This document shows, piece by piece, positions 1-64,000 of a DNA stretch of 64,000 nucleotides. This DNA comes from Hyphomicrobiales bacterium. GTDB taxonomy: Bacteria; Pseudomonadota; Alphaproteobacteria; Rhizobiales; Rhizobiaceae. The position numbers were made by a program, and so were the translations under genes. Within the stretch, counting starts at the first letter, position 1. The number at the start of each line of letters is the position of its first letter. Location of the stretch: contig UCLB01000001.1 in assembly GCA_900473205.1 (NCBI GenBank), forward strand, positions 1-64,000. Direction: 5' to 3'. The notes under the pieces were generated by a model. The model was given only the letters and a program-made list of their open reading frames with translations. It searched no databases and was not told where the DNA came from.

Positions 1-951
1 ATGGCAGGCGACAACACCGCCGCCTTGGCGCTCGCGTGACTTCGGGGCCTCCCGGCTGCAAATATCGGCGGCAAGGGGACAGCGTGGGTGGAAAGCACAG
101 CCTTTGGGTGGATCAAGCGGACTGGGCGGTTCGCCCCCCATCAGCGCCCGCTCGCGATTTGGGGAGGCCACATCCGGGATCGTCTGGAGCAGCAATTTTG
201 TGTAGGGATGCTGCGGATTGGCAAATAGCGCTTCCGTATCAGCCTCTTCCACCATCCGCCCAAGATACATCACGGCAATTCTATCTGCCATGTGGCGCAC
301 GACGGCAAGATTGTGACTGATAAACAGGTAGGTCAGCCCAAGCTCATCCTGAAGCTTGCGCATCAGATTGAGGATTTGCGCTTGTACGGAGACATCGAGA
401 GCCGATGTCGGTTCGTCGCAGACGAGGAATTCCGGCTCGCTGGCGAGTGCACGCGCAATCGAAATACGCTGCCTTTGACCACCGGAAAACTCATGCGGAT
501 AGCGCCTGCTATCATCGGGTGAAAGGCCAACGATCTTCAGCAGATCGGCCACACGCTCGGTCACTGCCTCCGGACTGTCGCGCAGGCCAAATTCGCGGAT
601 GGGTTCGGCAATGATATCGCCGACGCGCCAGCGCGGATTGAGGCTTGCATGCGGGTCCTGGAAGATCATCTGCGCTTCCATTGGCTTGCCGTCGCCGGCC
701 GGTGCGAAGACGATGGCGCCTTCGGTCGGGGCGTAGAGCCGCGTCACCAACCGTGCGACAGTGGATTTCCCGCAACCGGACTCGCCGACAAGTGCCAAGC
801 ACTTGCCTTTCTGAACGATGAAAGTGACATCCTGCACGGCATGCAGATAGCGTTTCGGCTTGCGCTCGATCATCCTGTTCAGCCACGGCGTCGACACATC
901 AAAGACCCGCGTTAGCTGGTCGACTTCAAGGGCGTTCTTGGAACTTCTCAT
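1..951 (-). CDS. Peptide-type ABC importer ATPase, DppF-like (3' end cut by window)
   Basis: This is the second ATPase of a dipeptide/oligopeptide/nickel-type ABC importer and would power uptake from the cytoplasmic side of the inner membrane. The frame is open from ATG at 951 to base 1, 317 codons without a stop. Visible are Walker A (GESGCGKS, about residue 60) and a C-terminal region with the spaced cysteines and the V-A-C-H ending typical of the oligo_HPY extension of this family, so only a few residues should be missing. Its ATG overlaps the stop of the DppD-like ATPase by four bases (ATGA), so the two are translationally coupled. The substrate cannot be read from the ATPase; neighbouring amidohydrolases suggest a nitrogenous compound or peptide derivative. 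Confidence 0.9.
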
Positions 952-1934
952 GCAACACCTCCGTCATGAAGCAGGCAGGCTACGGCACCATGTGCCTGGG
1001 GTATCAGCGCCGGGCGGATTTTGAGACAGCGTGGGCCGACGGCACTACAGCGTGGATTGAAGGCGCAGCCAGGTGGAATGGCGTTCAGTCGTGGCATGGA
1101 ACCGTCTATCTGCGTCAGGTGCTCGACACGTGCGCCAAGGGCTGGAATGGAGCCCATCAGGCCGCGCGTATAGGGATGTTTCGGGCGGGCTATGACATCT
1201 TCAACGGTGCCGATCTCGATGATGCGGCCTGCATACATCACCGCTACGCGGTCGGCCGTCTCTGCGATTACGCCCATGTCGTGCGTGACCAGCATGACGC
1301 CAGCACCTTGCTCCCGGCACAGCTTGCGCAGCAGGCTGGTAATCTGCGCCTGTATCGAAACATCAAGCGCTGTGGTCGGCTCATCGGCGATGATGAGTTG
1401 CGGATTTCCCGCAAGTGCCAGGGCGATCACGACGCGTTGTCGCATGCCGCCGGAAAACTGGTGCGGATAATGGTCGATGCGCTCTTCCGCACCGGGAATA
1501 CCCACCTGTTGCAGCAGATGAATGCCATGAAGACGCGCCTGCGCACGGTTGCGGTCCGAATGCAGCCGGATGGTTTCGATGAGTTGTTGACCGACTGAAA
1601 ACAAGGGATTGAGCGAGGTCAGCGGGTCCTGAAATATGGCACCAACCATCCGGCCTCGCACGTTTTCCATCTCGTCATCGTTCAGATTATCCGTCCGTTT
1701 GCCGCCGATATGGATTTCGCCGGAGGCGATGCGGCCGGGCGGTTCGAGAAGACCGAGAACGGCCATGCCGGTCATCGATTTTCCAGCACCCGACTCCCCG
1801 ACCACACCGAGGATTTCGCCCCGCGCAATCGTGAGTGACACATCCGACAACGCAGTCAGAACTCCACTGCGGGTTGGAAATTCGACAGACAGACCTTTGA
1901 CCTCGAGAGCGGGGGAGGCACCTGCTGAGTTCAT
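948..1934 (-). CDS. Peptide-type ABC importer ATPase, DppD-like
   Basis: First ATPase subunit of the importer, 328 residues, the usual length for DppD/OppD. It shows Walker A GESGAGKS near residue 47, the signature LSGGMRQRV, Walker B LIIADEPTTALD, and the C-terminal oligo_HPY segment with spaced cysteines (CAFNPRC, then a C near the end). The start ATG at 1934 overlaps the stop of the upstream amidohydrolase by four bases, and its own stop overlaps the next ATPase start, so the minus-strand genes from 8179 down to the window edge form one coupled operon: binding protein, two permeases, two amidohydrolases, two ATPases. Confidence 0.93.
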   Translation of the reverse strand: MNSAGASPALEVKGLSVEFPTRSGVLTALSDVSLTIARGEILGVVGESGAGKSMTGMAVLGLLEPPGRIASGEIHIGGKRTDNLNDDEMENVRGRMVGAIFQDPLTSLNPLFSVGQQLIETIRLHSDRNRAQARLHGIHLLQQVGIPGAEERIDHYPHQFSGGMRQRVVIALALAGNPQLIIADEPTTALDVSIQAQITSLLRKLCREQGAGVMLVTHDMGVIAETADRVAVMYAGRIIEIGTVEDVIARPKHPYTRGLMGSIPALGARVEHLTQIDGSMPRLNAIPPGCAFNPRCSAVGPRCLKIRPALIPQAHGAVACLLHDGGVA

Positions 1935-3427
1935 GACGGCACCTCACTCTGGAGGGAAGGATAGCTGGGTGGAAAGATGTCCTCCACCGGCGGATGGCCA
2001 TAGGTACGCTCGGGATAACGGGCGATCAGGCCGTCAAATTGCTGCTGTGCCTGGCCTCGTGCGGCGACGAGATCAATTCCGGCTACCTGTCCATCCCGCA
2101 TGGAAATCCGGCCATCGACGATTGTCGCGCGGGTGACGCGACCTGTTGCGCCATAGACAAGCGTCTGGATGGGATCGATACGCGGCGCGATCATCCGGTC
2201 GGCCATGTCGAACACGGCAATGTCGGCCTTTGCGCCAACAGCAATGCGTCCGAGGTCGGGACGCTGAAGGGCATCCGCCCCTGCCAGGGTTGCAGCGTCG
2301 TAGAACTCGGCTGCCGATCCGGCATCGCCGCGTCCTTCAGCAATTCTGTTTGCCATCATGCCAACGGCCATGTTCAACACCATGTCGGGCGGGGCCGTAT
2401 CTGTTCCCAGGCCGATGCGGATGCCTTTTGCTTTCAATAGGGAAAAGGACTTGAGCGAGGAACCGTGCCGCGCAGACACAAGCGGACAATGGGCGACGGT
2501 GACGCCGTTTGCCGCATACCGCAGCAGATCTTCGTCGGTTGCCACTGTCGCATGCGGTGCGATCAGTCGCGAGGAGAGTAAGCCGAGACCATCAAGCCAT
2601 TGCGGCGCGGTGGTGCCATGCAGCCGCTGGACGGTCTGCAGTTCCATTTCGCCTTGCGCCATGTGCAGACGTACGGGCAGATCCAGATCATTGGCATAGG
2701 CAAATGTCTGGCGCAGCAGCTCCTCCGTGCAGGTTTCGACACGGTCGGGAGCGAACATGCCAGAAATCAGGCCATTGCCGGTGCCGTGAAACCTTTTGGC
2801 AAATTCGGCAGCATCCGAAAGCTCGCGAAGTCCTCGTGCCTCGTCAAACACCGGCTGCATGGCACCCGCTTCATCGAGGATGACGCCGCCTGTGCGATAG
2901 GCCGGGCCAAGCCAGACGCGGATGCCGAGTTCTTCTGCCGCGACGGCTGCAGCCTCGAATTCGGCGACCGTTTCACCCCATGCGCGATAGAAAAGAGATG
3001 CGATGGGCAGCGCCGACGTTATGCCGTTCAGCAGCAACTGAGCAAAAGCGTAGCGTTTCTGGAAGGCCAGTTCCTCTGGCGTATACATCTCATAGGCCCG
3101 TGCGGCGTAATCGGAGGGCCAGACGCGCCCCTTTTTCCAGCCGGGCTGGTTGTCCATCGCAAGCACGGTCGTGTCGAGATCGGAGAGGGCATCGAGATCG
3201 ACAAAGCCCGGGCCGATGAGGGCTTCGCCCATGTCGTAACGCGCGGCCAGCTCGCCGTCGAAACGGGACCCGACCCAGAGGATGCGATCATTCTCGATGA
3301 CCACTTCGCCGCCGTTTATCAGGCGCCTGCCTTCCGGCATGTCGGCAATCACGTAACGCGCGGCCAGCGCCCAGCGACCGGCCGGACGTTTGCCGAGAGG
3401 GAGCGTGGACCAGTCAGCATTCCTCAT
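1931..3427 (-). CDS. ATZ/TRZ-type amidohydrolase lacking the HxH metal motif
   Basis: A 498-residue member of the amidohydrolase superfamily closest in layout to the chlorohydrolase/SAH-deaminase (ATZ/TRZ) branch, which hydrolyses C-N or C-Cl bonds on ring compounds. The later ligands are recognisable: H255 in RLHMAQGE, H292 in APHAT, H313 in AHCPLVSARHG and D343 in GLGTDT. The normally invariant N-terminal H-x-H after PGFV is replaced by D77-L-D79. The enzyme may therefore bind metal differently or be inactive or regulatory. It is cotranscribed with a peptide-type importer and a second amidohydrolase, so a deaminase or hydrolase step on the imported compound is the likely role. Substrate unknown. 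Confidence 0.85.
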   Translation of the reverse strand: MRNADWSTLPLGKRPAGRWALAARYVIADMPEGRRLINGGEVVIENDRILWVGSRFDGELAARYDMGEALIGPGFVDLDALSDLDTTVLAMDNQPGWKKGRVWPSDYAARAYEMYTPEELAFQKRYAFAQLLLNGITSALPIASLFYRAWGETVAEFEAAAVAAEELGIRVWLGPAYRTGGVILDEAGAMQPVFDEARGLRELSDAAEFAKRFHGTGNGLISGMFAPDRVETCTEELLRQTFAYANDLDLPVRLHMAQGEMELQTVQRLHGTTAPQWLDGLGLLSSRLIAPHATVATDEDLLRYAANGVTVAHCPLVSARHGSSLKSFSLLKAKGIRIGLGTDTAPPDMVLNMAVGMMANRIAEGRGDAGSAAEFYDAATLAGADALQRPDLGRIAVGAKADIAVFDMADRMIAPRIDPIQTLVYGATGRVTRATIVDGRISMRDGQVAGIDLVAARGQAQQQFDGLIARYPERTYGHPPVEDIFPPSYPSLQSEVPS

Positions 3428-4617
3428 GGCCGTGCTCTCAGGCTTGCGCCGTCGCGTCCAACGATATTACCCGCGGTGACCACGAGTTTGCGCGGCTGGT
3501 GTGTAACGATGGCTTCGCCGACGCTTTCACCTTCGACAAGCACGACGTCACCACGACCGCCCACCTCAAGTGCATGCGCGGAACGGTCCATCGCCAAAGC
3601 GCCTCCCGTGGTGCAGACGTCAAGAGCCATGGCAAGCTCATCATCGCGGCGTAGGTTGTTTTTCATGCCCAGCAGCATGGCCCGTTCCAGCATGTCGCCA
3701 TTGCCATAGGGCCCCCACGTATCGCGGAAGCCATCCACCCCGGCACCGAAGCGAACACCCGCAGCATGCAGACGTTTCAGCGACGGGACTTCACGCGATG
3801 GCGGTGCCGTCGTAAAAATAGGCACATCCAGCTCTGCGCAGGTGTCGATCAGGGCTTGCGAGACATTCCAATCCGGAAGGCCCAGGCAGAAGGCATGGCT
3901 GACCGCGACCTTACCCTGCATGCCCATGGCGCGGATGCGCTCGAAGATCATCTCCATCGAGAATGCACCCAGCTCTCCGCCTTCGTGGAGATGGATATCG
4001 ATGCCTTTTCCGTGTTTTTCAGCAATGGCGAAGATCGTATCGAGATGTCCTTTCGGATCACGATCCATGCCGCAAGGATCAAGCCCGCCGACCAGATCGG
4101 CACCCATCTCCATGGCCTTGTCCAGCAGTTCGGCGGTGCCGGGTCTGCGCATCAGTCCTGATTGTGGGAAAGCGACAATTTCAATTTCGACCACGCCCTC
4201 AAGCTGACGCCGTGTTTCCATCACGCCTTCCAGGGCGATCAAGCCCTGGTCGGTGTCGATGTCGACATGGGTGCGGATCAGCGTCGTGCCGTAACCCACA
4301 GACTGCAACGATTGGCGCATGGATTGCACATGGGCATCGAGGCCATACTCACGCTTTACCGCGCGCTCATTGTCGATCTTGTCGATCAACCGCGGGCCGA
4401 CTGTGTTGACGTACCAGGGATATCCCAGCAGCGACTTGTCGAGATGGGTGTGGGCATCGACCAGACCGGGAATGGCAATGCGGCCGCCCGCATCTTCGAC
4501 TGTTACGCCGTTGGCCGCGATGTTCGCGCCGATTTCAGCGATGCGGCCATCCTTGATCAGGATATCGGCCTCTGCCCCACCCATGGGTCTTGCATTGGTA
4601 ATCAGAAGATCGGTCAT
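3424..4617 (-). CDS. Cytosine-deaminase-like amidohydrolase (CodA/AtzC family)
   Basis: A 397-residue metal-dependent hydrolase resembling cytosine deaminase and N-isopropylammelide amidohydrolase. Seen from the N terminus: HTHLDK (H56, H58), a central H-L-H-E around residues 209-212, SHAFCLG (H241) and GVDGFRDTWGPYGNGDM with the catalytic Asp at 295, all in CodA order. ATG at 4617 is preferred over an in-frame TTG one codon earlier because GAGG lies seven bases upstream. The stop overlaps the start of the next amidohydrolase by ATGA. It sits between the permeases and ATPases of the importer, pointing to intracellular deamination or deamidation of the transported compound. Confidence 0.87.
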   Translation of the reverse strand: MTDLLITNARPMGGAEADILIKDGRIAEIGANIAANGVTVEDAGGRIAIPGLVDAHTHLDKSLLGYPWYVNTVGPRLIDKIDNERAVKREYGLDAHVQSMRQSLQSVGYGTTLIRTHVDIDTDQGLIALEGVMETRRQLEGVVEIEIVAFPQSGLMRRPGTAELLDKAMEMGADLVGGLDPCGMDRDPKGHLDTIFAIAEKHGKGIDIHLHEGGELGAFSMEMIFERIRAMGMQGKVAVSHAFCLGLPDWNVSQALIDTCAELDVPIFTTAPPSREVPSLKRLHAAGVRFGAGVDGFRDTWGPYGNGDMLERAMLLGMKNNLRRDDELAMALDVCTTGGALAMDRSAHALEVGGRGDVVLVEGESVGEAIVTHQPRKLVVTAGNIVGRDGASLRARP

Positions 4618-4626
4618 CAAAATGCC

Positions 4627-5574
4627 TCAGCGTAATTTGGGGTTAAGGGCGTCGCGCAGCCAGTCGCCGAGCACGTTGATGGACACAACGAGCAGACAGA
4701 GCTGGAGGCCCGGGAAAAGCACGATCCACCACAGACCGGAGAACAAATACTGGTTGCCGATGCGGATCAGCGTTCCGAGCGATGGCTGTTCTGGCGGCAT
4801 GCCGACGCCGAGGAAAGACAGCGTCGCCTCGATCAGGATGCCCAAGCCGAAGTTCAGCGTGGCAGTCACCAACAGGGGCGTCGTGGTGTTGGGCAGAATG
4901 TGTTTCAGCATGATGCGCCATGTCGGCACCCGGATGAGCCTTGCCGCCTGGACATATTCCTTGTTGCGCTCGACCATCGTCTGCGCTCGCACAGTTCGTG
5001 CATATTGCACCCACGCAGACAGCGAAATCGCAAACACGATCACGCCCGATGCGCCTGCCTCGCGCAGATAGGGCGGCAGGAGTTGCCGGGCGAGTGCGGA
5101 GACGAGAATGGCGATCAGCATTGTCGGCATGGATAGCAGCACATCCCCCGCCCGCATCAGCAGGCTGTCGGCCCATTTGCCGTGGTAGCCGGCAATCAGT
5201 CCGAGCGTAGAGCCAACCACCAGCGACACCGCCACGGATGCGGCACCGATGATGATGGACGCCCGCGATCCGTAAAGGATGGCCGATAACAGGTCGCGTC
5301 CCTGAACGTCGGTGCCAAGAATGTAGGGCCACTGTCCCTCAGCCATCCAGATCGGCGGGATTTCGGCATTCAACAGATCGAGAGAGGCGAGATCATAGGG
5401 GTTCTGCACCGTAAACAAAGGGGCCAGAAAAGCCGATGCGATCAGACCTAGAAGCATGATTGCTGCAATGATCGCAGATGGATGATGCGTAAAGCTCCAT
5501 CCCAGATCGGATTGCAGCAATCGTGCAAATCGCGATGGTCTGGTCGTTGTTGGTGTTGGCTGGACGGCGGTCAT
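4627..5574 (-). CDS. Peptide-type ABC importer permease, DppC-like
   Basis: Second inner-membrane permease of the importer, 315 residues. It has an N-terminal cytoplasmic segment with a first membrane span near residues 35-55, an extracytoplasmic loop, then a five-span binding-protein-dependent transport domain ending in LGDWLRDALNPKLR, the standard DppC/OppC C terminus. AGGAG lies just upstream of the ATG at 5574. It is separated by 13 bases from the DppB-like gene and by nine bases from the amidohydrolase downstream. Confidence 0.92.
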   Translation of the reverse strand: MTAVQPTPTTTRPSRFARLLQSDLGWSFTHHPSAIIAAIMLLGLIASAFLAPLFTVQNPYDLASLDLLNAEIPPIWMAEGQWPYILGTDVQGRDLLSAILYGSRASIIIGAASVAVSLVVGSTLGLIAGYHGKWADSLLMRAGDVLLSMPTMLIAILVSALARQLLPPYLREAGASGVIVFAISLSAWVQYARTVRAQTMVERNKEYVQAARLIRVPTWRIMLKHILPNTTTPLLVTATLNFGLGILIEATLSFLGVGMPPEQPSLGTLIRIGNQYLFSGLWWIVLFPGLQLCLLVVSINVLGDWLRDALNPKLR

Positions 5575-5587
5575 GGTGGTGCTCCTG

Positions 5588-6553
5588 TCACGCGGCGCGC
5601 AGACGCGGGTCTATGACCGCATAGGCGATGTCGACGAAGGTGTTCAGCGTTACGAAGATGAAGGATACGATACACAGATAGGCCGCCATGACGGGGATAT
5701 CGACGAAGGTGACGGCCTGCATGAACAGCATGCCCATGCCTGGCCACTGGAAAACCGTTTCTGTGACGAGGGCAAAGGCAATCAGGTTGCCCACCTGCAT
5801 GGCAGTCAAGGTGACGACCGGCATCAGACAGTTCTTCAGTGCATGGCGAAACCACAGGGCGCGGCGCTTGACGCCACGTGCACGGGCAAACTTGATGAAA
5901 TCCGCCCGCAACGTTTCCAGCATTTCTGCCCGCACCAGCCGCATGACAAGAGTAATCTGGAAAAGCGACAAAGACAGGGACGGCAGAATGACAGCGGCGC
6001 GGCCTGAAGGCGTCAGCAGCCCCGTGGACCACCAGCCGATGCGCACCACATCGCCTCGCCCATAACCCGGCAACCAGCCGAGCGTAACGGAAAATATCAG
6101 GATCAGGAGAATGCCTACGAGAAAACTCGGCAGGGATACGCCAATGATCGAGCTGAACTGAAGGCTTTCCGCCCACCACTTCCCCCGACCGATGGCCGTG
6201 AAAACACCCAGCGGTATACCGATGGCGAGCGACAGAATGGTAGCGATGATGACCAGTTCGAAGGTTGCGGGGAAACGTTCAGCAATAAGACCAAGTACGG
6301 ACTGCTGATTGCGCCAGGACAGGCCGAATTCCCCCTGCGCGGCATTGGCGACAAAGCGAACATATTGCACGAGGAAGCCGTCGTTCAGCCCAAGGCGTCC
6401 GCGCAACTCGTCGCGATCAACCTGGGTCGCGCTTTCGTTGACCATCATCTCGACGGGATCTCCCAGAAAACGGAAGATGAGAAAGGCAAAAAAAGCAACT
6501 GTCAGCATCACGAGAACGGCATTGCCGATCCGCTTGATGAGGAAAGCGAGCAT
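5588..6553 (-). CDS. Peptide-type ABC importer permease, DppB-like
   Basis: First inner-membrane permease, 321 residues, the usual length of DppB. It starts with a membrane span (FLIKRIGNAVLVMLTVAF), has a DppB-type periplasmic region with GLNDGF near residue 55, and ends IDPRLRAA after the last span, as DppB/OppB proteins do. It follows the binding-protein gene after a 69-base gap that contains a strong hairpin, and together with the DppC-like subunit would form the translocation pore. Confidence 0.92.
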   Translation of the reverse strand: MLAFLIKRIGNAVLVMLTVAFFAFLIFRFLGDPVEMMVNESATQVDRDELRGRLGLNDGFLVQYVRFVANAAQGEFGLSWRNQQSVLGLIAERFPATFELVIIATILSLAIGIPLGVFTAIGRGKWWAESLQFSSIIGVSLPSFLVGILLILIFSVTLGWLPGYGRGDVVRIGWWSTGLLTPSGRAAVILPSLSLSLFQITLVMRLVRAEMLETLRADFIKFARARGVKRRALWFRHALKNCLMPVVTLTAMQVGNLIAFALVTETVFQWPGMGMLFMQAVTFVDIPVMAAYLCIVSFIFVTLNTFVDIAYAVIDPRLRAA

Positions 6554-6592
6554 CGTGAAGTGTCCTTGATCTGGCCGACGTGAAGGAGCGGT

Positions 6593-6616
6593 CCCCCGCC
6601 AAAATCCTGGCGGGGG
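6593..6616 (-). repeat. Strong hairpin between binding-protein and permease genes
   Basis: CCCCCGCCA at 6593-6601 and TGGCGGGGG at 6608-6616 form a perfect 9-bp GC-rich stem with a 6-base loop. There is no T tract on either side. On the minus strand it lies seven bases past the stop of the binding-protein gene, a position where such stems commonly protect the 3' end of an abundant binding-protein mRNA and lower downstream expression (known for maltose and similar importers; inferred here). Confidence 0.75.
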
Positions 6617-6622
6617 CGCGGA

Positions 6623-8179
6623 TTACATCTTCACCAGCCACAAACGCGGCAGGTTATCCGAAAAGAGCGGAAAATCAGCAATCTTGGCGCTTGTGGCCCA
6701 GGCGAGTGGCTGCTGATGGAGCGGGATCATCAGCGCGTGGTCCTTGGCGATCTTCAGCGATTGTGCTTCCAGTGCAAGGCGCTTGGTCATATCGAGCTCA
6801 ACCGCCGATGCTTCTGTCACCTTGTCGAATTCCTTGTCAGACCAGCCACCCCAGTTAAAAATCCCGAACGAACCTTCCTTGGTGTGGAGAACCTGCGATG
6901 TCAGGCTGTAGGCATCCAGCATGGGCAGAGTGGCCCAGCCGAGCGTATAGACATCGACCTTGCCCGCAGACCGTTTCGGTGTCTGGACCGCGCGCGGACC
7001 TTGATCCAGTTTTGGCTTAAGGCCAATGCGGGACCACATGGAAGCGACGGCCTGACACATCTGCTCTTCATTGACCAAAGTATCTGCGCAGTTGAATTCG
7101 AATTCAAAACCTTCAGCACCAGCCTCTTTGAGAAGTGCCTTTGCCTTCTCGGGATCTGCTTTGACCGGTTCGTCCAGTGCCACATCATATCCCGGGATCT
7201 GCGGTGCTACGAGTGCGCCAGCGTTGCGGGACTTGCCGCGCATCACGCGTTTCTGAATGAGATCGAGGTCGATGGCGAATTGCATGGCCTGACGAACGCG
7301 CAGATCCTTCATCGGATTGGGTGCACCCGACAGCAACTGGTCGCGCTGGCTGAAACCGATCATGACGGTGCGAAGATCGGTTCCTTCGAGAAGCTTGACC
7401 TGCCCGGAGGCAGCTTCAAGCCGCGGCAAATCCTGCACCGGTGCCTGATCCGTAAAGTCGATATCGCCGGACAAAAGTGCAGCCACGCGCGTGGCGCTGG
7501 AGGCAATCGGCGTGAGCTCGATGCGGTCGATGTTGTGCTGTGGCTTGTCCCACCAGCCGTCATATTTCACGAAGACGGTTTTTGCATCCGGCTGGCGGCT
7601 TTCCACCTTGAAGGGGCCGGTGCCGTTTTCATTATAGGTCGCGTAACCCTCTGTACCAGAGCCGACATCTGTCGGAGCTTCGGCATTGTTGTCCTTCAGC
7701 CAACCCGCATCGAAAATGTATATCGTCGTCAGATCGTTCAGCAAAAGCGGGTAGTTGGCCGAGACGTCGATTTCGATGGTGTGGGCGTCGATGACGCGTG
7801 AACCCTTATAGGCCGGAATGTTGCCGCGCAGCGGTGATTTCGGGTTAGTGGCGCGCAGAAGTGACGCCTGCACATCGTCTGCCGTGAAATCGGCTCCATT
7901 GTGGAATTTCACGCCCTCGCGCAGTTTGAAACGCCATGTGGTGGGCGAAACGATTTCATACGAAACCGCAAGGGCAGGCTCGAGCTTCAAGTTGCGGTCA
8001 TATCGCATCAACCCTTCATAGGAGTGATTGAGCACACCGAGCGCAAAACTATCGCCGTAAGAGTAAGGGTCGAGCGAGCTGATGTCTCGTGACGCTCCCC
8101 ATTTCAATGTCGTCGCTGATGCTGGCATTGCCAGCGCCAGAAACGCTGCACTCGCCATCATGATTCTGGATAATTGCAT
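6623..8179 (-). CDS. Periplasmic substrate-binding protein, SBP family 5
   Basis: A 518-residue family-5 solute-binding protein (DppA/OppA/NikA type), the specificity component of the importer. It has a signal peptide (residues 1 to about 22, ending A-S-A), then TLKWGASRDISSLDPYSYGD, and family-typical segments WRFKLREGVKFHNG near residue 85 and VRQAMQFAIDLD near residue 290. A GAGGGG element precedes the ATG at 8179. It is the first gene of the minus-strand operon and diverges from a GntR regulator across 239 bases. The ligand is unknown. Confidence 0.92.
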   Translation of the reverse strand: MQLSRIMMASAAFLALAMPASATTLKWGASRDISSLDPYSYGDSFALGVLNHSYEGLMRYDRNLKLEPALAVSYEIVSPTTWRFKLREGVKFHNGADFTADDVQASLLRATNPKSPLRGNIPAYKGSRVIDAHTIEIDVSANYPLLLNDLTTIYIFDAGWLKDNNAEAPTDVGSGTEGYATYNENGTGPFKVESRQPDAKTVFVKYDGWWDKPQHNIDRIELTPIASSATRVAALLSGDIDFTDQAPVQDLPRLEAASGQVKLLEGTDLRTVMIGFSQRDQLLSGAPNPMKDLRVRQAMQFAIDLDLIQKRVMRGKSRNAGALVAPQIPGYDVALDEPVKADPEKAKALLKEAGAEGFEFEFNCADTLVNEEQMCQAVASMWSRIGLKPKLDQGPRAVQTPKRSAGKVDVYTLGWATLPMLDAYSLTSQVLHTKEGSFGIFNWGGWSDKEFDKVTEASAVELDMTKRLALEAQSLKIAKDHALMIPLHQQPLAWATSAKIADFPLFSDNLPRLWLVKM

Positions 8180-8332
8180 TTATTAGATCCCCTCGGATTG
8201 CATTCAATGTTGTCGGCACCCGCTTGCTAACTGGAGTAACCGCTGTTGAAACCCGTTGTTGCAAACGGCTTTTAAGCTCATTTTTGCAAACTATAACCAA
8301 GACTAGTGGAGTCTGAATGCGAAATCAATAAA

Positions 8333-8398
8333 AAATTGCATGCAATTTAAAGGGATAGATTTTGTACAATAATTGTGCGATACACGGTCAAAATTGCA
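8333..8398. promoter_or_regulatory. Probable GntR operator region with perfect 16-bp palindrome
   Basis: In the 239-base gap between the importer operon and its divergent regulator lies the perfect palindrome AAATTGCATGCAATTT (8333-8348). A second, imperfect dyad ACAAT-A-ATTGT is at 8366-8376, and the half-site AAATTGCA recurs at 8391-8398. The palindrome is of the size and position expected for a dimeric GntR/FCD repressor controlling both directions. Binding by the adjacent regulator is inferred. Confidence 0.6.
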
Positions 8399-8418
8399 CC
8401 AGATAACGAGCGTGTGTT

Positions 8419-9108
8419 ATGTCTACAAGTCTCAGCAGAAGTGACGCGATTTACGCCTCGCTTCGTCGTGCGATCCTCGAGCAAGCGTTGAAACCCGGAA
8501 CGAAATTGCCGGAGGACTCCATAGGCGATACATTCGGCGTAAGCCGAACCAGCGCCCGAAATGCTTTGTTACGGCTAGCCTCCGATGGTCTGGTTGAGAT
8601 CAAGCCCAATCGTGGCGCGGCCGTTGCCATGCCGACGCTGGAAGAAGCGGAAGAAGTTTTTGCGTTGAGGCGCTGCCTGGAGCGCGAGGTCATAGGCCGT
8701 TTGTGTAAGCGTATGCCCAGAGACGGGATCGATGCCCTGATCAGTCACGTACGCGAGGAAGAGCGGGCGCTGCAGGCATCGTCCCCCCGTTCGATCCGGC
8801 TAGCTGGCGAGTTCCACATTCTTCTTGCCGAACTGACGGGCTCCAAACTGCTGATCGATTTCATCAGCCAGATTGTCTCGCGCTCATCGCTTATTCTGGC
8901 ACGCTTCGGGCGTCCGCATTCTGCCGAATGCGGAATCGATGAGCATGTCCAGTTGATCGAGGCACTTAAAAATCTCGATGCCGAAACGGCAACTCGCATC
9001 ATGGATCATCACCTGCATGCCGTCGAAGACAGGGCCAAGGTGGACGAGAAGGACGATGGTCCTGATATTACCGAGATTCTCAGCCGCTATATTTCGGTAT
9101 CCGATTAG
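8419..9108 (+). CDS. GntR-family regulator, FCD type
   Basis: A 229-residue transcription factor. Residues 8-70 form the GntR winged helix (DAIYASLRRAILEQALKPG, then VSRTSARNALLRL, and the wing with a G-A-A-V). Residues 80-215 form an all-helical FCD effector domain (E-REVIGRL, EFH-LLAELTGS, DEHVQLIEAL, MDHHLHAVE), whose conserved His and Asp usually bind a metal and a small carboxylate. It diverges from the peptide-type importer and sits nine bases upstream of the Ggt-family gene, so it probably controls both arms through the intergenic palindrome. Confidence 0.9.
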   Translation: MSTSLSRSDAIYASLRRAILEQALKPGTKLPEDSIGDTFGVSRTSARNALLRLASDGLVEIKPNRGAAVAMPTLEEAEEVFALRRCLEREVIGRLCKRMPRDGIDALISHVREEERALQASSPRSIRLAGEFHILLAELTGSKLLIDFISQIVSRSSLILARFGRPHSAECGIDEHVQLIEALKNLDAETATRIMDHHLHAVEDRAKVDEKDDGPDITEILSRYISVSD

Positions 9109-9116
9109 GAGAATGC

Positions 9117-10682
9117 ATGCGTCAATCGGAAAACACGGCGGCCCGCTCGAATAAGGGCATGGTCACAACGCCGCATCACACGGCGAGTGAGGCTGGTGCG
9201 AAGGTCTTGCGTCGTGGAGGCACAGCGATCGAAGCCGTGATTGCTGCGGGTGCAGCGCTCACCGTTCTCTATCCGCATTTTTGCGGACTGGGCGGAGATG
9301 CGATCTGGATCGTGGCGGATGGCTCCGGTCGTCGCCAGACGATCATGGGAATTGGTCAGGCGGCCGAAGATTTCCCGGTGCTTGATGCCATCCCGCAACG
9401 CGGCCCGCTATCGGCGCTGACAACAGCGGCACTTGTCGATAGTTGGGGCGAGGCGTTGCGATACTCGTCCGCGAACTGGCAAGGAACGCAGAGTTTGGCC
9501 ACGCTGCTCGCGGACGCGATTGAGTTGGCGGCAGAGGGTTTTGCGGTCAGCCAGTCGCAAAAGCACTGGCACGCATTTCGCGCCGCTGAAATTTCCAAAT
9601 GGCCGGGTTTCGAAGACCATTTCGTGACTGAGGGTATTCAGCGGCAACCGCAACTGGCTTCGGTTCTGGAGCGGATCGCTCTCTACGGCCACCGGGAATT
9701 CTACGAGGGCGAGCTTGCTCAACGCATCGCAAATGCTCTGGAGACGGCGGGTAGTCCGATCCGTCTGAGTGACATGCAAAAGACTGCTGCGCAGACAGTC
9801 GAACCCATTTCTATGATCTATCGCGGCATCGAACTTCTCGCCCCGCCACCGCCATCGCAAGGCGTAACGACGCTTGGGATTATGGGCGTCCTGTCTCATT
9901 TCGACATGGCAAATGTGCATCCGTCATCCGCAGAGTTCTATCATCTCTGCGTCGAGGCGGTGAAGCAGGCCTTTCTCGACCGTGGGCAAATTGCCGATCC
10001 GGATTTTGTGGCTCAACATTGCGCAGAGTTGCTGGATACTCTCAACCTGTCCAGCAAAGCCGCAGAGATAGACCGAGAAAACGCTCTTGCCTGGCCTTCG
10101 CCCTACCAGCACGGTGACACGGTCTACCTCGCCGCAGTCGATAACGAAGGCCGGTGTGCAAGTGTCCTTCAAAGCACCTATTTCGACTGGGGAAGCGGTG
10201 TCTTGCTTGGCGACACAGGCATTCTCTGGCAGAATCGCGGTGCGGCCTTTAGCACAGATCCGATGAGCCCGAATGTTCTGGCACCCGGCAAGCGGCCATT
10301 TTACACGCTCAATCCCGGCATTGGTTTGCGGGACGGTAAACCGCACCTTCTCTATGGCACACAAGGTGCCGATGGGCAGCCGCAGACGCTGACGTTGCTA
10401 TTAAGCCGCCTCATAGACCACGGCTTCGATCCGTTGTCCGCGCTTTCCGCGCCACGGTTTCTTCTCGGACGAACTTTCTCCGACACGCGCGACAATCTGA
10501 AGATCGAGGCTTCAGTTGGCGACGAGGTTATCGAGACACTGCATGCCATGGGCCACGAAACCATCGCTATTCCTGCCCTGAGCGCGCTGGCCGGGCAGGC
10601 GGGGGTAATCCGGTTGAATGGTGACGGCTGGATGGACGGTGCGCATGATCCCCGCAGCGATGGCTGCGCCATTGGTATTTGA
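9117..10682 (+). CDS. Gamma-glutamyltransferase-family Ntn hydrolase, cytoplasmic
   Basis: A 521-residue member of the gamma-glutamyltranspeptidase family, N-terminal nucleophile hydrolases that self-cleave before a catalytic Thr. The expected cleavage site is in HGDTVYLAAVD, making T335 the nucleophile; GLGGD near residue 57 and the late glycine-rich segment GTQGADGQPQTL also fit. There is no signal peptide, whereas classical Ggt is exported, so this copy acts inside the cell. AGGAG at 9107-9111 supports the ATG at 9117. With three amidohydrolases and a peptide-type importer nearby, cleavage of a gamma-glutamyl or similar amide after import is plausible; cytosolic family members also include oxamate amidohydrolase. 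Confidence 0.85.
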   Translation: MRQSENTAARSNKGMVTTPHHTASEAGAKVLRRGGTAIEAVIAAGAALTVLYPHFCGLGGDAIWIVADGSGRRQTIMGIGQAAEDFPVLDAIPQRGPLSALTTAALVDSWGEALRYSSANWQGTQSLATLLADAIELAAEGFAVSQSQKHWHAFRAAEISKWPGFEDHFVTEGIQRQPQLASVLERIALYGHREFYEGELAQRIANALETAGSPIRLSDMQKTAAQTVEPISMIYRGIELLAPPPPSQGVTTLGIMGVLSHFDMANVHPSSAEFYHLCVEAVKQAFLDRGQIADPDFVAQHCAELLDTLNLSSKAAEIDRENALAWPSPYQHGDTVYLAAVDNEGRCASVLQSTYFDWGSGVLLGDTGILWQNRGAAFSTDPMSPNVLAPGKRPFYTLNPGIGLRDGKPHLLYGTQGADGQPQTLTLLLSRLIDHGFDPLSALSAPRFLLGRTFSDTRDNLKIEASVGDEVIETLHAMGHETIAIPALSALAGQAGVIRLNGDGWMDGAHDPRSDGCAIGI

Positions 10683-10690
10683 GGCCCGAC

Positions 10691-11926
10691 ATGCTCGCTG
10701 ATCTCGTTTTTAGAAATGCGCAACTAGCAGATCAGCCGGGACCGGTGGATATTGCGGTAAAGGACGGGCGCATCGTGGCGATTGGCGCAAACATCCGCTG
10801 CGATGCCGTGACGGAAGAAGATGTTGACGGCAATTTTGCCTTTCCCGGCTTTGTCGATAGCCATATCCATCTCGACAAAGCGTGTATTCTGGAACGCTGC
10901 ACGATATGTGCCGGTACGCTGGAAGAAGCTGTGCGCGAAACGGCAAAGGCCAAGGCCGGATTTTCTGAAGAAGATGTTTTTGAACGGGCTTGCGCCATCG
11001 TCCGGCAAGCCATCGCCCACGGCACAACGCGCATGCGCACCTTTGTGGAGATCGACCCACGCGCTGGCATGCGCTCATTTTCAGCCATCAAGCGTGTTCG
11101 TGAGCACTTTGCCTTCGCAATCGACATCCAGATTTGCGCCTTCGCGCAAGAGGGGCTGACGCAGGAGCCGGAAACGGAAGAGATGCTGGACGAGGCTCTG
11201 CGAACCGGTGCCGATGTGATCGGTGGCTGTCCCTACACCGACCCACGACCGCAGGAGCATATCAGCCGCATCTTTGCGCTGGCCAGAAGGCATGATGTCG
11301 ATGTGGATTTCCATCTGGATTTCAGCCTCGATCCTGCAAGAACCGATTTGCCGGCCGTTATCGAGGCAACCTGTGCGAATAGCTACGGCGGGCGAGTGAC
11401 AATAGGCCACGTAACCAACCTCTCCGCGCTTGATCCGGCAGCACGTTCGATGATCGCGCGCAAAATCGCCGCCGCCGGGATTGCTGTGACGGTTTTGCCC
11501 GCGACAGATTTGTTTTTGATGGGGCGCGATCAGCAGTTCAACATCCCGCGCGGCGTTACACCGGCACATCTTTTGCTGAAAGAGGGAGTGCTGGCTGCAA
11601 TCGCGACCAACAATGTCCTGAACCCCTTCACCCCATTCGGAGATGCCTCACTGGGACGGATGGCCAATCTTTATGCCAATGTCATGCAGCTTTCCCGGGA
11701 TGACGATATAGACTCGGTTTTTCAGATGACCAGCGCGCATGCCGCGAAGATTATGAGAGCAAATTATGGATTGGCTGTGGGCGCGGTGGCCGACATCGTC
11801 ATCCTTGATGCCCCGAACCACCGCAGCGCTATACGATCTGGGGCGCTGACCCTAGCTGGCTGGAAAGCGGGACGGAAAACATTTCTCCGGTCAAGGCCGC
11901 AAATATTCGATTCTATAGACGGTTAA
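10691..11926 (+). CDS. Cytosine-deaminase-like amidohydrolase with Asn at the metal Asp position
   Basis: A 411-residue amidohydrolase of the CodA-like branch. It shows SHIHLDK (H58, H60), a central FHLDF (H208) and IGHVTNLS (H240). Where cytosine deaminase has the metal/proton-transfer Asp (H-D-D-V), this protein reads A-T-N-N-V with N307, followed by the aligned NPFTPFGD segment, so the key Asp appears to be Asn. ATG at 10691 was chosen over an in-frame TTG at 10679 that overlaps the previous stop, because GAGG lies just upstream of the ATG and MLADLVFRNA matches the usual N terminus. It is the last gene of the plus-strand arm of this cluster. Confidence 0.83.
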   Translation: MLADLVFRNAQLADQPGPVDIAVKDGRIVAIGANIRCDAVTEEDVDGNFAFPGFVDSHIHLDKACILERCTICAGTLEEAVRETAKAKAGFSEEDVFERACAIVRQAIAHGTTRMRTFVEIDPRAGMRSFSAIKRVREHFAFAIDIQICAFAQEGLTQEPETEEMLDEALRTGADVIGGCPYTDPRPQEHISRIFALARRHDVDVDFHLDFSLDPARTDLPAVIEATCANSYGGRVTIGHVTNLSALDPAARSMIARKIAAAGIAVTVLPATDLFLMGRDQQFNIPRGVTPAHLLLKEGVLAAIATNNVLNPFTPFGDASLGRMANLYANVMQLSRDDDIDSVFQMTSAHAAKIMRANYGLAVGAVADIVILDAPNHRSAIRSGALTLAGWKAGRKTFLRSRPQIFDSIDG

Positions 11927-12072
11927 CGCGATGCTTGGCATCGACTGCCGCCTGGCAACTCGATTTCTGATCCAATGCTGTGGAGCGCAGCCTCATTAGG
12001 CGGGGCACTCGGCGTCCTTTTCAGCCATAAGGAGCGCCATGGCAGAATAGGCCTAGCTCAAACGCTCCGTTG

Positions 12073-12753
12073 TCAGATCACTTTCCGGACTTCACGCTCA
12101 AAGCTCATGACGTGCTCCATGGCAATTTTCTCGGCTTTCTCCGCATCCCCCGCACAAACGGCTTCCAGCATTGAGACCTGATCGTGGAGGACGTCTTCCA
12201 GCTTTGGCACCAAGGTTGGGAAGCGGTTCATAGAGACGTACAGAATGCGGAGCGAGAGATTGTGGTAATGATCGAGCGTATCGAAAAGGAAAGAATTTTT
12301 GGCGACCTTGTAGATGAAGCGGTGGATCTTGCGGTCCAGGGCGAGGATATCTTCCAGGGGCATAGGTCCCTTTGTTGCTTTAAGCTCATCGATCAATCGA
12401 GTAGCTTCTTGCCGTTCAAACTCGCGTAGCCTTTCTGCGGCAAGACGTGTTGCCCAGGATTCGATTTTTGCTCTTGCCTCATAAACCGCGGTGAGGTCGT
12501 TGATATCGACCTTACTGACGAATGTTCCTCTGCGGGCGCTGATGACGACGAATCCATCGTACTGAAGGCGCTGAATTGCTTCGCGCACCGGGGTGCGTCC
12601 CACGTCCATTTTTTTCATGAGTTCGGCTTCTCGCAGGAGCGTGCCTGGTGGAAGAACCGTCGTGATGATGTCATCGCGCAATTGAAGATAAGTGCGCTCG
12701 GCAAGCGTCACTTCCTGTTCTTCATACTCTGATTCAAGTGCCAGGATATTCAT
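12073..12753 (-). CDS. GntR-family regulator, FCD type, divergent from eut-linked importer
   Basis: A 226-residue regulator with an N-terminal winged helix (YLQLRDDIITTVLPPGTLL, VGRTPVREAIQRL, YDGFVVISARRGTFV) and a C-terminal helical FCD domain (YEARAKIESWATRLAAER, DRKIHRFIYKVAKN, HDQVSMLEAV). ATG at 12753 is preferred to an upstream in-frame start at 12792 because a GAGAG element precedes it and the protein then begins like its relatives. It diverges from the importer/eutBC operon over 117 bases that contain an AT-rich dyad, so it likely represses that operon and responds to its substrate. This is inferred from layout. Confidence 0.9.
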   Translation of the reverse strand: MNILALESEYEEQEVTLAERTYLQLRDDIITTVLPPGTLLREAELMKKMDVGRTPVREAIQRLQYDGFVVISARRGTFVSKVDINDLTAVYEARAKIESWATRLAAERLREFERQEATRLIDELKATKGPMPLEDILALDRKIHRFIYKVAKNSFLFDTLDHYHNLSLRILYVSMNRFPTLVPKLEDVLHDQVSMLEAVCAGDAEKAEKIAMEHVMSFEREVRKVI

Positions 12754-12801
12754 CGAATTTTCTCTCAATCTGCTCGCTACACGCTGGGACAAGAAATTTT
12801 C

Positions 12802-12848
12802 TTGACTCCGACCTTTATCGGCATATCATCAATATATCAGCAATATAT
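12802..12848 (+). promoter_or_regulatory. Candidate promoter and operator of the importer/eutBC operon
   Basis: TTGACT at 12802-12807 and TATCAT at 12824-12829, 16 bases apart, resemble a housekeeping promoter about 40 bases before the binding-protein ATG at 12871. Overlapping and following the -10 is a repetitive AT-rich stretch with the dyad ATATAT-CAGCA-ATATAT (12832-12848) and a third related unit just upstream. An operator here would block transcription start, as expected for a GntR repressor. Confidence 0.5.
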
Positions 12849-12870
12849 AAGACCAAAAAGGGGTTATCAA

Positions 12871-13794
12871 ATGAACAATGCTGAGACTGTAAAAAACGTC
12901 GTGAAACTGGGAAGGATCATGACCATCGCGCTGAGCATCGCTTTGCCAGCAACAACGCCACTGGCCGCTTCCGCTGCCGATCTGGAGCTTTTAAAGCCTA
13001 ATACTCTCGTCGTGACGGTGCAGCCCTACATGCCCTACACGGCGATGAAGGACGGTAAGCTTGTCGGGCTGGACAGCGACATTCTCGCTGCCGTCGCGGA
13101 CAAGCTGGGCTTGAAGATGGAGGTCAACGTCACCGATTTTCCGGGCATGCTCGCCTCGGTTCAAAACCAGCGTGCGGATATAACGATCGGTGGTATCGCC
13201 TGGTCCGAGGCGCGGCAGAAGGTTGGCCTGTTCACGGACCCACCATATTACTCACCACCCGCAATGGCAGTCGCAAGCTCTGAACATTTCGCAGACGTAG
13301 AAAGCCTGGAGGGAAAGAACCTCGGCACTGTTACCGGCTATGTCTGGGCCAAGTCCATCGCACAGGTTCCTAAAGCATCGCCCCATACGTTTCCGAATGC
13401 CGAGAGCGTCTTTCAGGATCTCGCCTCCGGTCGCTTGGACGTGGGCTTTCTCGATCCTCTGTTGATCACCTATCAACAGCAGCAGCGGCCAGATATGAAG
13501 GTCAGGATCGAGTATATGAAGCCGCCCACAAAGGAGCAGGTGGCATCGCACCCGGACTACCAATATTTCCAGGCTTATATGACGGGCTTCTATCTGCCCA
13601 AACAATCCCCAAAGCTTGCCAAGGCTGTCTCCGACCAGATTGACGCGATGTACAAGGATGGCAGCCTTTCCAAACTCATCACAAAATGGGGTGGCGATCC
13701 CAAGCAGTTCCTCGTTCCTTCGCCTGAGATGGCAGCGCAGCGGCGTGGTGTTGATCGCCCGGCAGACTGGTCGCCTCCCTCTATCGAAAAGTGA
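12871..13794 (+). CDS. Periplasmic binding protein, polar amino-acid type (SBP family 3)
   Basis: A 307-residue family-3 solute-binding protein with a signal peptide of about 35 residues (basic N terminus, hydrophobic core IALSIALPATTPLA, A-S-A-A cleavage region). The mature part shows YMPYTAMKDGKLVGLDSDI and the WSEARQKVGLFTDPPYY segment typical of amino-acid and opine binders. ATG at 12871 follows AAAAGGGG and is preferred to an upstream in-frame start at 12802 that would add a non-family N terminus. It heads an operon that ends in ethanolamine ammonia-lyase, so the ligand may be ethanolamine or a precursor rather than an amino acid. Confidence 0.9.
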   Translation: MNNAETVKNVVKLGRIMTIALSIALPATTPLAASAADLELLKPNTLVVTVQPYMPYTAMKDGKLVGLDSDILAAVADKLGLKMEVNVTDFPGMLASVQNQRADITIGGIAWSEARQKVGLFTDPPYYSPPAMAVASSEHFADVESLEGKNLGTVTGYVWAKSIAQVPKASPHTFPNAESVFQDLASGRLDVGFLDPLLITYQQQQRPDMKVRIEYMKPPTKEQVASHPDYQYFQAYMTGFYLPKQSPKLAKAVSDQIDAMYKDGSLSKLITKWGGDPKQFLVPSPEMAAQRRGVDRPADWSPPSIEK

Positions 13795-13803
13795 GAGCGC
13801 AAC

Positions 13804-14547
13804 ATGGCATGGCTGTCCTCTTTTGCCGATGTCTTTCAGGTTTCCTGGAATGACTACGTCGGAAACATTGCCGGGGGTCTTTTAAAGACCCTCGGCTACA
13901 CCCTCGCAAGCTTCATCGGCGCTGCGGCTCTGGGTCTGGTGCTGGCGTTGATGCGTCTCAACAGGCTGCGAGCGATCCGGCTGATTGCAGCTTTTTACAC
14001 CGAGATATTCAAGAACATCCCTCTGCTCGCGATCATCTTCCTCACATACTTCGGATTGCCGTCGATCGGGATCAAGCTGGAGGTTTTCGAAGCGGGGGTA
14101 CTGAGCCTTGTGCTCTTCTACGCAGCCTATCTGTCGGAGATCTTTCGTGCCGCCATCTCCGGTGTCCATCGCGGGCAGCAGGAAGCATCGGAAGCCCTCG
14201 GTCTCGGACGCGGAAAGACATTCACGCATGTAGTTCTGCCGCAAGCGGTTCGACTGGCCCTTCCCGGAACGAATACGATGTTCGTGGACCTGATCAAGTC
14301 GACGTCGCTTCTTGTTACCATCTCGGCTGCCGAACTCATGACACAGGCGCAGCTGATCGCTTCAGAGACGTTCCGGGCGCTGGAAGTGTATCTGGTCATT
14401 TCCGTCATCTATTTTGCTGTCTGTTACCCGGTATCTCAATGCCTGCTTATGTTGGAACGCAAGATTCAGGCGGGAGTGCCATTATCGCTGGGCAGAAGAC
14501 GCAGGCTTGCGCTGGCCAGGTCTTTTCTCGCTGAGGGGAGGGTTTGA
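13804..14547 (+). CDS. Polar amino-acid-type ABC permease
   Basis: A 247-residue inner-membrane permease of the HisM/GlnP family with about five spans and the EAA loop EASEALGLGRGKTFTHVVLP near residues 120-140, which contacts the ATPase. Only one permease gene is present, implying a homodimeric pore. It begins six bases after the binding-protein stop and ends three bases before the ATPase start. Confidence 0.92.
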   Translation: MAWLSSFADVFQVSWNDYVGNIAGGLLKTLGYTLASFIGAAALGLVLALMRLNRLRAIRLIAAFYTEIFKNIPLLAIIFLTYFGLPSIGIKLEVFEAGVLSLVLFYAAYLSEIFRAAISGVHRGQQEASEALGLGRGKTFTHVVLPQAVRLALPGTNTMFVDLIKSTSLLVTISAAELMTQAQLIASETFRALEVYLVISVIYFAVCYPVSQCLLMLERKIQAGVPLSLGRRRRLALARSFLAEGRV

Positions 14548-14550
14548 ACG

Positions 14551-15348
14551 ATGTCGAATGTTTCAAAAATAGCGCTCGTCGCTAAGAACGAAAGCTCCCG
14601 ACCGGCGGTGAAAATTACCGGACTTCGCAAGTCTTTCGACGGAAGACTGGTCCTCGATAATGTCGATCTCGACGTTCCATCGGGCAAGATTGTCAGCATC
14701 ATCGGCCAGAGCGGTGGTGGTAAAACGACACTGATGCGATGCGTCAATCTGCTGGAACGGCCTGATGGTGGTACGATCAGCATTGGTGATGAAGTTATCT
14801 ACGCCGATGGAAATATCGTCTGCAAAAATCTCGCAAAGCTCAGGCAGCGGGTAGGCATGGTCTTCCAGCGTTTCAATCTCTTCCCACATCTCACTGCGGT
14901 GGAAAATGTGGTGCTTGCGCAAATGCATGCGGGTGGCGTGAGCGAGAAGGAAGCTGTTCAACGCGCGGTCAAACTGCTGACACGCGTGGGCTTGGCAAAA
15001 AGAGCAACGGCCTACCCGGAGCAAATGTCAGGTGGCGAGCAGCAGCGCGTTGCCATCGCACGCGCACTTGCCTTGGGGCCAACCGTGTTGCTTTTCGATG
15101 AGCCCACATCGGCGCTCGACCCGGAGTCCACCGGTGAAGTTCTGCGGGTCATGCGCGAACTGGCGAATGACGGAATGACGATGATCCTTGTCACCCATGA
15201 GCTGCCTTTCGCAAAGGAAGTGTCGGACTGGGTCGTCTTCATCGACGGTGGGCGCATCATCGAACAGGGAACTGCGGCAGACGTGCTTGATCGTCCAAGA
15301 GAGTCCCGGACGGCCGCTTACGTTGCGCGCTATGCTTCGCCCGGCTAG
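14551..15348 (+). CDS. Polar amino-acid-type ABC ATPase
   Basis: A 265-residue ATPase of the GlnQ/HisP family. It has Walker A GQSGGGKTT near residue 53, Q-loop VFQRFNLFPHLT, signature MSGGEQQRVAIARAL, Walker [13 protein letters not shown] and the switch His in LVTHEL. An extra N-terminal stretch of about 20 residues precedes the nucleotide-binding domain. The start is supported by GGGGAGG upstream. It completes the importer of the eut-linked operon. Confidence 0.93.
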   Translation: MSNVSKIALVAKNESSRPAVKITGLRKSFDGRLVLDNVDLDVPSGKIVSIIGQSGGGKTTLMRCVNLLERPDGGTISIGDEVIYADGNIVCKNLAKLRQRVGMVFQRFNLFPHLTAVENVVLAQMHAGGVSEKEAVQRAVKLLTRVGLAKRATAYPEQMSGGEQQRVAIARALALGPTVLLFDEPTSALDPESTGEVLRVMRELANDGMTMILVTHELPFAKEVSDWVVFIDGGRIIEQGTAADVLDRPRESRTAAYVARYASPG

Positions 15349-15364
15349 TTCTGAAGCTGATTTC

Positions 15365-15391
15365 GGTACGGCACGGTAATCGTGCCGTACC
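15365..15391. repeat. Perfect 11-bp inverted repeat between ATPase and flavoprotein genes
   Basis: GGTACGGCACG (15365-15375), a five-base loop, and CGTGCCGTACC (15381-15391) pair perfectly. No run of T follows in the plus direction, so a classical intrinsic terminator is unlikely. It lies 16 bases after the ATPase stop inside a 133-base gap and separates the transport genes from the catabolic genes. It may set a processing point or partial stop; a promoter for dadA-like/eutBC downstream was not identified. Confidence 0.7.
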
Positions 15392-15481
15392 TCCAAACTC
15401 TCTCCAACTATACCCTGTGATCATCGCGCTATGTTCCTGATCGGCGTGGTCTCTCGCGTCTTGAAAGCACGTGTTAATTCG

Positions 15482-16678
15482 ATGGAAAAATTGAAAACGG
15501 AAATCGCCATCATTGGAGGTGGAGTGATCGGCCTGACGATTGCGTTGCGACTTCGCAGCGAAGGACGCGAGGTCGTCGTCATCGAACCCAATGAACCTGG
15601 ATCGGGCGCTTCCTATGGTAACGCCGGAACCATTGCCGATTACGCGATTATTCCGGTCGGAACACCAGCCGTTCTGAAGAACCTTGTTTCGTTGCTTTTT
15701 GACGCCGATAGTCCTCTGGCGATCCGCAAGGCAGCACTTCCGACTTTGTTTCCATGGCTCATGCGATTTGCTTATGAAGCCCTTCCGCATCGCTACAGGC
15801 ATAACACCGCGCGCATCGCTGAGCTTTTGTCCGACGCATCAAGTGAATGGTTAGAGCTCGCGTCAGAAATCGGCGCTTCCGAACTCCTGAGCGCAAAAGG
15901 ATGCCTGTACCTTTACCAGACCGAGAAAGCCTTTCGAGCCGCATCTTCCGATGTCGCGCGACGCGCCAGCTACGGTATTGCGCAGGAGCTTCTCAACCCT
16001 AACGAGGTTCGGTCTTTGGAGCCAAATCTGCCCGAGATTTCGGGCGGGGGCGTGTTTTTTCCAAAAGCGATCAATTTCACCGATCCCAGCAAGGTTATGG
16101 ACGTTCTGGCGTCTGCCGCCCGACAAGCGGGCGTCGAGTTCGTCAAGGCCTCCGTCGAGCGTTTGTCGCGGGAGCGCGAAGGCGTGCGAATGACCGCGAC
16201 GAACCACGATATTGTGTCCAAGGCAGTTGTCATTGCCGCTGGAGCCTATTCCGGGACGCTTGCCGCTCAAATTGGAGACCGGGTTCACCTCGACACAGAG
16301 CGTGGTTATCACCTTGAATTCGACATGGACGTAGCGCCCGTTGAACGTCCCGTATGTCCGACGCATCACGGGTTTTATTTTTGCCCCATGCAGGGTCGGC
16401 TGAGAGTGGCCGGAACTGTGGAGCTTGGCGGCCTGAACGCCCCGCTCAACCCCAGACGGCTGGATGTCCTTCTAGCAAATGCGCGCCGCGTCTTTCCCGA
16501 GCTTGGCGAGCCCAGCCGAAGCTGGATGGGGTTCCGTCCTTCCATGCCAGATTCCGTGCCCGTCATTCGGCCTTCCAAGGGAGGGCGCGATGTCGTGCTT
16601 GCATTCGGGCACGGACATATTGGCCTAACGCTCGCACCCCGAACGGCCCGCATGGTCAGTGCCATTCTGGCGGCGTGA
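15482..16678 (+). CDS. FAD-dependent amine oxidoreductase, glycine oxidase/DadA-like
   Basis: A 398-residue flavoprotein of the DAO family, which oxidises C-N bonds of amino acids or secondary amines. The Rossmann motif IIGGGVIGLTIALRL is at residues 9-24, followed by E-P-N at the end of the second strand and a DadA-like segment GSGASYGNAGTIADYAIIPVG. The C terminus carries the second dinucleotide-contact region (FGHGHIGLTLAPRTA). The start at 15482 gives the usual N terminus; an in-frame ATG at 15431 would add 17 non-family residues. Lying directly before eutB, it may convert an N-substituted ethanolamine into ethanolamine, or act on an amino alcohol or D-amino acid. Confidence 0.85.
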   Translation: MEKLKTEIAIIGGGVIGLTIALRLRSEGREVVVIEPNEPGSGASYGNAGTIADYAIIPVGTPAVLKNLVSLLFDADSPLAIRKAALPTLFPWLMRFAYEALPHRYRHNTARIAELLSDASSEWLELASEIGASELLSAKGCLYLYQTEKAFRAASSDVARRASYGIAQELLNPNEVRSLEPNLPEISGGGVFFPKAINFTDPSKVMDVLASAARQAGVEFVKASVERLSREREGVRMTATNHDIVSKAVVIAAGAYSGTLAAQIGDRVHLDTERGYHLEFDMDVAPVERPVCPTHHGFYFCPMQGRLRVAGTVELGGLNAPLNPRRLDVLLANARRVFPELGEPSRSWMGFRPSMPDSVPVIRPSKGGRDVVLAFGHGHIGLTLAPRTARMVSAILAA

Positions 16679-16696
16679 GGAACCTTGAGGTGACCT

Positions 16697-18085
16697 GTGA
16701 CCTATAAAACCATCATCGCCGGCCAGACGTGGGTCTTTCGCGATTTGAAGGACCTGATGGCGAAGGCCTCGCCGCTACGTTCGGGCGATCTTCTTGCAGG
16801 CGTCGCTGCGGTATCGGCTGAAGAGCGGGCAGCGGCGCGCATCTGCCTTGCGGACGTTCCCCTGAAGACGTTCCTGACCGAGTTTCTCATACCCTATGAC
16901 GACGACGAGGTAACGCGCCTGATCGCCGATAGCCATAATGGTGCAGCGTTCAGAGCGATCTCGCATCTCTGTGTTGGGGATTTTCGAAACTGGCTTTTGT
17001 CCGACCACGTGACCACAGCCAGTCTGACGCAAATTGCTGCAGGTCTTACGCCTGAGATGGTTGCCGCCGTTTCCAAGATTATGCGCAATCAAGACCTGAT
17101 TGCCGTTGCCAAGAAGACGCGTGTGGTGACACGATTTCGCAACACGATTGGACTTGATGGTACGATGGCGACCAGACTTCAGCCAAACCATCCAACGGAT
17201 GATCCTCGTGGTGTGTTAGCATCGACACTCGAGGGTCTGACCTATGGATGCGGCGACGCCGTCATCGGTATCAATCCAGCGTCTGACTCCCCAAGGGCAG
17301 TGGCAGACATCGTCCACTTGCTGGACGAACTGATATCGCGTTACAACATCCCAACCCAGTCCTGCGTCCTGACCCATGCGACAACCTCCATCGCCTTGAT
17401 CGAGGCAAGGGTGCCTGTTGACCTTGTGTTTCAATCCGTGGCTGGCACGGAAGCGGCCAACACATCATTTGGCGTGTCCTTATCGATTTTGCGCGAGGCC
17501 TATGATGCTGGCCTTTCCTTGCAACGTGGCACGGTTGGACAAAATCTGATGTATTTTGAAACGGGCCAAGGCTCGTGCCTGTCTGCCAACGCGCATCATG
17601 GGGTGGATCAGCAAACATGCGAGGCCAGAGCCTACGCTGTCTGCCGTCCATTTTCGCCGCTGCTGGTAAACACCGTCGTCGGTTTCATCGGGCCCGAATA
17701 TCTCTATGATGGAAAACAGATCACGCGGGCCGGGCTTGAGGACCATTTTTGTGGAAAATTGCTCGGCCTGCCGATGGGCTGCGATGTCTGTTACACCAAC
17801 CATGCAGAGGCGGATCAGGACGACATGGACGTGCTTCTGACACTGCTGGGCGCTGCCGGAAACAATTTCGTCATTGCGGTTCCGGGCGCTGACGACATCA
17901 TGCTGAACTATCAGTCGACATCCTATCACGATCAGCTCTATTTCAGGGATTTGCTTAAGCTCAAGCGCGCACCGGAGTTTGCGCTATGGCTGCGCCAAAT
18001 GGGGCTGACCGATGATGACGGTCGGATCGTATTTTCAGGGATAGATAGTCCTCTCATGCCAGATATCCAGAGGCTTGCGTCGTGA
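16697..18085 (+). CDS. eutB: Ethanolamine ammonia-lyase, large subunit
   Basis: A 462-residue EutB, the catalytic TIM-barrel subunit that with EutC uses adenosylcobalamin to turn ethanolamine into acetaldehyde and ammonia. The length matches the enterobacterial enzyme (about 450) and family segments such as SGDLLAGVAAVSAEERAAA, FRNTIGLDGTMATRLQPNHP, YETGQGS and the late GADDIMLNYQ are clear. Translation starts at GTG 16697 after TTGAGG. The stop overlaps the eutC GTG by GTGA. No reactivase (eutA), microcompartment or acetaldehyde dehydrogenase gene is nearby, so this is a minimal non-compartmented version. Confidence 0.95.
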   Translation: MTYKTIIAGQTWVFRDLKDLMAKASPLRSGDLLAGVAAVSAEERAAARICLADVPLKTFLTEFLIPYDDDEVTRLIADSHNGAAFRAISHLCVGDFRNWLLSDHVTTASLTQIAAGLTPEMVAAVSKIMRNQDLIAVAKKTRVVTRFRNTIGLDGTMATRLQPNHPTDDPRGVLASTLEGLTYGCGDAVIGINPASDSPRAVADIVHLLDELISRYNIPTQSCVLTHATTSIALIEARVPVDLVFQSVAGTEAANTSFGVSLSILREAYDAGLSLQRGTVGQNLMYFETGQGSCLSANAHHGVDQQTCEARAYAVCRPFSPLLVNTVVGFIGPEYLYDGKQITRAGLEDHFCGKLLGLPMGCDVCYTNHAEADQDDMDVLLTLLGAAGNNFVIAVPGADDIMLNYQSTSYHDQLYFRDLLKLKRAPEFALWLRQMGLTDDDGRIVFSGIDSPLMPDIQRLAS

Positions 18086-18888
18086 AACACCCTGATAAAA
18101 CTGCCGGACCTATCAGCGCGTCCACTGTTGTTATCCCGGACCTGATTCAAGTTCCAAAAGGAGTCTCGACTGCACGACTGGGTCTTGGAAGGGCAGGATC
18201 TGGAATGCCTACCAATGCGATGCTAAGCCTCATGCTTGATCACGCACGCGCTCGTGATGCTGTTCATCTCCCGCTGGACTGGGATGGGCTGGAGCAGAAT
18301 TGCAGTGATTTAGGTCTGGAAACACTCAGGGTGCAGAGTGCCGCGCCAGATCGAAAAACCTATTTGCTTCGCCCCGACCTCGGCCGGTCTCTTTCCGCCC
18401 AGTCGCGAGCATTGCTCGTTGATCGAAACGCACCTCCCTGTGACGTGTTGGTGATTGTAGGCGACGGGCTTTCGGCAACCGCCGTTGAAGTGGGAGCTAC
18501 TCCTGTCCTTGATGCGCTCATCCGTCATTTCGAAAACATGAAGCTCTCTCTGGGGCCCCTCGTTTTAGCAAGTCAGGCGCGGGTTGGCTTGGCGGACGAA
18601 ATCGGACAACTTCTGAATGCACGATTGACCCTCATCCTCATCGGCGAACGACCAGGACTATCTGCTGCTGACAGCTTGGGAGCTTACATGACCTGGGGAC
18701 CGAACGGGAATCGAACCGATGCAGATCGAAACTGCGTCTCTAATATCAGGAGTGGCGGGCTTGACCCGACCGCCGCCGCACTCAAGTTGAGTTGGCTTGT
18801 TAATCAAGCATTTAAAAAGGGTGCCAGTGGCGTTCAACTGAAAGATGAAAGTGATGATGCGTATAAAGTAGGCTTGGGCGCCGATTGA
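18082..18888 (+). CDS. eutC: Ethanolamine ammonia-lyase, small subunit
   Basis: A 268-residue EutC, which completes the adenosylcobalamin pocket of ethanolamine ammonia-lyase. Recognisable segments are TARLGLGRAGSGMPTNAML, DRKTYLLRPDLGR, VIVGDGLSATAVE and the late SNIRSGGLDP. The GTG start at 18082 overlaps the eutB stop, giving tight coupling suited to fixed subunit stoichiometry. It is the last gene of the operon; no clear terminator was seen after 18888. Confidence 0.95.
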   Translation: MKHPDKTAGPISASTVVIPDLIQVPKGVSTARLGLGRAGSGMPTNAMLSLMLDHARARDAVHLPLDWDGLEQNCSDLGLETLRVQSAAPDRKTYLLRPDLGRSLSAQSRALLVDRNAPPCDVLVIVGDGLSATAVEVGATPVLDALIRHFENMKLSLGPLVLASQARVGLADEIGQLLNARLTLILIGERPGLSAADSLGAYMTWGPNGNRTDADRNCVSNIRSGGLDPTAAALKLSWLVNQAFKKGASGVQLKDESDDAYKVGLGAD

Positions 18889-18971
18889 CATTACATCGTT
18901 GAGCTAAATCGCGAGCAGAGCAATGTGCTTGTTATTGACGACGAACTAACATTTCTAATGTTTCTAATCTT

Positions 18972-19275
18972 TTCAGGAGTGGCTGTACGGTCAACCGGGC
19001 AGCAGACAGTGCAGCAGTCTTGAAAATCCTACGGTGTAGTGTCGCTGTCGATTTGCTTGTCAGCGATATCAGCCTTCTAGCGGAATAGATGGAGAATGAG
19101 CTAGACAGAGCTGCCCTGGATTCAAGGTCTTGTCTCCCGCTACGCCGGAAACGCTGCCGTGGGCGATGGAAAGTTGGGTGCTGCTATGGCAATTTTGACC
19201 AAGCCTTTAGCGTTCGGAACCCTGACGGCCCAAGTTAGCGAACTCGTCTCGCAGATTTGCGAACACCCGTTCTGA
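18972..19275 (+). pseudogene. Decayed receiver (REC) domain remnant
   Basis: The 567 bases between eutC and the exonuclease region hold no intact gene but show the tail of a two-component receiver domain. One frame (through 18987) reads GCTVNRAADSAAVLKIL and later VDLLVSDISLLAE before a TAG; a second frame reads RYAGNAAVGDGKLGAAM (from 19138) and then LTKPLAFGTLTAQV to a TGA at 19273. The order AADxxxxL - DLLVSD - GYAxNAAVG - LTKPF matches the REC domain of hybrid histidine kinases. At least one frameshift and one internal stop separate the blocks, and the N-terminal kinase is absent. Confidence 0.6.
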
Positions 19276-19394
19276 TTTCGATATAAGTGCGGCAGGGCCT
19301 TGGCACGCGATTGGATTAAGTCGTGAGACCAACATCGTGTACGGCACATTCCGCTGTAATATTATCGGGTCTTCAAAATCACCATGTGTGTCTC

Positions 19395-19419
19395 GAAACT
19401 AACGACGCTCCAAAACGTT
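19395..19419 (+). promoter_or_regulatory. Weak EcfG-type (general stress sigma) promoter candidate
   Basis: GAAAC at 19395-19399 and CGTT at 19416-19419 are 16 bases apart, one mismatch from the GGAAC-N16-17-CGTT pattern recognised by EcfG/RpoE2 sigma factors in Rhizobiales. The CGTT is 36 bases upstream of the short frame that is coupled to the exonuclease III gene. General-stress control of a DNA repair gene would be reasonable, but the mismatch keeps this tentative. Confidence 0.35.
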
Positions 19420-19455
19420 CGTGTTTATGAACATGCGCGATTGGGAGAGAGATTC

Positions 19456-19563
19456 ATGACTGACGACAGTGCGACGGCGGTCCGAGCCGATTTCAATAAG
19501 TGCACAACTGCCGCTCCAACATTGAATCGCCTTATCCAATTTCACTGCGTTCCGCAGCAGTGA
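19456..19563 (+). CDS. Short upstream frame (35 aa) coupled to the exonuclease III gene
   Basis: ATG at 19456 is preceded by GGGAGAGAG with good spacing and opens a 35-codon frame beginning MTDDSATAVRADF and ending CVPQQ. Its TGA (19561-19563) overlaps the GTG start of the exonuclease gene (19560-19562) as GTGA. The exonuclease start itself has no convincing ribosome site, so this frame probably delivers ribosomes to it. It may be a leader peptide or only a coupling device; no family was recognised. Confidence 0.5.
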   Translation: MTDDSATAVRADFNKCTTAAPTLNRLIQFHCVPQQ

Positions 19564-20360
19564 AGCTCGCCACCTACAACGTCAACGGTATAAACGGTCG
19601 TCTCAATGTCCTTCTTCGTTGGCTAGAAGAAACACGACCTGATATTGTCTGCCTGCAGGAATTGAAGACACCTTCTAACAAATTTCCCCGTAAAGAATTG
19701 GAGCGCGCAGGATACGGCGCTATCCGGCAAGGCCAGAAATCGTGGAATGGTGTTGCTATTCTTGCGCTTGGTCAGGAACCGCTTGAGACAAGGCGGGGGC
19801 TGCCCGGCGATCCGGAAGATACTCAAAGTCGTTACATTGAGGCTATCGTTGACGGGATAGTCGTGGGGTGCCTGTATTTGCCCAACGGCAACCCCGCTCC
19901 GGGGCCGAAGTTCCAATACAAGCTAGACTGGTTCACTAGACTACAGGCTTACGCAGCAGAACTGCTTGAGCTTGAGGTGCCCGTGGCTTTAGTCGGCGAT
20001 TTCAATGTTATGCCGACCGACCTCGATGTCTATAAACCGGAGCGCTGGATAGACGACGCGCTGTTCCGGCCCGAGGTCAAAGCGGCTTATGCGAATCTCG
20101 TGGCGCAAGGCTGGAAGGATGCCATACGGCATCTCCATCCGAGTGAGCGCATCTACACTTTCTGGGCATATTTTCGGAACGCATATGCTCGCGACGCTGG
20201 TCTTCGGATCGACCACTTCCTTCTCAGCCCTGACCTCGCAGATATGCTGACGAAAGCGGTCGTTGAAAGACATGTGCGCGGCTGGGACCACACCAGTGAT
20301 CACGCGCCTGTCTGGATTGAACTCTCTGACAAATCAAACAAACGAAGGAGAAACACATGA
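19560..20360 (+). CDS. xth: Exodeoxyribonuclease III-type AP endonuclease
   Basis: A 266-residue exonuclease III/AP endonuclease of the exonuclease-endonuclease-phosphatase fold, acting at abasic sites and on 3' ends. Catalytic motifs appear in order: ATYNVNGIN (metal-side Asn), CLQELK (metal Glu, about residue 35), LVGDFNVMPTDLD (Asp/Asn pair), and the C-terminal LRIDHFLLS and TSDHAPVW. GTG at 19560 gives the normal family start VKLATYNVNG; an ATG at 19500 in the same frame would add 20 residues foreign to the family. Its stop overlaps the next small gene by ATGA. Confidence 0.92.
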   Translation: MKLATYNVNGINGRLNVLLRWLEETRPDIVCLQELKTPSNKFPRKELERAGYGAIRQGQKSWNGVAILALGQEPLETRRGLPGDPEDTQSRYIEAIVDGIVVGCLYLPNGNPAPGPKFQYKLDWFTRLQAYAAELLELEVPVALVGDFNVMPTDLDVYKPERWIDDALFRPEVKAAYANLVAQGWKDAIRHLHPSERIYTFWAYFRNAYARDAGLRIDHFLLSPDLADMLTKAVVERHVRGWDHTSDHAPVWIELSDKSNKRRRNT

Positions 20361-20569
20361 TGGACAATTGGAGAAATGAACTTCGACTGAAGCTCGAAAA
20401 GTTGGTGGATGAGCTCGTCGTTGAGGGTGTCAGCCATGGCGATGCCTGCCGCGCGGTGACAGAAGAGATCGCAAAGTTGCGAGCTGCCTATGAGCGTGAT
20501 CCAGATCCGACAGAAGATGCCGTGGTTGAGGAACCTGCAAACGACTGGCCTGCCGCTGATCGCGATTGA
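20357..20569 (+). CDS. Small acidic hypothetical protein (70 aa) coupled to xth
   Basis: A 70-residue protein of unknown function. Residues 1-50 look like two amphipathic helices (WRNELRLKLEKLVDELVVEG and AVTEEIAKLRAAYERD) followed by an acidic, proline-containing tail (DPDPTEDAVVEEP). Its ATG overlaps the xth stop (ATGATGG), so it should be made with the nuclease. No signal peptide or membrane span. Confidence 0.65.
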   Translation: MMDNWRNELRLKLEKLVDELVVEGVSHGDACRAVTEEIAKLRAAYERDPDPTEDAVVEEPANDWPAADRD

Positions 20570-20735
20570 TGATTGGATGGTCTCTGATCGAGACGGCAGA
20601 TAATCAAGTTTTTCGCCGCGCCCCGAAATATACGCTTGAGCGAGCGGAGATAACGAGATTGTCAGTTTCGGCACGGCAGTTGTGCGGAACGAACGCCCAA
20701 GCGTCGTGGTTGGGACGACACAACAGGAAAATCCC

Positions 20736-21533
20736 ATGACATCGTCAAACCCCGAAGCCCTTTTTTGCCTATTCGTTTTCGCGATGTCAGCGATATATGC
20801 CGTCGCAAGCCCGGTCCAAGCCATGGCTACTGACTGGGAATTCCGAAGTATTACGGAGAGAGCCGCGAGTGCCGCGGATAACGTCAGGATTGCCCAGATA
20901 GAAGGACGCACCGCACAATTGGCGGGCGCGCAGAAAGGATTGCGCGCGCGCCACCTGGTGATCCTGTTTCACGGCCTTCGGGGGCGGGGCGCTGTTATGG
21001 AAGCGGTCGCCGAGTCCTGGCAGGCGACGCTGCCGGATATAGCATACGTCGCACCAGACGCGCCGTTCCCCCACAGATCAGGCGGTCGTCAATGGTTTGC
21101 GGTCGATGACCAAGTCATGCGCCCTGAGCGGATAGAGGCCGCCCGACGCGCTTTCGATAACATGGTCTCGGATATCATCAAGCGAGAGGGTTTCGAAGGG
21201 GCGTTGGACAGGGTGGCCTTCGTCGGGGTTTCTCAGGGAGCGATCATGGCGCTGGACGCTGTGGCGTCGGGTCGATGGAAGGTCGGTGCTCTGGTCTGCT
21301 TCGCAGGACTGCTGCCTCTACCACCGACCTCAACCTCATCGGCTACGAAGATATTATTGATGCATGGCGAAGCAGACAGGACAATACCTTCGGCAGCAAC
21401 AGTAGCAGCGGCAAACCAACTGAAATCGGCAGGGTTCGACGTAACGTCCGAAATCTTCCCCGGCGTCGGACACACGATTTCACCTGCAGAGTCGAGGGAG
21501 GCCGCCGCATTCCTTCGCAAACGTCTCGAGTAA
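20736..21533 (+). CDS. Exported alpha/beta-hydrolase, phospholipase/carboxylesterase type
   Basis: A 265-residue serine hydrolase of the YpfH/carboxylesterase branch. An N-terminal hydrophobic stretch (residues 8-30, ending S-P-V-Q-A-M-A) looks like a signal peptide, so it probably acts in the periplasm. The fold markers are LVILFHGLRGRG (oxyanion region), the nucleophile elbow GVSQGA, LLMHGEADRTIP (acid) and GVGHTIS (catalytic His). ATG at 20736 follows AGGAAA; an in-frame ATG at 20682 would place extra residues ahead of the signal sequence. Confidence 0.85.
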   Translation: MTSSNPEALFCLFVFAMSAIYAVASPVQAMATDWEFRSITERAASAADNVRIAQIEGRTAQLAGAQKGLRARHLVILFHGLRGRGAVMEAVAESWQATLPDIAYVAPDAPFPHRSGGRQWFAVDDQVMRPERIEAARRAFDNMVSDIIKREGFEGALDRVAFVGVSQGAIMALDAVASGRWKVGALVCFAGLLPLPPTSTSSATKILLMHGEADRTIPSAATVAAANQLKSAGFDVTSEIFPGVGHTISPAESREAAAFLRKRLE

Positions 21534-21645
21534 TCAGAGGGAGTAAGATTTTATGCTGTTTTTTAGGCTGCATGCCAATCGACATCATAGAAACTCAATA
21601 ACGCGCGGGCGCTGGTTCTGAAGCGCTTGAGTAGAGCCGCACAAG

Positions 21646-21942
21646 TTAATGCTCCACTACTGGATGAGCGTCCATGCGGTCCTGGAGCGCAACCGTAACC
21701 GCATGCAAGAACTCTACACGCCGAGGGTTTGAAGTAGCTGCCAAGGTTGCCTTTAGCCGCTCGTCTATTTTTCTCATGAACCCCACATGGTCGAAATGGT
21801 GGGCGGCAATATTGACTTCGACCTCTTCCATGTAGTGAGCGAGATGTGGGCCCAGTTCCAGGTTCGCATCCGTTTGGTAATGGGCGGCCATCCGCTCCGC
21901 GAGAATTCCCATTTGTTTGTAGGGCCCATACTTTTCCGTCAT
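21646..21942 (-). CDS. Hypothetical protein, 98 aa
   Basis: A small soluble protein beginning MTEKYGPYKQMGILAERMAAH, with several histidines (PHLAHYMEEVEVNIAAHHFDH) and a predicted mostly helical body. ATG at 21942 has AGGAG at good spacing; the same frame extends to 21996 but without a ribosome site. No family was recognised. It is flanked by a convergent hydrolase gene on one side and by a same-strand hypothetical gene on the other. Confidence 0.65.
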   Translation of the reverse strand: MTEKYGPYKQMGILAERMAAHYQTDANLELGPHLAHYMEEVEVNIAAHHFDHVGFMRKIDERLKATLAATSNPRRVEFLHAVTVALQDRMDAHPVVEH

Positions 21943-22055
21943 GCGTTCTCCTGTTTGGGTGGAAGCAATTACATAGGCACCGCTTTTCGGCAACACGAGA
22001 TGTCTGACATGCTTATCGCGAAAACGTTATCGTCTTCCCGGCGGGTGTAAAGTGC

Positions 22056-22688
22056 TCAACGAAGCAATCCGTCAATGTCGAACTCCTCCCAGCCGGCAAG
22101 CTTCGAGGCTGGATCATCGGATTCATCGCCTGATTTCCTAGGCCGCTTAGCAGCCTGTTTCTTGAGCGAACGCGTCAGCTTCGCCTGATATGCTGCCTTC
22201 TGCCTCTTTTCGGCTTTCGCCTCGGCATCCTCCACGCGCCATTCTTCCACGGCTCCACGGTCAAGAAGGTCTTCCACCACCTTCAGGTCGAAAACATGAA
22301 ATGTGATCTGACGGGCGCGTCCGTTCAGCCTGACCGTTCTCGTACCCGCGCTCGGCAAACGACCGTCGGCAAGCCAACGATGCCGCTCGCTCGTCTTGAT
22401 GGTCAGGATGTCTTCGATTTCGCGCGGAATGACCGGAAGGGTTATGGCCTCCCCCATCACTTTCGCAGCGATGGTCGCCGCCGCGTTGAAGGCGGTCTTC
22501 TCACTGGCTGCCATTGCCAGTGTGAGATCGACGCCTTCCAGCGAGATCGACTTTTTAGAGATCGCAGGCAGCCTCGCCTGTATTTCCTGAAGAATGCCTT
22601 TAGCCCGAACGGCTGACCCCATTGTTACCGCGGCCGGCAGGGTCCATGTCCTGATCAGTTCGATCTCATCTTTTTCACGCTTTGGCAT
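22056..22688 (-). CDS. Hypothetical protein next to tRNA-Ser, basic C terminus
   Basis: A 210-residue protein without a recognised function. Residues about 90-150 contain SERHRWLADGRLPSAGTRTV and ARQITFHVFDLKVVEDLLDRG, reminiscent of a small winged or MerR-like helical unit, and the last 60 residues are lysine/arginine rich (KAEKRQKAAYQAKLTRSLKK), suggesting nucleic-acid contact. ATG at 22688 is the first ATG; the frame can also start at TTG 22769, and neither has a strong ribosome site. It ends about 110 bases before the next minus-strand gene. Confidence 0.6.
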   Translation of the reverse strand: MPKREKDEIELIRTWTLPAAVTMGSAVRAKGILQEIQARLPAISKKSISLEGVDLTLAMAASEKTAFNAAATIAAKVMGEAITLPVIPREIEDILTIKTSERHRWLADGRLPSAGTRTVRLNGRARQITFHVFDLKVVEDLLDRGAVEEWRVEDAEAKAEKRQKAAYQAKLTRSLKKQAAKRPRKSGDESDDPASKLAGWEEFDIDGLLR

Positions 22689-22849
22689 TCCACACAGATG
22701 GTAGTTCGGCGCTTTCAAGTCAACGAGCGTGCTGATAGCAGGCGTTTGTGCGTGGTGAGATGAGAGCAACCAAGTTTTGCAAAAGGTTTGGAAGCAGTTT
22801 TTCTGAGCTTATTTAGGAGATGGCGTGCGGCGCACAAGCCGAGTGATAA

Positions 22850-22939
22850 TGGCGGAGAGGGTGGGATTCGAACCCACGATACCCTTGCAGGTATGCCGCA
22901 TTTCGAGTGCGGTGCATTCGACCACTCTGCCACCTCTCC
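22850..22939 (-). tRNA. tRNA-Ser (anticodon CGA)
   Basis: Read on the minus strand from 22939, the acceptor 5' arm GGAGAGG pairs with CCTCTCC near the 3' end, followed by discriminator G and an encoded CCA (22850-22852). The anticodon stem CCGCA/TGCGG encloses the loop CTCGAAA, giving anticodon CGA for the codon UCG. A long variable arm (CATACCTGCAAGGGTATC) and the T arm GTGGG-TTCGAAT-CCCAC are typical of serine tRNAs. Total length 90 bases. Confidence 0.97.
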
Positions 22940-22975
22940 GCGGGCACGAGGTTTTTAAGCGTCGTGCGGGCGTTC

Positions 22976-23003
22976 TCATAACCAGCAATCTGCGTGCTTG
23001 CAA
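22976..23003 (-). promoter_or_regulatory. Possible promoter of tRNA-Ser
   Basis: On the minus strand, TTGCAA (22998-23003) and TTATGA (22976-22981) are separated by 16 bases and would start transcription roughly 30 bases before the tRNA 5' end. The match is moderate. The rest of the 225 bases between the tRNA and the gene at 23165 shows nothing else that could be supported. Confidence 0.3.
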
Positions 23004-23164
23004 GGGCTAAATGTTTGTTGTGGTGGCGCTTGTGCAAGTTTTTGATGCTTTTGTGAAAAGGGGAGATTTGGGGTGGCAAGGAAGGGTGTTTTGCCTTGCT
23101 GGAAATCAATTCGGAACTAAATTTCGCGTCTTGGTGTTTCCCTGCCTATGAATGAGAGGGCAGG

Positions 23165-23983
23165 ATGGGCGCGACGTCGGAGCGGGAAGACAGAGATAAG
23201 CAGCGGTTTTGGTCGGTTGAATGTGGGGCATCGCCTGTGGTGGCGACGGCTATCCATGACGGGCATGGGACGCGGGATGACGTTTTGCCTTTGATGGCGC
23301 TTTCGGATGGTGAGCGGCTTCGTGAGGAAGACCCTTTTACGGCACAGATGATTTCGGGGCTGACGAATCAGATCGTTGTTCACCGCTCACGTTTTGAAAT
23401 CGATTTGAACAGGGCGAGAGATCAGGCGATTTACCTGAAGCCTGAACAGGCTTGGGGTTTGAAGGTTTGGCGGGAACAGCCAGATGACGATGTCTCAGGC
23501 CGCTCGTTGAATTTTCACGATGATTATTATGCGATGCTGTATGAGATGTTGCAGAGCGTAGAGCGCCGCTATGGCTCATTCGTCGTGCTGGATGTGCACA
23601 GCTATAACCACAGACGAGATGGTGCAGAGGCCGCGCCTACGCCTCAGGTGAAAGCACCGGATGTCAATATTGGTACGATTTCAATGGATCGGGATCGTTG
23701 GGCTGACGTTGTGGATACGATTATTGAGCATTTCAGCGGTGCTCTGATCGGCGGTCGCCATTTGGACGTCCGTGAGAATATAGCGTTTCAGGGCAAGGGT
23801 GAGCAAACGCGATTTATCCATGAGCGCTTTTCAGACCACGGCTGTGCGATTGCCATTGAGTTCAAGAAAATCTTTATGGACGAGTGGACCGGCGAGCCTG
23901 ATGTAAAAATCATCGAGGACATCAGGGATGCCCTGACATCGCTGGAGCCTGTTCTGGAGGAATTGCTGAGGACGAGAACATGA
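23165..23983 (+). CDS. N-formylglutamate amidohydrolase family protein
   Basis: A 272-residue FGase-fold zinc hydrolase. The family hallmark LDVHSYNHRRDG (about residues 140-150) and the early RFEIDLNRAR segment are present, as is a late IAIEFKKIFMDEW. The classical enzyme hydrolyses N-formylglutamate in histidine degradation, but no hut gene is near. Instead its stop overlaps the start of a QEGLA-motif protein (ATGA), followed by an ATP-grasp ligase, so it likely acts in an amide-forming and amide-cleaving system whose substrate is unknown. Confidence 0.88.
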   Translation: MGATSEREDRDKQRFWSVECGASPVVATAIHDGHGTRDDVLPLMALSDGERLREEDPFTAQMISGLTNQIVVHRSRFEIDLNRARDQAIYLKPEQAWGLKVWREQPDDDVSGRSLNFHDDYYAMLYEMLQSVERRYGSFVVLDVHSYNHRRDGAEAAPTPQVKAPDVNIGTISMDRDRWADVVDTIIEHFSGALIGGRHLDVRENIAFQGKGEQTRFIHERFSDHGCAIAIEFKKIFMDEWTGEPDVKIIEDIRDALTSLEPVLEELLRTRT

Positions 23984-25854
23984 GTGCGTCTGAAGCGAAG
24001 AAGCAGGTTGCTGTCACTGACGTATTCGATGATGTTCTTGAGGCCCTTGTTGCCGGAAAGGCTGTTCGTCAGGACATCGGTGTCGATGGACGCCTGCATA
24101 TCGACAGACCTCTGCCTTTTATCTGCCTGCATCTCACCAATGGGTCCAAAAATCTGGCGGCGCGTGACATCGCATCGGCGCATGCTTCCTATCTGATCGC
24201 CTCCAATATTGCGGAAGCCGTGCCGCTGCTTCAGGCGGTGGGGGCAGAAATGCAGAAGCGTTTTGGTACCTTCATCGTTCTGGATATGGGCGAGCTTGAA
24301 CACGATATTCTGCTGGCCGATGACTCGCCGTTTCTACCGCATTATGAGGTGGCGGTTTCCGCGACGGCAGAGGCGGAAACGCAGAATGCAAAGCGGGTAT
24401 TTATCAAGGCGGTGTGTGATGCGGAGATACGATTCCGCACGCCGCGCATAACGCGTCCCGATGAAGAAAACGATCCGGTTGCGAAGCTGAAAGCGGCGGG
24501 GCTCGAGTTTCCCTGTATCAGCGTTCGCTTTGCGCCGATTTATCGCCAGCCGGAATCCGGTGCGGATTATCCGGGTCTGCGCGAGACGATGATTGCGGAC
24601 TTGTTCGATGCAGGCTTGCGCGCTTTTGCAGCTTTTTCAACCGGTTCGGATGCTCTCAAGGTCGCGTCGCATCGCGCGCTTGGCCGCAAGGCGTTCGTGG
24701 ATGCTGTGCGTCGCGCGGACCGGTCGATAGACGATATTGCCGCTTCATTCGATTTTCTGCTGTCGGTTACGCCAATCAATGCGCGCAAGGCTTTTGCGGA
24801 TTTTAAGGATAGCAATTTCCAATATGCGCCGCATTTTCTTTATCGACCGCTCGGTGTCGATGTGGAGGAGCAGAAGCGCAAGCTCTACTCCGTAGCATTC
24901 GATCATCTTGAAGATCCGGTGCTGTATCATCTGTATCGTGAAAAGCAGCAGGAGATCGATCTGCAGCTGACGATGTTGGCCAACCTGCATCGCCGTCAAT
25001 ATTCGGATTTCAGCCGTGCGCTCTATGGTTCGGTAGAGCCCGCGTTACTCAACCTTGCCGAAGATGTTTTGGCGCGCTGTCCCCGCCCGGATAATGCCGG
25101 GGAAATCGCTATGGTCGATTGTTACGAGGTGACGAATAGAGCGCGGGAGATGGTAGAAGCCTACCGGGATGAAAATCCTGAATTCAAGGCACGCGTCGAA
25201 ATCCGCGATGACCTGCCGCCGGGGCTGATGGTGACCGGTGAAAAGCTGCTGGTCTCACGCCACACGGTGATGGAACGCCGACGTGTGGAAGCACTGCTTC
25301 ACCATGAGATCGGCGTCCACCTGCTGACATATTTCAATGGCTCCGCGCAAGGGCTCCGCTTGTTCCGCACGGGCCTTTCCGGTTACGAAGGCGTGCAGGA
25401 AGGCCTTGCGGTGCTGGCAGAGCATCTGGCTGGCGGCATGACGCGAGAGCGGCTGCGGCTGATTGCCGGGCGCGTTGTTGGCTGTGCGGCGATGCTAGAT
25501 GGTGCGAGTTTCGTCGAAACCTTCCGCCTTGTGACCGAGCAGCATGGTTTCGATGAGGCCGGTGCGTTCAACATGGTCTTGAGGATTTATCGCGGTGGCG
25601 GACTTTCCAAGGACGCAATCTATCTGCGCGGTCTCAACGAAATTCTCGAGCATTTGAGAAAAGGCGGTGCACTTGATCCATTTTGGATGGGCAAGATTTC
25701 CGCCGCACATTTCCCGGTCATGCAGGAGCTTGCGCTACGTGGGCTTTTGCGTCCGCCGGGCATACGACCAGCCTTTCTTGCGCCTGCAAAGGCCAATGAC
25801 CGGCTGGAAAAAATACGATCAGGTTTATCGATAGCAGAAATGGCAACCTTATAA
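23980..25854 (+). CDS. QEGLA-motif metalloprotease-like protein (DUF1704)
   Basis: A 624-residue protein with an N-terminal domain of about 260 residues and a C-terminal DUF1704 domain. The latter carries HHEIGVH (H442, E443, H447; HExxxH form) and, about 30 residues on, VQEGLAVLAEH (Q473, E474), the pattern seen in eukaryotic tubulin-tyrosine carboxypeptidases of the MATCAP family and in bacterial proteins annotated as flavohemoglobin expression-modulating QEGLA proteins. A zinc carboxypeptidase-like activity is therefore inferred. It is translated by overlap with the amidohydrolase and lies 11 bases before the ATP-grasp gene, forming a tight trio. Confidence 0.88.
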   Translation: MSASEAKKQVAVTDVFDDVLEALVAGKAVRQDIGVDGRLHIDRPLPFICLHLTNGSKNLAARDIASAHASYLIASNIAEAVPLLQAVGAEMQKRFGTFIVLDMGELEHDILLADDSPFLPHYEVAVSATAEAETQNAKRVFIKAVCDAEIRFRTPRITRPDEENDPVAKLKAAGLEFPCISVRFAPIYRQPESGADYPGLRETMIADLFDAGLRAFAAFSTGSDALKVASHRALGRKAFVDAVRRADRSIDDIAASFDFLLSVTPINARKAFADFKDSNFQYAPHFLYRPLGVDVEEQKRKLYSVAFDHLEDPVLYHLYREKQQEIDLQLTMLANLHRRQYSDFSRALYGSVEPALLNLAEDVLARCPRPDNAGEIAMVDCYEVTNRAREMVEAYRDENPEFKARVEIRDDLPPGLMVTGEKLLVSRHTVMERRRVEALLHHEIGVHLLTYFNGSAQGLRLFRTGLSGYEGVQEGLAVLAEHLAGGMTRERLRLIAGRVVGCAAMLDGASFVETFRLVTEQHGFDEAGAFNMVLRIYRGGGLSKDAIYLRGLNEILEHLRKGGALDPFWMGKISAAHFPVMQELALRGLLRPPGIRPAFLAPAKANDRLEKIRSGLSIAEMATL

Positions 25855-25865
25855 GGGAGGGACAT

Positions 25866-26912
25866 ATGCGTCTTGCATTTTTCGTCAATTCAATCGAGGG
25901 CGAACAACCGACCTTTGCCACGGGGCTGCTGGCAATGGCCGCACTCAACCGCGGTCACGAGGTCGTTTATCTCACACCGGGTGATTTTACGCTGAGGCCG
26001 GATGACTCGCTTGTGGTCCACGGCCTCGTACTGCCGCGGCAGAAATACAAAAAGGTCGAAAATTTCCATGCGGTCTTGCAGGAAAAGAAGCTGGAGCGGG
26101 AAACGATCAATATTGAGGATATCGATGCGTTGATGTTGCGCAACGACCCGTCGCTGGATCAGACCGCCCGGCCATGGGCGGTACATTCCGGCATTCTGTT
26201 TGGTCGCCTGGCGGAACAGCGCGGCGTGGTGGTGCTGAACGACCCGGAAGGCCTGGCACTGGCGCAAAACAAGCTTTATTTCCAGAGCTTCCCTGAAATC
26301 GTACGGCCAACGACGCTGATTTCCCGCAATGTTGAGGAAATCCGGGCTTTTGCGGATTCGCACCCGAAGGGCGTAATCGTCAAGCCTTTGCAGGGATCAG
26401 GCGGCAAGAATGTCTTCAAGATCGGCTCCAGCAAGGAAACCAATCTTAATCAGATTTTCGAGGCGGTCAGCATCGAGGGTTACCTCATTGCGCAGGCTTA
26501 TCTGCCCGCTGCGAAAGATGGAGATATCCGCTTTTTCATGATGAATGGCGAGCCGTTGATGCGCGATGGCCAATATGCGGCGCTACGCCGGGTGCCGGCC
26601 AAGGGTGATCTACGCTCCAACATTCACGCTAGCGGCACGGCAGAAGCGGTGGAGGTGACCGATGAGGTGATCGCCCTCGCCGAAATGATGCGCCCGAAAC
26701 TGGTGGAAGACGGCATGTTCCTCGTGGGACTGGACATCGTTGGAGACAAGATTTTGGAGGTCAACGTGTTTTCGCCGGGCGGGCTCGCGCATATTCGCGA
26801 TCTGACCAAAGTTGACTTTACCGACACTGTTATCGAAGCCATTGAAAAGAAAGTGAACATGCAGGCGGCATCGGCTGGCATGTTGAACAACCGGTTGCTG
26901 GCGACCCTGTAA
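25866..26912 (+). CDS. Glutathione-synthetase-like ATP-grasp ligase
   Basis: A 348-residue ATP-grasp enzyme resembling GshB. The N-terminal pre-ATP-grasp domain includes NDPSLDQTARPWAVHSG and LNDPEGLALAQNKLYF, and the ATP-grasp core shows VIVKPLQGSGGKNVFKI (nucleotide Lys and glycine loop), DIRFFMMNGEPL and VGLDIVGDKILEVNVFSPGG with the metal-binding Asp, Glu and Asn. Such enzymes join a carboxylate to an amine through an acyl phosphate. GGGAGGG precedes the ATG. Its partners, an N-acyl amino acid hydrolase and a carboxypeptidase-like protein, suggest synthesis and trimming of a small peptide or peptide tag rather than ordinary glutathione synthesis. Confidence 0.88.
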   Translation: MRLAFFVNSIEGEQPTFATGLLAMAALNRGHEVVYLTPGDFTLRPDDSLVVHGLVLPRQKYKKVENFHAVLQEKKLERETINIEDIDALMLRNDPSLDQTARPWAVHSGILFGRLAEQRGVVVLNDPEGLALAQNKLYFQSFPEIVRPTTLISRNVEEIRAFADSHPKGVIVKPLQGSGGKNVFKIGSSKETNLNQIFEAVSIEGYLIAQAYLPAAKDGDIRFFMMNGEPLMRDGQYAALRRVPAKGDLRSNIHASGTAEAVEVTDEVIALAEMMRPKLVEDGMFLVGLDIVGDKILEVNVFSPGGLAHIRDLTKVDFTDTVIEAIEKKVNMQAASAGMLNNRLLATL

Positions 26913-26933
26913 AGGGCCGCCAGTTTTACGAGA

Positions 26934-29075
26934 TCAAGCGTTTCGAAGCCGCCCCTGCATCAAGTCTATGACTGCGCGGGCGGCTTCCAGCACATTGGTG
27001 CCGGGTCCAAAGACGGCGGCGACGCCGTTGTCCAGCAGGAATTGATAGTCCTGACGCGGCACGACGCCTCCGACGATGACGATAATATTCTCCGCGCCCT
27101 TCGCCTTCAGCGCCTGCACGAGCTGCGGTGCTAGCGTCTTGTGGCCAGCAGCCAGTGAAGACATGCCAACGACATGGACCTTGTTTTCGATGGCCAGTTC
27201 CGCCGCTTCCTCAGGTGTCTGGAATAGTGGGCCTGCCACCACATCGAAGCCAATGTCGCCAAAGGCGGAAGCGATAATCTTTGCGCCGCGGTCGTGTCCA
27301 TCTTGACCCAGCTTGGCCACCAGCATTTTCGGCTTGGTTCCCACCACGGAGGACAGTTCGCCAAGGCGCGTGCAGAGCGTTGCATATTCGGGATCGTCTT
27401 CATAGGCAGCGCCATAGACATCATGCACCACCTCCGGCACGGCGGCATGGTCGCCGAAGATTGTGCGCATGGCATCTGATATTTCGCCGACCGTGGCACG
27501 GGCGCGGGCTGCTTCCACTGCCATTTCCAGCAGATTGCCCTCGCGGGATTTCGCGACATCAGTCAAGGCTGCAAGCGCTGCTTCCACCCGTTTCGGGTCA
27601 CGCTGACGGCGTACCTGTTCCAGCCGCTTGATCTGCCCGGCCCGCACGGCACTGTTGTCGATATCGAGAATGTCGATCGGGTCTTCATTCTCCAGACGGA
27701 ATTTGTTGACGCCGACGATAACCTCTTCGCCGCGGTCCACCGCAGCCTGACGCCGTGTGGCGGCTTCCTCGATCAGCCGTTTTGGCAGGCCATCATCCAC
27801 GGCCTTGGTCATGCCGCCCAGCGCCTCGACCTCTTCGATCAAAGCCCAGGCTTTTTCGGCAAGCTCATTTGTCAGGCTTTCCACATAGTAGGAGCCTGCC
27901 AGCGGATCGACCACTTTTGTCACGCCGGTTTCGTGCTGAAGAATAAGCTGGGTGTTGCGGGCGATGCGGGCGGAGAAGTCGGTTGGCAGAGCCATGGCCT
28001 CGTCCAGCGCATTGGTGTGCAGAGACTGCGTGCCGCCAAGAGCAGCGGACAGGGCTTCATAGGCCGTGCGGATGACGTTGTTATACGGGTCCTGTTCCTG
28101 CAACGAAACGCCGGAGGTCTGGCAATGGGTGCGCAGCATCAGCGAGGATGCTTTTTGCGGCTCAAATTCTTCCATGATCTTGGACCACAGCAGGCGTGCC
28201 GCGCGCAGCTTTGCAGCCTCCATAAAGAAATTCATGCCAATGGCAAAGAAGAAGGAGAGGCGGCCTGCGAAATCATCGACATTGAGCCCCTTCTTGATGG
28301 CGGCCCGCACATATTCGCGGCCATCTGCAAGGGTGAACGCCAGTTCCTGCACCAGCGTCGCACCCGCTTCCTGCATGTGATAGCCGGAAATGGAAATCGA
28401 GTTGAAGCGCGGCATTTCCCTGGCGGTATATTCGATGATGTCAGCGATGATCCGCATGGAGGGTTCGGGCGGGTAGATATAGGTGTTGCGCACCATGAAT
28501 TCTTTGAGGATATCATTCTGAATGGTGCCGGAAAGCTCGTCCTTAGAGCAACCCTGTTCCTCACCCGCAACGATAAAGCTGGCAAGAATGGGAATAACCG
28601 CCCCGTTCATGGTCATGGAAACGGACATGTCTTTAAGCGGAATGCCGTCGAAGAGAACCTTCATGTCCTCGACACTGTCGATGGCAACGCCCGCCTTGCC
28701 AACATCACCGACGACCCGCTCGTGGTCACTGTCGTAACCGCGATGGGTAGCTAGGTCGAAGGCGACGGACAGGCCTTTCTGTCCGGCAGCAAGATTACGT
28801 TTGTAAAAGGCGTTGGATTCTTCTGCCGTGGAAAACCCGGCATATTGGCGGATTGTCCAGGGGCGGCCAGCATACATGGTGGCACGCGGACCGCGCACGA
28901 AAGGTGCAAAGCCCGGTAGGCTATCGAGATGCTTGATGTCCTTCGTGTCCTCGGCGGTATAGAGCGGCTTGATGTCGATGCCTTCAGGCGTATGCCAGAC
29001 AAGGCTTTCCGGTGATCGTTTGAGTTCCTTTTCGGCAAGCCCCTGCCAGTCTTTCACCGTCTTTTCATCCGACAT
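26934..29075 (-). CDS. Methylmalonyl-CoA mutase, single-chain
   Basis: A 713-residue adenosylcobalamin enzyme that interconverts methylmalonyl-CoA and succinyl-CoA in propionyl-CoA use. The N-terminal TIM barrel has the substrate segments [20 protein letters not shown] and [17 protein letters not shown]; the C-terminal B12 domain has the DGHDRGAK motif with the cobalt-ligand His, then [13 protein letters not shown] and [13 protein letters not shown] at 29075 follows AGGAG; an in-frame start at 29102 would add nine residues. It is monocistronic here and converges on the ATP-grasp gene with a 21-base gap. The genes for its epimerase and propionyl-CoA carboxylase are not in the window. Confidence 0.96.
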
Positions 29076-29275
29076 CCACATCTCCTTTTCACAAGCGCTC
29101 ACAGTCTTTGCAGACGGTAACGGTTTACCTCCCGATTTGGACGCATGTTTTTTGCGACCTCAGCAGAAAGATATGAAGCCCATGCCTGTTACACAACTAT
29201 GACCGCCCCAACTTTCCAAATTGAGGGTGGCGGAAATCGGAAGAGCTAGCATCATCCGCGCAGTTTATTTTCTGT

Positions 29276-29296
29276 GCATGTGGCGTTCCATCATGC
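29276..29296. promoter_or_regulatory. Dyad upstream of the sigma-54 promoter, possible activator site
   Basis: GCATGTGG (29276-29283) and CCATCATGC (29288-29296) form an inverted repeat with one bulged base around a four-base centre, roughly 110-120 bases upstream of the sigma-54 promoter. That is where enhancer-binding activators such as NtrC sit, but the sequence does not clearly match the NtrC consensus. The rest of 29076-29400 shows no gene. Confidence 0.3.
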
Positions 29297-29404
29297 CGTT
29301 AATTGCGGCAAGGCGGAGTTTGAGAAGGCGCTCTGCCAAGTGCGATCATTTTCGAGAGCCCCAGACACGCTGGAAATCGGAGAATCTTAGAGGGCAATTC
29401 AACT

Positions 29405-29419
29405 TGGCACGCCCTTTGC
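29405..29419 (+). promoter_or_regulatory. Sigma-54 (RpoN) promoter of the guanidine operon
   Basis: TGGCACGCCCTTTGC at 29405-29419 matches the -24/-12 consensus TGGCAC-N5-TTGC with the GG and GC dinucleotides exactly 12 bases apart. Transcription would begin near 29431, eight bases before the first pairing element of the riboswitch. RpoN promoters need an ATP-dependent activator and in this context usually signal nitrogen limitation, which fits an operon that releases ammonia from guanidine. Confidence 0.8.
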
Positions 29420-29438
29420 TTCGATAGAAATATCAGAG

Positions 29439-29556
29439 TTGGCCGCTAGGGTTCCGGCGCTTCATTGCGTGACTGGTCCGAGAGCAGCCACTGGGCAGGG
29501 AGAAATCCTGCCCGGATGCACGGCGGGACAAAAGCCCGGGAGACCTCGTTAGCCAA
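29439..29556 (+). promoter_or_regulatory. Guanidine-I riboswitch (ykkC class, subtype 1)
   Basis: The conserved blocks of the ykkC aptamer occur in order: CTAGGGTTCCG (from 29446), CTGGTCCGAGAG (from 29472), ACGGCGGGAC and AAAAGCCCGGGAGA (ending near 29543). The closing helix P1 can form between TTGGC (29439-29443) and GCCAA (29552-29556). The last bases of P1 overlap the left arm of the downstream terminator, so guanidine-stabilised P1 would prevent termination. The genes downstream are a full guanidine degradation set, which argues for guanidine rather than the ppGpp or PRPP variants of this RNA fold. Confidence 0.93.
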
Positions 29557-29592
29557 GGGATTGGCGGCGTTGGTTCGTGCCGATCCCTTTTT
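29555..29592 (+). terminator. Riboswitch expression-platform terminator
   Basis: AAGGGATTGGC (29555-29565) pairs with GCCGATCCCTT (29579-29589) through 11 base pairs with one G-U, followed by five T (29588-29592). Its first bases are shared with the 3' strand of riboswitch helix P1, giving mutually exclusive structures: terminator without ligand, read-through with guanidine. The binding-protein ATG is 25 bases downstream. Confidence 0.85.
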
Positions 29593-29616
29593 GAAAAAAG
29601 CAAAAGGGGAATACCA

Positions 29617-30690
29617 ATGACGATACTCAAAAAGATCATCTCCATCACCGCACTCACAGCCTCACTCGCGTTTTCCGGTGCCATGACCGCACAGGCCGCG
29701 CCGAAGAAAGATTTCAAAGTCGCCTGGTCTATCTATGTTGGCTGGATGCCTTGGGGTTACGCAAACGACCATGGCATCGTGAAGAAGTGGGCTGATAAAT
29801 ACGGTATCAGCATCGAGGTGACCCAGTTCAATGACTATGTGGAGTCGATGAACCAATATACGGCGGGCGCTTACGATGCCGTCACGCTGACCAATATGGA
29901 TGGTCTGTCCATTCCCGCCGCTGGCGGTGTCGATACCACAGCGGTCATTGTCGGTGACTTTTCCAATGGCAATGACGCCGTGATCCTGAAAGACAAGACG
30001 AACCTTGCAGATATCAAAAGCCAGAACGTCAATCTGGTCGAGTTCTCCGTCTCGCATTACCTCCTTGCCCGTGCTTTGGAAAGCATTGGCTCCACCGAGC
30101 GTGATGTGAAGGTCGTCAACACATCCGATGCCGATATGGTGGCGGCCTACCAGACGCCTGACGTGACTGCTGTCGTTACCTGGAACCCTCTGGTTTCCAC
30201 CATCCTTGAAACGCCATCTGCCAAAAAGGTCTTCGACAGCGCGAAAATCCCCGGCGAAATTATTGATCTCATGGTCGCCAACACGGATGTCCTGAAAGAC
30301 AATCCGGATTTCGGCAAAGCGCTTGCCGGCATCTGGTATGACACGATGAAGGTCATGACCGCCGATAGCGCCGAAGGCAAAGCTGCACGCGAAACGATGG
30401 GCAAGGCTTCCGGCACCGATCTCGCCGGTTTCGAAGCGCAAATGGCGGCAACCAAGCTTTTCGATAAGCCTGCGGATGCGCTCGCTTTTGCTAAGTCTCC
30501 AAACCTTCCGAAAACCATGGACCTTGTTCGCAACTTCCTGTTTGAAAAAGGCCTTCTGGGCAACGGAGCGCCTTCCGCCGATGTCATCGGCATAGCCTTC
30601 CCGGATGGTGCTGTTCATGGCGACAAGGCCAACATCAAGTTCCGCTTCACGACGGAATACATGGACGCTGCGGCCAAGGGTGCTTTGTAA
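29617..30690 (+). CDS. Guanidine/urea-carboxylase-region ABC binding protein
   Basis: A 357-residue periplasmic binding protein of the SsuA/TauA/nitrate-type fold, of the kind found beside urea/guanidine carboxylase operons. Residues 1-28 form a signal peptide ending A-Q-A-A. Segments such as VGWMPWGYANDHGIVKKWADKYG and YDAVTLTNMDGLSIPAAGG are typical of this branch. AAAGGGG precedes the ATG. Because it is the first gene after a guanidine riboswitch and is followed by carboxylase and hydrolase genes, guanidine or a guanidino compound is the likely ligand. Confidence 0.9.
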   Translation: MTILKKIISITALTASLAFSGAMTAQAAPKKDFKVAWSIYVGWMPWGYANDHGIVKKWADKYGISIEVTQFNDYVESMNQYTAGAYDAVTLTNMDGLSIPAAGGVDTTAVIVGDFSNGNDAVILKDKTNLADIKSQNVNLVEFSVSHYLLARALESIGSTERDVKVVNTSDADMVAAYQTPDVTAVVTWNPLVSTILETPSAKKVFDSAKIPGEIIDLMVANTDVLKDNPDFGKALAGIWYDTMKVMTADSAEGKAARETMGKASGTDLAGFEAQMAATKLFDKPADALAFAKSPNLPKTMDLVRNFLFEKGLLGNGAPSADVIGIAFPDGAVHGDKANIKFRFTTEYMDAAAKGAL

Positions 30691-30712
30691 CACACCGCTT
30701 AACGCCATTGCC

Positions 30713-30733
30713 GCCGGGCGCTTTGTGCCCGGC
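30713..30733 (+). repeat. Hairpin between binding-protein and permease genes
   Basis: GCCGGGC (30713-30719) and GCCCGGC (30727-30733) form a perfect 7-bp stem with loop GCTTTGT, 22 bases after the binding-protein stop. No T tract follows. It resembles the stems at 6593-6616 and 55164-55195 in the same gene-order position, suggesting 3'-end protection of binding-protein mRNA. Confidence 0.7.
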
Positions 30734-30764
30734 CTCCAGATGAAGCGTCAATCGGGAGCTTTTC

Positions 30765-31583
30765 ATGCGCTGGATCAACACGCGACCCTCGGGTGGCGCA
30801 CGCCTTGCCCTTGCGGCCTTGCCATTCGCTGCGGTTTTGGTCGCCTATACCATCGGCTCGGCGGCACGGCTTTCTGCCAATGCCAATGACAAGCTTTTGC
30901 CGGGGCTGACCGGATTTGCCGATGCGATCAACCGCATGGCATTCATACCGGACCCCCGTACGGGTGATATCGTGTTGTGGACCGACACGATTGCCAGTCT
31001 CATCCGCCTGTTTTCAGGGCTCGGCATTGCGACAGCGCTTGCGCTCACCATCGGCATGCTGATCGGCATGCTGCCCTATGCGCGGTCTCTGCTCGCGCCG
31101 TTCGTGGGCGCCATCTCCATGGTGCCGCCTCTGGCGCTGTTGCCCATTCTGTTCATCGCGCTGGGGCTGGGCGAAGTGTCGAAAATCGCACTCATCGTCA
31201 TCGGCGTCATGCCGGTCATGATCCGCGATCTGGCGCTCAAGGCCATCGAACTGCCGCGCGAACAGATCATCAAAGCGGAGACGCTCGGCGGAAATTCCTG
31301 GCAGATCGCGCTTCGTGTGGTATTGCCACAGATATTGCCCCGCCTCATCACCTGTCTGCGTTTGCAGATTGGCCCGGCATGGCTGTTTCTAATCGCCGCC
31401 GAGGCGATCTCTGCGGATGCCGGTCTTGGCTACCGCATCTTCCTCGTTCGCCGCTATCTGGCTATGGACGTGATCTTTCCCTACGTCGTCTGGATCACTC
31501 TCATCGCCGTCCTAACCGACTGGTTGCTGGAGCGCCTGCGGCTTGCTGTCTTTCCCTGGTCAGCCGTGGAGATGAAGGCATGA
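30765..31583 (+). CDS. Guanidine-region ABC permease
   Basis: A 272-residue inner-membrane permease of the SsuC/TauC/NrtB family with an N-terminal span (LALAALPFAAVLVAYTIGSA), a large extracytoplasmic loop and about five further spans. The EAA-type loop IKAETLGGNSWQIALRVVLPQ near residue 170 is the ATPase contact. Its stop overlaps the ATPase start (ATGA). Confidence 0.92.
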   Translation: MRWINTRPSGGARLALAALPFAAVLVAYTIGSAARLSANANDKLLPGLTGFADAINRMAFIPDPRTGDIVLWTDTIASLIRLFSGLGIATALALTIGMLIGMLPYARSLLAPFVGAISMVPPLALLPILFIALGLGEVSKIALIVIGVMPVMIRDLALKAIELPREQIIKAETLGGNSWQIALRVVLPQILPRLITCLRLQIGPAWLFLIAAEAISADAGLGYRIFLVRRYLAMDVIFPYVVWITLIAVLTDWLLERLRLAVFPWSAVEMKA

Positions 31584-32323
31584 GCGCGATCAAAATCGAC
31601 AATGTCTGGAAGGAATATGGCGACCAGATCGTTCTGGAAGATATTTCGCTGCATATTGAATCCCGTGCCTTCGTCGCGCTCGTCGGGCCGTCCGGTTGCG
31701 GCAAGACCACGTTTCTGCGGATGCTTCTTGGGCAGGAAAGCCCAACGCGAGGATCGATCCTCCTGGACGGTCAGCCGCTCTCGCCTGAGCCGGGGGCGGA
31801 TAGAGGTGTGGTGTTCCAGCGATATTCGGTCTTTCCGCATCTGACGGTGCTTGGCAATGTGCTGATCGGCAAGGAACTGGCCGCATCGCCATTGACCGGC
31901 AAGTTGTTTGGCAAGGCGCGCAGCACCGCCATCGACGAGGCCCGCGCCATGATTGCCGATGTCGGGCTTGCGGGAACGGAAGGGAAATATCCAGCACAGC
32001 TTTCGGGTGGAATGCAACAGCGTCTGGCTTTGGCGCAGGCGCTGCTGATGCGGCCGAAAGTTCTTTTGCTAGACGAGCCATTTGGCGCTCTCGACCCTGG
32101 CATCCGCGCGGAAATTCACCAGTTGATGAAGCGCCTTTGGAATGAAACGCCGATGACGGTGGTGATGGTGACGCATGACATGCGTGAAGCCTTCACGCTC
32201 GCCACCCGCGTCGTTGCCTTCGAGCGTCCGCGTGATCGACCCGAAGAGAAGATCCGCTACGGCGCAACCATTACCCGAGACCTTCCGATCTGGCCGCCGC
32301 GTCGCGCTGGCAACGTGGCCTGA
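31580..32323 (+). CDS. Guanidine-region ABC ATPase
   Basis: A 247-residue ATPase of the SsuB/TauB/NrtD family. Motifs: Walker A GPSGCGKTT near residue 38, Q-loop VFQRYSVFPHLTVLGN, signature LSGGMQQRLALAQAL, Walker B VLLLDEPFGALD and the switch His in MVTHDM. ATG at 31580 overlaps the permease stop; frame sequence upstream of it belongs to the permease region. It completes the importer of the guanidine operon. Confidence 0.93.
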   Translation: MSAIKIDNVWKEYGDQIVLEDISLHIESRAFVALVGPSGCGKTTFLRMLLGQESPTRGSILLDGQPLSPEPGADRGVVFQRYSVFPHLTVLGNVLIGKELAASPLTGKLFGKARSTAIDEARAMIADVGLAGTEGKYPAQLSGGMQQRLALAQALLMRPKVLLLDEPFGALDPGIRAEIHQLMKRLWNETPMTVVMVTHDMREAFTLATRVVAFERPRDRPEEKIRYGATITRDLPIWPPRRAGNVA

Positions 32324-32410
32324 AAGCTTTTGAACGCCCGCCGGGACGACCCGGCATAAAGGGCAGACACCACCGGGACGACCCGAACTCAACCACCATG
32401 GAGCAGACCA

Positions 32411-33226
32411 ATGCACCAAAGACGTTCGCCCGAAGAAATCGCTGCCAATCGCGCACGCTACGAGGAACACCAGAAAAAGGGGCTGAATTTCGCCCCGAAA
32501 TCCCTTCCAGGTTTCAGTGCTCTTCCAGAACCAGCCGTCGAGGACGCCCAAATCCTCCACCGCGAGGTCATTCCCGGTGGCTGGTACTGGTCAACGAAAA
32601 TACGCCGGGAGGAGACCGCTCGTATTAGTCTCAGCCACGGTTTCTCATCCTTGGCAATGATTGCCTGGGCCAGTGCCGACACGTCCGAGCGCATGAACTT
32701 GCCCGATACAGTGAAGATGCAATGGACGACGGGTCTTTCGAAAGGCCGGGTCATCTTTTCCGATATGGGTCGCGTTATGTTTTCGATAACGGAGGATTCG
32801 TCGGGTGCGCATGACTGCCTCGTCGGCGGCTCAAATGCTCAAACGAATTCCAAATATCAGGGCAACCTGCTGCGCGACACGCGGGATAACTTCGTCAAAC
32901 TCACCATGAAGATCGGCCTCGACCGACGCGATATTCCGGCGGCGCTGACACTCTTCGCCCCGGTGCGTGTCGATGCCGAAGGCCGGTTTTTCTGGAATCC
33001 GGCACTGCTCAACGGTGCTGATTATGTCGAATTGCGTGCCGAGATGGACATGATCATCGGCTTCTCCAATTGCCCGCATCCGCTGGACCCCAACCCTGTT
33101 TATGCGCCGAACCCTGTAACGATCACACGCATCGCTGCGCAAGCCGTGCCGCATGACGACCTGTGCCGCACCGCGACTGCTGAAGCCGTCCGTGGATTTG
33201 AAAACAACGTTGCAGCGGCACTTTGA
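32411..33226 (+). CDS. Carboxyguanidine deiminase subunit, DUF1989 (UAAP-type)
   Basis: A 271-residue DUF1989 protein of the urea-amidolyase-associated type. In the guanidine carboxylase pathway two such proteins form the carboxyguanidine deiminase that makes allophanate and ammonia. Seen here are HREVIPGGWYWSTKIRREE, the N-terminal barrel segment, and YVELRAEMDMIIGFSNCPHP at the C terminus, shared with the next gene. At the position where the partner has a cysteine cluster, this subunit reads TEDSSGAHDCLVGGSNAQTN, with one Cys. GGAG precedes the ATG. It is probably the larger of the pair (CgdA/CgdB assignment not made). Confidence 0.87.
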   Translation: MHQRRSPEEIAANRARYEEHQKKGLNFAPKSLPGFSALPEPAVEDAQILHREVIPGGWYWSTKIRREETARISLSHGFSSLAMIAWASADTSERMNLPDTVKMQWTTGLSKGRVIFSDMGRVMFSITEDSSGAHDCLVGGSNAQTNSKYQGNLLRDTRDNFVKLTMKIGLDRRDIPAALTLFAPVRVDAEGRFFWNPALLNGADYVELRAEMDMIIGFSNCPHPLDPNPVYAPNPVTITRIAAQAVPHDDLCRTATAEAVRGFENNVAAAL

Positions 33227-33242
33227 GCGAGGGAGAAAAATC

Positions 33243-33893
33243 ATGACGCATTTCATTCAGACCGCCCCCTCCCGCACGCTCGAAAACACCGTGCAGGACC
33301 ATTACATCGCGGCTGAAAAGCCGTTTTCCACCATCATCCGCAAAGGCCAGACGGTCCGCATCGAAGACAGCTATGGTCAGCAGGCCATCGATACGCTGTT
33401 CTATAATGCCGACGATTATTCGGAGCGGTACTCCAGTCAGGACACCGTGCGCGCCCAGAGCGCGGCCTATATCTCGACGGGCACCAAGGTCATGTCGAGC
33501 GAAGGGCGAACCATGTTGTGCGTGACTGCCGATAGTTGCGGGCGGCATGATACGTCTGCTGGTGCCTGCTCATGTGAAAGCAACACCGTGCGTTTCGGCC
33601 ACGGTACCCAATATCTCCATGCCTGCCGCGATAACTTCGTGGCGGAAGTCGCGAAATACGGCATGGGCAAGCGAGATGTCGTCCCCAACATCAACTTCTT
33701 CATGAATGTGCCAATCTCTCCCAATGGCGGCATGACAATCGTTGATGGCATTTCGGCACCGGGAGACTATGTCGAACTGAAGGCGGAGATGGATGTGCTG
33801 CTCGTCATCTCCAACTGCCCGCAGATCAACAATCCCTGCAACGGTTTCGATCCGACGCCTATCCGCGTGCTGGTGTGGAACGAGGAGGGCTGA
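33243..33893 (+). CDS. Carboxyguanidine deiminase subunit, Cys-rich DUF1989
   Basis: A 216-residue DUF1989 protein, partner of the preceding gene. It carries a cysteine-rich loop [20 protein letters not shown] (about residues 95-115) with His-Cys spacing suited to a metal site, and ends with the shared [20 protein letters not shown] segment. ATG at 33243 follows GAGGGAG and is preferred to an earlier in-frame start at 33153, which lies inside the upstream gene. Its stop shares one base with the carboxylase ATG (TGATG). Confidence 0.87.
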
Positions 33894-36800
33894 TGGTTAT
33901 GTTCGACAAGGTTCTCATCGCCAACAGAGGCGAAATCGCCGTGCGCGTCATCAGCACGCTGCGTCGCATGGGCATAGCGTCCGTCGCCGTCTACTCGGAT
34001 GCAGATCGTTTCGCCATGGCGACATTGATGGCAGATGAAAGCGTGCGTCTAGGGCCGGCACCCGCTGGAGAAAGCTATCTGAATATCGATGCCGTCATTG
34101 CAGCCTGCAAAGCCACCGGCGCGCAGGCTGTTCACCCCGGCTATGGCTTTCTATCAGAAAACATCGGTTTTGCCGAACGGTTGGCCGCCGAAGGGATAGC
34201 CTTCATTGGTCCCAAGCCGGAAAATATTGCCGATTTCGGGCTGAAACACACGGCCCGCGAGCTTGCCAGGAAAAGCGGCGTTCCACTTTTACCGGGTTCC
34301 GATCTGCTGAGTTCCGTGGACGAGGCACTGCGTGTTGCCGATCACGTTGGGTACCCGGTCATGCTGAAATCGACCGCTGGCGGCGGCGGCATCGGCATGC
34401 AGCTTTGCGATGATCCGGCGGCACTTCAGGCGGCATTTGAAAGCGTGCAGCGGACGGCGAAGGCCAGCTTCGGCGATGCGCGTGTCTATCTCGAACGCTT
34501 CGTTTCAAAAGCCCGGCATGTTGAAGTCCAAATCTTTGGTGATGGAGAGGGTAGAGTCATTGCACTTGGCGAGCGCGACTGCTCGCTTCAGCGCCGAAAC
34601 CAGAAAGTCATCGAGGAAACTCCGGCACCGGGTCTGCCTACCGCTATGCGACAGAAGCTTCATGCGGCGGCTGTCGCTTTGGGCAAACAGGTTAAATACC
34701 AGTCCGCAGGCACGGTGGAGTTTATATTCGATCCTGCGCGAGAGGCGTTCTATTTTCTTGAAGTCAACACCCGCCTTCAGGTCGAACATCCTGTAACAGA
34801 AGCAGTTTTCGGCATCGACCTGGTGGAATGGATGATCCGGCAGGCCGCAGGCGAGGATGTGCTGACCGGCAAGGACGATCTGCTGCCAAGGGGCGCGGCA
34901 ATCGAAGCCCGTGTCTATGCGGAAATGCCGCATGCCGATTTTCGCCCCAGTGCCGGTCTGTTGACCGAGGTGGTCTTTCCCAAGGACATACGCATTGATG
35001 GCTGGATAGAAACCGGTGCCGAGATCACGCCGTTTTATGATCCGATGCTGGCCAAGATCATCGTGTCCGGCGAGAACCGTCAGGACGCCATCGAGCAGTT
35101 GGAAAAGGCTCTAGCGGGCACGTCGATTTCGGGCATCGAAACCAATCTCGATTATCTCAAAGCCATCGCCGCCTCTGATCTTTTCAAAACGGGAGATGTG
35201 GCGACGACAGCGTTGAAGGATTTCGCTTTCGTGCCTGATGTGGTCGAGGTCATCGCTCCCGGCGCGCAATCCAGCCTTCAGGAACTGCCGGGTCGTCTTG
35301 GTCTTTGGCATGTCGGCGTTCCCCCAAGCGGACCTATGGATGAACGTTCTTTCCGCCACGCCAACCGGCTTGTCGGCAACCACGATCACACGGCAGCGCT
35401 GGAACTGACGGTATCGGGACCTGTCCTGAAATTCTTCTCTGACGTGACGGTGGCATTGGCTGGCGCGGAGATGCCGATGATGCTGGATGGCGAGCCTTGC
35501 GCAACCAACACAGCCATTGTCGTCAAAGCCGGTCAAATGCTCGCCATCGGCCAGATCAAAGGTGCGGGGCAAAGGGCCTATCTTGCCGTTGCTGGCGGGT
35601 TCGATGCGCCGGTGGTGTTGGGTTCACGCGCAACCTTCGGGCTTGGCCAGTTTGGCGGCAATGCCCCAGGCACGTTGCGTGCGGGCCATGTCCTGCGTCT
35701 TGCGAGAGCGTCACAGACCGACGTGAAACCGGCAACAGAGCCCGCCACATTGACCCGCGAATGGTCTGTTGGTGTTCTCTATGGTCCCCACGGCGCGCCG
35801 GATTTCTTTCAGGACGAGGATATCGAAACCGTCTTTTCTACGCCTTATGAGGTTCATTTCAACTCCGCCCGCACAGGCGTGCGATTGATTGGTCCGGCAC
35901 CGAAATGGGCGCGGGAAGATGGGGGCGAGGCGGGGCTGCACCCTTCCAACCTTCATGACAATGCCTATGCCATAGGCTCTATCGATTTCACCGGCGATAT
36001 GCCGATCATCCTCGGCCCTGATGGCCCTTCGCTGGGCGGCTTTGTTTGCCCGGCCGTCATTGCAGCCGATGAGCAGTGGAAAATGGGGCAGTTCAAGCCC
36101 GGCGACAAAATCCGGTTCCATGCGGTTGCCCGTGCGCAAGACCCGATTGCGGGACCGGTGGTGAAGCGCCTTGGTGACAATGCCGGATCTCCCATTCTTG
36201 GCGGACGTGACAATGCTCAGGTTCCAGTCACCTATCGGCGTCAGGGTGACGACAATCTGCTGGTCGAATATGGCTCGATGCGGCTCGATGTCGGGTTACG
36301 GCTACGCGCGCATCTGCTGATGCAGGCCGTCAAGCAGGCGAATGTGCCCGGTGTCATCGATCTCACCCCCGGCATCCGCTCGCTGCAAATCCATTATGAT
36401 GGGTCGAGCCTTGCCCGCAATCGTCTGCTGGGTCTGCTATCGGAGATCGAGGACGACATGCCCTCGGTGCAATCGGTCAAGGTGCCGAGCCGGACGGTCT
36501 GGCTGCCTCTGTCGTGGAACGATCCCGACGCAGAACTTGCCATGCGCAAATATCAGGAGCTTGTGCGCCCCAACGCACCCTGGTGCCCGTCGAACATAGA
36601 ATTTATCCGCCGCATCAATGGGCTGGCGGATGAGCAGGCCGTGAAAGACACGATCTTCAACGCGTCCTATCTGGTGATGGGCCTTGGCGATGTTTATCTC
36701 GGCGCGCCGGTCGCCACACCGCTCGATCCGCGCCATCGTCTGGTGACGACCAAATATAATCCGGCCCGTACATGGACGCCGGAAAATGCGGTTGGCATTG

Positions 36801-37435
36801 GTGGCGCTTACATGTGCATTTACGGCATGGAAGGGCCGGGCGGCTATCAGCTTTTTGGTCGCACGATCCAGATGTGGAACAGCTGGCGGCAGACGCCTGT
36901 TTTCGGCAAGGACAAGCCGTGGCTGCTGGATTTCTTCGATCAGGTCCGCTTTTTCCCCGTGTCGCATGCCGAACTGACCGAGGCTCGCGCCGCGTTTCCG
37001 CACGGCGGATACCCGGTCCGCATCGAGGAGGGCGAATTCTCATATGCAGAATATGAGGCCGAACTGGCTCGCAACGCGGCGGGCATCGGCGCCTTCAAGG
37101 CCGGGCAACAGGCTGCATTCGAGGCGGAGCGTCAGCGCTGGAAAGAGCACGGTCTCGACAGTTTCGTCGTTGATGAAGGTTTGGGCGAGGGCTTAGGCGG
37201 TGACATTCCCGAAGGCTGCTTCGGCATTGAAAGCGCGGTTCCCGGCAATGTCTGGAAAGTGCTTGTCGAGCAAGGCCAGAAGGTAGCGGCAGGCGACACG
37301 CTTGCCATCATCGAATCCATGAAAATGGAAATCAACGTCACCGCCCATGCGCCGGGTCGCGTCCGCGATCTTCGCGCCGAGCCGGGCCGCAACGTCAAGG
37401 CGGGCGATGTGCTCGTTGTTCTGGAGAATGCCTGA
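33893..37435 (+). CDS. Biotin-dependent guanidine/urea carboxylase
   Basis: A 1180-residue carboxylase, ATP- and bicarbonate-dependent. Domains in order: biotin carboxylase (residues 1-450; [36 protein letters not shown]), an AHS2/KipA-like part (about 465-760), an AHS1/KipI-like part (about 780-960), a linker region and a C-terminal biotinyl domain with ESMKM, the biotinylated Lys near 1144. Proteins of this layout were long called urea carboxylase; many linked to guanidine riboswitches and DUF1989 pairs prefer guanidine, making carboxyguanidine. The context here favours guanidine. GAGGAGG supports ATG 33893. The hydrolase is a separate gene, unlike fused urea amidolyase. Confidence 0.93.
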
Positions 37436-39243
37436 TGCTTCCCGTATTTCTCGATCTCACGTCACTGAAACAGGCCTATGCGCAAGGTCTTTCACCGCTG
37501 GATCTGGTGGAGGAGGTGCTTGCTCGCATCGCCGCCAGTGACGATCAGGCGATCTTCATTACCAAGACCCCGGAAGATGATCTGCGCAACGCCGCTCGCG
37601 ATCTCATCGCCCGTGCGCCGGTTCCGAACAGTCTGCCGCTATGGGGCGTGCCTTTCGCCGTAAAAGACAATATCGATGTTGCCGGACTGCCGACGACGGC
37701 AGCATGCCCGGCATTTGCGTATGACCCCGAAAAGGACGCGACCGTTGTGGCGCGGTTGAAGGCGGCGGGGGCGCTCATAATCGGTAAGACGAACCTCGAC
37801 CAGTTCGCAACAGGCCTGAATGGGACACGCTCGCCCCATGGTGCGCCGCGCTCTGTCTTCGATCCGGCCTATGTTTCCGGCGGGTCGTCATCGGGCTCGG
37901 CAGTCGCGGTTGCTTCCGGCCTTGCCAGCTTTGCGCTTGGTACGGATACTGCGGGCTCGGGTCGCGTCCCGGCTGCATTCAACAATCTCGTCGGCATCAA
38001 GCCAACACCGGGTTTGGTGCCGAATGTCGGTGTCGTTCCCGCCTGCCGCTCTGTCGATGTGGTTACGGTGTTTGCCGGAACGGTGGGGGATGGCGTCGCC
38101 ATACGCAAGATCATGGATGGCCATGACGCTGCCGATCCGTTTTCGAAACAGGCAAGACCCGTCAAAATGCCGAGTTCAGGCCTCAGGCTCGGTGTTCTCA
38201 CGGGAGTCGAACGCGAGTTCTATGGCAACGCCGCTTACGAAGCCGCTTATGATAGCGCCATTGAGCATGCCAAAGCGCTCGGCGCGACGATCGTTCCGAT
38301 AGATTACGCCCCCTTCCGCCAGGCCGCCGAACTTCTCTACAACGGCCCATGGGTGGCAGAGCGGCTGGCGGCGGTGAAGGACTTTTTTGCCGACCATGCT
38401 GAGGACTTCGACCCGACTGTCCGAGCCATCATCTCAGGTGCCGCTCGCTACACAGCGGTTGACGCATTCGAGGGCCTCTACAGGCTGGAGGCAATGCGTC
38501 AGAAGACCATAGAAGAGTGGAAGCAGGTCGATATGCTGATGCTGCCGACATCTCCGACGACTTACACGGTGGACGAGATGTTGGCTGATCCCATCAGCAA
38601 GAATGCACATTTCGGGCGCTATACCAACTTCGCCAACCTCTTCGGCTATGCGGCAATCGCGGTCCCGTGCGGCTTTGATACCGAAGGGCACTTGCCGTCT
38701 GGCGTCACTCTGTTCGGCCCGGCTTTCTCCGACGATGCTATCGCCCCCTTTGCCGATGCGCTGCATCGTTCTTTTGAGAGCGGAATGGGCAAGGATAAGG
38801 CCGCAGCATTGCCGCAAGACAGCCGCCTTGCGCCGGCGGGAAGTGGGGACGTGACGATCGTGGTTGTCGGTGCGCATCTTACCGGGATGCCGCTGAACCA
38901 GGAACTGACCGGCCCCGGAGGGACGCTCGTCAAGACTTGCCGAACGTCGGGCGATTATCGTCTGTTCGTGCTGCCCAATACCACACCCCCGAAACCCGGT
39001 CTCATCAGGCAACCGGGCTTTGATGGCCATGGCCTTGAAGTCGAGGTGTGGAAAGTCTCGCCGGAGGCCTTCGGCAATTTCGTGCAGAACATTCCCGCTC
39101 CGCTCGGCATCGGCAAAGTGACGCTGGATGACGGCTCGCAGGTTTCCGGATTTCTGTGTGAGGCATACGCGGTTGAGGGTGCGCAGGACATCACCCATCT
39201 CGGTGGCTGGCGTGCCTATATCGGGTCGCTTCGAAAATCATAA
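37435..39243 (+). CDS. atzF: Allophanate hydrolase
   Basis: A 602-residue amidase-signature enzyme that converts allophanate to two ammonia and two CO2, the last step of the guanidine (or urea carboxylase) route. The catalytic triad is visible: K77 in FAVKDNID, cis-Ser151 in GGSSSGS and nucleophile S175 in GTDTAGSGR. The C-terminal 130 residues form the extra domain seen in AtzF/urea amidolyase hydrolases. The ATG shares a base with the carboxylase stop (TGATG). A 12-bp hairpin follows 45 bases after the stop. Confidence 0.95.
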   Translation: MLPVFLDLTSLKQAYAQGLSPLDLVEEVLARIAASDDQAIFITKTPEDDLRNAARDLIARAPVPNSLPLWGVPFAVKDNIDVAGLPTTAACPAFAYDPEKDATVVARLKAAGALIIGKTNLDQFATGLNGTRSPHGAPRSVFDPAYVSGGSSSGSAVAVASGLASFALGTDTAGSGRVPAAFNNLVGIKPTPGLVPNVGVVPACRSVDVVTVFAGTVGDGVAIRKIMDGHDAADPFSKQARPVKMPSSGLRLGVLTGVEREFYGNAAYEAAYDSAIEHAKALGATIVPIDYAPFRQAAELLYNGPWVAERLAAVKDFFADHAEDFDPTVRAIISGAARYTAVDAFEGLYRLEAMRQKTIEEWKQVDMLMLPTSPTTYTVDEMLADPISKNAHFGRYTNFANLFGYAAIAVPCGFDTEGHLPSGVTLFGPAFSDDAIAPFADALHRSFESGMGKDKAAALPQDSRLAPAGSGDVTIVVVGAHLTGMPLNQELTGPGGTLVKTCRTSGDYRLFVLPNTTPPKPGLIRQPGFDGHGLEVEVWKVSPEAFGNFVQNIPAPLGIGKVTLDDGSQVSGFLCEAYAVEGAQDITHLGGWRAYIGSLRKS

Positions 39244-39287
39244 ATCCGGGTCCAGCAGCGGCATGGATGTGATATTGTGACCGTGAC

Positions 39288-39315
39288 CGGGGCTTCGACC
39301 GATGTTGAAGCCCCG
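39288..39315. repeat. Long hairpin at the end of the guanidine operon
   Basis: CGGGGCTTCGAC (39288-39299) pairs with GTTGAAGCCCCG (39304-39315), 12 pairs including one G-U, with loop CGAT. It sits 44 bases after the allophanate hydrolase stop and 23 bases before the next ATG. It lacks a T tract, so termination would be weak or factor-assisted. Confidence 0.6.
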
Positions 39316-39338
39316 AACTGCATCACGGAGAACATCAC

Positions 39339-39968
39339 ATGGCCGTTGCAATCGTCCTCCTTGCCGCCGGAATGTCGAGCCGCATGGGCAAAGATGGACC
39401 GCACAAGTTGCTGGCCGAGTTCGACGGCGTGCCCTTGCTGCGACGCGTGGCGCTGGTTGCAGCCGATAGCGATGCTTCGTCTGTAACCGTCGTGCTGGGG
39501 CACAGGCATGAAGACATGCAAAACGTTCTTTCCGGCGTTGATGTGGACGTCGTCATCAACCCGGACTACGCGTTAGGAATGGCGCGTTCTCTTGCCACTG
39601 GTTTTGCGACCGTTAAGGCACGGGCGGCAGAAGGGGTGATGGTGATGCTGGCGGATATGCCCGAGATCACCAGCAATCACCTGAACCAGTTGATCGAAGC
39701 TTTCCACACATCGGGTAAAACCGCCGTTGTTCGTGCCATTTCGAGAGGAAAGCTCGGAAATCCGGTTATTCTGCCCCGCTCTCTATATGACGGCGTTTTG
39801 CAGTTGGAAGGGGATGTGGGCGCACGGCGTTTGATCGAAACCTCCGGTTTGCCGGTCATCAATGTGGATGTCGGTCCTGCGGCGCAGGTGGATGTCGATA
39901 CGCCTGAGGCAGTTGGGGCTGCGGGCGGCGTGCTTGTCGATCCGCCCTCAACTGTTCCGCTTCGATAG
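39339..39968 (+). CDS. Molybdenum cofactor cytidylyltransferase, MocA-like
   Basis: A 209-residue nucleotidyltransferase that attaches CMP to molybdopterin, making the cytosine dinucleotide cofactor of xanthine-oxidase-family enzymes. The nucleotide loop LAAGMSSRMG followed by HKLL is at residues 8-25, VMLADMPEITSNHLNQLI is the metal-binding region, and the segment GKLGNPVILP fits MocA. It lies beside an XdhC-like chaperone and the periplasmic aldehyde oxidoreductase paoABC, which requires this form of cofactor. Its 3' end overlaps the convergent xdhC-like gene by 21 bases. Confidence 0.88.
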   Translation: MAVAIVLLAAGMSSRMGKDGPHKLLAEFDGVPLLRRVALVAADSDASSVTVVLGHRHEDMQNVLSGVDVDVVINPDYALGMARSLATGFATVKARAAEGVMVMLADMPEITSNHLNQLIEAFHTSGKTAVVRAISRGKLGNPVILPRSLYDGVLQLEGDVGARRLIETSGLPVINVDVGPAAQVDVDTPEAVGAAGGVLVDPPSTVPLR

Positions 39969-40955
39969 GCTTCCAGATCGCAGGGCATCGATCATTTCGG
40001 CCAGAATGGCGACGGCGATTTCGGCAGGGCTGACGGCTCCGATGTTCAATCCGATCGGCCCGTGAATTTTTGCAAGATCGGTTTCCGCCAATCCCTGCTG
40101 TTTCAAACGTTCGAGCCGTGCGGCATGCGTTTTGCGGCTGCCCAGCGCACCCACGTAAAAACAGCTTTTTCGTAGCGCTTCTGCCAGCGGAAAATCATCG
40201 ATTTTGGGATCATGCGTCAGCGCGACCAGAGCCGTATGTGAGTCAAGCGGTCTATTCTGCAGCACGTCCTCGGGCCAATCTGCCACGAGATCAGTTTGCG
40301 CGAAACGCTCAGCGGTGGCGAAGGCCGTGCGTGGATCGATGATGCTGACATCGAAACCCGCAAGCTTTGCCATCTGAACTAGTACCTGACTGATATGCAC
40401 CGCGCCAATGACGACGAGTCGCGGAGCGGGAAGATATGTATTGATGAAGTAACGTGTGTCTTCAATCATGACACTGCCGGATTTGCCTGATCGAAATGCC
40501 GCGGTAACGGCTTCCCCGAGAAGCCCGTCAACTTCGTCGTGATGAGTAACAATACGCGTGTGGCCGCTTTCCATCTCAGTTATGACCACCACAGCCTGAC
40601 GAGCCTGGCGGAGAGCGTTCAGCTGTTCAAGGCTTGGCAGCTTTTCGACGTGGACACTGATACGACCGCCGCAGGAGAGGCCCACGGCCCATGCCGTTTC
40701 ATCCGCAACGCCGAATTCGAGAAGTTTGGATGTGCCATCTTCGATGACATCGCTTGCAGCAGCTATGACGGCACCTTCTACACAGCCGCCAGATACTGAT
40801 CCTTCGAAATTGCCATCAGCATCGATAACGAGGTGACTTCCGACAGGTCTGGGTGCCGATCCCCAGGTTTCGATGACGGTCGCAATCGCGACCTTTCGTC
40901 CGTTTTTTGCCCATTCCTGAGCGGTCGTCAGCGGATCATCTGTCGGGTTGTCCAT
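39948..40955 (-). CDS. XdhC/PaoD-like molybdenum cofactor chaperone
   Basis: A 335-residue XdhC-family protein, which sulfurates, protects and inserts the molybdenum cofactor into xanthine-dehydrogenase-family enzymes. The N-terminal domain shows WGSAPRPVGS and GSVSGGCVEG, with the conserved Cys; the C-terminal Rossmann part has LVVIGAVHISQVLVQMAKL and DFPLAEALRKSCFYVGALGS. In Escherichia coli the matching protein PaoD serves PaoABC. It is antisense to and tail-overlapping with the MocA-like gene, and is followed by an exported hypothetical gene on the same strand upstream. Confidence 0.9.
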   Translation of the reverse strand: MDNPTDDPLTTAQEWAKNGRKVAIATVIETWGSAPRPVGSHLVIDADGNFEGSVSGGCVEGAVIAAASDVIEDGTSKLLEFGVADETAWAVGLSCGGRISVHVEKLPSLEQLNALRQARQAVVVITEMESGHTRIVTHHDEVDGLLGEAVTAAFRSGKSGSVMIEDTRYFINTYLPAPRLVVIGAVHISQVLVQMAKLAGFDVSIIDPRTAFATAERFAQTDLVADWPEDVLQNRPLDSHTALVALTHDPKIDDFPLAEALRKSCFYVGALGSRKTHAARLERLKQQGLAETDLAKIHGPIGLNIGAVSPAEIAVAILAEMIDALRSGSLSKRNS

Positions 40956-40970
40956 GGTTTCGCCCCTCGC

Positions 40971-41543
40971 TCAGTCCGGCACTGGATCAGTCTTCCGTGC
41001 GTCAACAACGTTTTGGCTGCCAAAAAGATTGAAACGATTTTCGTCCATGCGTTCCTGCCGGTATTTCAGCGTCACACCGTCGAAGGTCAGCTCAAATTCG
41101 CGTCCTGATGCAAGCATTCCATCCAAGTCGGTCAGTGGAGTTTTCGTTCCAAAAAGACTGTTGACAAGACTGGCCGCTCTTGTTGCAAGGACTTGGCGCG
41201 AGAGCAGCGAGCCGAAATTCAGCTTCAGCCGGAAACCGTTCCATGTCCCTTCTGCAGCGCCCCTGATCTGGATGAACACAGAAGGGCTGTGGCCGGTTTC
41301 GGAATATTCCAGCAGATAGGTGCATTCCCATTCACCGTTCTGCTTCTCGATGAAGACCGGACGGTTGGGTGACGAGAGATCGGCCATGCCCTGGCATCGA
41401 GGGGCGTTGAAGCTGGACGCAGGGCTCGTGGATGTGTCCTGCTGAGCCTGCTCAACAGCAGGGGTGAGCTGCCCACCAGAAGTCGTAGCGAGACCGGCGT
41501 CGCCGCCAACAAGTAACAGGGAAAGTATCGCGGCCACTAGCAT
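40971..41543 (-). CDS. Exported hypothetical protein, 190 aa
   Basis: Unrecognised protein with an N-terminal signal-like segment (MLVAAILSLLLVGGDAGLAT), a low-complexity serine/threonine/proline stretch, and a globular remainder with two cysteines around residues 50 and 74 (APRCQGMADL, WECTYLLEY) that could form a disulfide. It lies 15 bases upstream of the XdhC-like gene on the same strand. No strong ribosome site precedes the ATG, so the start is uncertain. Confidence 0.65.
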   Translation of the reverse strand: MLVAAILSLLLVGGDAGLATTSGGQLTPAVEQAQQDTSTSPASSFNAPRCQGMADLSSPNRPVFIEKQNGEWECTYLLEYSETGHSPSVFIQIRGAAEGTWNGFRLKLNFGSLLSRQVLATRAASLVNSLFGTKTPLTDLDGMLASGREFELTFDGVTLKYRQERMDENRFNLFGSQNVVDARKTDPVPD

Positions 41544-41765
41544 GTGATGTCAGGGTCAGTCGTTGCAGATGCAGATTGTATTGTGATGGCAGACCTGCGC
41601 CAAGGCAGCAAGCGATGTTGAGGGGCGAGACTGATTATTCGCTGTCACTGGCCAATCCGCCAAGTGGGTCACATTCGACTGCGTTCAACTTTCCGTTCGT
41701 CCGCGGCACTTTTACCGGCCAGCTCCGTTAACCCAACACCTCAAACAATCGAAGCGGAGTTGGAT

Positions 41766-42401
41766 ATGCAGGATAGCATCCTACTGGAACTTTCCCGACG
41801 CAACTTACTTATCTCCTCGGCTGCGACAATCGCGGCCACGGGTGTCGCCGGACAGGCGGTGGCGCAGTCTCCGGGGAGCCAGATGAACCATCATTCCAAA
41901 GTTGAATTCACCGTCAATGGTGAAAACCACGTTCTTGACGTGGATAATCGCACGACATTGCTCGACGCATTGCGGGAGCATCTGCATCTCACTGGCACGA
42001 AAAAGGGCTGCGACCACGGCCAGTGCGGTGCATGCACCGTTATGGTTGACGGCAAACGGATCAATTCCTGTCTCACGCTTGCTGTCATGCATGACGGTGA
42101 CGAAGTAACGACCATCGAAGGGCTCGGCGCTCCCGGCAATCTGCACCCCATGCAGGCCGCTTTTGTCAAACATGATGGTTTCCAGTGTGGCTACTGTACT
42201 CCGGGGCAAATCTGTTCCTCCGTGGCGGTGCTCGAAGAGATCAAAGCCAACATTCCCAGCCACGTTACCGGTGATCTCAACAGCCCCGCCCAACTGACGG
42301 CAGCGGAAGTGCGCGAACGTATGAGTGGCAATATCTGTCGATGCGGGGCGTACTCCAACATTCTGGATGCGATTTCAGAAGTTGGAGGGATAAGAGCATG
42401 A
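41766..42401 (+). CDS. paoA: Periplasmic aldehyde oxidoreductase, iron-sulfur subunit
   Basis: A 211-residue two-[2Fe-2S] subunit of PaoABC, which oxidises aromatic and other aldehydes in the periplasm. The N terminus carries a twin-arginine signal (SRRNLLIS, then a hydrophobic stretch ending A-V-A-Q). The ferredoxin-type cluster ligands are in [12 protein letters not shown] and, later, SCL; the second cluster lies in CGYCTPGQ and [11 protein letters not shown] at 41766 follows CGGAG and starts at the Tat signal; an earlier in-frame start at 41664 has no support. Only this subunit has the export signal, so it carries the folded heterotrimer through Tat. Confidence 0.94.
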
Positions 42402-43348
42402 GAGCCTTCACTTACGAACGCGCATCTTCTGTGGAGGCCGCAGCAGGTGCCGCCGCTTCCAATCGCAACGCCAAATTCATTGCAGGCGGCACCAATCTTC
42501 TCGATCTGATGAAGCTTGAGATCGAAACGCCGACGCATCTCATCGATGTCAATGGGCTGGGCCTGGACCAGATCGAAGCGACACAGGATGGTGGCCTGCG
42601 CATAGGCGCATTGGTGCGGAACACCGACCTCGCCGCCCACACCACTGTTCGCCGTGATTACGGCCTGCTGTCACGCGCGCTTGTCGCGGGGGCGTCTGGG
42701 CAATTGCGCAACAAGGCGACCACGGCTGGCAATCTCTTGCAGCGAACACGCTGTCCTTACTTCTACGATACCAACCAGCCGTGCAACAAGCGCCAGCCGG
42801 GTAGTGGCTGTTCCGCCATCGGCGGTTTCAGCCGCCAGCATGCGGTTGTTGGCGTAAGCGATGCCTGCATCGCAACGCACCCAAGCGATATGGCGATTGC
42901 AATGCGCGCGCTGGATGCAACGGTAGAGACGGTGAAGGCAGACGCGAGCCGTCGTTCGATCCCGATTGCTGATTTTCATCGACTGCCCGGTGATACGCCG
43001 CACATCGAGACGGCTCTGGAACCGGGTGAGTTCATCACCGCCGTTGTGCTTCCGCCACCGATTGGCGGAAAGCATATCTATAAGAAGGTGAGGGACCGCG
43101 CGTCTTACGCCTTCGCGTTGATTTCAGTCGGGGCTGTCATCCAGCCCGATGGAACGGGACGCGTCGCTGTCGGCGGTGTGGCCCACAAGCCATGGCGCGT
43201 TGAAGCGGCGGAAGCCGATCTGCCGAAGGGCGCGCGGGGTGCGGCACAGCATATTCTTGCCGGCGCTCGTCCAACCGAAGAAAACCGGTTCAAGGTCGAG
43301 CTTGTCCAGCGCACACTCGGTGCCGTCCTGTCTGAAGCAAGGGGTTGA
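42398..43348 (+). CDS. paoB: Periplasmic aldehyde oxidoreductase, FAD subunit
   Basis: A 316-residue FAD subunit. It shows [14 protein letters not shown] (FAD pyrophosphate contact), [11 protein letters not shown] and [15 protein letters not shown], with four cysteines over about 20 residues (RCPYF, QPCNK, SGCSA) that in PaoB hold an extra [4Fe-4S] cluster absent from ordinary xanthine dehydrogenases. The similarity to Escherichia coli PaoB is high across the whole length. The ATG overlaps the paoA stop (ATGA). Confidence 0.95.
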
Positions 43349-43351
43349 GTC

Positions 43352-45550
43352 ATGAAGTTTGATAAACCAGCAACGACCAATCCCATCGACCGTCTCAAAG
43401 TCGTCGGCCAGCCGATCCATCGCATCGATGGCGAGTTGAAAACGACGGGACGGGCCATGTATGCCTATGAGTGGCATGATCCGAACCTGAAATATGCCTA
43501 TGGCTATCCGCTCGGCTCTGCCATTGCCAAGGGGCGGATAAAATCCATGGACGTTTCCGCAGCCAAAAAGGCCGCCGGTGTTCTTTCCGTCGTGACCACT
43601 CTGGATGTAGGCAAGCTCAAAAAGGGCGAGTTTAATACGGCCAATCTTTTCGGTGGCGATGAGATCGAGCACTACCATCAGGCCATCGCCGTTGTCGTGG
43701 CTGAAACATTTGAGCAGGCACGCGCTGCTGCCGGTCTTATCAAGGTCGAATATGCGGAAAAAAAGGGTACTTTCGATCTGAATGCGCAAAAAGACGCAGC
43801 AAAGAAACCGGACGACTCCCAGAAGCCTGACACCGCCGTCGGCGATTTCGCTGCCGCGTTTTCCGCAGCGCCTGTCACGATTGATCAATCCTATACGACG
43901 CCAGACCAATCACATGCGATGATGGAGCCGCATGCCTCCATCGCTGCGTGGAATGGTGATGAGGTAACGGTGTGGACGTCCAGTCAGATGATCGACTGGT
44001 GGCGTTCCGATCTTGCGACGACATTGGGCGTCGAGAAGGATAAGATCCACCTGATGTCGCCCTTCATCGGTGGCGGTTTCGGCGGCAAATTGTTTTTGCG
44101 CGTTGATGCTGTTTTAGCTGCGCTTGGCGCAAAAGAAGCTGGTCGCCCGGTAAAGGTAGCGTTGCCGCGTCCCTTCATGATCAACAACGCCACGCATCGC
44201 CCAGCAACGATCCAGCGCATTCGTATTGGCACGGAGCAGGATGGGAAGATCACAGCCATCGCCCATGAAAGCTGGTCGGGTGATCTCCCGGGCGGTGTGC
44301 TGGAAACGGCCGTGAACCAGACGCGTCTTCTGTATGCCGGTGCGAACCGCATGACAGCGATGCGGCTGGCGACACTGAACCTGCCTGAAGGCAACGCCAT
44401 GCGAGCGCCGGGTGAAGCGCCGGGTTTGATGGCTTTGGAAATCGCTATTGACGAAATCGCGGAAAAAGTTGGTCTGGACCCGATCGAGTTTCGCGTTCTC
44501 AACGACACGCAGGTCGATCCTGAGAACCATGAGCGGCCTTTTTCCCATCGCGATCTCATCGGCTGTCTCAAGCTGGGTGCGGAGCGCTTTGGCTGGAGCA
44601 ACCGCCCGAAGGTTGGATCAAAGCGAGAGGGTAACTGGCTGATCGGCATGGGCGTTGCCGCTGCATTCCGCGACAACCTCGTTCTGCCGTCCGCAGCGCG
44701 GGTTAAGCTCGGTAAGGATGGTATCGTCACCGTCGAAACCGATATGACCGACATCGGCACGGGCAGTTATACGATCATCGCCCAGACGGCGGCGGAAATG
44801 ATGGGTGTGGGCATCGACAAGGTGGCTGTACAACTGGGCGACTCCCGCTTCCCGATTTCAGCTGGCTCTGGCGGCCAGTTTGGCGCCAACTCTTCGACAT
44901 CAGGTGTGTACGCCGCCTGCGTGAAACTGCGGGAAGCCATCGCCCAGAAGCTCGGCTTCAATTCCGAAGATGCGGTGTTTGAAGACGGATCGGTCAAATC
45001 TGGCAATCGCGCTGTTCCGCTTGCTGAAGCAGCCGGTGCCGAGGGTCTGGTTGGCGAAGACAAGATGGAATGGGGTGACCTGACCAAGACACACCAGCAG
45101 TCTACCTTCGGCGCCCACTTCGTTGAGGTTGGTGTGGATGCCGCAACAGGTGAAACACGCATCCGTCGCATGTTGGCGGTGTGTGCGGCGGGCCGCATTC
45201 TGAATCCAATCACGGCGCGAAGCCAGGTTATCGGTGCGATGACGATGGGTGCCGGTGGTGCCCTATCGGAAGAGTTGGCGGTCGATACCAAGCGCGGCTT
45301 CTTCGTCAACCACGATCTCGCTGGTTACGAAGTGCCTGTTCACGCCGATATTCCACATCAGGATGTCATTTTCCTGGATGAGACTGACCCAATGTCTTCG
45401 CCCATGAAGGCGAAAGGTGTTGGTGAGCTGGGTCTCTGCGGCGTATCGGCGGCCATTGCCAATGCAATTTACAATGCGACTGGCGTGCGCGTGCGGCATT
45501 ATCCGATGACGCTCGATAAGCTTCTCGGCGGGCTACCAGAGGTCGCGTAA
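43352..45550 (+). CDS. paoC: Periplasmic aldehyde oxidoreductase, molybdenum subunit
   Basis: A 732-residue molybdopterin-cytosine-dinucleotide subunit. It begins MKFDKPA and NPIDRLKVVG like the Escherichia coli protein, has the cofactor segments GGGFGGK and GSGGQFGANSST, and ends with KGVGELGLCG, in which the catalytic Glu falls at residue 692, the same number as in the characterised enzyme. It starts three bases after paoB. The nearby MocA- and XdhC-like genes supply its cofactor. Confidence 0.96.
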   Translation: MKFDKPATTNPIDRLKVVGQPIHRIDGELKTTGRAMYAYEWHDPNLKYAYGYPLGSAIAKGRIKSMDVSAAKKAAGVLSVVTTLDVGKLKKGEFNTANLFGGDEIEHYHQAIAVVVAETFEQARAAAGLIKVEYAEKKGTFDLNAQKDAAKKPDDSQKPDTAVGDFAAAFSAAPVTIDQSYTTPDQSHAMMEPHASIAAWNGDEVTVWTSSQMIDWWRSDLATTLGVEKDKIHLMSPFIGGGFGGKLFLRVDAVLAALGAKEAGRPVKVALPRPFMINNATHRPATIQRIRIGTEQDGKITAIAHESWSGDLPGGVLETAVNQTRLLYAGANRMTAMRLATLNLPEGNAMRAPGEAPGLMALEIAIDEIAEKVGLDPIEFRVLNDTQVDPENHERPFSHRDLIGCLKLGAERFGWSNRPKVGSKREGNWLIGMGVAAAFRDNLVLPSAARVKLGKDGIVTVETDMTDIGTGSYTIIAQTAAEMMGVGIDKVAVQLGDSRFPISAGSGGQFGANSSTSGVYAACVKLREAIAQKLGFNSEDAVFEDGSVKSGNRAVPLAEAAGAEGLVGEDKMEWGDLTKTHQQSTFGAHFVEVGVDAATGETRIRRMLAVCAAGRILNPITARSQVIGAMTMGAGGALSEELAVDTKRGFFVNHDLAGYEVPVHADIPHQDVIFLDETDPMSSPMKAKGVGELGLCGVSAAIANAIYNATGVRVRHYPMTLDKLLGGLPEVA

Positions 45551-45562
45551 GACTATTTCTGT

Positions 45563-45588
45563 CGGGCCTGTCATTCGAGACGGGCCCG
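45563..45588. terminator. Hairpin between convergent paoC and PAS genes
   Basis: CGGGCCTGTC (45563-45572) pairs with GACGGGCCCG (45579-45588) with one G-U and a six-base loop, in the 66-base gap between two converging genes. The stem could stop transcription from both sides, but neither side has a strong T tract. Confidence 0.5.
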
Positions 45589-45616
45589 GCTGAGATCGTC
45601 GTAGGCGTATTAATCT

Positions 45617-45982
45617 CTACGCGAGTTTTTCGACGGGATAGATGATCCCTGAATAGATGGATGGGTTTCCAGCCGGGTCGCGGAAGCACCGCCCGACGGC
45701 CATGACGAGTTCAAACTCGTTGAGGGCGTTTTGAACGCGATATTCTGCATTATAGGGAAGGCCGTCCTCGACGGCTTTGGCGATGAGAGCGGCGAGCATT
45801 GGCCTGTCGTCCGTGTGGACACGATCAAGATAGGACATAAGCGGCAGGCCGCGTATGGTCTCCGCAGGTTCCAGTCCGAAGAGAGCAGCAATCGCCGTAT
45901 CTCCGTAAAGACGGTCATTCTCAAGTGACCACGTATAGATTCCGGCCTCATTGTGGGCACCGGCAAGGCTCTCCACATGCAT
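45617..45982 (-). CDS. Single PAS-domain protein
   Basis: A protein of about 121 residues that is essentially one PAS fold. Visible are the core strands GIYTWSLENDRLYGDTAIAALFGL, the PAS_3-type YLDRVHTDDRPML and the later AEYRVQN and CFRDPAGNPSIYSGIIYPV. There is no output domain, so it may act by protein contact or be a relic of a larger sensor. The start is uncertain: the frame continues upstream to 46084 without a good ribosome site, and ATG 45982 begins just ahead of the domain. Confidence 0.7.
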   Translation of the reverse strand: MHVESLAGAHNEAGIYTWSLENDRLYGDTAIAALFGLEPAETIRGLPLMSYLDRVHTDDRPMLAALIAKAVEDGLPYNAEYRVQNALNEFELVMAVGRCFRDPAGNPSIYSGIIYPVEKLA

Positions 45983-46356
45983 CAATCCAGTCCCCCATGC
46001 GATAGGGTGGCCCAGATCAGGCCACCAAACAGACCTTTCAGTCGTATGGCAACGTGGGGTATCCCTCAACCGCAAAGCAGGCATTATCGGCTGAATTCAG
46101 GTTTGGTTGAATGCCATGGTTAATTCCAGGCGCCTGTGATCAAGGTCCGGGTGTCCGCACGTGTAATGCTAATCATTAGGCCCCTAACCAAAAGGGCGAC
46201 GCCTCGGTTCCATCTTCATGAAATATTTAGTTGGTGCTTGATCACGCCGCAATCCAAGATGCCGAGTGCGGTACTAAAATTCAAATAAGATGCGTGTCAG
46301 AAGGTTGCGACGAATGAAGAGGGAGGCACCTCGCGGACCCTCCCATAAAAATATGA

Positions 46357-46623
46357 CTAGCGCGTAGTGACGCCGTAGATCACCCGGTTGTCACCGTAGC
46401 GATATCGGCCACGGTCGTTGTCGCGCCAGTCACCACGACGGTCTCTCCAGTCGCGACCACGGTCCCGGCGGTAATCCCGATCACGATAGTAACGATCATT
46501 GTCGTAGGTCCGGCTGTAGACCGTTGTCGAATAATATCCGCCGCTTCGGTAGCCACGGTCATCGACACAACCACTGAGTACGGCAACGGAAACAAAACAG
46601 ATAGCAGTAGTGAAGATTTTCAT
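46357..46623 (-). CDS. Small lipoprotein with Arg/Asp/Tyr-rich body
   Basis: An 88-residue lipoprotein. The signal peptide ends in the lipobox L-S-G-C at residue 19, so the mature protein is lipid-anchored in the envelope. The rest is low complexity, rich in R, D, Y and G with repeated RDRDYRRDRGRDW-like units, and probably disordered. AAGGAGAG precedes the ATG, and an EcfG-type promoter lies 30-50 bases upstream, so it is likely induced in general stress. A GGGAGG/CCTCCC hairpin (46321-46344) lies just past the stop. The 270 bases beyond show no gene. Confidence 0.85.
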   Translation of the reverse strand: MKIFTTAICFVSVAVLSGCVDDRGYRSGGYYSTTVYSRTYDNDRYYRDRDYRRDRGRDWRDRRGDWRDNDRGRYRYGDNRVIYGVTTR

Positions 46624-46651
46624 GAGGGCTCTCCTTCGCGGGACGGAGATA

Positions 46652-46676
46652 AACGCCTATGAACTCAATTGGTTCC
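46652..46676 (-). promoter_or_regulatory. EcfG/RpoE2-type general stress promoter
   Basis: On the minus strand GGAAC (46672-46676) and CGTT (46652-46655) are separated by 16 bases, an exact match to the GGAAC-N16-17-CGTT pattern of alphaproteobacterial general-stress sigma factors. The CGTT is about 29 bases before the lipoprotein ATG, leaving room for a short leader with its AAGGAG site. Confidence 0.75.
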
Positions 46677-46854
46677 TCTGCGCGGCTGCTAGGAAAATCG
46701 AGGGCATTTGAGCGGATAAAACGGAGACGTTTCCCGCTAATGGCGAGTATTGCTAGGCCTGAATAAGCTGACGCTTGGCGTCTTGATGTCAAATTTTTTG
46801 AGCACCATGTTGCATCGCAGAACGGATGAGGTCATAAAAAGTCACTCACCACGG

Positions 46855-46900
46855 ACCCGGTGAAACTCCGGGTGGCTCTTCTGGCCGCCGATCCGCCAGA
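46855..46900 (+). promoter_or_regulatory. Two-hairpin leader before the SulP gene
   Basis: ACCCGG-TGAAACT-CCGGGT (46855-46873) and TCTGGC-nine bases-GCCAGA (46880-46900) are two consecutive stable stems ending 71 bases before the SulP ATG, followed by GCAAAAGC and a short T run. A structured-RNA motif called sul1 has been described upstream of sulfate permease genes in Alphaproteobacteria; whether this is that motif could not be decided by eye. The rest of 46677-46850 shows no gene. Confidence 0.4.
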
Positions 46901-46971
46901 CAACGCAAAAGCTGCATGCCTTTTTAATGACGCCTCAAGCGCGTTCGACATGCTTTGCGAGAACTCATCAC

Positions 46972-48438
46972 ATGCTACTCACCTCTATCCGTCGGGATTG
47001 GTCTGCCAATCCCATCCGCGAAATGCTTGCCGGTGCCGTCGCGACATTCGCTTTGATCCCGGAAGTCATCGCGTTTTCCTTCGTCGCGGGTGTCGATCCG
47101 CAAGTAGGACTCTTCGCCTCCTTCATCATTGGTATCGTCATTGCGTTTACCGGTGGCCGACCCGCGATGATTTCGGCTGCGGCCGGATCGGTGGCGCTGG
47201 TTGCTGCGCCGCTCGTCCATACGCATGGACTGCCCTATCTTTTTGCCGCCGGCCTGCTGGCGGGTGTGCTGCAAATCCTGTTCGGTCTGCTGCGGCTGGG
47301 CGTGTTAATGCGCTTCGTTTCGAAATCAGTGCGAACTGGCTTCGTCAATGCGCTTGCGATCCTCATCTTCGCGGCGCAATTGCCGCATATTCTCGGTGGT
47401 GATTGGCTGGCCTATGGCATGTTGGCTGCCGGGCTCGTTGTCATCTACCTTCTCCCTAGATTGACCACAGCTGTTCCTTCTCCCCTGATCTGCATACTGG
47501 TTTTGACCGCCGTTTCAGTAGGCTTCCAGCTTCCGGTCATGACGATCGCAGACCTTGGAAAACTGCCGGATTCCCTGCCGATCTTCAGCTGGCCTGCTGT
47601 TCCACTCACGCTGGACACGATCAAGATCATCGCCGGACCGGCGTTGGCCATCGCCATGGTTGGATTGCTGGAATCCATGATGACCGCGAGCGTCGTTGAC
47701 GATCTGACGGGAACCCCTAGTTTCAAGAACCGCGAATGCACGGGTCTCGGCATAGCCAACACGGCGGCCAGCCTTTTCGGCGGCATTGCGGGCTGCGGCA
47801 TGATCGGCCAGACCGTCAGCAACGTCAAATATGGAGGGCGCGGGCGCCTGTCGACGCTGTTTGCAGGCGCGTTTCTTCTGGTGCTGATGGTGCTTTTGAA
47901 GCCCTGGGTTTCTCAAGTTCCCGTTGCTGCACTCGTCGCGATCATGGTCATGGTGTCCATCGATACGTTTGACTGGTCATCGCTCAAGACGCTCGTGGTC
48001 CATCCAAAAATATCGAGTGTGGTCATGGTCGCAACCGTCATCGTGACGGTTTTGAGCGCGAACCTCGCTTTGGGTGTCGCCGTGGGCGTGCTTCTCAGCG
48101 GCGTCTTTTTCACCTTCAAGGTTGCCCGGCTGTTGCGGGTGGAAGCGGAGAAAGATGAGGTTTCGCGCCGTGTGACATACCGTGTGTCAGGTCAGGTCTT
48201 CTTCGCCTCAGCGGATGTCTTCGTCGATGCCTTCGATATCGAGGAAGCAACCGGTATGGCTGCTGTCATCGATGTTTCCCAAGCGCATTTTTGGGATATC
48301 ACTGCCGTTGCGGCACTTGAAAAAGTGGTGGAGCGCTTCACAAAGCACGGCGTGACTGTTGATGTGTTGGGCATGAACAAGGCCAGTTCAACGCTTATCG
48401 ACCAGTTGAATGGTGCGCAGAAACTCAAAGACGTTTGA
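46972..48438 (+). CDS. SulP-family anion transporter with STAS domain
   Basis: A 488-residue member of the SulP/SLC26 family of sulfate, bicarbonate or other anion carriers. About 12 membrane spans run from residue 18 ([21 protein letters not shown]) to about 385, including the family segments [16 protein letters not shown] and [11 protein letters not shown] cytoplasmic STAS domain follows ([17 protein letters not shown] to the end; [20 protein letters not shown]). ATG at 46972 starts just before the first span; an in-frame ATG at 46927 adds 15 polar residues. The substrate is not evident. It converges on the next gene with seven bases between stops. Confidence 0.9.
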
Positions 48439-48445
48439 CGCGATC

Positions 48446-48994
48446 TCACGCAGGCGGCGATATCGGAGCTGCTGCCAGCTCAGATGCGACGGCGTCATCC
48501 ACGGGCGTCTCATAAGTCATCAGAATGCCGCCGAGGACGATGTAGAAGCCGACTGTTGCGATCAGATCGAAAACCGCCTGGCGGCCTATGACCGCTGCCA
48601 GCTCGGCCTCCAATTCTGCGGGAATGCGGTGGAGGTCGAACAGGGCATCGACTGCTTTGACGAGCAAGCCGTCCTCACCCTCGGGCATGGCCGCGATGGC
48701 GCTTATGCGCTCATCGGTGAAGCCTAAGGTTCGCGCCCTGCTGACGTGGTGCGCCCATTCATAATGCGAGCCAAGGCGATGCCCGGTTCGCAAAATGACC
48801 ACCTCTGAACGAACAGGGCCAAGCGCGCTGTCCTTCACCAGATGTTGGCGAAGAGGCGCCCAGCTTTGAAGAAGGGCAGGGTGGTGCGCCATGGTACGAT
48901 AAACATTCAGCTGACCGGCAAAACCGCTGCGCATCTCACTGATGGATTCGGGCCACTCCGCATCGCGGATCGGCGGGCAGGGGGATTGGGACAT
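48446..48994 (-). CDS. Carboxymuconolactone-decarboxylase-family protein
   Basis: A 182-residue CMD-fold protein (PF02627 type). The central helical pair reads VRSEVVILRTGHRLGSHYEWAHHVSRAR and is followed by LVKAVDALFDLHRIP. The redox Cys pair of the AhpD branch is absent, with Tyr-Glu-Trp and His at the equivalent place, so it belongs with the PcaC-like, non-peroxidase side. GGAG precedes ATG 48994. It diverges from the large operon starting at 49231. Confidence 0.8.
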   Translation of the reverse strand: MSQSPCPPIRDAEWPESISEMRSGFAGQLNVYRTMAHHPALLQSWAPLRQHLVKDSALGPVRSEVVILRTGHRLGSHYEWAHHVSRARTLGFTDERISAIAAMPEGEDGLLVKAVDALFDLHRIPAELEAELAAVIGRQAVFDLIATVGFYIVLGGILMTYETPVDDAVASELAAAPISPPA

Positions 48995-49230
48995 CGCATT
49001 TTCTCCATCATGGTAGCTCTGGCTGCTCAATTTATCAGCATTGAATCCGTTACTTGCAAGGCATCTGCACAGACAAAATGCGCCTTTAAAAAAGACATCA
49101 AATGGCTTCGAAAAGTGGCTTTACAAATGATATAAAGTGATAACAATAGAAAGAATAAAGCGTCCCCTCTACTGAGGAAGCGGCCCGCCTGTCGGACCGT
49201 GTGGAGGGTCGCAAGACACAGGAGGCCGTC
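48995..49230. other. Divergent intergenic region before the 13-kb operon
   Basis: 236 bases between the CMD-family gene and the cysteine-hydrolase gene. It is AT-rich around 49075-49165, with TTTACA near 49116 and AT-rich candidate -10 stretches (TATAAAG, GATAAC), but no promoter fits spacing rules convincingly. AGGAGG lies directly before the ATG at 49231. It should contain the promoter of the operon and the site for the HutC-type regulator at the far end of the cluster; no clear operator was found. Confidence 0.4.
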
Positions 49231-49908
49231 ATGGAAAACTCATCGCTTACCGCGCGTCAATTGTACGAGCAGGCCAAAGCCAATCCCACGCGCAAACGAT
49301 TTGGGTTCGGCCGCAAGCCGATGCTGATCAATATCGATTTGCAATGTGCTTACACGTCTCTCGGTGAGTTCGTGACGGCATATGAAACCGATCCCCGGCA
49401 GCTTGAATACGTCAATACGCTGTCCGGTCTCGCCCGAGACAAGGGCCTGCCGGTGACCTGGACCTATGTGGCCTACATGGAATCGGGTGAGGATTGTGGC
49501 GTCTGGGGCACGCGTACCAATACGCCAGATTCCCTGCAGAACATCAAGGTCGGTTCCCGCCGGGCCGAGTTCGATCCGCGCCTGAAGATCGATCACGTCA
49601 AGGACATCATCCTCAACAAGCGCATGGCATCGCCCTTCCACGAGACCAATCTTCAGTCGCTGATGGTCTGGCACCAGTGCGACACGGTCGTCCTAACCGG
49701 TGGCTCGACATCCGGCTGCATCCGCGCCTGCGTGGTGGATTCCATTTCGCGCGGCTACCGCGTCATCGTTCCCGAGGAATGCGTGGCCGACAAGCATGAG
49801 AGCCCGCATTTCGCCAATCTCTACGACATTTCAGTCAAATATGGCGATGTGATTCCAGTCTCGGATGCCATTGCCTGGTACGAGGCCTATCAGCCGGAGG
49901 TGCGCTGA
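49231..49908 (+). CDS. Isochorismatase-fold cysteine hydrolase (N-carbamoylsarcosine amidase-like)
   Basis: A 225-residue cysteine hydrolase. The catalytic triad of the family is visible: D36 in LINIDLQ, K130 in ILNKRMASPF and C163 in TGGSTSGCIR, with the usual cis-peptide before the Cys loop. Relatives include N-carbamoylsarcosine amidase, maleamate amidase and biuret hydrolase, all cleaving a terminal amide or ureido group. AGGAGG at ideal spacing marks ATG 49231. It is the first gene of the long operon and is followed within two bases by a PuuE-like gene, suggesting it removes ammonia from a half-amide made by that enzyme. Confidence 0.88.
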   Translation: MENSSLTARQLYEQAKANPTRKRFGFGRKPMLINIDLQCAYTSLGEFVTAYETDPRQLEYVNTLSGLARDKGLPVTWTYVAYMESGEDCGVWGTRTNTPDSLQNIKVGSRRAEFDPRLKIDHVKDIILNKRMASPFHETNLQSLMVWHQCDTVVLTGGSTSGCIRACVVDSISRGYRVIVPEECVADKHESPHFANLYDISVKYGDVIPVSDAIAWYEAYQPEVR

Positions 49909-49909
49909 G

Positions 49910-50857
49910 ATGGCTGACGAGGCGAGTGCAATGAAATCGGACCTCGGGCTCTATGATTATCTGCCTTGGCCGAACCGCCCGAAGATCGTCTGGCCCGGCA
50001 ACAAGAAAATTGCCGTCTGGATCGCACCCAACATCGAGTTCTACGAATACAATCCGCCGAACAATCCCACCCGCACGCCATGGGCGCGGCCTAACCCGGA
50101 TGTTCTGCAATATTCCCACCGCGATTACGGCAACCGCGCCGGTTGGCAGCGTATGATGGCGGCGATGGACAAGGCCGGTTTTCGTGGCTCCGTCTCGCTC
50201 AACGTCGCGCTGTGCGATCACCACCCTGAAATCATCAAGGCCTGTGCGGATCGCGGCTGGGAGTTCTTTTCCCACGGCATCTACAACACGCGTTATGTCT
50301 ATAATCTCGATATTGAGCAGGAGCGTGCAATCATCCGTGATGCGTTCGATACGGTGCGTAAACACACCGGTCAGGAATTGGCTGGATGGCTCTCACCGGC
50401 GCTGTCCAACAATTTCTGGACGATGGATATTCTGTCGGAAGCGGGCATTCAGTACACCTGTGACATGTTCCATGATGACCAGCCGATGCCGGTCAAGGTG
50501 AAGTCCGGCAAACTGATCTCCATGCCGTACTCGCTCGAGATGAACGACGTCATCGTTTACAACAGCCAGAAGGTCACGCCGCGCCATTATGGCGAAATAA
50601 TCAAGCGGCAGTTCGATCAACTCTACAAGGAAGGCGATGAGAGCGGCACGGTCATGTGCATTCCGCTGCATCCATACCTTGTTGGCCAGCCGCATCGCAT
50701 CGATGCCTTTGCCGAAGCCATCGAATACATCGCCAGCCATGACGGCGTGTGGCAGACGACAGGCCGTGAGATCGCAGCCGCCTATCATGCCACCGGTGCC
50801 TATGACGCCATGATCGCCGCCATGGCTGCCCATAACTCCGGGAAGGGAGCGCGCTGA
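49910..50857 (+). CDS. PuuE/imidase-like polysaccharide-deacetylase-fold hydrolase 1
   Basis: A 315-residue NodB-fold protein closest to the allantoinase PuuE and cyclic imidase branch rather than to sugar deacetylases. Family segments are RDYGNRAGWQRM, CDHHPEIIKACADRGWEFFS followed by HGIYN, GWLSPALSNNFWT and DMFHDDQPMPVKV. There is no signal peptide. Such enzymes open cyclic amide or imide rings (allantoin, succinimide-type). ATG 49910 lies one base after the preceding stop. It is followed by a second, divergent copy. Confidence 0.85.
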   Translation: MADEASAMKSDLGLYDYLPWPNRPKIVWPGNKKIAVWIAPNIEFYEYNPPNNPTRTPWARPNPDVLQYSHRDYGNRAGWQRMMAAMDKAGFRGSVSLNVALCDHHPEIIKACADRGWEFFSHGIYNTRYVYNLDIEQERAIIRDAFDTVRKHTGQELAGWLSPALSNNFWTMDILSEAGIQYTCDMFHDDQPMPVKVKSGKLISMPYSLEMNDVIVYNSQKVTPRHYGEIIKRQFDQLYKEGDESGTVMCIPLHPYLVGQPHRIDAFAEAIEYIASHDGVWQTTGREIAAAYHATGAYDAMIAAMAAHNSGKGAR

Positions 50858-51780
50858 TGTCTATGCCTGAAGACTATCTGAACTATCCCGCACGTCGTTA
50901 TGGCATGGACCATGATCGTTACGCGTGGAGCGACCTTTTCACCCGCAAGCCCATCTCATGGCCCGATGGTGCGCGTATTGCGGTCTCCATCGTCACCCAC
51001 GTCCAGCATTTTCCGCTCGACATGCCCTCTAAGCCGTTCAAGGCACCGGGTGCTTTGTCCATGCCTTACCCCGATTTTCGCTATTACACGAACCGTGACT
51101 ACGGCAATCGCATCGGCATTTTCCGTATTCTCAAGCTGCTTGCGGAAAAGGAGTTGGAAGCCAGCTTTGCCATCAATGGTGTGATCGCGGCGCGTTATCC
51201 GGCGCTGATCGACGCTGTGGTGCGGGGCGGGCATGAAATCATCGCCCACGGTCTGGATATGGGCAAGATCCATCACTCCGGCCTTGGCGAAGACGAAGAA
51301 AATGCCATCATTGCTGAGGCCTTGAGCCTGCTTCGTGAAGCGAGCGGACAGAGGGTCGAGGGTTGGTTGTCGCCCGGTCGCGCGCAGGGCTTCAACACGC
51401 CTGATCTTTTGGCACGCAACGGTGTCGCCTACAGCCTTGATTGGGCAAACGACGATCTTCCCTACGAGATGCAGACCAAAAACGGCTCGCTGCTCGCCAT
51501 GCCCATGGCTTACGAGACGGATGACCGTGTCGTGGCCGACGAGTATTTCCAGTCGGAAGCCGAGTGGGTGCAGCAGGTCAAGGACCGCTTCGATGTGCTG
51601 TACCGCGAAAGTGCGCAGTATGGCGGTCGCGTTATGAGCCTGCCGCTGCACAGCTGGGTGTCAGGCATGCCGTACCGCGTCGAATATCTGCGCGAAGCGC
51701 TCGATTACATTCTGTCGCATGAGGGCGTGTGGAATGCACCCGCGGGCGACATCTGCGTGGCTTTCCGTGCCGCTGGCTGA
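50857..51780 (+). CDS. PuuE/imidase-like polysaccharide-deacetylase-fold hydrolase 2
   Basis: A 307-residue paralogue of the preceding protein, sharing RDYGNRIGIFRI, GGHEIIAHGLDM, GWLSPGRAQGFNTPDLL and DWANDDLPYEM. It is clearly diverged, with GVIAARYPALIDAVVRGG where the first has a His-His pair, so the two may act on different rings or form a mixed complex. Start and stop of the pair overlap as TGATG, implying fixed stoichiometry. No signal peptide. Confidence 0.85.
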   Translation: MSMPEDYLNYPARRYGMDHDRYAWSDLFTRKPISWPDGARIAVSIVTHVQHFPLDMPSKPFKAPGALSMPYPDFRYYTNRDYGNRIGIFRILKLLAEKELEASFAINGVIAARYPALIDAVVRGGHEIIAHGLDMGKIHHSGLGEDEENAIIAEALSLLREASGQRVEGWLSPGRAQGFNTPDLLARNGVAYSLDWANDDLPYEMQTKNGSLLAMPMAYETDDRVVADEYFQSEAEWVQQVKDRFDVLYRESAQYGGRVMSLPLHSWVSGMPYRVEYLREALDYILSHEGVWNAPAGDICVAFRAAG

Positions 51781-51851
51781 ATGTATTGCCGTTGAGGTGA
51801 GTGGCCGCGGCTGCTCACCGATCGCTCTTTGAAGAATGGAAAGACAAGGTC

Positions 51852-53258
51852 ATGGCGCAAGCAGTCGCACCGCGCACAATGTTGGGCAAGATCTGGGATG
51901 AGCACGAGATATTGCGCCATCCGGCTGGCCCGTCTTTGCTTTACATCGACCGCGACATGATTCACGAAGGCAGCTTCCATGCCTTTGCCGATCTCAAGCG
52001 GCGTGGCCTGAAGCCTCGGCGTCCGCAGCAAATCTTCGGTGTTGCCGACCATTACGTGCCGACATTGGGCCGAAAGTCGAGCGATGCGGCAAGCCCGGCC
52101 ATCGCCCACATGATCGACACCTTTGATGAGAATATGGAATGGGGCGGCGTGCGCCATTTCGGCATATCGAGCCGGGAACAGGGCATTGTGCATGTGATGG
52201 CACCGGAGCAGGGCATCACATTACCGGGCCTCACCATCGTCTGTTCCGACAGCCATACCTCGACGCAAGGGGCGCTGGGTGCCATTGCCTTCGGCATCGG
52301 CCAATCCGAAAACGCGCATGTTCTGGCCACCCAGACGCTGTGGCAGTCTCGCCCCAAAACCATGCGCGTCACCATTGACGGCGTGCTGGGGCAGGGCGTG
52401 ACCGCAAAGGATGTGATGCTGGCGCTGATCGCCAAGATCGGCGCAGCCGGTGCCGGTGGCCACGCCATCGAATTCACCGGGCAGGTGGTGAGGGACCTTT
52501 CCATCGAGGGGCGGCTGACGCTCTGTAATATGTCCATCGAGGCCGCTGCCCGCTTCGGCATGGTTGCGGCGGATGAAACGACATTTGCCTATGTCAGAGG
52601 CCGCCATTTCGCGCCATCGGAGCAGGAATGGGACGGCGCGGTTGCCCATTGGCGCACGCTTGCCAGCGATAGCGATGCCTTTTTCGATGCCGAAGTGTCG
52701 CTGGACGCTGCGGATATCGCGCCCATGGTGACGTGGGGCACCAGCCCGGAAGATGCCGTTTCGATCAATGGACGCGTTCCCGATCCCTCGACTTTCGACA
52801 GCGTCGAAAAGCGCAAGGCGGTGACGAAGTCGCTGGAATACATGGAGCTTGCGCCCGGCACACCGCTGGATGGGCTGAAACTGGACAAGGTCTTCATTGG
52901 CTCCTGCACCAACAGCCGGATCGAGGATTTGCGTGCTGCGGCCTCCATTCTCAAAGGCCGGAAAGCGATGATACCGGCCATCGTCGTGCCGGGATCGACA
53001 CAGGTGAAGGCGCAGGCGGAAGCGGAGGGCATTGCCCGCACCTTCCTTGAAGCAGGTTTCGAGTGGCGCGAGTCGGGCTGTTCCATGTGCGCGGCAATCA
53101 ATGGCGACGTCGTTGGTCCCGGCGAACGCTGCGCCTCCACCTCCAACCGCAATTTCGTCGGTCGCCAAGGGCCCGGCGCGCGCACGCATCTGGTCAGTCC
53201 GGCCATGGCCGCTGCTGCTGCCATCAGCGGCTGTCTGACCGACGTGCGCAGGATGTGA
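51852..53258 (+). CDS. LeuC-like hydro-lyase large subunit
   Basis: A 468-residue large subunit of the isopropylmalate isomerase/aconitase superfamily. All three [4Fe-4S] cysteines are present: IGSCTNSR and the pair in CSMC. Other markers are VCSDSHTSTQGALGAIAFG and SNRNFVGRQGPGARTHLVSP. Length equals LeuC. Its place in a catabolic operon, with a lyase of the isocitrate-lyase superfamily and no leucine genes, points to a maleate-, citraconate- or dimethylmaleate-type hydratase rather than leucine synthesis. ATG 51852 follows AAGG; an in-frame start at 51801 is less likely. Confidence 0.9.
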   Translation: MAQAVAPRTMLGKIWDEHEILRHPAGPSLLYIDRDMIHEGSFHAFADLKRRGLKPRRPQQIFGVADHYVPTLGRKSSDAASPAIAHMIDTFDENMEWGGVRHFGISSREQGIVHVMAPEQGITLPGLTIVCSDSHTSTQGALGAIAFGIGQSENAHVLATQTLWQSRPKTMRVTIDGVLGQGVTAKDVMLALIAKIGAAGAGGHAIEFTGQVVRDLSIEGRLTLCNMSIEAAARFGMVAADETTFAYVRGRHFAPSEQEWDGAVAHWRTLASDSDAFFDAEVSLDAADIAPMVTWGTSPEDAVSINGRVPDPSTFDSVEKRKAVTKSLEYMELAPGTPLDGLKLDKVFIGSCTNSRIEDLRAAASILKGRKAMIPAIVVPGSTQVKAQAEAEGIARTFLEAGFEWRESGCSMCAAINGDVVGPGERCASTSNRNFVGRQGPGARTHLVSPAMAAAAAISGCLTDVRRM

Positions 53259-53265
53259 GGGCATA

Positions 53266-53883
53266 ATGATGAAAGCATTCATTCGCGAAACATCTACGGC
53301 GGTCGCCATTCCCGGCGTCAACTGCGACACGGACCAGATCATTCCCGGACGCTTTTTGAAGGCAGATCGCGCACAGGGTTATGGCCAGTTCTTGTTCCAC
53401 GACATCCGTCGTGACGAGCAGAAAGAGTTGGACCCTTCGTTTCCACTCAACAAGCCTGGCGCCGACGCCGCGACCATTCTTCTTGTCGAGGATAACTTTG
53501 GTTGCGGATCGTCCCGCGAGGGTGCGGTTTACGCGCTGGTGGACCATGGCATCCGGTCTGTCATCGGACCGAGCTTCGGCGATATTTTCTTCAACAATGC
53601 CCTGAAAAACGGGCTCGTGCCTGTTCGCCTGTCCGCAGATCATTGCGAGGCGCTGGCGGATCATCTCAACCGTTTTCCTGACGCAGAAGTTACGGTTGAC
53701 CTTGAGGCCGCCGAACTGATCCTTCCTGGTAATCTCGGCACTCACCCCATCACCATCGATCCCTTCGCGCGCGACTGTATCTTACGCGGTCTGGACGAGA
53801 TCGAGATGACATTCACTTTCATGGAGCAGATCACCGCCTTCGAAACGGATCGAATGGCGTCGCATTCCTGGCTGGGCCGTTGA
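53266..53883 (+). CDS. LeuD-like hydro-lyase small subunit
   Basis: A 205-residue swivel-domain subunit partnering the LeuC-like protein. It has NCDTDQIIPGRFLK near residue 20 and NFGCGSSRE at 78-85, then GPSFGDIFFNNALKNGLVPV. After the arginine-glutamate of the substrate loop most LeuD proteins have His-Ala-Pro-Trp; here it is Gly86-Ala-Val-Tyr, suggesting an altered substrate pocket. Two adjacent ATG codons (53266, 53269) are possible starts after GAGGG. Confidence 0.9.
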   Translation: MMKAFIRETSTAVAIPGVNCDTDQIIPGRFLKADRAQGYGQFLFHDIRRDEQKELDPSFPLNKPGADAATILLVEDNFGCGSSREGAVYALVDHGIRSVIGPSFGDIFFNNALKNGLVPVRLSADHCEALADHLNRFPDAEVTVDLEAAELILPGNLGTHPITIDPFARDCILRGLDEIEMTFTFMEQITAFETDRMASHSWLGR

Positions 53884-53937
53884 CGGGCGGACCAGCGAGT
53901 TTCTTTTGCCGTCTCATAAAAAAACTGGGAGCATAAA

Positions 53938-55155
53938 ATGACATTCAAAATTGAACGACGCGACCTTTTAAAGGTCTCTGGAGCGCTAGCCGTCAGCCTG
54001 GCTGCGCCATCTATTCTGCGCGCGCAGACACCCACCATCAAGGTTGGCGTCATCGAACCACTGACAGGCAACCTTGCCTATAACGGCACGCAGAGTGCTG
54101 CCGGTGCAAAGTTTGCGGCAGAAGCCATCAATGCCGCTGGCGGTATCAAGTCCATGGGCGGCGCCAAGATCGAACTCGTCGTGGTGGACGCGCAGAGCCG
54201 CCCGGAAGCCGCTGCCGCCGCCGTTGATACGCTGATCGAGGCCAATGCCTGTGCCTTCACCGGCGCAACGGCATCAGCGCTGGGCCTTGCCTCCTCGCAG
54301 GCCGCAGCAAAATACAATCTCGCTCAGGTCTTCTCCATCGGCACCGCCGAAACTGTTGTAACGCGCGGCCTGCCCAACGTTTTCCGTTTCACGCCGGGCG
54401 TCAACAAATGCACCAGCGTCGCGCTTGAGAACCTCAAGCTTCTGAATGCCGGCGCGGGCAATTCCATCAAGACGGCGGCCATTGTCCATGAAGACGGTCC
54501 CTTCGGCTCCAACATGGCGAAAATCCTGGCCGAGCAACTGCCGAAGCAGGGTATCGAAGTGGTCGAGACCATCTCGCATCCGACACCGCAGCGTGATTTC
54601 TCCAACATCGCGCTTCGCGTCAAGGCGTCGAAGGCCGATATCCTCATTCCGTCGAACTACATCAATGAATACACATTGATGGCGCGTGCGCTGAACCAGC
54701 AGCGTGTTGAACTCAAAGCCATCTATTCCATCCTCGGTGGCGCGGCATCCAACATCAAGTTCGTTCGCGAGAACAAGGAAGTCGCCCAATATGTGATGGA
54801 CTGCAATCACTGGTACGATCCGTCCAAGGACCTTTCCAAGGCGCTCGCCGCCAGCGTTGCCGCTGCAAAGCTGGACCTTACCTATGACGTGATGGTGTCC
54901 TATGCGACGATACAGGTCATTGCCGACGCTCTGGAACGCGGCGCTTCGGCTGATCGCCAGAAGATGATCGAGGCTCTGGCAGCATCGACCTTCGACCAGT
55001 CGATCATGCCTTACGGTCCGACGAAATTCGTCAATGGCGACAATGTCAACTCGCAGCCGGTGAACACGCAGATCCGTGGCGACAAGATCGAACTGGTGTT
55101 CCCGAAGGAATACGCCACCGCAGAAGCGGTCTTCCCGATCCCTGCCAAAAACTGA
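53938..55155 (+). CDS. Branched-chain-type ABC binding protein (Peripla_BP_6), Tat-like signal
   Basis: A 405-residue type-I periplasmic binding protein of the LivJ/UrtA family. The N terminus ERRDLLKVSGALAVSLAAP has the twin-arginine form, followed by cleavage after L-R-A-Q. The mature domain opens TIKVGVIEPLTGNLAYNG and shows AVDTLIEANACAFTGATAS. It is the specificity component of the importer encoded next. Members of this family carry amino acids, aromatic acids, urea and other small carboxylates or amides; the enzymes around it suggest a carboxylate or imide ligand. Confidence 0.92.
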   Translation: MTFKIERRDLLKVSGALAVSLAAPSILRAQTPTIKVGVIEPLTGNLAYNGTQSAAGAKFAAEAINAAGGIKSMGGAKIELVVVDAQSRPEAAAAAVDTLIEANACAFTGATASALGLASSQAAAKYNLAQVFSIGTAETVVTRGLPNVFRFTPGVNKCTSVALENLKLLNAGAGNSIKTAAIVHEDGPFGSNMAKILAEQLPKQGIEVVETISHPTPQRDFSNIALRVKASKADILIPSNYINEYTLMARALNQQRVELKAIYSILGGAASNIKFVRENKEVAQYVMDCNHWYDPSKDLSKALAASVAAAKLDLTYDVMVSYATIQVIADALERGASADRQKMIEALAASTFDQSIMPYGPTKFVNGDNVNSQPVNTQIRGDKIELVFPKEYATAEAVFPIPAKN

Positions 55156-55163
55156 CACGGTCT

Positions 55164-55195
55164 CGCCCCCACGGACGCCAATGTCCCTGGGGGCG
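55164..55195 (+). repeat. Hairpin between binding-protein and permease genes
   Basis: CGCCCCCA (55164-55171) pairs with TGGGGGCG (55188-55195), and GGAC (55173-55176) with GTCC (55183-55186) inside it. The structure starts eight bases after the binding-protein stop; no T tract of note follows. It is the third example in this window of a strong stem in this exact position. Confidence 0.75.
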
Positions 55196-55224
55196 CTCTT
55201 CAAACGACAGAGAGGCGAGCCCTG

Positions 55225-56094
55225 ATGTCAAGTCTGATCTTACCTGCCGTGTTGAGCGGCCTGATGATGGGAGCCGTCTATGCGCTGGTAGCGCTGGGGC
55301 TGACCCTCATCTATGGCGTGCTCCACATCATCAACTTTGCGCATGGCAGCCTGTTGATGCTGGCGCTTTACGCTGTTTACTTCCTGTATTTCTATTTCGG
55401 CGTCGATCCCTATTTCGCCATTCCCATTGTTCTTCCGGCCTTCTTCGCGCTCGGTTACGTGTTGCAGCGTTTCCTGATTGCGCCGATGAGCAGCGGATCG
55501 GAACAGAATGTTCTTCTCATCACGCTTGCCGTGTCGATGATCATCGACAATCTGGCGCTCTACTTCTGGACGTCGAATACCCGCACGGCGGATATCGCCT
55601 ATGCCTATGACACGGTCGAGGTGTTGGGCGCCTATCTGCCGCTTGGCCGTGTGATCGCTTTCGGTGCAGCACTGGCCGTCGCACCGCTTCTCTGGTGCTT
55701 CATGGCCTATACCCGCACGGGCTCTGCCATTCGCGCCGTGGCGATTGAAAAGCGTGGGGCCGAACTCGTTGGTATCGACGTCAATCATACCTATGCGGTC
55801 TGTTTCGGCATCGGTACGGCCTGTGTGGCGCTCGCGGCGTGTCTGTTGTTGCCAACATTCTACATCACGCCGCAGGTTGGTTACACCTTCGTGCTTGTTG
55901 CCTTCACCACGGTGGTGCTGGGTGGAATGGGCAGCTTGCTGGGCGCACTGGTCGCCGGTTTGCTTCTTGGCGTCATCGAGTCTCTCTGCGGTCTCTTCCT
56001 CGGCGAAAGCCTTGGCCAGATCGGCATCTTCCTCGCCTTCATCCTTATCCTTCTCTTCAAACCGTCAGGGCTTCTCGGGAGGGCAAGGACATGA
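55225..56094 (+). CDS. Branched-chain-type ABC permease, LivH-like
   Basis: A 289-residue LivH-family inner-membrane permease. It begins with spans in GLMMGAVYALVALGLTLIYG and the LivH hallmark LHIINFAHGSLLML, and contains RAVAIEKRGAELVGIDVNHTY, the cytoplasmic coupling segment, plus FTTVVLGGMGSLLGALVAG. Its stop overlaps the LivM-like start by ATGA. Confidence 0.94.
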   Translation: MSSLILPAVLSGLMMGAVYALVALGLTLIYGVLHIINFAHGSLLMLALYAVYFLYFYFGVDPYFAIPIVLPAFFALGYVLQRFLIAPMSSGSEQNVLLITLAVSMIIDNLALYFWTSNTRTADIAYAYDTVEVLGAYLPLGRVIAFGAALAVAPLLWCFMAYTRTGSAIRAVAIEKRGAELVGIDVNHTYAVCFGIGTACVALAACLLLPTFYITPQVGYTFVLVAFTTVVLGGMGSLLGALVAGLLLGVIESLCGLFLGESLGQIGIFLAFILILLFKPSGLLGRART

Positions 56095-57068
56095 GACCTC
56101 AATCCATTGGGCAGATTGCCCTCATCGCGGCGGCTCTTGCCTATCTCTTCGGGGTCTATTTCGCGTCATCGCCGGTGTGGATGGGCTTTACCATCAACGC
56201 GCTGATCGTCGCGGTCGTTGCCCTGTCGTGGAACATCACCGGCGGCTTCGGTGGCATGTCGTCCTTCGGTCACGCAGCACTTTACGGGACGGGTGCCTAT
56301 GCTTCCGCCATCCTTCAGGTGCAGTACGGCGTCAACGCATGGGTCGGCTTCGGTGTTGGCATTCTAGCGGGTGCTGTCATGGGTGCCTTCATCGGCGCGC
56401 TGGCGTTTCGCTACGGCCTGAAGGGCTCGTACTTCGCGCTCGTCACCTTGGCCTTTGCAGAAGTGCTGCGCATCTGCGCGTCGTCCTTCGATTTCACCGG
56501 CGGCGGCAGCGGGCTGCAATTGAAACTGGTTCCCGGCGTGGCCAACCTGCAATTCAATGATCGCACGATTGCCTATACCGCTCTTCTGGTCGTGGTGGCC
56601 CTCGTCATGGCGCTGACGGCTCTCATCAAATATTCCCGTTTCGGTGCTTATCTCATCGCCGTCAGGGAAAACGAGGATGCTGCACGCGCGCTGGGTATCG
56701 ACACTTACAAGATCAAGGTGCAGGCCATGGCGATCTCTGGTGCCTTCGGTGGTCTGGCCGGTGTTCTCTATCTCCAGCTTTGGCTCTTCATCGACAGCAA
56801 CGTGGTCTATGGCAGCGCCGTTTCCATCGAAGCACTGATCGGTCCGATCATCGGCGGTGCCGGGACGATCTGGGGTCCGTTGCTCGGCACACTCGGCCTG
56901 CATCTTCTAGGCGAAGGCGCGAAACATCTGCTGCCGAATGCGCCCGGTCTGAACTTCGTGCTTTACGCGATTGTGCTGATCTGCGCGCTGCGCTTCCTGC
57001 CAAACGGTCTTGTTGGTCTTGCCGGCAAGCTCGGCACCTTCAAGAAGAAGGAGGACGACAATGCTTGA
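56091..57068 (+). CDS. Branched-chain-type ABC permease, LivM-like
   Basis: A 325-residue LivM-family permease with about eight to ten spans. Diagnostic segments are ALSWNITGGFGGMSSFGHAA and RENEDAARALGIDTYKIKVQ followed by GLAGVLY, and GGAGTIWGPLLG near the end. The start at 56091 overlaps the LivH-like stop; upstream open frame belongs to the LivH region. Its last eight bases overlap the first ATPase gene. Confidence 0.94.
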   Translation: MRPQSIGQIALIAAALAYLFGVYFASSPVWMGFTINALIVAVVALSWNITGGFGGMSSFGHAALYGTGAYASAILQVQYGVNAWVGFGVGILAGAVMGAFIGALAFRYGLKGSYFALVTLAFAEVLRICASSFDFTGGGSGLQLKLVPGVANLQFNDRTIAYTALLVVVALVMALTALIKYSRFGAYLIAVRENEDAARALGIDTYKIKVQAMAISGAFGGLAGVLYLQLWLFIDSNVVYGSAVSIEALIGPIIGGAGTIWGPLLGTLGLHLLGEGAKHLLPNAPGLNFVLYAIVLICALRFLPNGLVGLAGKLGTFKKKEDDNA

Positions 57069-57801
57069 AGTCCGTAATCTTTCCAAAAGCTTCGGCGGCT
57101 TGAAAGCCGTCACGGATGCCTCGCTCGATGTGCCCGAGGGCTCTATCGTCGGACTTCTCGGCCCGAACGGCGCAGGCAAGACGACCTGCTTTACGATGAT
57201 TGCCGGTTTTACCAAGGCGGATGAAGGCACGGTGCGCTTTCAGGGCAAGGACATCACCGGACTTGCGCCGCACAGCATCTGCGCGCTGGGCATGATCCGC
57301 ACCTTCCAGATCGTTCAGCCCTTTGCCGGGCTAACGGTTCAGGAAAACATCGCTGTTGGTGCCTATCTTCATCACCACGACCGTCGCGAAGCCATGTTGG
57401 TGGCGCGGGATGTCGGCAAGCGGTTGGGTATGGGCGCGATGCTAGATCGCCCCGCCTCTTCGCTCACCATAGCTGGACGCAAACGCCTCGAACTGGCACG
57501 GGCGCTGGCGACCGGTGCGAAATTGCTGCTGCTTGATGAGGTTATGGCCGGATTGATCCCGTCCGAAATCACCGAGATCGTCGGTATCATCCGTAAAATC
57601 CGCGAGGAGGGGCATACCTTCCTGATGATCGAACACGTCATGCAGGCGGTGATGCAACTGGCCGAAACGGCCTATGTGCTGAACCAGGGCAAGATGATTG
57701 CCCATGGCACGCCGCGCGAACTCGTCAAGAACCCGTCGGTGGTGGAAGCCTATCTGGGCCACGGGGCGGCTGCCCGCTTGCAGGAGGAAAACCATGCTTG
57801 A
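57061..57801 (+). CDS. Branched-chain-type ABC ATPase, LivG-like
   Basis: A 246-residue LivG-type ATPase. It has Walker A GPNGAGKTT near residue 35, the LivG-type helical insert with RTFQIVQPFAGLTVQENI, a divergent signature region (LTIAGRKRLELARAL), Walker B LLLLDEVMAGL and the switch His in MIEHVM. It overlaps livM by eight bases and livF by eight. Confidence 0.93.
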   Translation: MLEVRNLSKSFGGLKAVTDASLDVPEGSIVGLLGPNGAGKTTCFTMIAGFTKADEGTVRFQGKDITGLAPHSICALGMIRTFQIVQPFAGLTVQENIAVGAYLHHHDRREAMLVARDVGKRLGMGAMLDRPASSLTIAGRKRLELARALATGAKLLLLDEVMAGLIPSEITEIVGIIRKIREEGHTFLMIEHVMQAVMQLAETAYVLNQGKMIAHGTPRELVKNPSVVEAYLGHGAAARLQEENHA

Positions 57802-58495
57802 TATCAAGGGTATCCGCGCAGGCTATGGCTCGATGAGCGTGCTGCAAGGCATCGACATGCGCGTCGACAACGGCGAAATCGTCGCCTTGTTGGGCTCGAA
57901 CGGCGTAGGCAAGACGACGCTCAACAACGTCATATCAGGCTTCATCAAGCCAAGCGCCGGATCGATTTCCTTCAAGGGCGTGACGATAACGGGCAAAAAT
58001 GCGCGCGACATCGTGGCACTTGGCATCGCCCATGTGCCGGAGGGACGAAAAGTTTTTCCCAACCTTTCGGTTGGCGAAAATCTGAAGCTCGGTGCGTTTC
58101 GCCGTGCCAGCAAAAACACCAAGCAGAATTTCGAGCGCATCTGCGAAATCTTCCCGAGGCTTCGGGAACGAATGAACCAGCTTGCGGGCACGCTGTCTGG
58201 CGGTGAGCAGCAGATGCTGGCCATCGGTCGCGGCATGATGTCGGAGCCAGAACTCCTCATTCTGGATGAGCCGTCTCTCGGCTTGTCCCCCATCATGGTC
58301 GAAGAGATGTTCGGTCTGATCACCAAGATCAATGCCGACGGTGTTGCCGTGCTGCTGGTGGAGCAGAACGTGATGCAGTCGCTGGGTGTTGCAAAGCGCG
58401 CCTATGTCATCGAGCAGGGCCGTTTCGTCATGCAGGGAGAGGCCGCAACACTGCTGGCCGATCCGCAGTTGCGGCAAGCCTATCTCGGAATGTGA
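57794..58495 (+). CDS. Branched-chain-type ABC ATPase, LivF-like
   Basis: A 233-residue LivF-type ATPase: Walker A GSNGVGKTT, GIAHVPEGRKVFPNLSVGEN (LivF hallmark), signature LSGGEQQMLAIGRGMM and Walker B LLILDEPSLGLSP. AGGAGG precedes the ATG at 57794, inside the end of the LivG-like gene. It completes the five-gene importer. Confidence 0.94.
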   Translation: MLDIKGIRAGYGSMSVLQGIDMRVDNGEIVALLGSNGVGKTTLNNVISGFIKPSAGSISFKGVTITGKNARDIVALGIAHVPEGRKVFPNLSVGENLKLGAFRRASKNTKQNFERICEIFPRLRERMNQLAGTLSGGEQQMLAIGRGMMSEPELLILDEPSLGLSPIMVEEMFGLITKINADGVAVLLVEQNVMQSLGVAKRAYVIEQGRFVMQGEAATLLADPQLRQAYLGM

Positions 58496-58501
58496 GACGC
58501 T

Positions 58502-58525
58502 GCCCCGGATGGAGTGAGCCGGGGC
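58502..58525 (+). repeat. Hairpin between importer and lyase genes
   Basis: GCCCCGG (58502-58508) and CCGGGGC (58519-58525) form a 7-bp stem with a ten-base loop, six bases after the livF-like stop. There is no T tract. It separates the transport block from the catabolic block of the operon. Confidence 0.55.
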
Positions 58526-58551
58526 CAATTTACGGAGAAATGGAGAATACA

Positions 58552-59445
58552 ATGTCCCTTACACGTACCCAACGTCTGCGGCAGCTGCTGGCAGGCGAAC
58601 GCGCCCTCATGGCTCCCGGTGTGGTCGATGCCATGTATGCCCGCCTCGTAACCGAAGCCGGTTTTGACGCCATGTATATGACGGGCGCCGGCACCTCCGC
58701 CACACGGCTGGGCTATCCGGATGTGGGTCTGTTGACCATGACCGAGATGGTCGACAATGCCACCCGCATTGCCGACGCCTCCGATATTCCGCTGATTGCC
58801 GATGCCGATAATGGGTTCGGCGGTCCGCTCAACGTGCGCCGTGCCATTCAGCTTTATGAGCGTGGCGGCGTGGCTGCCGTGCATCTTGAAGATCAGGTGC
58901 TGCCAAAGCGCTGCGGCCATCTGGCAGGCAAGCAGATTGTTTCAGCTGAAGATATGGTGGCGAAGGTCAAAGCCGCTGTGGACGCACGTATCGACGAGAA
59001 TTTCGTCGTCATCGCCCGCACGGATGCGCTGGCGCTACACGGCCGCAACGCCGCCTTCGACCGGGCGGAAATGTACCGCGAAGCTGGTGCCGATGTCATC
59101 TTCATCGAAAGCCCCGGCCCGGATGACCTTCCGCATATCGCACCGCGCTTTCCCGGTATTCCGCTGCTCTACAACATGGCGACTTCGGGCAAGACACCGT
59201 TCCTGACGCGATCTGAAATCGAGGCGCTGGGTTTCAAGCTCATCATTTACCCCAACTGGCTGCTGCTTTCGGCCTGTGAGGCTGCACGTAAAACGCTTCA
59301 GGTTCTCAAGACCGAAGAGACCATTGCGTCGGTCGCGCCCAACGTCATGAACTTCAAGGAGTTCTTCGACATGGCGCGCATGCCTGAAATTCAGGAACTG
59401 GAAGCCCGCTACGGCACGCCGGAAGCAAACCGCACCAGCTATTGA
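58552..59445 (+). CDS. Isocitrate-lyase/PEP-mutase superfamily lyase
   Basis: A 297-residue member of the ICL/PEP-mutase superfamily, which cleaves C-C bonds of 2-hydroxy-dicarboxylates (methylisocitrate, dimethylmalate, oxaloacetate). Magnesium and catalytic regions are DADNGFGGPLNVRRAIQLY, VHLEDQVLPKRCGH and VIARTDALA. The KRCGH form matches the methylisocitrate/dimethylmalate lyase side. Two starts are possible; ATG 58552 has GGAG at better spacing than ATG 58540. In the operon it follows a LeuCD-like hydratase and importer, so it may cleave the hydration product, for example a substituted malate. Confidence 0.88.
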   Translation: MSLTRTQRLRQLLAGERALMAPGVVDAMYARLVTEAGFDAMYMTGAGTSATRLGYPDVGLLTMTEMVDNATRIADASDIPLIADADNGFGGPLNVRRAIQLYERGGVAAVHLEDQVLPKRCGHLAGKQIVSAEDMVAKVKAAVDARIDENFVVIARTDALALHGRNAAFDRAEMYREAGADVIFIESPGPDDLPHIAPRFPGIPLLYNMATSGKTPFLTRSEIEALGFKLIIYPNWLLLSACEAARKTLQVLKTEETIASVAPNVMNFKEFFDMARMPEIQELEARYGTPEANRTSY

Positions 59446-59461
59446 GCAGGAGATTTGAGCC

Positions 59462-60862
59462 ATGGCAGTGCTATCTGCGGAAGGCGTAACGTTCGATTTC
59501 GAAATGCCGGTGGTCGTCGTCGGGGCAGGGGCCTGCGGTCTGGTCGCAGCCCTTGCGGCCCATGATGCCGGTCAGGAAGTCATGGTTTTGGAGCGGGACG
59601 AGAACCCGACGGGCTCCACCTCGCTGTCTGCCGGTCTCATTCCCGCACCCTGCACCCGTTTGCAGAAGGAAGCCGGTATCGAGGATAGTCCTGAACTTTT
59701 CGCTCAAGACCTTGTCGCCAAGACCCATGACCACACGCCCCATGATATGGCGCTAGTGGCGGCACAAACCGCAGGTCCGATGATCGACTGGTTGATGGAC
59801 ACCCATAAGGTGGAGTTCGAACTGGTCACGGGGTTCACCTATCCCGGCCATTCGCGCCTTCGCATGCACGGCCCGAAAAGCCGCACCGGTGCCGACCTGG
59901 AACAGTCGCTTCTTTCTGCCGTGTCCAACGCCGATATCGATGTCGTGACAAATGCGTCTGTCGAAGATCTCTATGTGGATGCGTCTGGTCGCGTCACCGG
60001 TGTCCGTTTCCGTCGGCCGGATGGCGCGTTGGAAATGCTGGGCTGCAAGGCGCTCGTTCTCGCCTCTTGCGGTTTCGCTGGCGATGTCGCGCTTGTGCAA
60101 AAATACATCCCGGAAATTGCCGATGCCGAGTGCTGCGGTCACCTGTCCAACACGGGCGATGCGGTGAAATGGGGCGCACAGATCGGCGCGGCGCTGGCCG
60201 ACATGGGAGCCTATCAGGGGCATGGATCGGTCGCGCACCCGCATGCCTTGCCATTGACATGGGCTGTCATCACCAAGGGCGGCATTCTTCTCAACACGCA
60301 AGGCCAGCGTTTTTCCAACGAGATGCGTGGCTATTCCGAACATGCCGCAGAAGTCGCCGCGCAGCCGGACCATGTCGCCTGGGACATCTATGATGCCAAG
60401 GGCGATGAGGCCGGGATGGGCTTTTACGACTACCGTGAAATCCGCAAGCTGGGTGCCATCAAGACGGCAAACAGTCTGGAGGAACTTGCCACGGTAACGG
60501 GGCTTTCGCTTGCCGCCATTCGTGAAGAGTTCGAAGCCATCGAAACATCCGCACGCACCGGGAAGCCGGACCGCTTTGGTCGCAGTTTCACGCAGGATCA
60601 GGTGCTCAACGCCCCTTACTACTCGGTCAAGGTCAACGGTGCGCTGTTCCACACGCAGGGCGGTTTGGTGATCGATGCTGAGGCCCGGGTGCTGCGCGAA
60701 GATGGCACTGTTTTGCCGAACCTACTGGCAGGCGGTGGTGCTGCGCGCGGTGTGTCTGGAGATTCCAATTACGGCTACCTGTCCGGCAACGGCCTTTTAA
60801 CGGCCACCAGCTTTGGCCGCTTGGCTGGCATGACCGCGGCGCGGATTGCTGCTGAAAGCTGA
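59462..60862 (+). CDS. Fumarate-reductase-like FAD flavoprotein
   Basis: A 466-residue FAD protein of the fumarate reductase/3-ketosteroid dehydrogenase superfamily. The FAD-binding N terminus reads VVVVGAGACGLVAALAAHDAG, with STSLSAGLIPAP after the second strand, and the C terminus LLAGGGAARGVSGDSNYGYL then SGNGLLTATSFGRLAG closes over the cofactor. Such enzymes reduce or form the C=C bond next to a carboxylate. In this operon it may interconvert a succinate-type and a butenedioate-type intermediate, or act on the imide itself. No signal peptide or heme motif, so it is cytoplasmic. Confidence 0.85.
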   Translation: MAVLSAEGVTFDFEMPVVVVGAGACGLVAALAAHDAGQEVMVLERDENPTGSTSLSAGLIPAPCTRLQKEAGIEDSPELFAQDLVAKTHDHTPHDMALVAAQTAGPMIDWLMDTHKVEFELVTGFTYPGHSRLRMHGPKSRTGADLEQSLLSAVSNADIDVVTNASVEDLYVDASGRVTGVRFRRPDGALEMLGCKALVLASCGFAGDVALVQKYIPEIADAECCGHLSNTGDAVKWGAQIGAALADMGAYQGHGSVAHPHALPLTWAVITKGGILLNTQGQRFSNEMRGYSEHAAEVAAQPDHVAWDIYDAKGDEAGMGFYDYREIRKLGAIKTANSLEELATVTGLSLAAIREEFEAIETSARTGKPDRFGRSFTQDQVLNAPYYSVKVNGALFHTQGGLVIDAEARVLREDGTVLPNLLAGGGAARGVSGDSNYGYLSGNGLLTATSFGRLAGMTAARIAAES

Positions 60863-60880
60863 AAACAGGAGGAGAACGTT

Positions 60881-61654
60881 ATGAAGAAGGTTATGGTCAT
60901 CGTACCGTTTCCCATGGGGCAGGATGATCTCGCCCGCAGGCAAGCGCAGATGAAAGCGGTCGATCTCGGCCCGGGCATCGAGTTTCACTATCGCGCTGTG
61001 CGGGTGGGTCCGAAGAACTACTCGAGCCAGCACGATATGGCGTTCGCCGATTTCTCGATCCTTGATGCAGGACTTGATGCCGAGAAGGAAGGCTTCGACG
61101 CCGTCTGCATCGACACCATGTCCGACAGCGGCATGTCGATGTTGCGCTCTGTCTTGACCATCCCGGTCATTGCGCCGGGCCGTCATTCCATGCTGATGGC
61201 ACAGATGTTGGGCGACAAGTTCTCGATCCTGATAATGTGGGATCGCTGGAGAATGCTCTACACCAAGACGCTGGGCGAGCTTGGCATGGAGCACAAATGT
61301 GCGTCGATGCGCTCAATTGGCGTGACGCCCGATAATAAGAGCTTGCTTGCTGGCAAGGAAGACGAAGTCTTCCCGCTTCTGCTCGATGCGGCCAAGAAAT
61401 GTGTCGAAGAGGATGGCGCGCAGGTGCTGATCTTGGGCTCCACGACCATGCATGAGGTGCATTCTTGGCTCTCTGCCCGCATCGGCGTTCCCGTCATCAA
61501 TCCCGGCCCGCTGACCTACAAGCTGGCATCGGTTGCGCTTGATCTGAACCTCACACACAGCAAGGCGACATGGCCGATACCGCTGTCTCCCAAGCACGAC
61601 ATGATCCGCGCCATCGGTGCTGCCGGTGCGGCCTATCTGGAGGGCAGCCAATGA
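60881..61654 (+). CDS. Asp/Glu/hydantoin-racemase-like protein 1
   Basis: A 257-residue protein of the Asp/Glu/hydantoin racemase superfamily, which also includes maleate cis-trans isomerase and arylmalonate decarboxylase. The first catalytic Cys is present (C76 in DAVCIDTMSDSGM), but the second, normally in L-G-C-T, is Ser187 in ILGSTTMHE. A two-base racemase would need both, so a one-Cys chemistry such as decarboxylation or isomerisation is possible. AGGAGG precedes the ATG. Its stop overlaps the next, paralogous gene by ATGA. Confidence 0.85.
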   Translation: MKKVMVIVPFPMGQDDLARRQAQMKAVDLGPGIEFHYRAVRVGPKNYSSQHDMAFADFSILDAGLDAEKEGFDAVCIDTMSDSGMSMLRSVLTIPVIAPGRHSMLMAQMLGDKFSILIMWDRWRMLYTKTLGELGMEHKCASMRSIGVTPDNKSLLAGKEDEVFPLLLDAAKKCVEEDGAQVLILGSTTMHEVHSWLSARIGVPVINPGPLTYKLASVALDLNLTHSKATWPIPLSPKHDMIRAIGAAGAAYLEGSQ

Positions 61655-62427
61655 CCCGCATTCTCGTCATCGTTCCCTTCGCGTTGGACGCCGAAGGCGT
61701 GCGCAATCGTGAAGCGCAGTCGCAATACGTCCCGCTGCCTGCGGATTGGGAGTTGACCTATCGCCCCGTCACCTGCGGCCCGACATCTTTCATGTCGCCG
61801 CATGACTGGGGGCTGATGGACCTCGCCATCTTCGAGGCTGGGTGCAAGGCGCAAGAGGAAGGCTTCGATGCCGTTTGCATCGACACGATGTCGGACAGTG
61901 GCATGGTCATGCTCCGCTCCGTCCTCTCTATTCCCGTCATCGGCGCGGGCAAGGCTTCGATGCTTTACGCGCTGACGCTAGGCGGCAAGTTCTCGGTGCT
62001 GGCGCAATGGGAACCGGCATTGCCGCGATACCGCAAGGCCATCCGCGAATATGGTTTCGACCGTCAATGCGCCTCGGTGCGCAGTTTCGATCAGCCGCCG
62101 GATTTCTCCAACCTGTTGGGCGGCAAGGAAGACAGTGTTTTCCCAAGCATGCGCGATGTTGCCATGCGCTGCATCGAGGAAGACGGAGCGGAGGTCATCT
62201 GCCTGGGATCAACGACCATGCATCAGGCCGGAGAATATCTCGCTGCGAACCTGCCAGTGCCCGTCGTCAATCCCGGTCCACTCACCTACAAGCTGGTCGA
62301 GACCTTTCTCGCGCTCGGCCTCACCCACGGCAGAGATGTCTATCCGCCACCGGTCGAGCCGCGGCTGGATATGCTCCACGCCATGATGAGGGCGGGAGCC
62401 GCCGTGGAGAATGCGGCAAAGGGCTGA
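61651..62427 (+). CDS. Asp/Glu/hydantoin-racemase-like protein 2
   Basis: A 258-residue paralogue of the preceding protein with the same residues at the same numbers: C76 in DAVCIDTMSDSGM and Ser187 in CLGSTTMHQ. The pair is coupled by ATGA and probably arose by tandem duplication followed by divergence (for example GQDDLARRQAQ versus LDAEGVRNREAQ near the N terminus), so it may form a heteromer. It is the last plus-strand gene of the operon and converges on the regulator gene; no clear terminator was seen in the 84-base gap. Confidence 0.85.
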   Translation: MTRILVIVPFALDAEGVRNREAQSQYVPLPADWELTYRPVTCGPTSFMSPHDWGLMDLAIFEAGCKAQEEGFDAVCIDTMSDSGMVMLRSVLSIPVIGAGKASMLYALTLGGKFSVLAQWEPALPRYRKAIREYGFDRQCASVRSFDQPPDFSNLLGGKEDSVFPSMRDVAMRCIEEDGAEVICLGSTTMHQAGEYLAANLPVPVVNPGPLTYKLVETFLALGLTHGRDVYPPPVEPRLDMLHAMMRAGAAVENAAKG

Positions 62428-62511
62428 GCGATAGGTTCAGGGTTGCTGATGCCATAGTTTAGATGAAGGCCGCGCATCCGATGTCCGGCCTTTTCTTTGG
62501 TGCGAATGCGA

Positions 62512-63279
62512 TCAGTTCCCGAGCGAAAAATCCTTGCCGTCTTCCCGCTTTAGCGAGACGCGGTATTCATAGCGGTCGGCCCGGTAGAAAATTTCTGCTA
62601 CATAGAACGGCTTCAGATCGGCGTTGAAGAACACGCGGTTCACCAGCATCAGCGGGGCTCCAATGGGAATTTCCAGATGCTTGGCGGCGTAATCATCGGC
62701 AAGCGTGGCCGTCAGTGTCTGTTCGACCTGTTCCACCACCACACCGGTTTTCTGCACCAGATCGATCATATTGGTGGTCGCCAGGTCCTGGCGGTTCAGC
62801 GTTTGGCCGATCTCGGGGAGGAGATAGGCAATCGACAGCGAATAGGGGCGTCGGTCGAGGGAGCGGATGCGGACGGCGCGTATCAGTTCTGTGGTGGGTG
62901 GGACACCCATCTGCTCGCAGATGCGCGGTGGCGCTTCACCGAGATCGAGGCTGACGACCTTCAGCCGCGTATTCTTACCCACCGTGTTGAGGTAGCTGAA
63001 CAGGCTGTTGATGTTTGAAACGACAGCGCGGTTGAGTTTGTTTTCCTTAGAGCGGTCGGTGACATAGGTTCCGCGTCCGCGCGTCCGCGTCACCAAACCC
63101 TCCGCCGTCAACATTTCCATGGCCTTGCGGATGGTGATGCGGCTGACGGAAAAGCTTTCGGAAAGCTCCGCTTCGCTCGGCACCGGCACGTCGATTGGGT
63201 AATAACCCTTGACGATACGTTCGCGCATGACCGCATAAACGCGATGATAAAGCGGGGTCGGGGAATGTCGTTCGGCCAT
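62512..63279 (-). CDS. GntR-family regulator, HutC/UTRA type
   Basis: A 255-residue regulator with an N-terminal winged helix (PLYHRVYAVMRERIVKGYYP, VSRITIRKAMEMLTAEGLV and the wing RGRGTYV, residues 8-72) and a C-terminal UTRA ligand-binding domain (about 95-240; IRAVRIRSLDRRPYSLSIAYL and FYVAEIFYRADRYEYRVSL). It converges on the operon that begins at 49231 and is the only regulator at this end, so it probably senses an intermediate of that pathway. Just upstream of its ATG lies the palindrome TGGATCCA (63287-63294), a possible autoregulatory site. Confidence 0.9.
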   Translation of the reverse strand: MAERHSPTPLYHRVYAVMRERIVKGYYPIDVPVPSEAELSESFSVSRITIRKAMEMLTAEGLVTRTRGRGTYVTDRSKENKLNRAVVSNINSLFSYLNTVGKNTRLKVVSLDLGEAPPRICEQMGVPPTTELIRAVRIRSLDRRPYSLSIAYLLPEIGQTLNRQDLATTNMIDLVQKTGVVVEQVEQTLTATLADDYAAKHLEIPIGAPLMLVNRVFFNADLKPFYVAEIFYRADRYEYRVSLKREDGKDFSLGN

Positions 63280-63328
63280 ATATGCGTGGATCCATAAAGA
63301 TTAGAAAAAAGGATGTGAGCGAAGCTCG

Positions 63329-64000
63329 TTAGACGCGGCGACCTTTCAGGGCGCGTTGCACAGCAATCAGCCCGTCATCGCGCATAGCCTCCAGTTCGGA
63401 GATGTCTCTGCCACGCGTTTCGGCGGTGATGCCGTCAACGAGTTTTTCTTGCGTTGCGGCATCGAGGCGTGGCGAGCCGAGGTCTTGCCAACGGCGTTCC
63501 TGGCTGGGCCCGAGATGCGAAAGATAATGTGCGATGCCGCCTGCGCCGCCGCCCAGATGATATGCCATATGCGAACCAACCACGGACCAGCGAAGGCCGG
63601 GGCCGTAGACGAGAGCGGCATCGATATCCTCGACCTCGGCAATGTCTTCCGCCACCATATTGACCGCCTCCCGCCAGAGCGCCGAAGACAGGCGATTGGC
63701 GATGTGCCCCACGGCTTCCCGTTTCAATCTGACCGGATGGCGATCCAGCGTGCGGTAGAAAGACGCCGCAGCCTCAACGCGTTTGCGATCACTGCCATAG
63801 AGTTCGACCAGCGGCATCAGATGTGGTGGGTTGAAGGGATGGGCGGTGATGAGCCGTGACGGATCGGCCATCTCCGCACTCAACTCCGACCAGACCAGCG
63901 ATGAGGTGCTGGAGGCGATGGTGATCCCCGCCGGAGCGTCTGTTTCAATCGCAGAATAGAGTTCACGCTTCAGCGGTACGTTTTCTGGTGCATTCTCCTG
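63329..64000 (-). CDS. 3-hydroxyacyl-CoA dehydrogenase family protein (5' end cut by window)
   Basis: The frame is open from 64000 to the stop at 63329, 223 codons. The first bases encode QENAPEN then VPLKRELYSAIE and ITIASSTSSLVWSEL, the end of an NAD-binding domain, followed by LITAHPFNPPHLMPLVELYG, the 3HCDH signature, and the C-terminal helical domain. About 90 N-terminal residues with the Rossmann loop lie outside the window. The sequence resembles the L-carnitine dehydrogenase and lambda-crystallin side of the family, NAD-dependent oxidation of a 3-hydroxy acid. It is 49 bases upstream of, and on the same strand as, the UTRA regulator. Confidence 0.87.
   Translation of the reverse strand, partial: QENAPENVPLKRELYSAIETDAPAGITIASSTSSLVWSELSAEMADPSRLITAHPFNPPHLMPLVELYGSDRKRVEAAASFYRTLDRHPVRLKREAVGHIANRLSSALWREAVNMVAEDIAEVEDIDAALVYGPGLRWSVVGSHMAYHLGGGAGGIAHYLSHLGPSQERRWQDLGSPRLDAATQEKLVDGITAETRGRDISELEAMRDDGLIAVQRALKGRRV

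Follow-up and report, generated by a model that had tools for sequence, protein, structure and literature searches.

A run of 14 genes in the window (the whole 64,000-nucleotide stretch of DNA that was analysed) probably encodes a pathway for the use of a cyclic imide, as judged from the predicted proteins and their genomic neighbours. The operon may serve to import a substituted, five-membered cyclic imide and to degrade it fully by an aerobic route, with hematinic acid and its dihydro form as the likeliest substrates, a reading that we hold with slightly less than even confidence; the naming of hematinic acid itself as the substrate is more tentative. The evidence consists of the genes, their conservation as a unit, a set of steps served by alternative enzymes in related operons, the linkage to glutaryl-CoA dehydrogenase and a separate LeuC clade.

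Fourteen intact plus-strand genes span positions 49231-62427 (Table 1), all with an ATG start and without internal stop, and the widest intergenic gap is 71 bases. The first-pass annotation had described a single plus-strand run of named genes; the coordinates match, and the family scans (Isochorismatase, two polysaccharide-deacetylase-fold proteins, LeuC, LeuD, PEP_mutase/ICL, FAD_binding_2 and two Asp_Glu_race) agree with the assigned names. The co-occurrence of these families, which it had proposed to check in genome neighbourhoods, was also confirmed: the block was found again at 23 loci in other Rhizobiaceae, in Paracoccus and in relatives. At 22 of the 23, order and strand are identical for the 12 genes PuuE2 through R2 (in the exception, L011, the contig ends inside livG), and the amidase gene lies upstream of the block in 16/16 genomes tested, a subset of the related loci. 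Since the outer flanking genes vary between genomes, the block is a unit. The gene set looks complete and transferable, and appears made for import, ring opening, nitrogen removal and chain cleavage. The host is described as a soil bacterium.

Table 1. Features of the operon and its surroundings in the window.
Feature	Position	Strand	Basis or remark
Carboxymuconolactone-decarboxylase-family gene, divergent, accessory	48446..49030	-	Pfam CMD, 36 bits
Inverted repeat CTTTA-N9-TAAAG	49119..49137	+	conserved in orthologous upstream regions
gH, isochorismatase-type cysteine amidase	49231..49908	+	Pfam Isochorismatase
PuuE1, PuuE/imidase-family ring hydrolase, first of tandem	49910..50857	+	NCBIfam and PDB matches
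PuuE2, second PuuE/imidase-family protein	50857..51780	+	family model match
LeuC-type hydratase large subunit	51852..53258	+	family scans, tree
LeuD-type hydratase small subunit	53266..53883	+	family scans
Periplasmic binding protein of Liv-type importer	53938..55155	+	Pfam Peripla_BP_6
LivH-type permease	55225..56094	+	translation, position
LivM-type permease	56091..57068	+	translation, position
LivG-type ATPase	57061..57801	+	translation, position
LivF-type ATPase	57794..58495	+	translation, position
ICL/PEP-mutase superfamily C-C lyase	58552..59445	+	family scans, PDB
FAD enzyme, fumarate-reductase/flavocytochrome c fold	59462..60862	+	family scans
R1, Asp/Glu/hydantoin-racemase family, without catalytic cysteines	60881..61654	+	family scan, residue check
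R2, tandem paralogue of R1 (51% identical)	61651..62427	+	family scan
GntR/HutC-type regulator, UTRA domain	62512..63279	-	family scans
Carnitine-3-dehydrogenase-like/3-hydroxyacyl-CoA-dehydrogenase-family gene, accessory	63329..64000	-	truncated by window end

The best NCBIfam model for both putative ring hydrolases is PuuE (TIGR03212; 126.3 bits for PuuE1 and 127.1 for PuuE2, below the cut-off of 424.6), and the top PDB match of PuuE1 is the PuuE allantoinase 3cl6 (103.5 bits). PuuE2 adjoins PuuE1 at 23 of 24 related loci (L131-L154; L151 ends at a contig border), and an isochorismatase neighbours PuuE1 at 22, the remaining two having HyuAB (L145) or an amidase (L152) there. We propose gH as the half-amide hydrolase; its Asp-Lys-Cys triad (Asp36/Lys130/Cys163) is conserved in 50/50 related ORFs, and N-carbamoylsarcosine amidohydrolase (26st, 110 bits) is among its relatives in the PDB.

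In related operons, ring opening is represented by a PuuE pair, HyuAB or a haloarchaeal cyclic-amidohydrolase-family protein, hydration by LeuCD or MmgE/PrpD, and cleavage by an ICL-type lyase or by a CaiB-type CoA-transferase with an HMG-CoA-lyase-like (HMGL-type) protein. Because unrelated enzymes thus replace each other at three pathway steps, the sequence that runs from import through ring opening and half-amide hydrolysis to hydration and C-C cleavage is supported, and this part of the earlier proposal, with a cis-butenedioate as the hydrated compound, stands by comparison; its flavoprotein and racemase labels and its methylvinylmaleimide example were revised (see below). The HMGL-type replacement would fit a tertiary alcohol, which in turn suggests a methyl group on the substrate. 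Six loci (L132, L133, L135, L137, L138 and L150) have PuuE1, PuuE2, isochorismatase, LeuC and ICL, and in the retrieved stretch a search down to 38% identity showed no FAD gene, a set that would be just what an unsaturated imide requires. Within the same limits of retrieval, the FAD gene occurs at only 2 of the 24 PuuE1-type loci, and neither hydratase nor lyase was found at 9. Two related operons (L028 and L029) encode proteins of the old-yellow-enzyme family, which includes members reducing maleimides. No tetrapyrrole-related genes were seen within the cassettes.

The lyase carries the K[KR]CGH catalytic loop of methylisocitrate and dimethylmalate lyases, as do 55/55 related ORFs, and its top PDB match is 2,3-dimethylmalate lyase (3fa3, 205 bits), with methylisocitrate lyases next. 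For its product, the neighbouring genes point to glutarate, an assignment for which we see about equal grounds for belief and doubt. Glutaryl-CoA dehydrogenase adjoins the cassette in three lineages, accompanied by a glutarate-type CoA-transferase in two of them; at 45% identity or more it is present at 6 of 133 loci examined, all six being cassette loci. The closest solved structures of these neighbours are glutaryl-CoA dehydrogenases: the gene at L095, one of three such Paracoccus loci, matches 4w9u (named acyl-CoA dehydrogenase) with 734 bits and 3gnc with 608 bits, and that on a Burkholderia plantarii plasmid, in a single run with ETF genes, ICL, FAD and LeuDC, matches 3gnc with 735 bits. 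Both genes miss the threshold of NF045552 (Desulfo-type glutaryl-CoA dehydrogenase), and the adjoining CoA-transferases have the succinate-glutarate model NF052585 as their best match (505.5 bits in Paracoccus, 441.2 bits for the partial B. plantarii protein) below its cut-off of 750. In the third genus (L132, L135; 70-71% identity) no glutarate-type CoA-transferase was found at 45% identity, and genome G014 has a second dehydrogenase copy elsewhere. The cassette-adjoining gene is the sole copy found in the three Paracoccus genomes, so the adjacency there may be a chance insertion inherited among related species. Most cassettes have no adjoining glutaryl-CoA dehydrogenase; the window's own genome encodes one (80% identity) apart from the operon.

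If the lyase yields pyruvate and glutarate, the imide would be 3-(2-carboxyethyl)-4-methylmaleimide, that is, hematinic acid. Methylvinylmaleimide, named in the first-pass annotation as a speculative source, would not give the glutarate indicated by the neighbouring genes. With the pathway logic unchanged, a smaller imide (methyl-, dimethyl- or ethylmethylmaleimide or -succinimide) would give pyruvate and acetate, propionate or butyrate. LeuCD-type enzymes hydrate alkylmaleates, as established for citraconate and isopropylmaleate, the closest solved lyase acts on 2,3-dimethylmalate, and acyl-CoA dehydrogenases besides glutaryl-CoA dehydrogenase lie near PuuE1 loci (L120, L139-L141, L148, L154); we nevertheless consider a smaller imide unlikely, as it leaves the glutaryl-CoA dehydrogenase of three lineages unexplained, in one case inside a single plasmid gene run.

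Of the "fumarate-reductase-like flavoprotein" the fold was retained and the catalytic arginines were not found. The inspected sites are His/Tyr/His in 49/49 relatives, the Tyr replacing the catalytic Arg of fumarate reductase (Arg402 of Fcc3), and the ANRLGG motif, which holds the carboxylate-binding Arg, is absent in the window protein; a soluble fumarate reductase was therefore rejected, and the enzyme is proposed to act as a dehydrogenase on the saturated substrate. R1 and R2 belong to the racemase superfamily as annotated, R1 being closest to allantoin/hydantoin racemases, but the positions of the two catalytic cysteines are Thr/Ser in 83, Ser/Ser in 5 and Ala/Ser in 2 of the 90 relatives with at least 40% identity; all 102 related ORFs down to 25% identity include one Cys/Cys and four Thr/Cys. 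R1 was thus rejected as a functional cysteine racemase. Its AlphaFold model is poor (mean pLDDT 54.9).

These residues also weigh against a hydantoin pathway, in which PuuE or HyuAB would open hydantoin, the isochorismatase-type enzyme would act as N-carbamoyl amidase, R1/R2 would racemise and the amino acid would be processed onward. The PuuE, HyuAB and amidohydrolase families each include hydantoin- or allantoin-opening enzymes, and the kinship of the amidase to N-carbamoylsarcosine amidohydrolase and of R1 to the racemases fits such a route, which is improbable all the same: the operon has no transaminase or ammonia-lyase, and LeuCD, the lyase and glutaryl-CoA dehydrogenase would be left without a role.

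PuuE pairs adjoin molybdenum hydroxylases at L119, L165, L167 and L169, and the ring module is therefore not maleimide-specific. A six-membered imide from pyridine or glutarimide would be comparable to isonicotinate breakdown, which proceeds via citrazinate and cis-aconitamide, or to nicotinate breakdown in fungi. The fungal route runs via 3-hydroxypiperidine-2,6-dione. The molybdenum hydroxylases, the 6-hydroxynicotinate-reductase-annotated genes adjoining the related operon L126 and the HxnM/HxnN precedent (PMC9304392) favour such a substrate; we rate it as very improbable, since the operon has no ring hydroxylase and the paoABC-type oxidase that lies 4 kb upstream is, by its model match, a periplasmic aldehyde oxidoreductase. 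A functional link between the operon and these upstream genes was dropped, their position being inconstant among relatives.

The operon LeuC (637.7 bits, leuC cut-off 560.25) and LeuD (174 bits, leuD cut-off 116.25) pass their NCBIfam models, yet they are likely distinct from a true isopropylmalate isomerase, the identity that would have undone the earlier proposal, because the genome has an additional, higher-scoring LeuC and LeuD elsewhere and the operon LeuC forms a clade separate from housekeeping LeuC with support 100/99.8 (15 operon rows against 13 others; three divergent operon LeuC, from Acidiphilium and two of pJE1, were omitted). A LeuC scoring higher than the operon copy was found in 11/11 genomes tested, and with the clade split this led us to reject a role in leucine biosynthesis. 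In the HEVTSPQAF-type loop, 60 ORFs have His (the window type) in 41 cases, Gln in 13 (12 housekeeping or third copies and one pJE1 copy), Gly in 4 and a gap in 2, some genes being counted twice through overlapping loci. The isopropylmalate-isomerase Gln, presumably equivalent to aconitase Gln72, is thus replaced by His in the operon LeuC, and the operon LeuD loop is also unlike that of housekeeping LeuD. A spare isopropylmalate isomerase in an operon of unrelated functions, compatible with the two cut-offs, is scarcely credible given the better copies, the clade split, the absence of leuB and the co-conservation of the entire block.

In the pathway proposed for hematinic acid, the imide would be taken up by the five-gene Liv-type importer (step 1), opened by the PuuE1/PuuE2 pair (step 2) and freed of its amide nitrogen by the isochorismatase-type enzyme to give the tricarboxylate 2-methyl-homoaconitate (step 3). 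If the ring is saturated, the double bond would be added by the FAD enzyme and the stereocentres set by R1/R2 (step 4). LeuCD would hydrate the cis-butenedioate to 2-methyl-homoisocitrate (step 5), the PrpB-like lyase would cleave this to pyruvate and glutarate (step 6), and glutarate would enter the glutaryl-CoA route encoded elsewhere in the genome (step 7). The individual reactions, the sequence in which steps 4-6 occur, and the assignment of substrate and operator are inferred. The operon would then be the first gene set for aerobic assimilation of hematinic and dihydrohematinic acid, and hence of those pyrrole rings of chlorophyll and heme that bear propionate, via an undescribed methyl-homoisocitrate lyase (giving pyruvate and glutarate) and a cysteine-free hydantoin-racemase branch, with related operons of other ring hydrolases acting alike in marine, plant-associated and halophilic microbes; this combined claim is possible but rather doubtful.

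Nicotinate fermentation ends with 2,3-dimethylmaleate hydratase and 2,3-dimethylmalate lyase, likewise a pair in which a substituted maleate passes from an aconitase-superfamily hydratase to an ICL-superfamily lyase. In contrast, the operon has aerobic hosts, a bacterial LeuCD-type hydratase and an imide-opening front end, adds an importer, the FAD enzyme and R1/R2, and lacks methyleneglutarate mutase and isomerase. The methylcitrate cycle (PrpD, AcnD/AcnB, PrpB) shares a dehydratase/hydratase and a PrpB-like lyase that releases pyruvate together with a dicarboxylate, and MmgE/PrpD proteins accompany many related operons; however, the operon lyase misses the prpB cut-off (277.7 against 354.4 bits), imide hydrolysis feeds the operon, no citrate-synthase-type gene is present, and glutarate rather than succinate is proposed. 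HyuAB adjoins an isochorismatase-type amidase in several related operons, as in the creatinine/N-methylhydantoin route with HyuAB and N-carbamoylsarcosine amidohydrolase, whereas the window has a PuuE pair, dicarboxylate enzymes thereafter and racemase-like proteins without cysteines. Genes of glutarate catabolism (CaiB-type CoA-transferase, glutaryl-CoA dehydrogenase, LysR) adjoin the cassette in Paracoccus, and the dehydrogenase does so in two further lineages; in the window's genome they lie apart. In Aspergillus, HxnM and HxnN are a PuuE-related cyclic imidase and a subsequent amide hydrolase, an order of enzymes that the operon shares with these and with bacterial imidases (PMC9304392), unlike its tandem PuuE-type pair, isochorismatase-type amidase and downstream hydratase and lyase steps.

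Hematinic acid is described as a chlorophyll and heme oxidation product present in leaves, and maleimides and hematinic acid occur in senescent leaves and lake sediments; an annual chlorophyll turnover (synthesis and degradation) of 10^12 kg is given in the same paper, which calls the later fate of the degradation products largely open (PMC7318184). In the consulted sections of a second paper, maleimides appear as products of porphyrin degradation, and their use is not described (PMC8669743). In largely open literature we found nothing on this operon and no paper combining four of six terms for its gene families; with subscription literature largely outside the scope, none of 16 papers listed for "hematinic acid" had a title on bacterial assimilation. 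If the assignment is correct, an operon feeding imide fragments to central metabolism would supply a missing link with genes, markers and a reporter operator. Should the substrate be a different imide, the set, modular with its three families for ring opening, two for hydration and two routes for lysis, would still stand for a type of pathway not recognised so far. Many annotations would also be corrected, among them 'isopropylmalate dehydratase', 'fumarate reductase', 'polysaccharide deacetylase' and 'racemase'.

The inverted repeat recurs in 16 of 17 orthologous upstream regions with 0-2 mismatches, 110-124 bases before the amidase ATG (it is missing from L089), and is unique within its own genome when up to 3 mismatches are allowed. 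It is a probable operator or promoter element of the operon, through which the GntR protein, by binding, would exert control; the GntR/UTRA gene is present at 19/23 related loci. Among the clustered flanks, the window counted in, the carnitine-dehydrogenase-like gene occurs in 9, its L005 homologue scoring 243 bits against a carnitine 3-dehydrogenase model with a cut-off of 592, and the CMD-like gene in 5.

Translation of the window yielded 14 plus-strand genes between 49231 and 62427, all with ATG, without internal stops and separated by gaps of at most 71 bases. Family scans identified an isochorismatase-type amidase, two PuuE-like ring hydrolases (PuuE1 and PuuE2), LeuC, LeuD, a PEP_mutase/ICL lyase (ICL), an FAD_binding_2 flavoprotein (FAD) and two Asp_Glu_race proteins (R1 and R2); the other five genes encode a Liv-type importer and a GntR/UTRA regulator lies on the opposite strand. 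The uninterrupted plus-strand run described in the first-pass annotation was thus borne out together with its named families. The folds of the operon proteins are individually ordinary, and the pathway is modular, widely spread and apparently undescribed.

A scan with R1 detected 23 loci outside the own species, in Agrobacterium, Rhizobium, Neorhizobium, Tianweitania, Paracoccus, Defluviimonas and other Rhizobiales. The twelve genes from PuuE2 to R2 keep their order and strand in 22 of these 23 loci, the amidase gene is located upstream in all 16 genomes tested, and the outer flanks vary between loci as judged by flank clustering. In some relatives an MmgE/PrpD gene separates R2 from the regulator, as clustering showed for eight loci and as is also the case in locus L020; the window lacks it, the gene having been lost or never been present. 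The repeat CTTTA-N9-TAAAG upstream of the amidase gene is common to 16 of 17 loci, the sole exception being L089, where it was not found; the surrounding sequence is otherwise dissimilar, and in the own genome the repeat occurs once at up to 3 mismatches.

The own genome encodes another LeuC (819.5 bits) and another LeuD (252.7 bits) besides the operon copies, and a second, higher-scoring LeuC was present in 11/11 carriers tested. In a LeuC tree of 15 operon copies and 13 others, from which three divergent operon copies (Acidiphilium, two of pJE1) were left out, the operon copies are split from the rest with branch support of 100/99.8. A Gln in the loop of housekeeping LeuC is His in the window type, and in LeuD the loop following DTDxIIP differs. 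The catalytic loop of the lyase is intact in 55/55 ORFs; its closest solved relative is 2,3-dimethylmalate lyase.

The gene contents of related operons (see table), as well as the 52 plasmid records matching the FAD protein at E 1e-60, extend the comparison to exchanged enzymes. These contents indicate that three steps are each filled by unrelated enzymes while the set of steps remains constant, and the imide logic of the pathway, suggested earlier from the window, is therefore well supported by sequence comparison. In Sulfitobacter sp. S190 (L126), the neighbours of the HyuAB-type operon are annotated as 6-hydroxynicotinate reductase, as a molybdenum oxidoreductase and, in two cases, as 'amino acid synthesis' proteins.

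Table. Related operons (contents from annotated neighbourhoods) and positions of other genes in the window and in compared loci.
Feature	Position	Content or assignment
Azospirillum operon		Liv-ICL-HyuBA-cysteine hydrolase-FAD-LeuCD
Roseomonas operon		Liv-ICL-HyuBA-cysteine hydrolase-FAD, MmgE/PrpD replacing LeuCD
Sulfitobacter operon		LeuCD, HyuBA, cysteine hydrolase, ICL, FAD
Neorhizobium petrolearium and Tistrella operons		include R1/R2 and tautomerase; no HyuAB or cysteine hydrolase in the Tistrella run
Acidiphilium operon		CaiB, HMGL, isochorismatase, PuuE1, PuuE2, LeuCD, FAD
Plasmid pJE1 operon		CaiB, HMGL, PuuE pair, LeuCD, ICL
Variovorax operon		only isochorismatase, PuuE pair, ABC importer, R1, R2
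Haloferax/Halorubrum operon, part 1		LeuCD, HMGL, CoA transferase, amidohydrolase, isochorismatase
Haloferax/Halorubrum operon, part 2		luciferase-like monooxygenase, FAD, Liv, two MmgE/PrpD
Old-yellow-enzyme family gene	L028:829-1797	Pfam, 223 bits; annotation as nitronate monooxygenase mistaken
Old-yellow-enzyme family gene	L029:5118-6092	Pfam, 243 bits; annotation as tRNA-dihydrouridine synthase mistaken
Periplasmic aldehyde oxidoreductase genes	window 41664-45550 and 39948-40955	large subunit above PaoC cut-off (1366 bits)
Urea carboxylase adjoining allophanate hydrolase	window 33875-39243	1796.7 and 815 bits
Ethanolamine ammonia-lyase large subunit EutB	window 16697-18888	706 bits; next ORF may be EutC
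Methylmalonyl-CoA mutase	window 26934-29102 (minus)	1247 bits

PuuE1 itself was detected at E 1e-80 in 33/385 sampled alphaproteobacterial genomes and in 2/321 genomes of another class. Among 24 close loci (L131-L154, PuuE1 identity at least 52%), an isochorismatase lies nearby in 22, and PuuE2 adjoins PuuE1 in 23, the remaining locus ending at a contig edge; within the sequence retrieved, ICL is present in 13, LeuC in 9 and FAD in 2, with hydratase and lyase together in 8 and neither in 9. In contrast, the 16 loci with a more distant PuuE1 (L155-L170) contain isochorismatase and ICL once each, LeuC and FAD in none, and their neighbours include molybdenum hydroxylases, amidases or Liv genes. 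This difference confines the LeuC/ICL association to the PuuE1 branch of the window and indicates that the ring module by itself also serves other substrates. PuuE pairs immediately adjoin molybdenum hydroxylases in L165, L167, L169 and on an Arthrobacter plasmid (L119, here also with asparaginase); in these loci the imide-opening module probably serves a second purpose.

Glutarate as a product is moderately supported by gene neighbourhoods. In the Paracoccus loci L093-L095, genes for a CoA-transferase (best model succinate-glutarate CoA-transferase, 505.5 bits, below the cut-off of 750), an acyl-CoA dehydrogenase (734 bits against 4w9u, 608 bits against glutaryl-CoA dehydrogenase 3gnc) and a LysR protein adjoin the operon. 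On a Burkholderia plantarii plasmid, CaiB, glutaryl-CoA dehydrogenase (735 bits), ETF genes, a porin, ICL, FAD, LeuD and LeuC form one run, divergent from isochorismatase-PuuE1-PuuE2. In a third genus (L132, L135) the dehydrogenase gene is divergent from LeuC, and genome G014 of this genus has a second copy. At 45% identity or more, the gene occurs in 6/133 loci, all six carrying the operon's gene set. The Paracoccus adjacency may be due to chance, since no other glutaryl-CoA dehydrogenase copy was found in the Paracoccus genomes and the P. aerius copy is on a different contig.

An ICL-type lyase yielding glutarate would imply a substrate acid whose imide form is 3-(2-carboxyethyl)maleimide with one further substituent; if this were methyl, with pyruvate released, the imide would be hematinic acid. 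A methyl group is suggested by the HMG-CoA-lyase-like (HMGL) replacement, which suits a tertiary alcohol, and hematinic acid is the best single substrate candidate. It is reported in leaves in amounts similar to those of dipyrrolic products, with maleimides not detected there (PMC7318184), and HxnM/HxnN provide a precedent for a PuuE-related imidase acting with an amidase (PMC9304392). A search of mainly open-access literature returned no account of the operon or of bacterial hematinic acid assimilation.

The description of the flavoprotein as fumarate-reductase-like holds for its fold only, with Tyr replacing the fumarate-reductase Arg in 49/49 relatives; from this substitution, a dehydrogenase employing Tyr is our guess. 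Cysteine was found at neither catalytic position of R1/R2 in 90/90 relatives with at least 40% identity. The shared motifs are gone from R2 of distant operons, and a hetero-oligomer of R1 and R2 is therefore possible. Six minimal gene sets lack both the FAD gene (at 38% identity or more in the stretch retrieved) and the R genes, which fits a role of these proteins limited to saturated rings. R1/R2-type tandems in L065, L069, L072 and L103 adjoin genes for UbiD, a pair of isochorismatases, an AMP-binding enzyme and a diiron-family protein resembling haem oxygenase, and represent a separate cluster type employing the cysteine-free racemase family. In the sphingomonad-type loci L031, L076, L079 and L082, R1-like genes adjoin Rieske oxygenase large subunits. 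An XdhC-family maturation gene lies on the opposite strand near the aldehyde oxidoreductase genes of the window, and L009 and L032 also encode a related large subunit, situated downstream of the operon.
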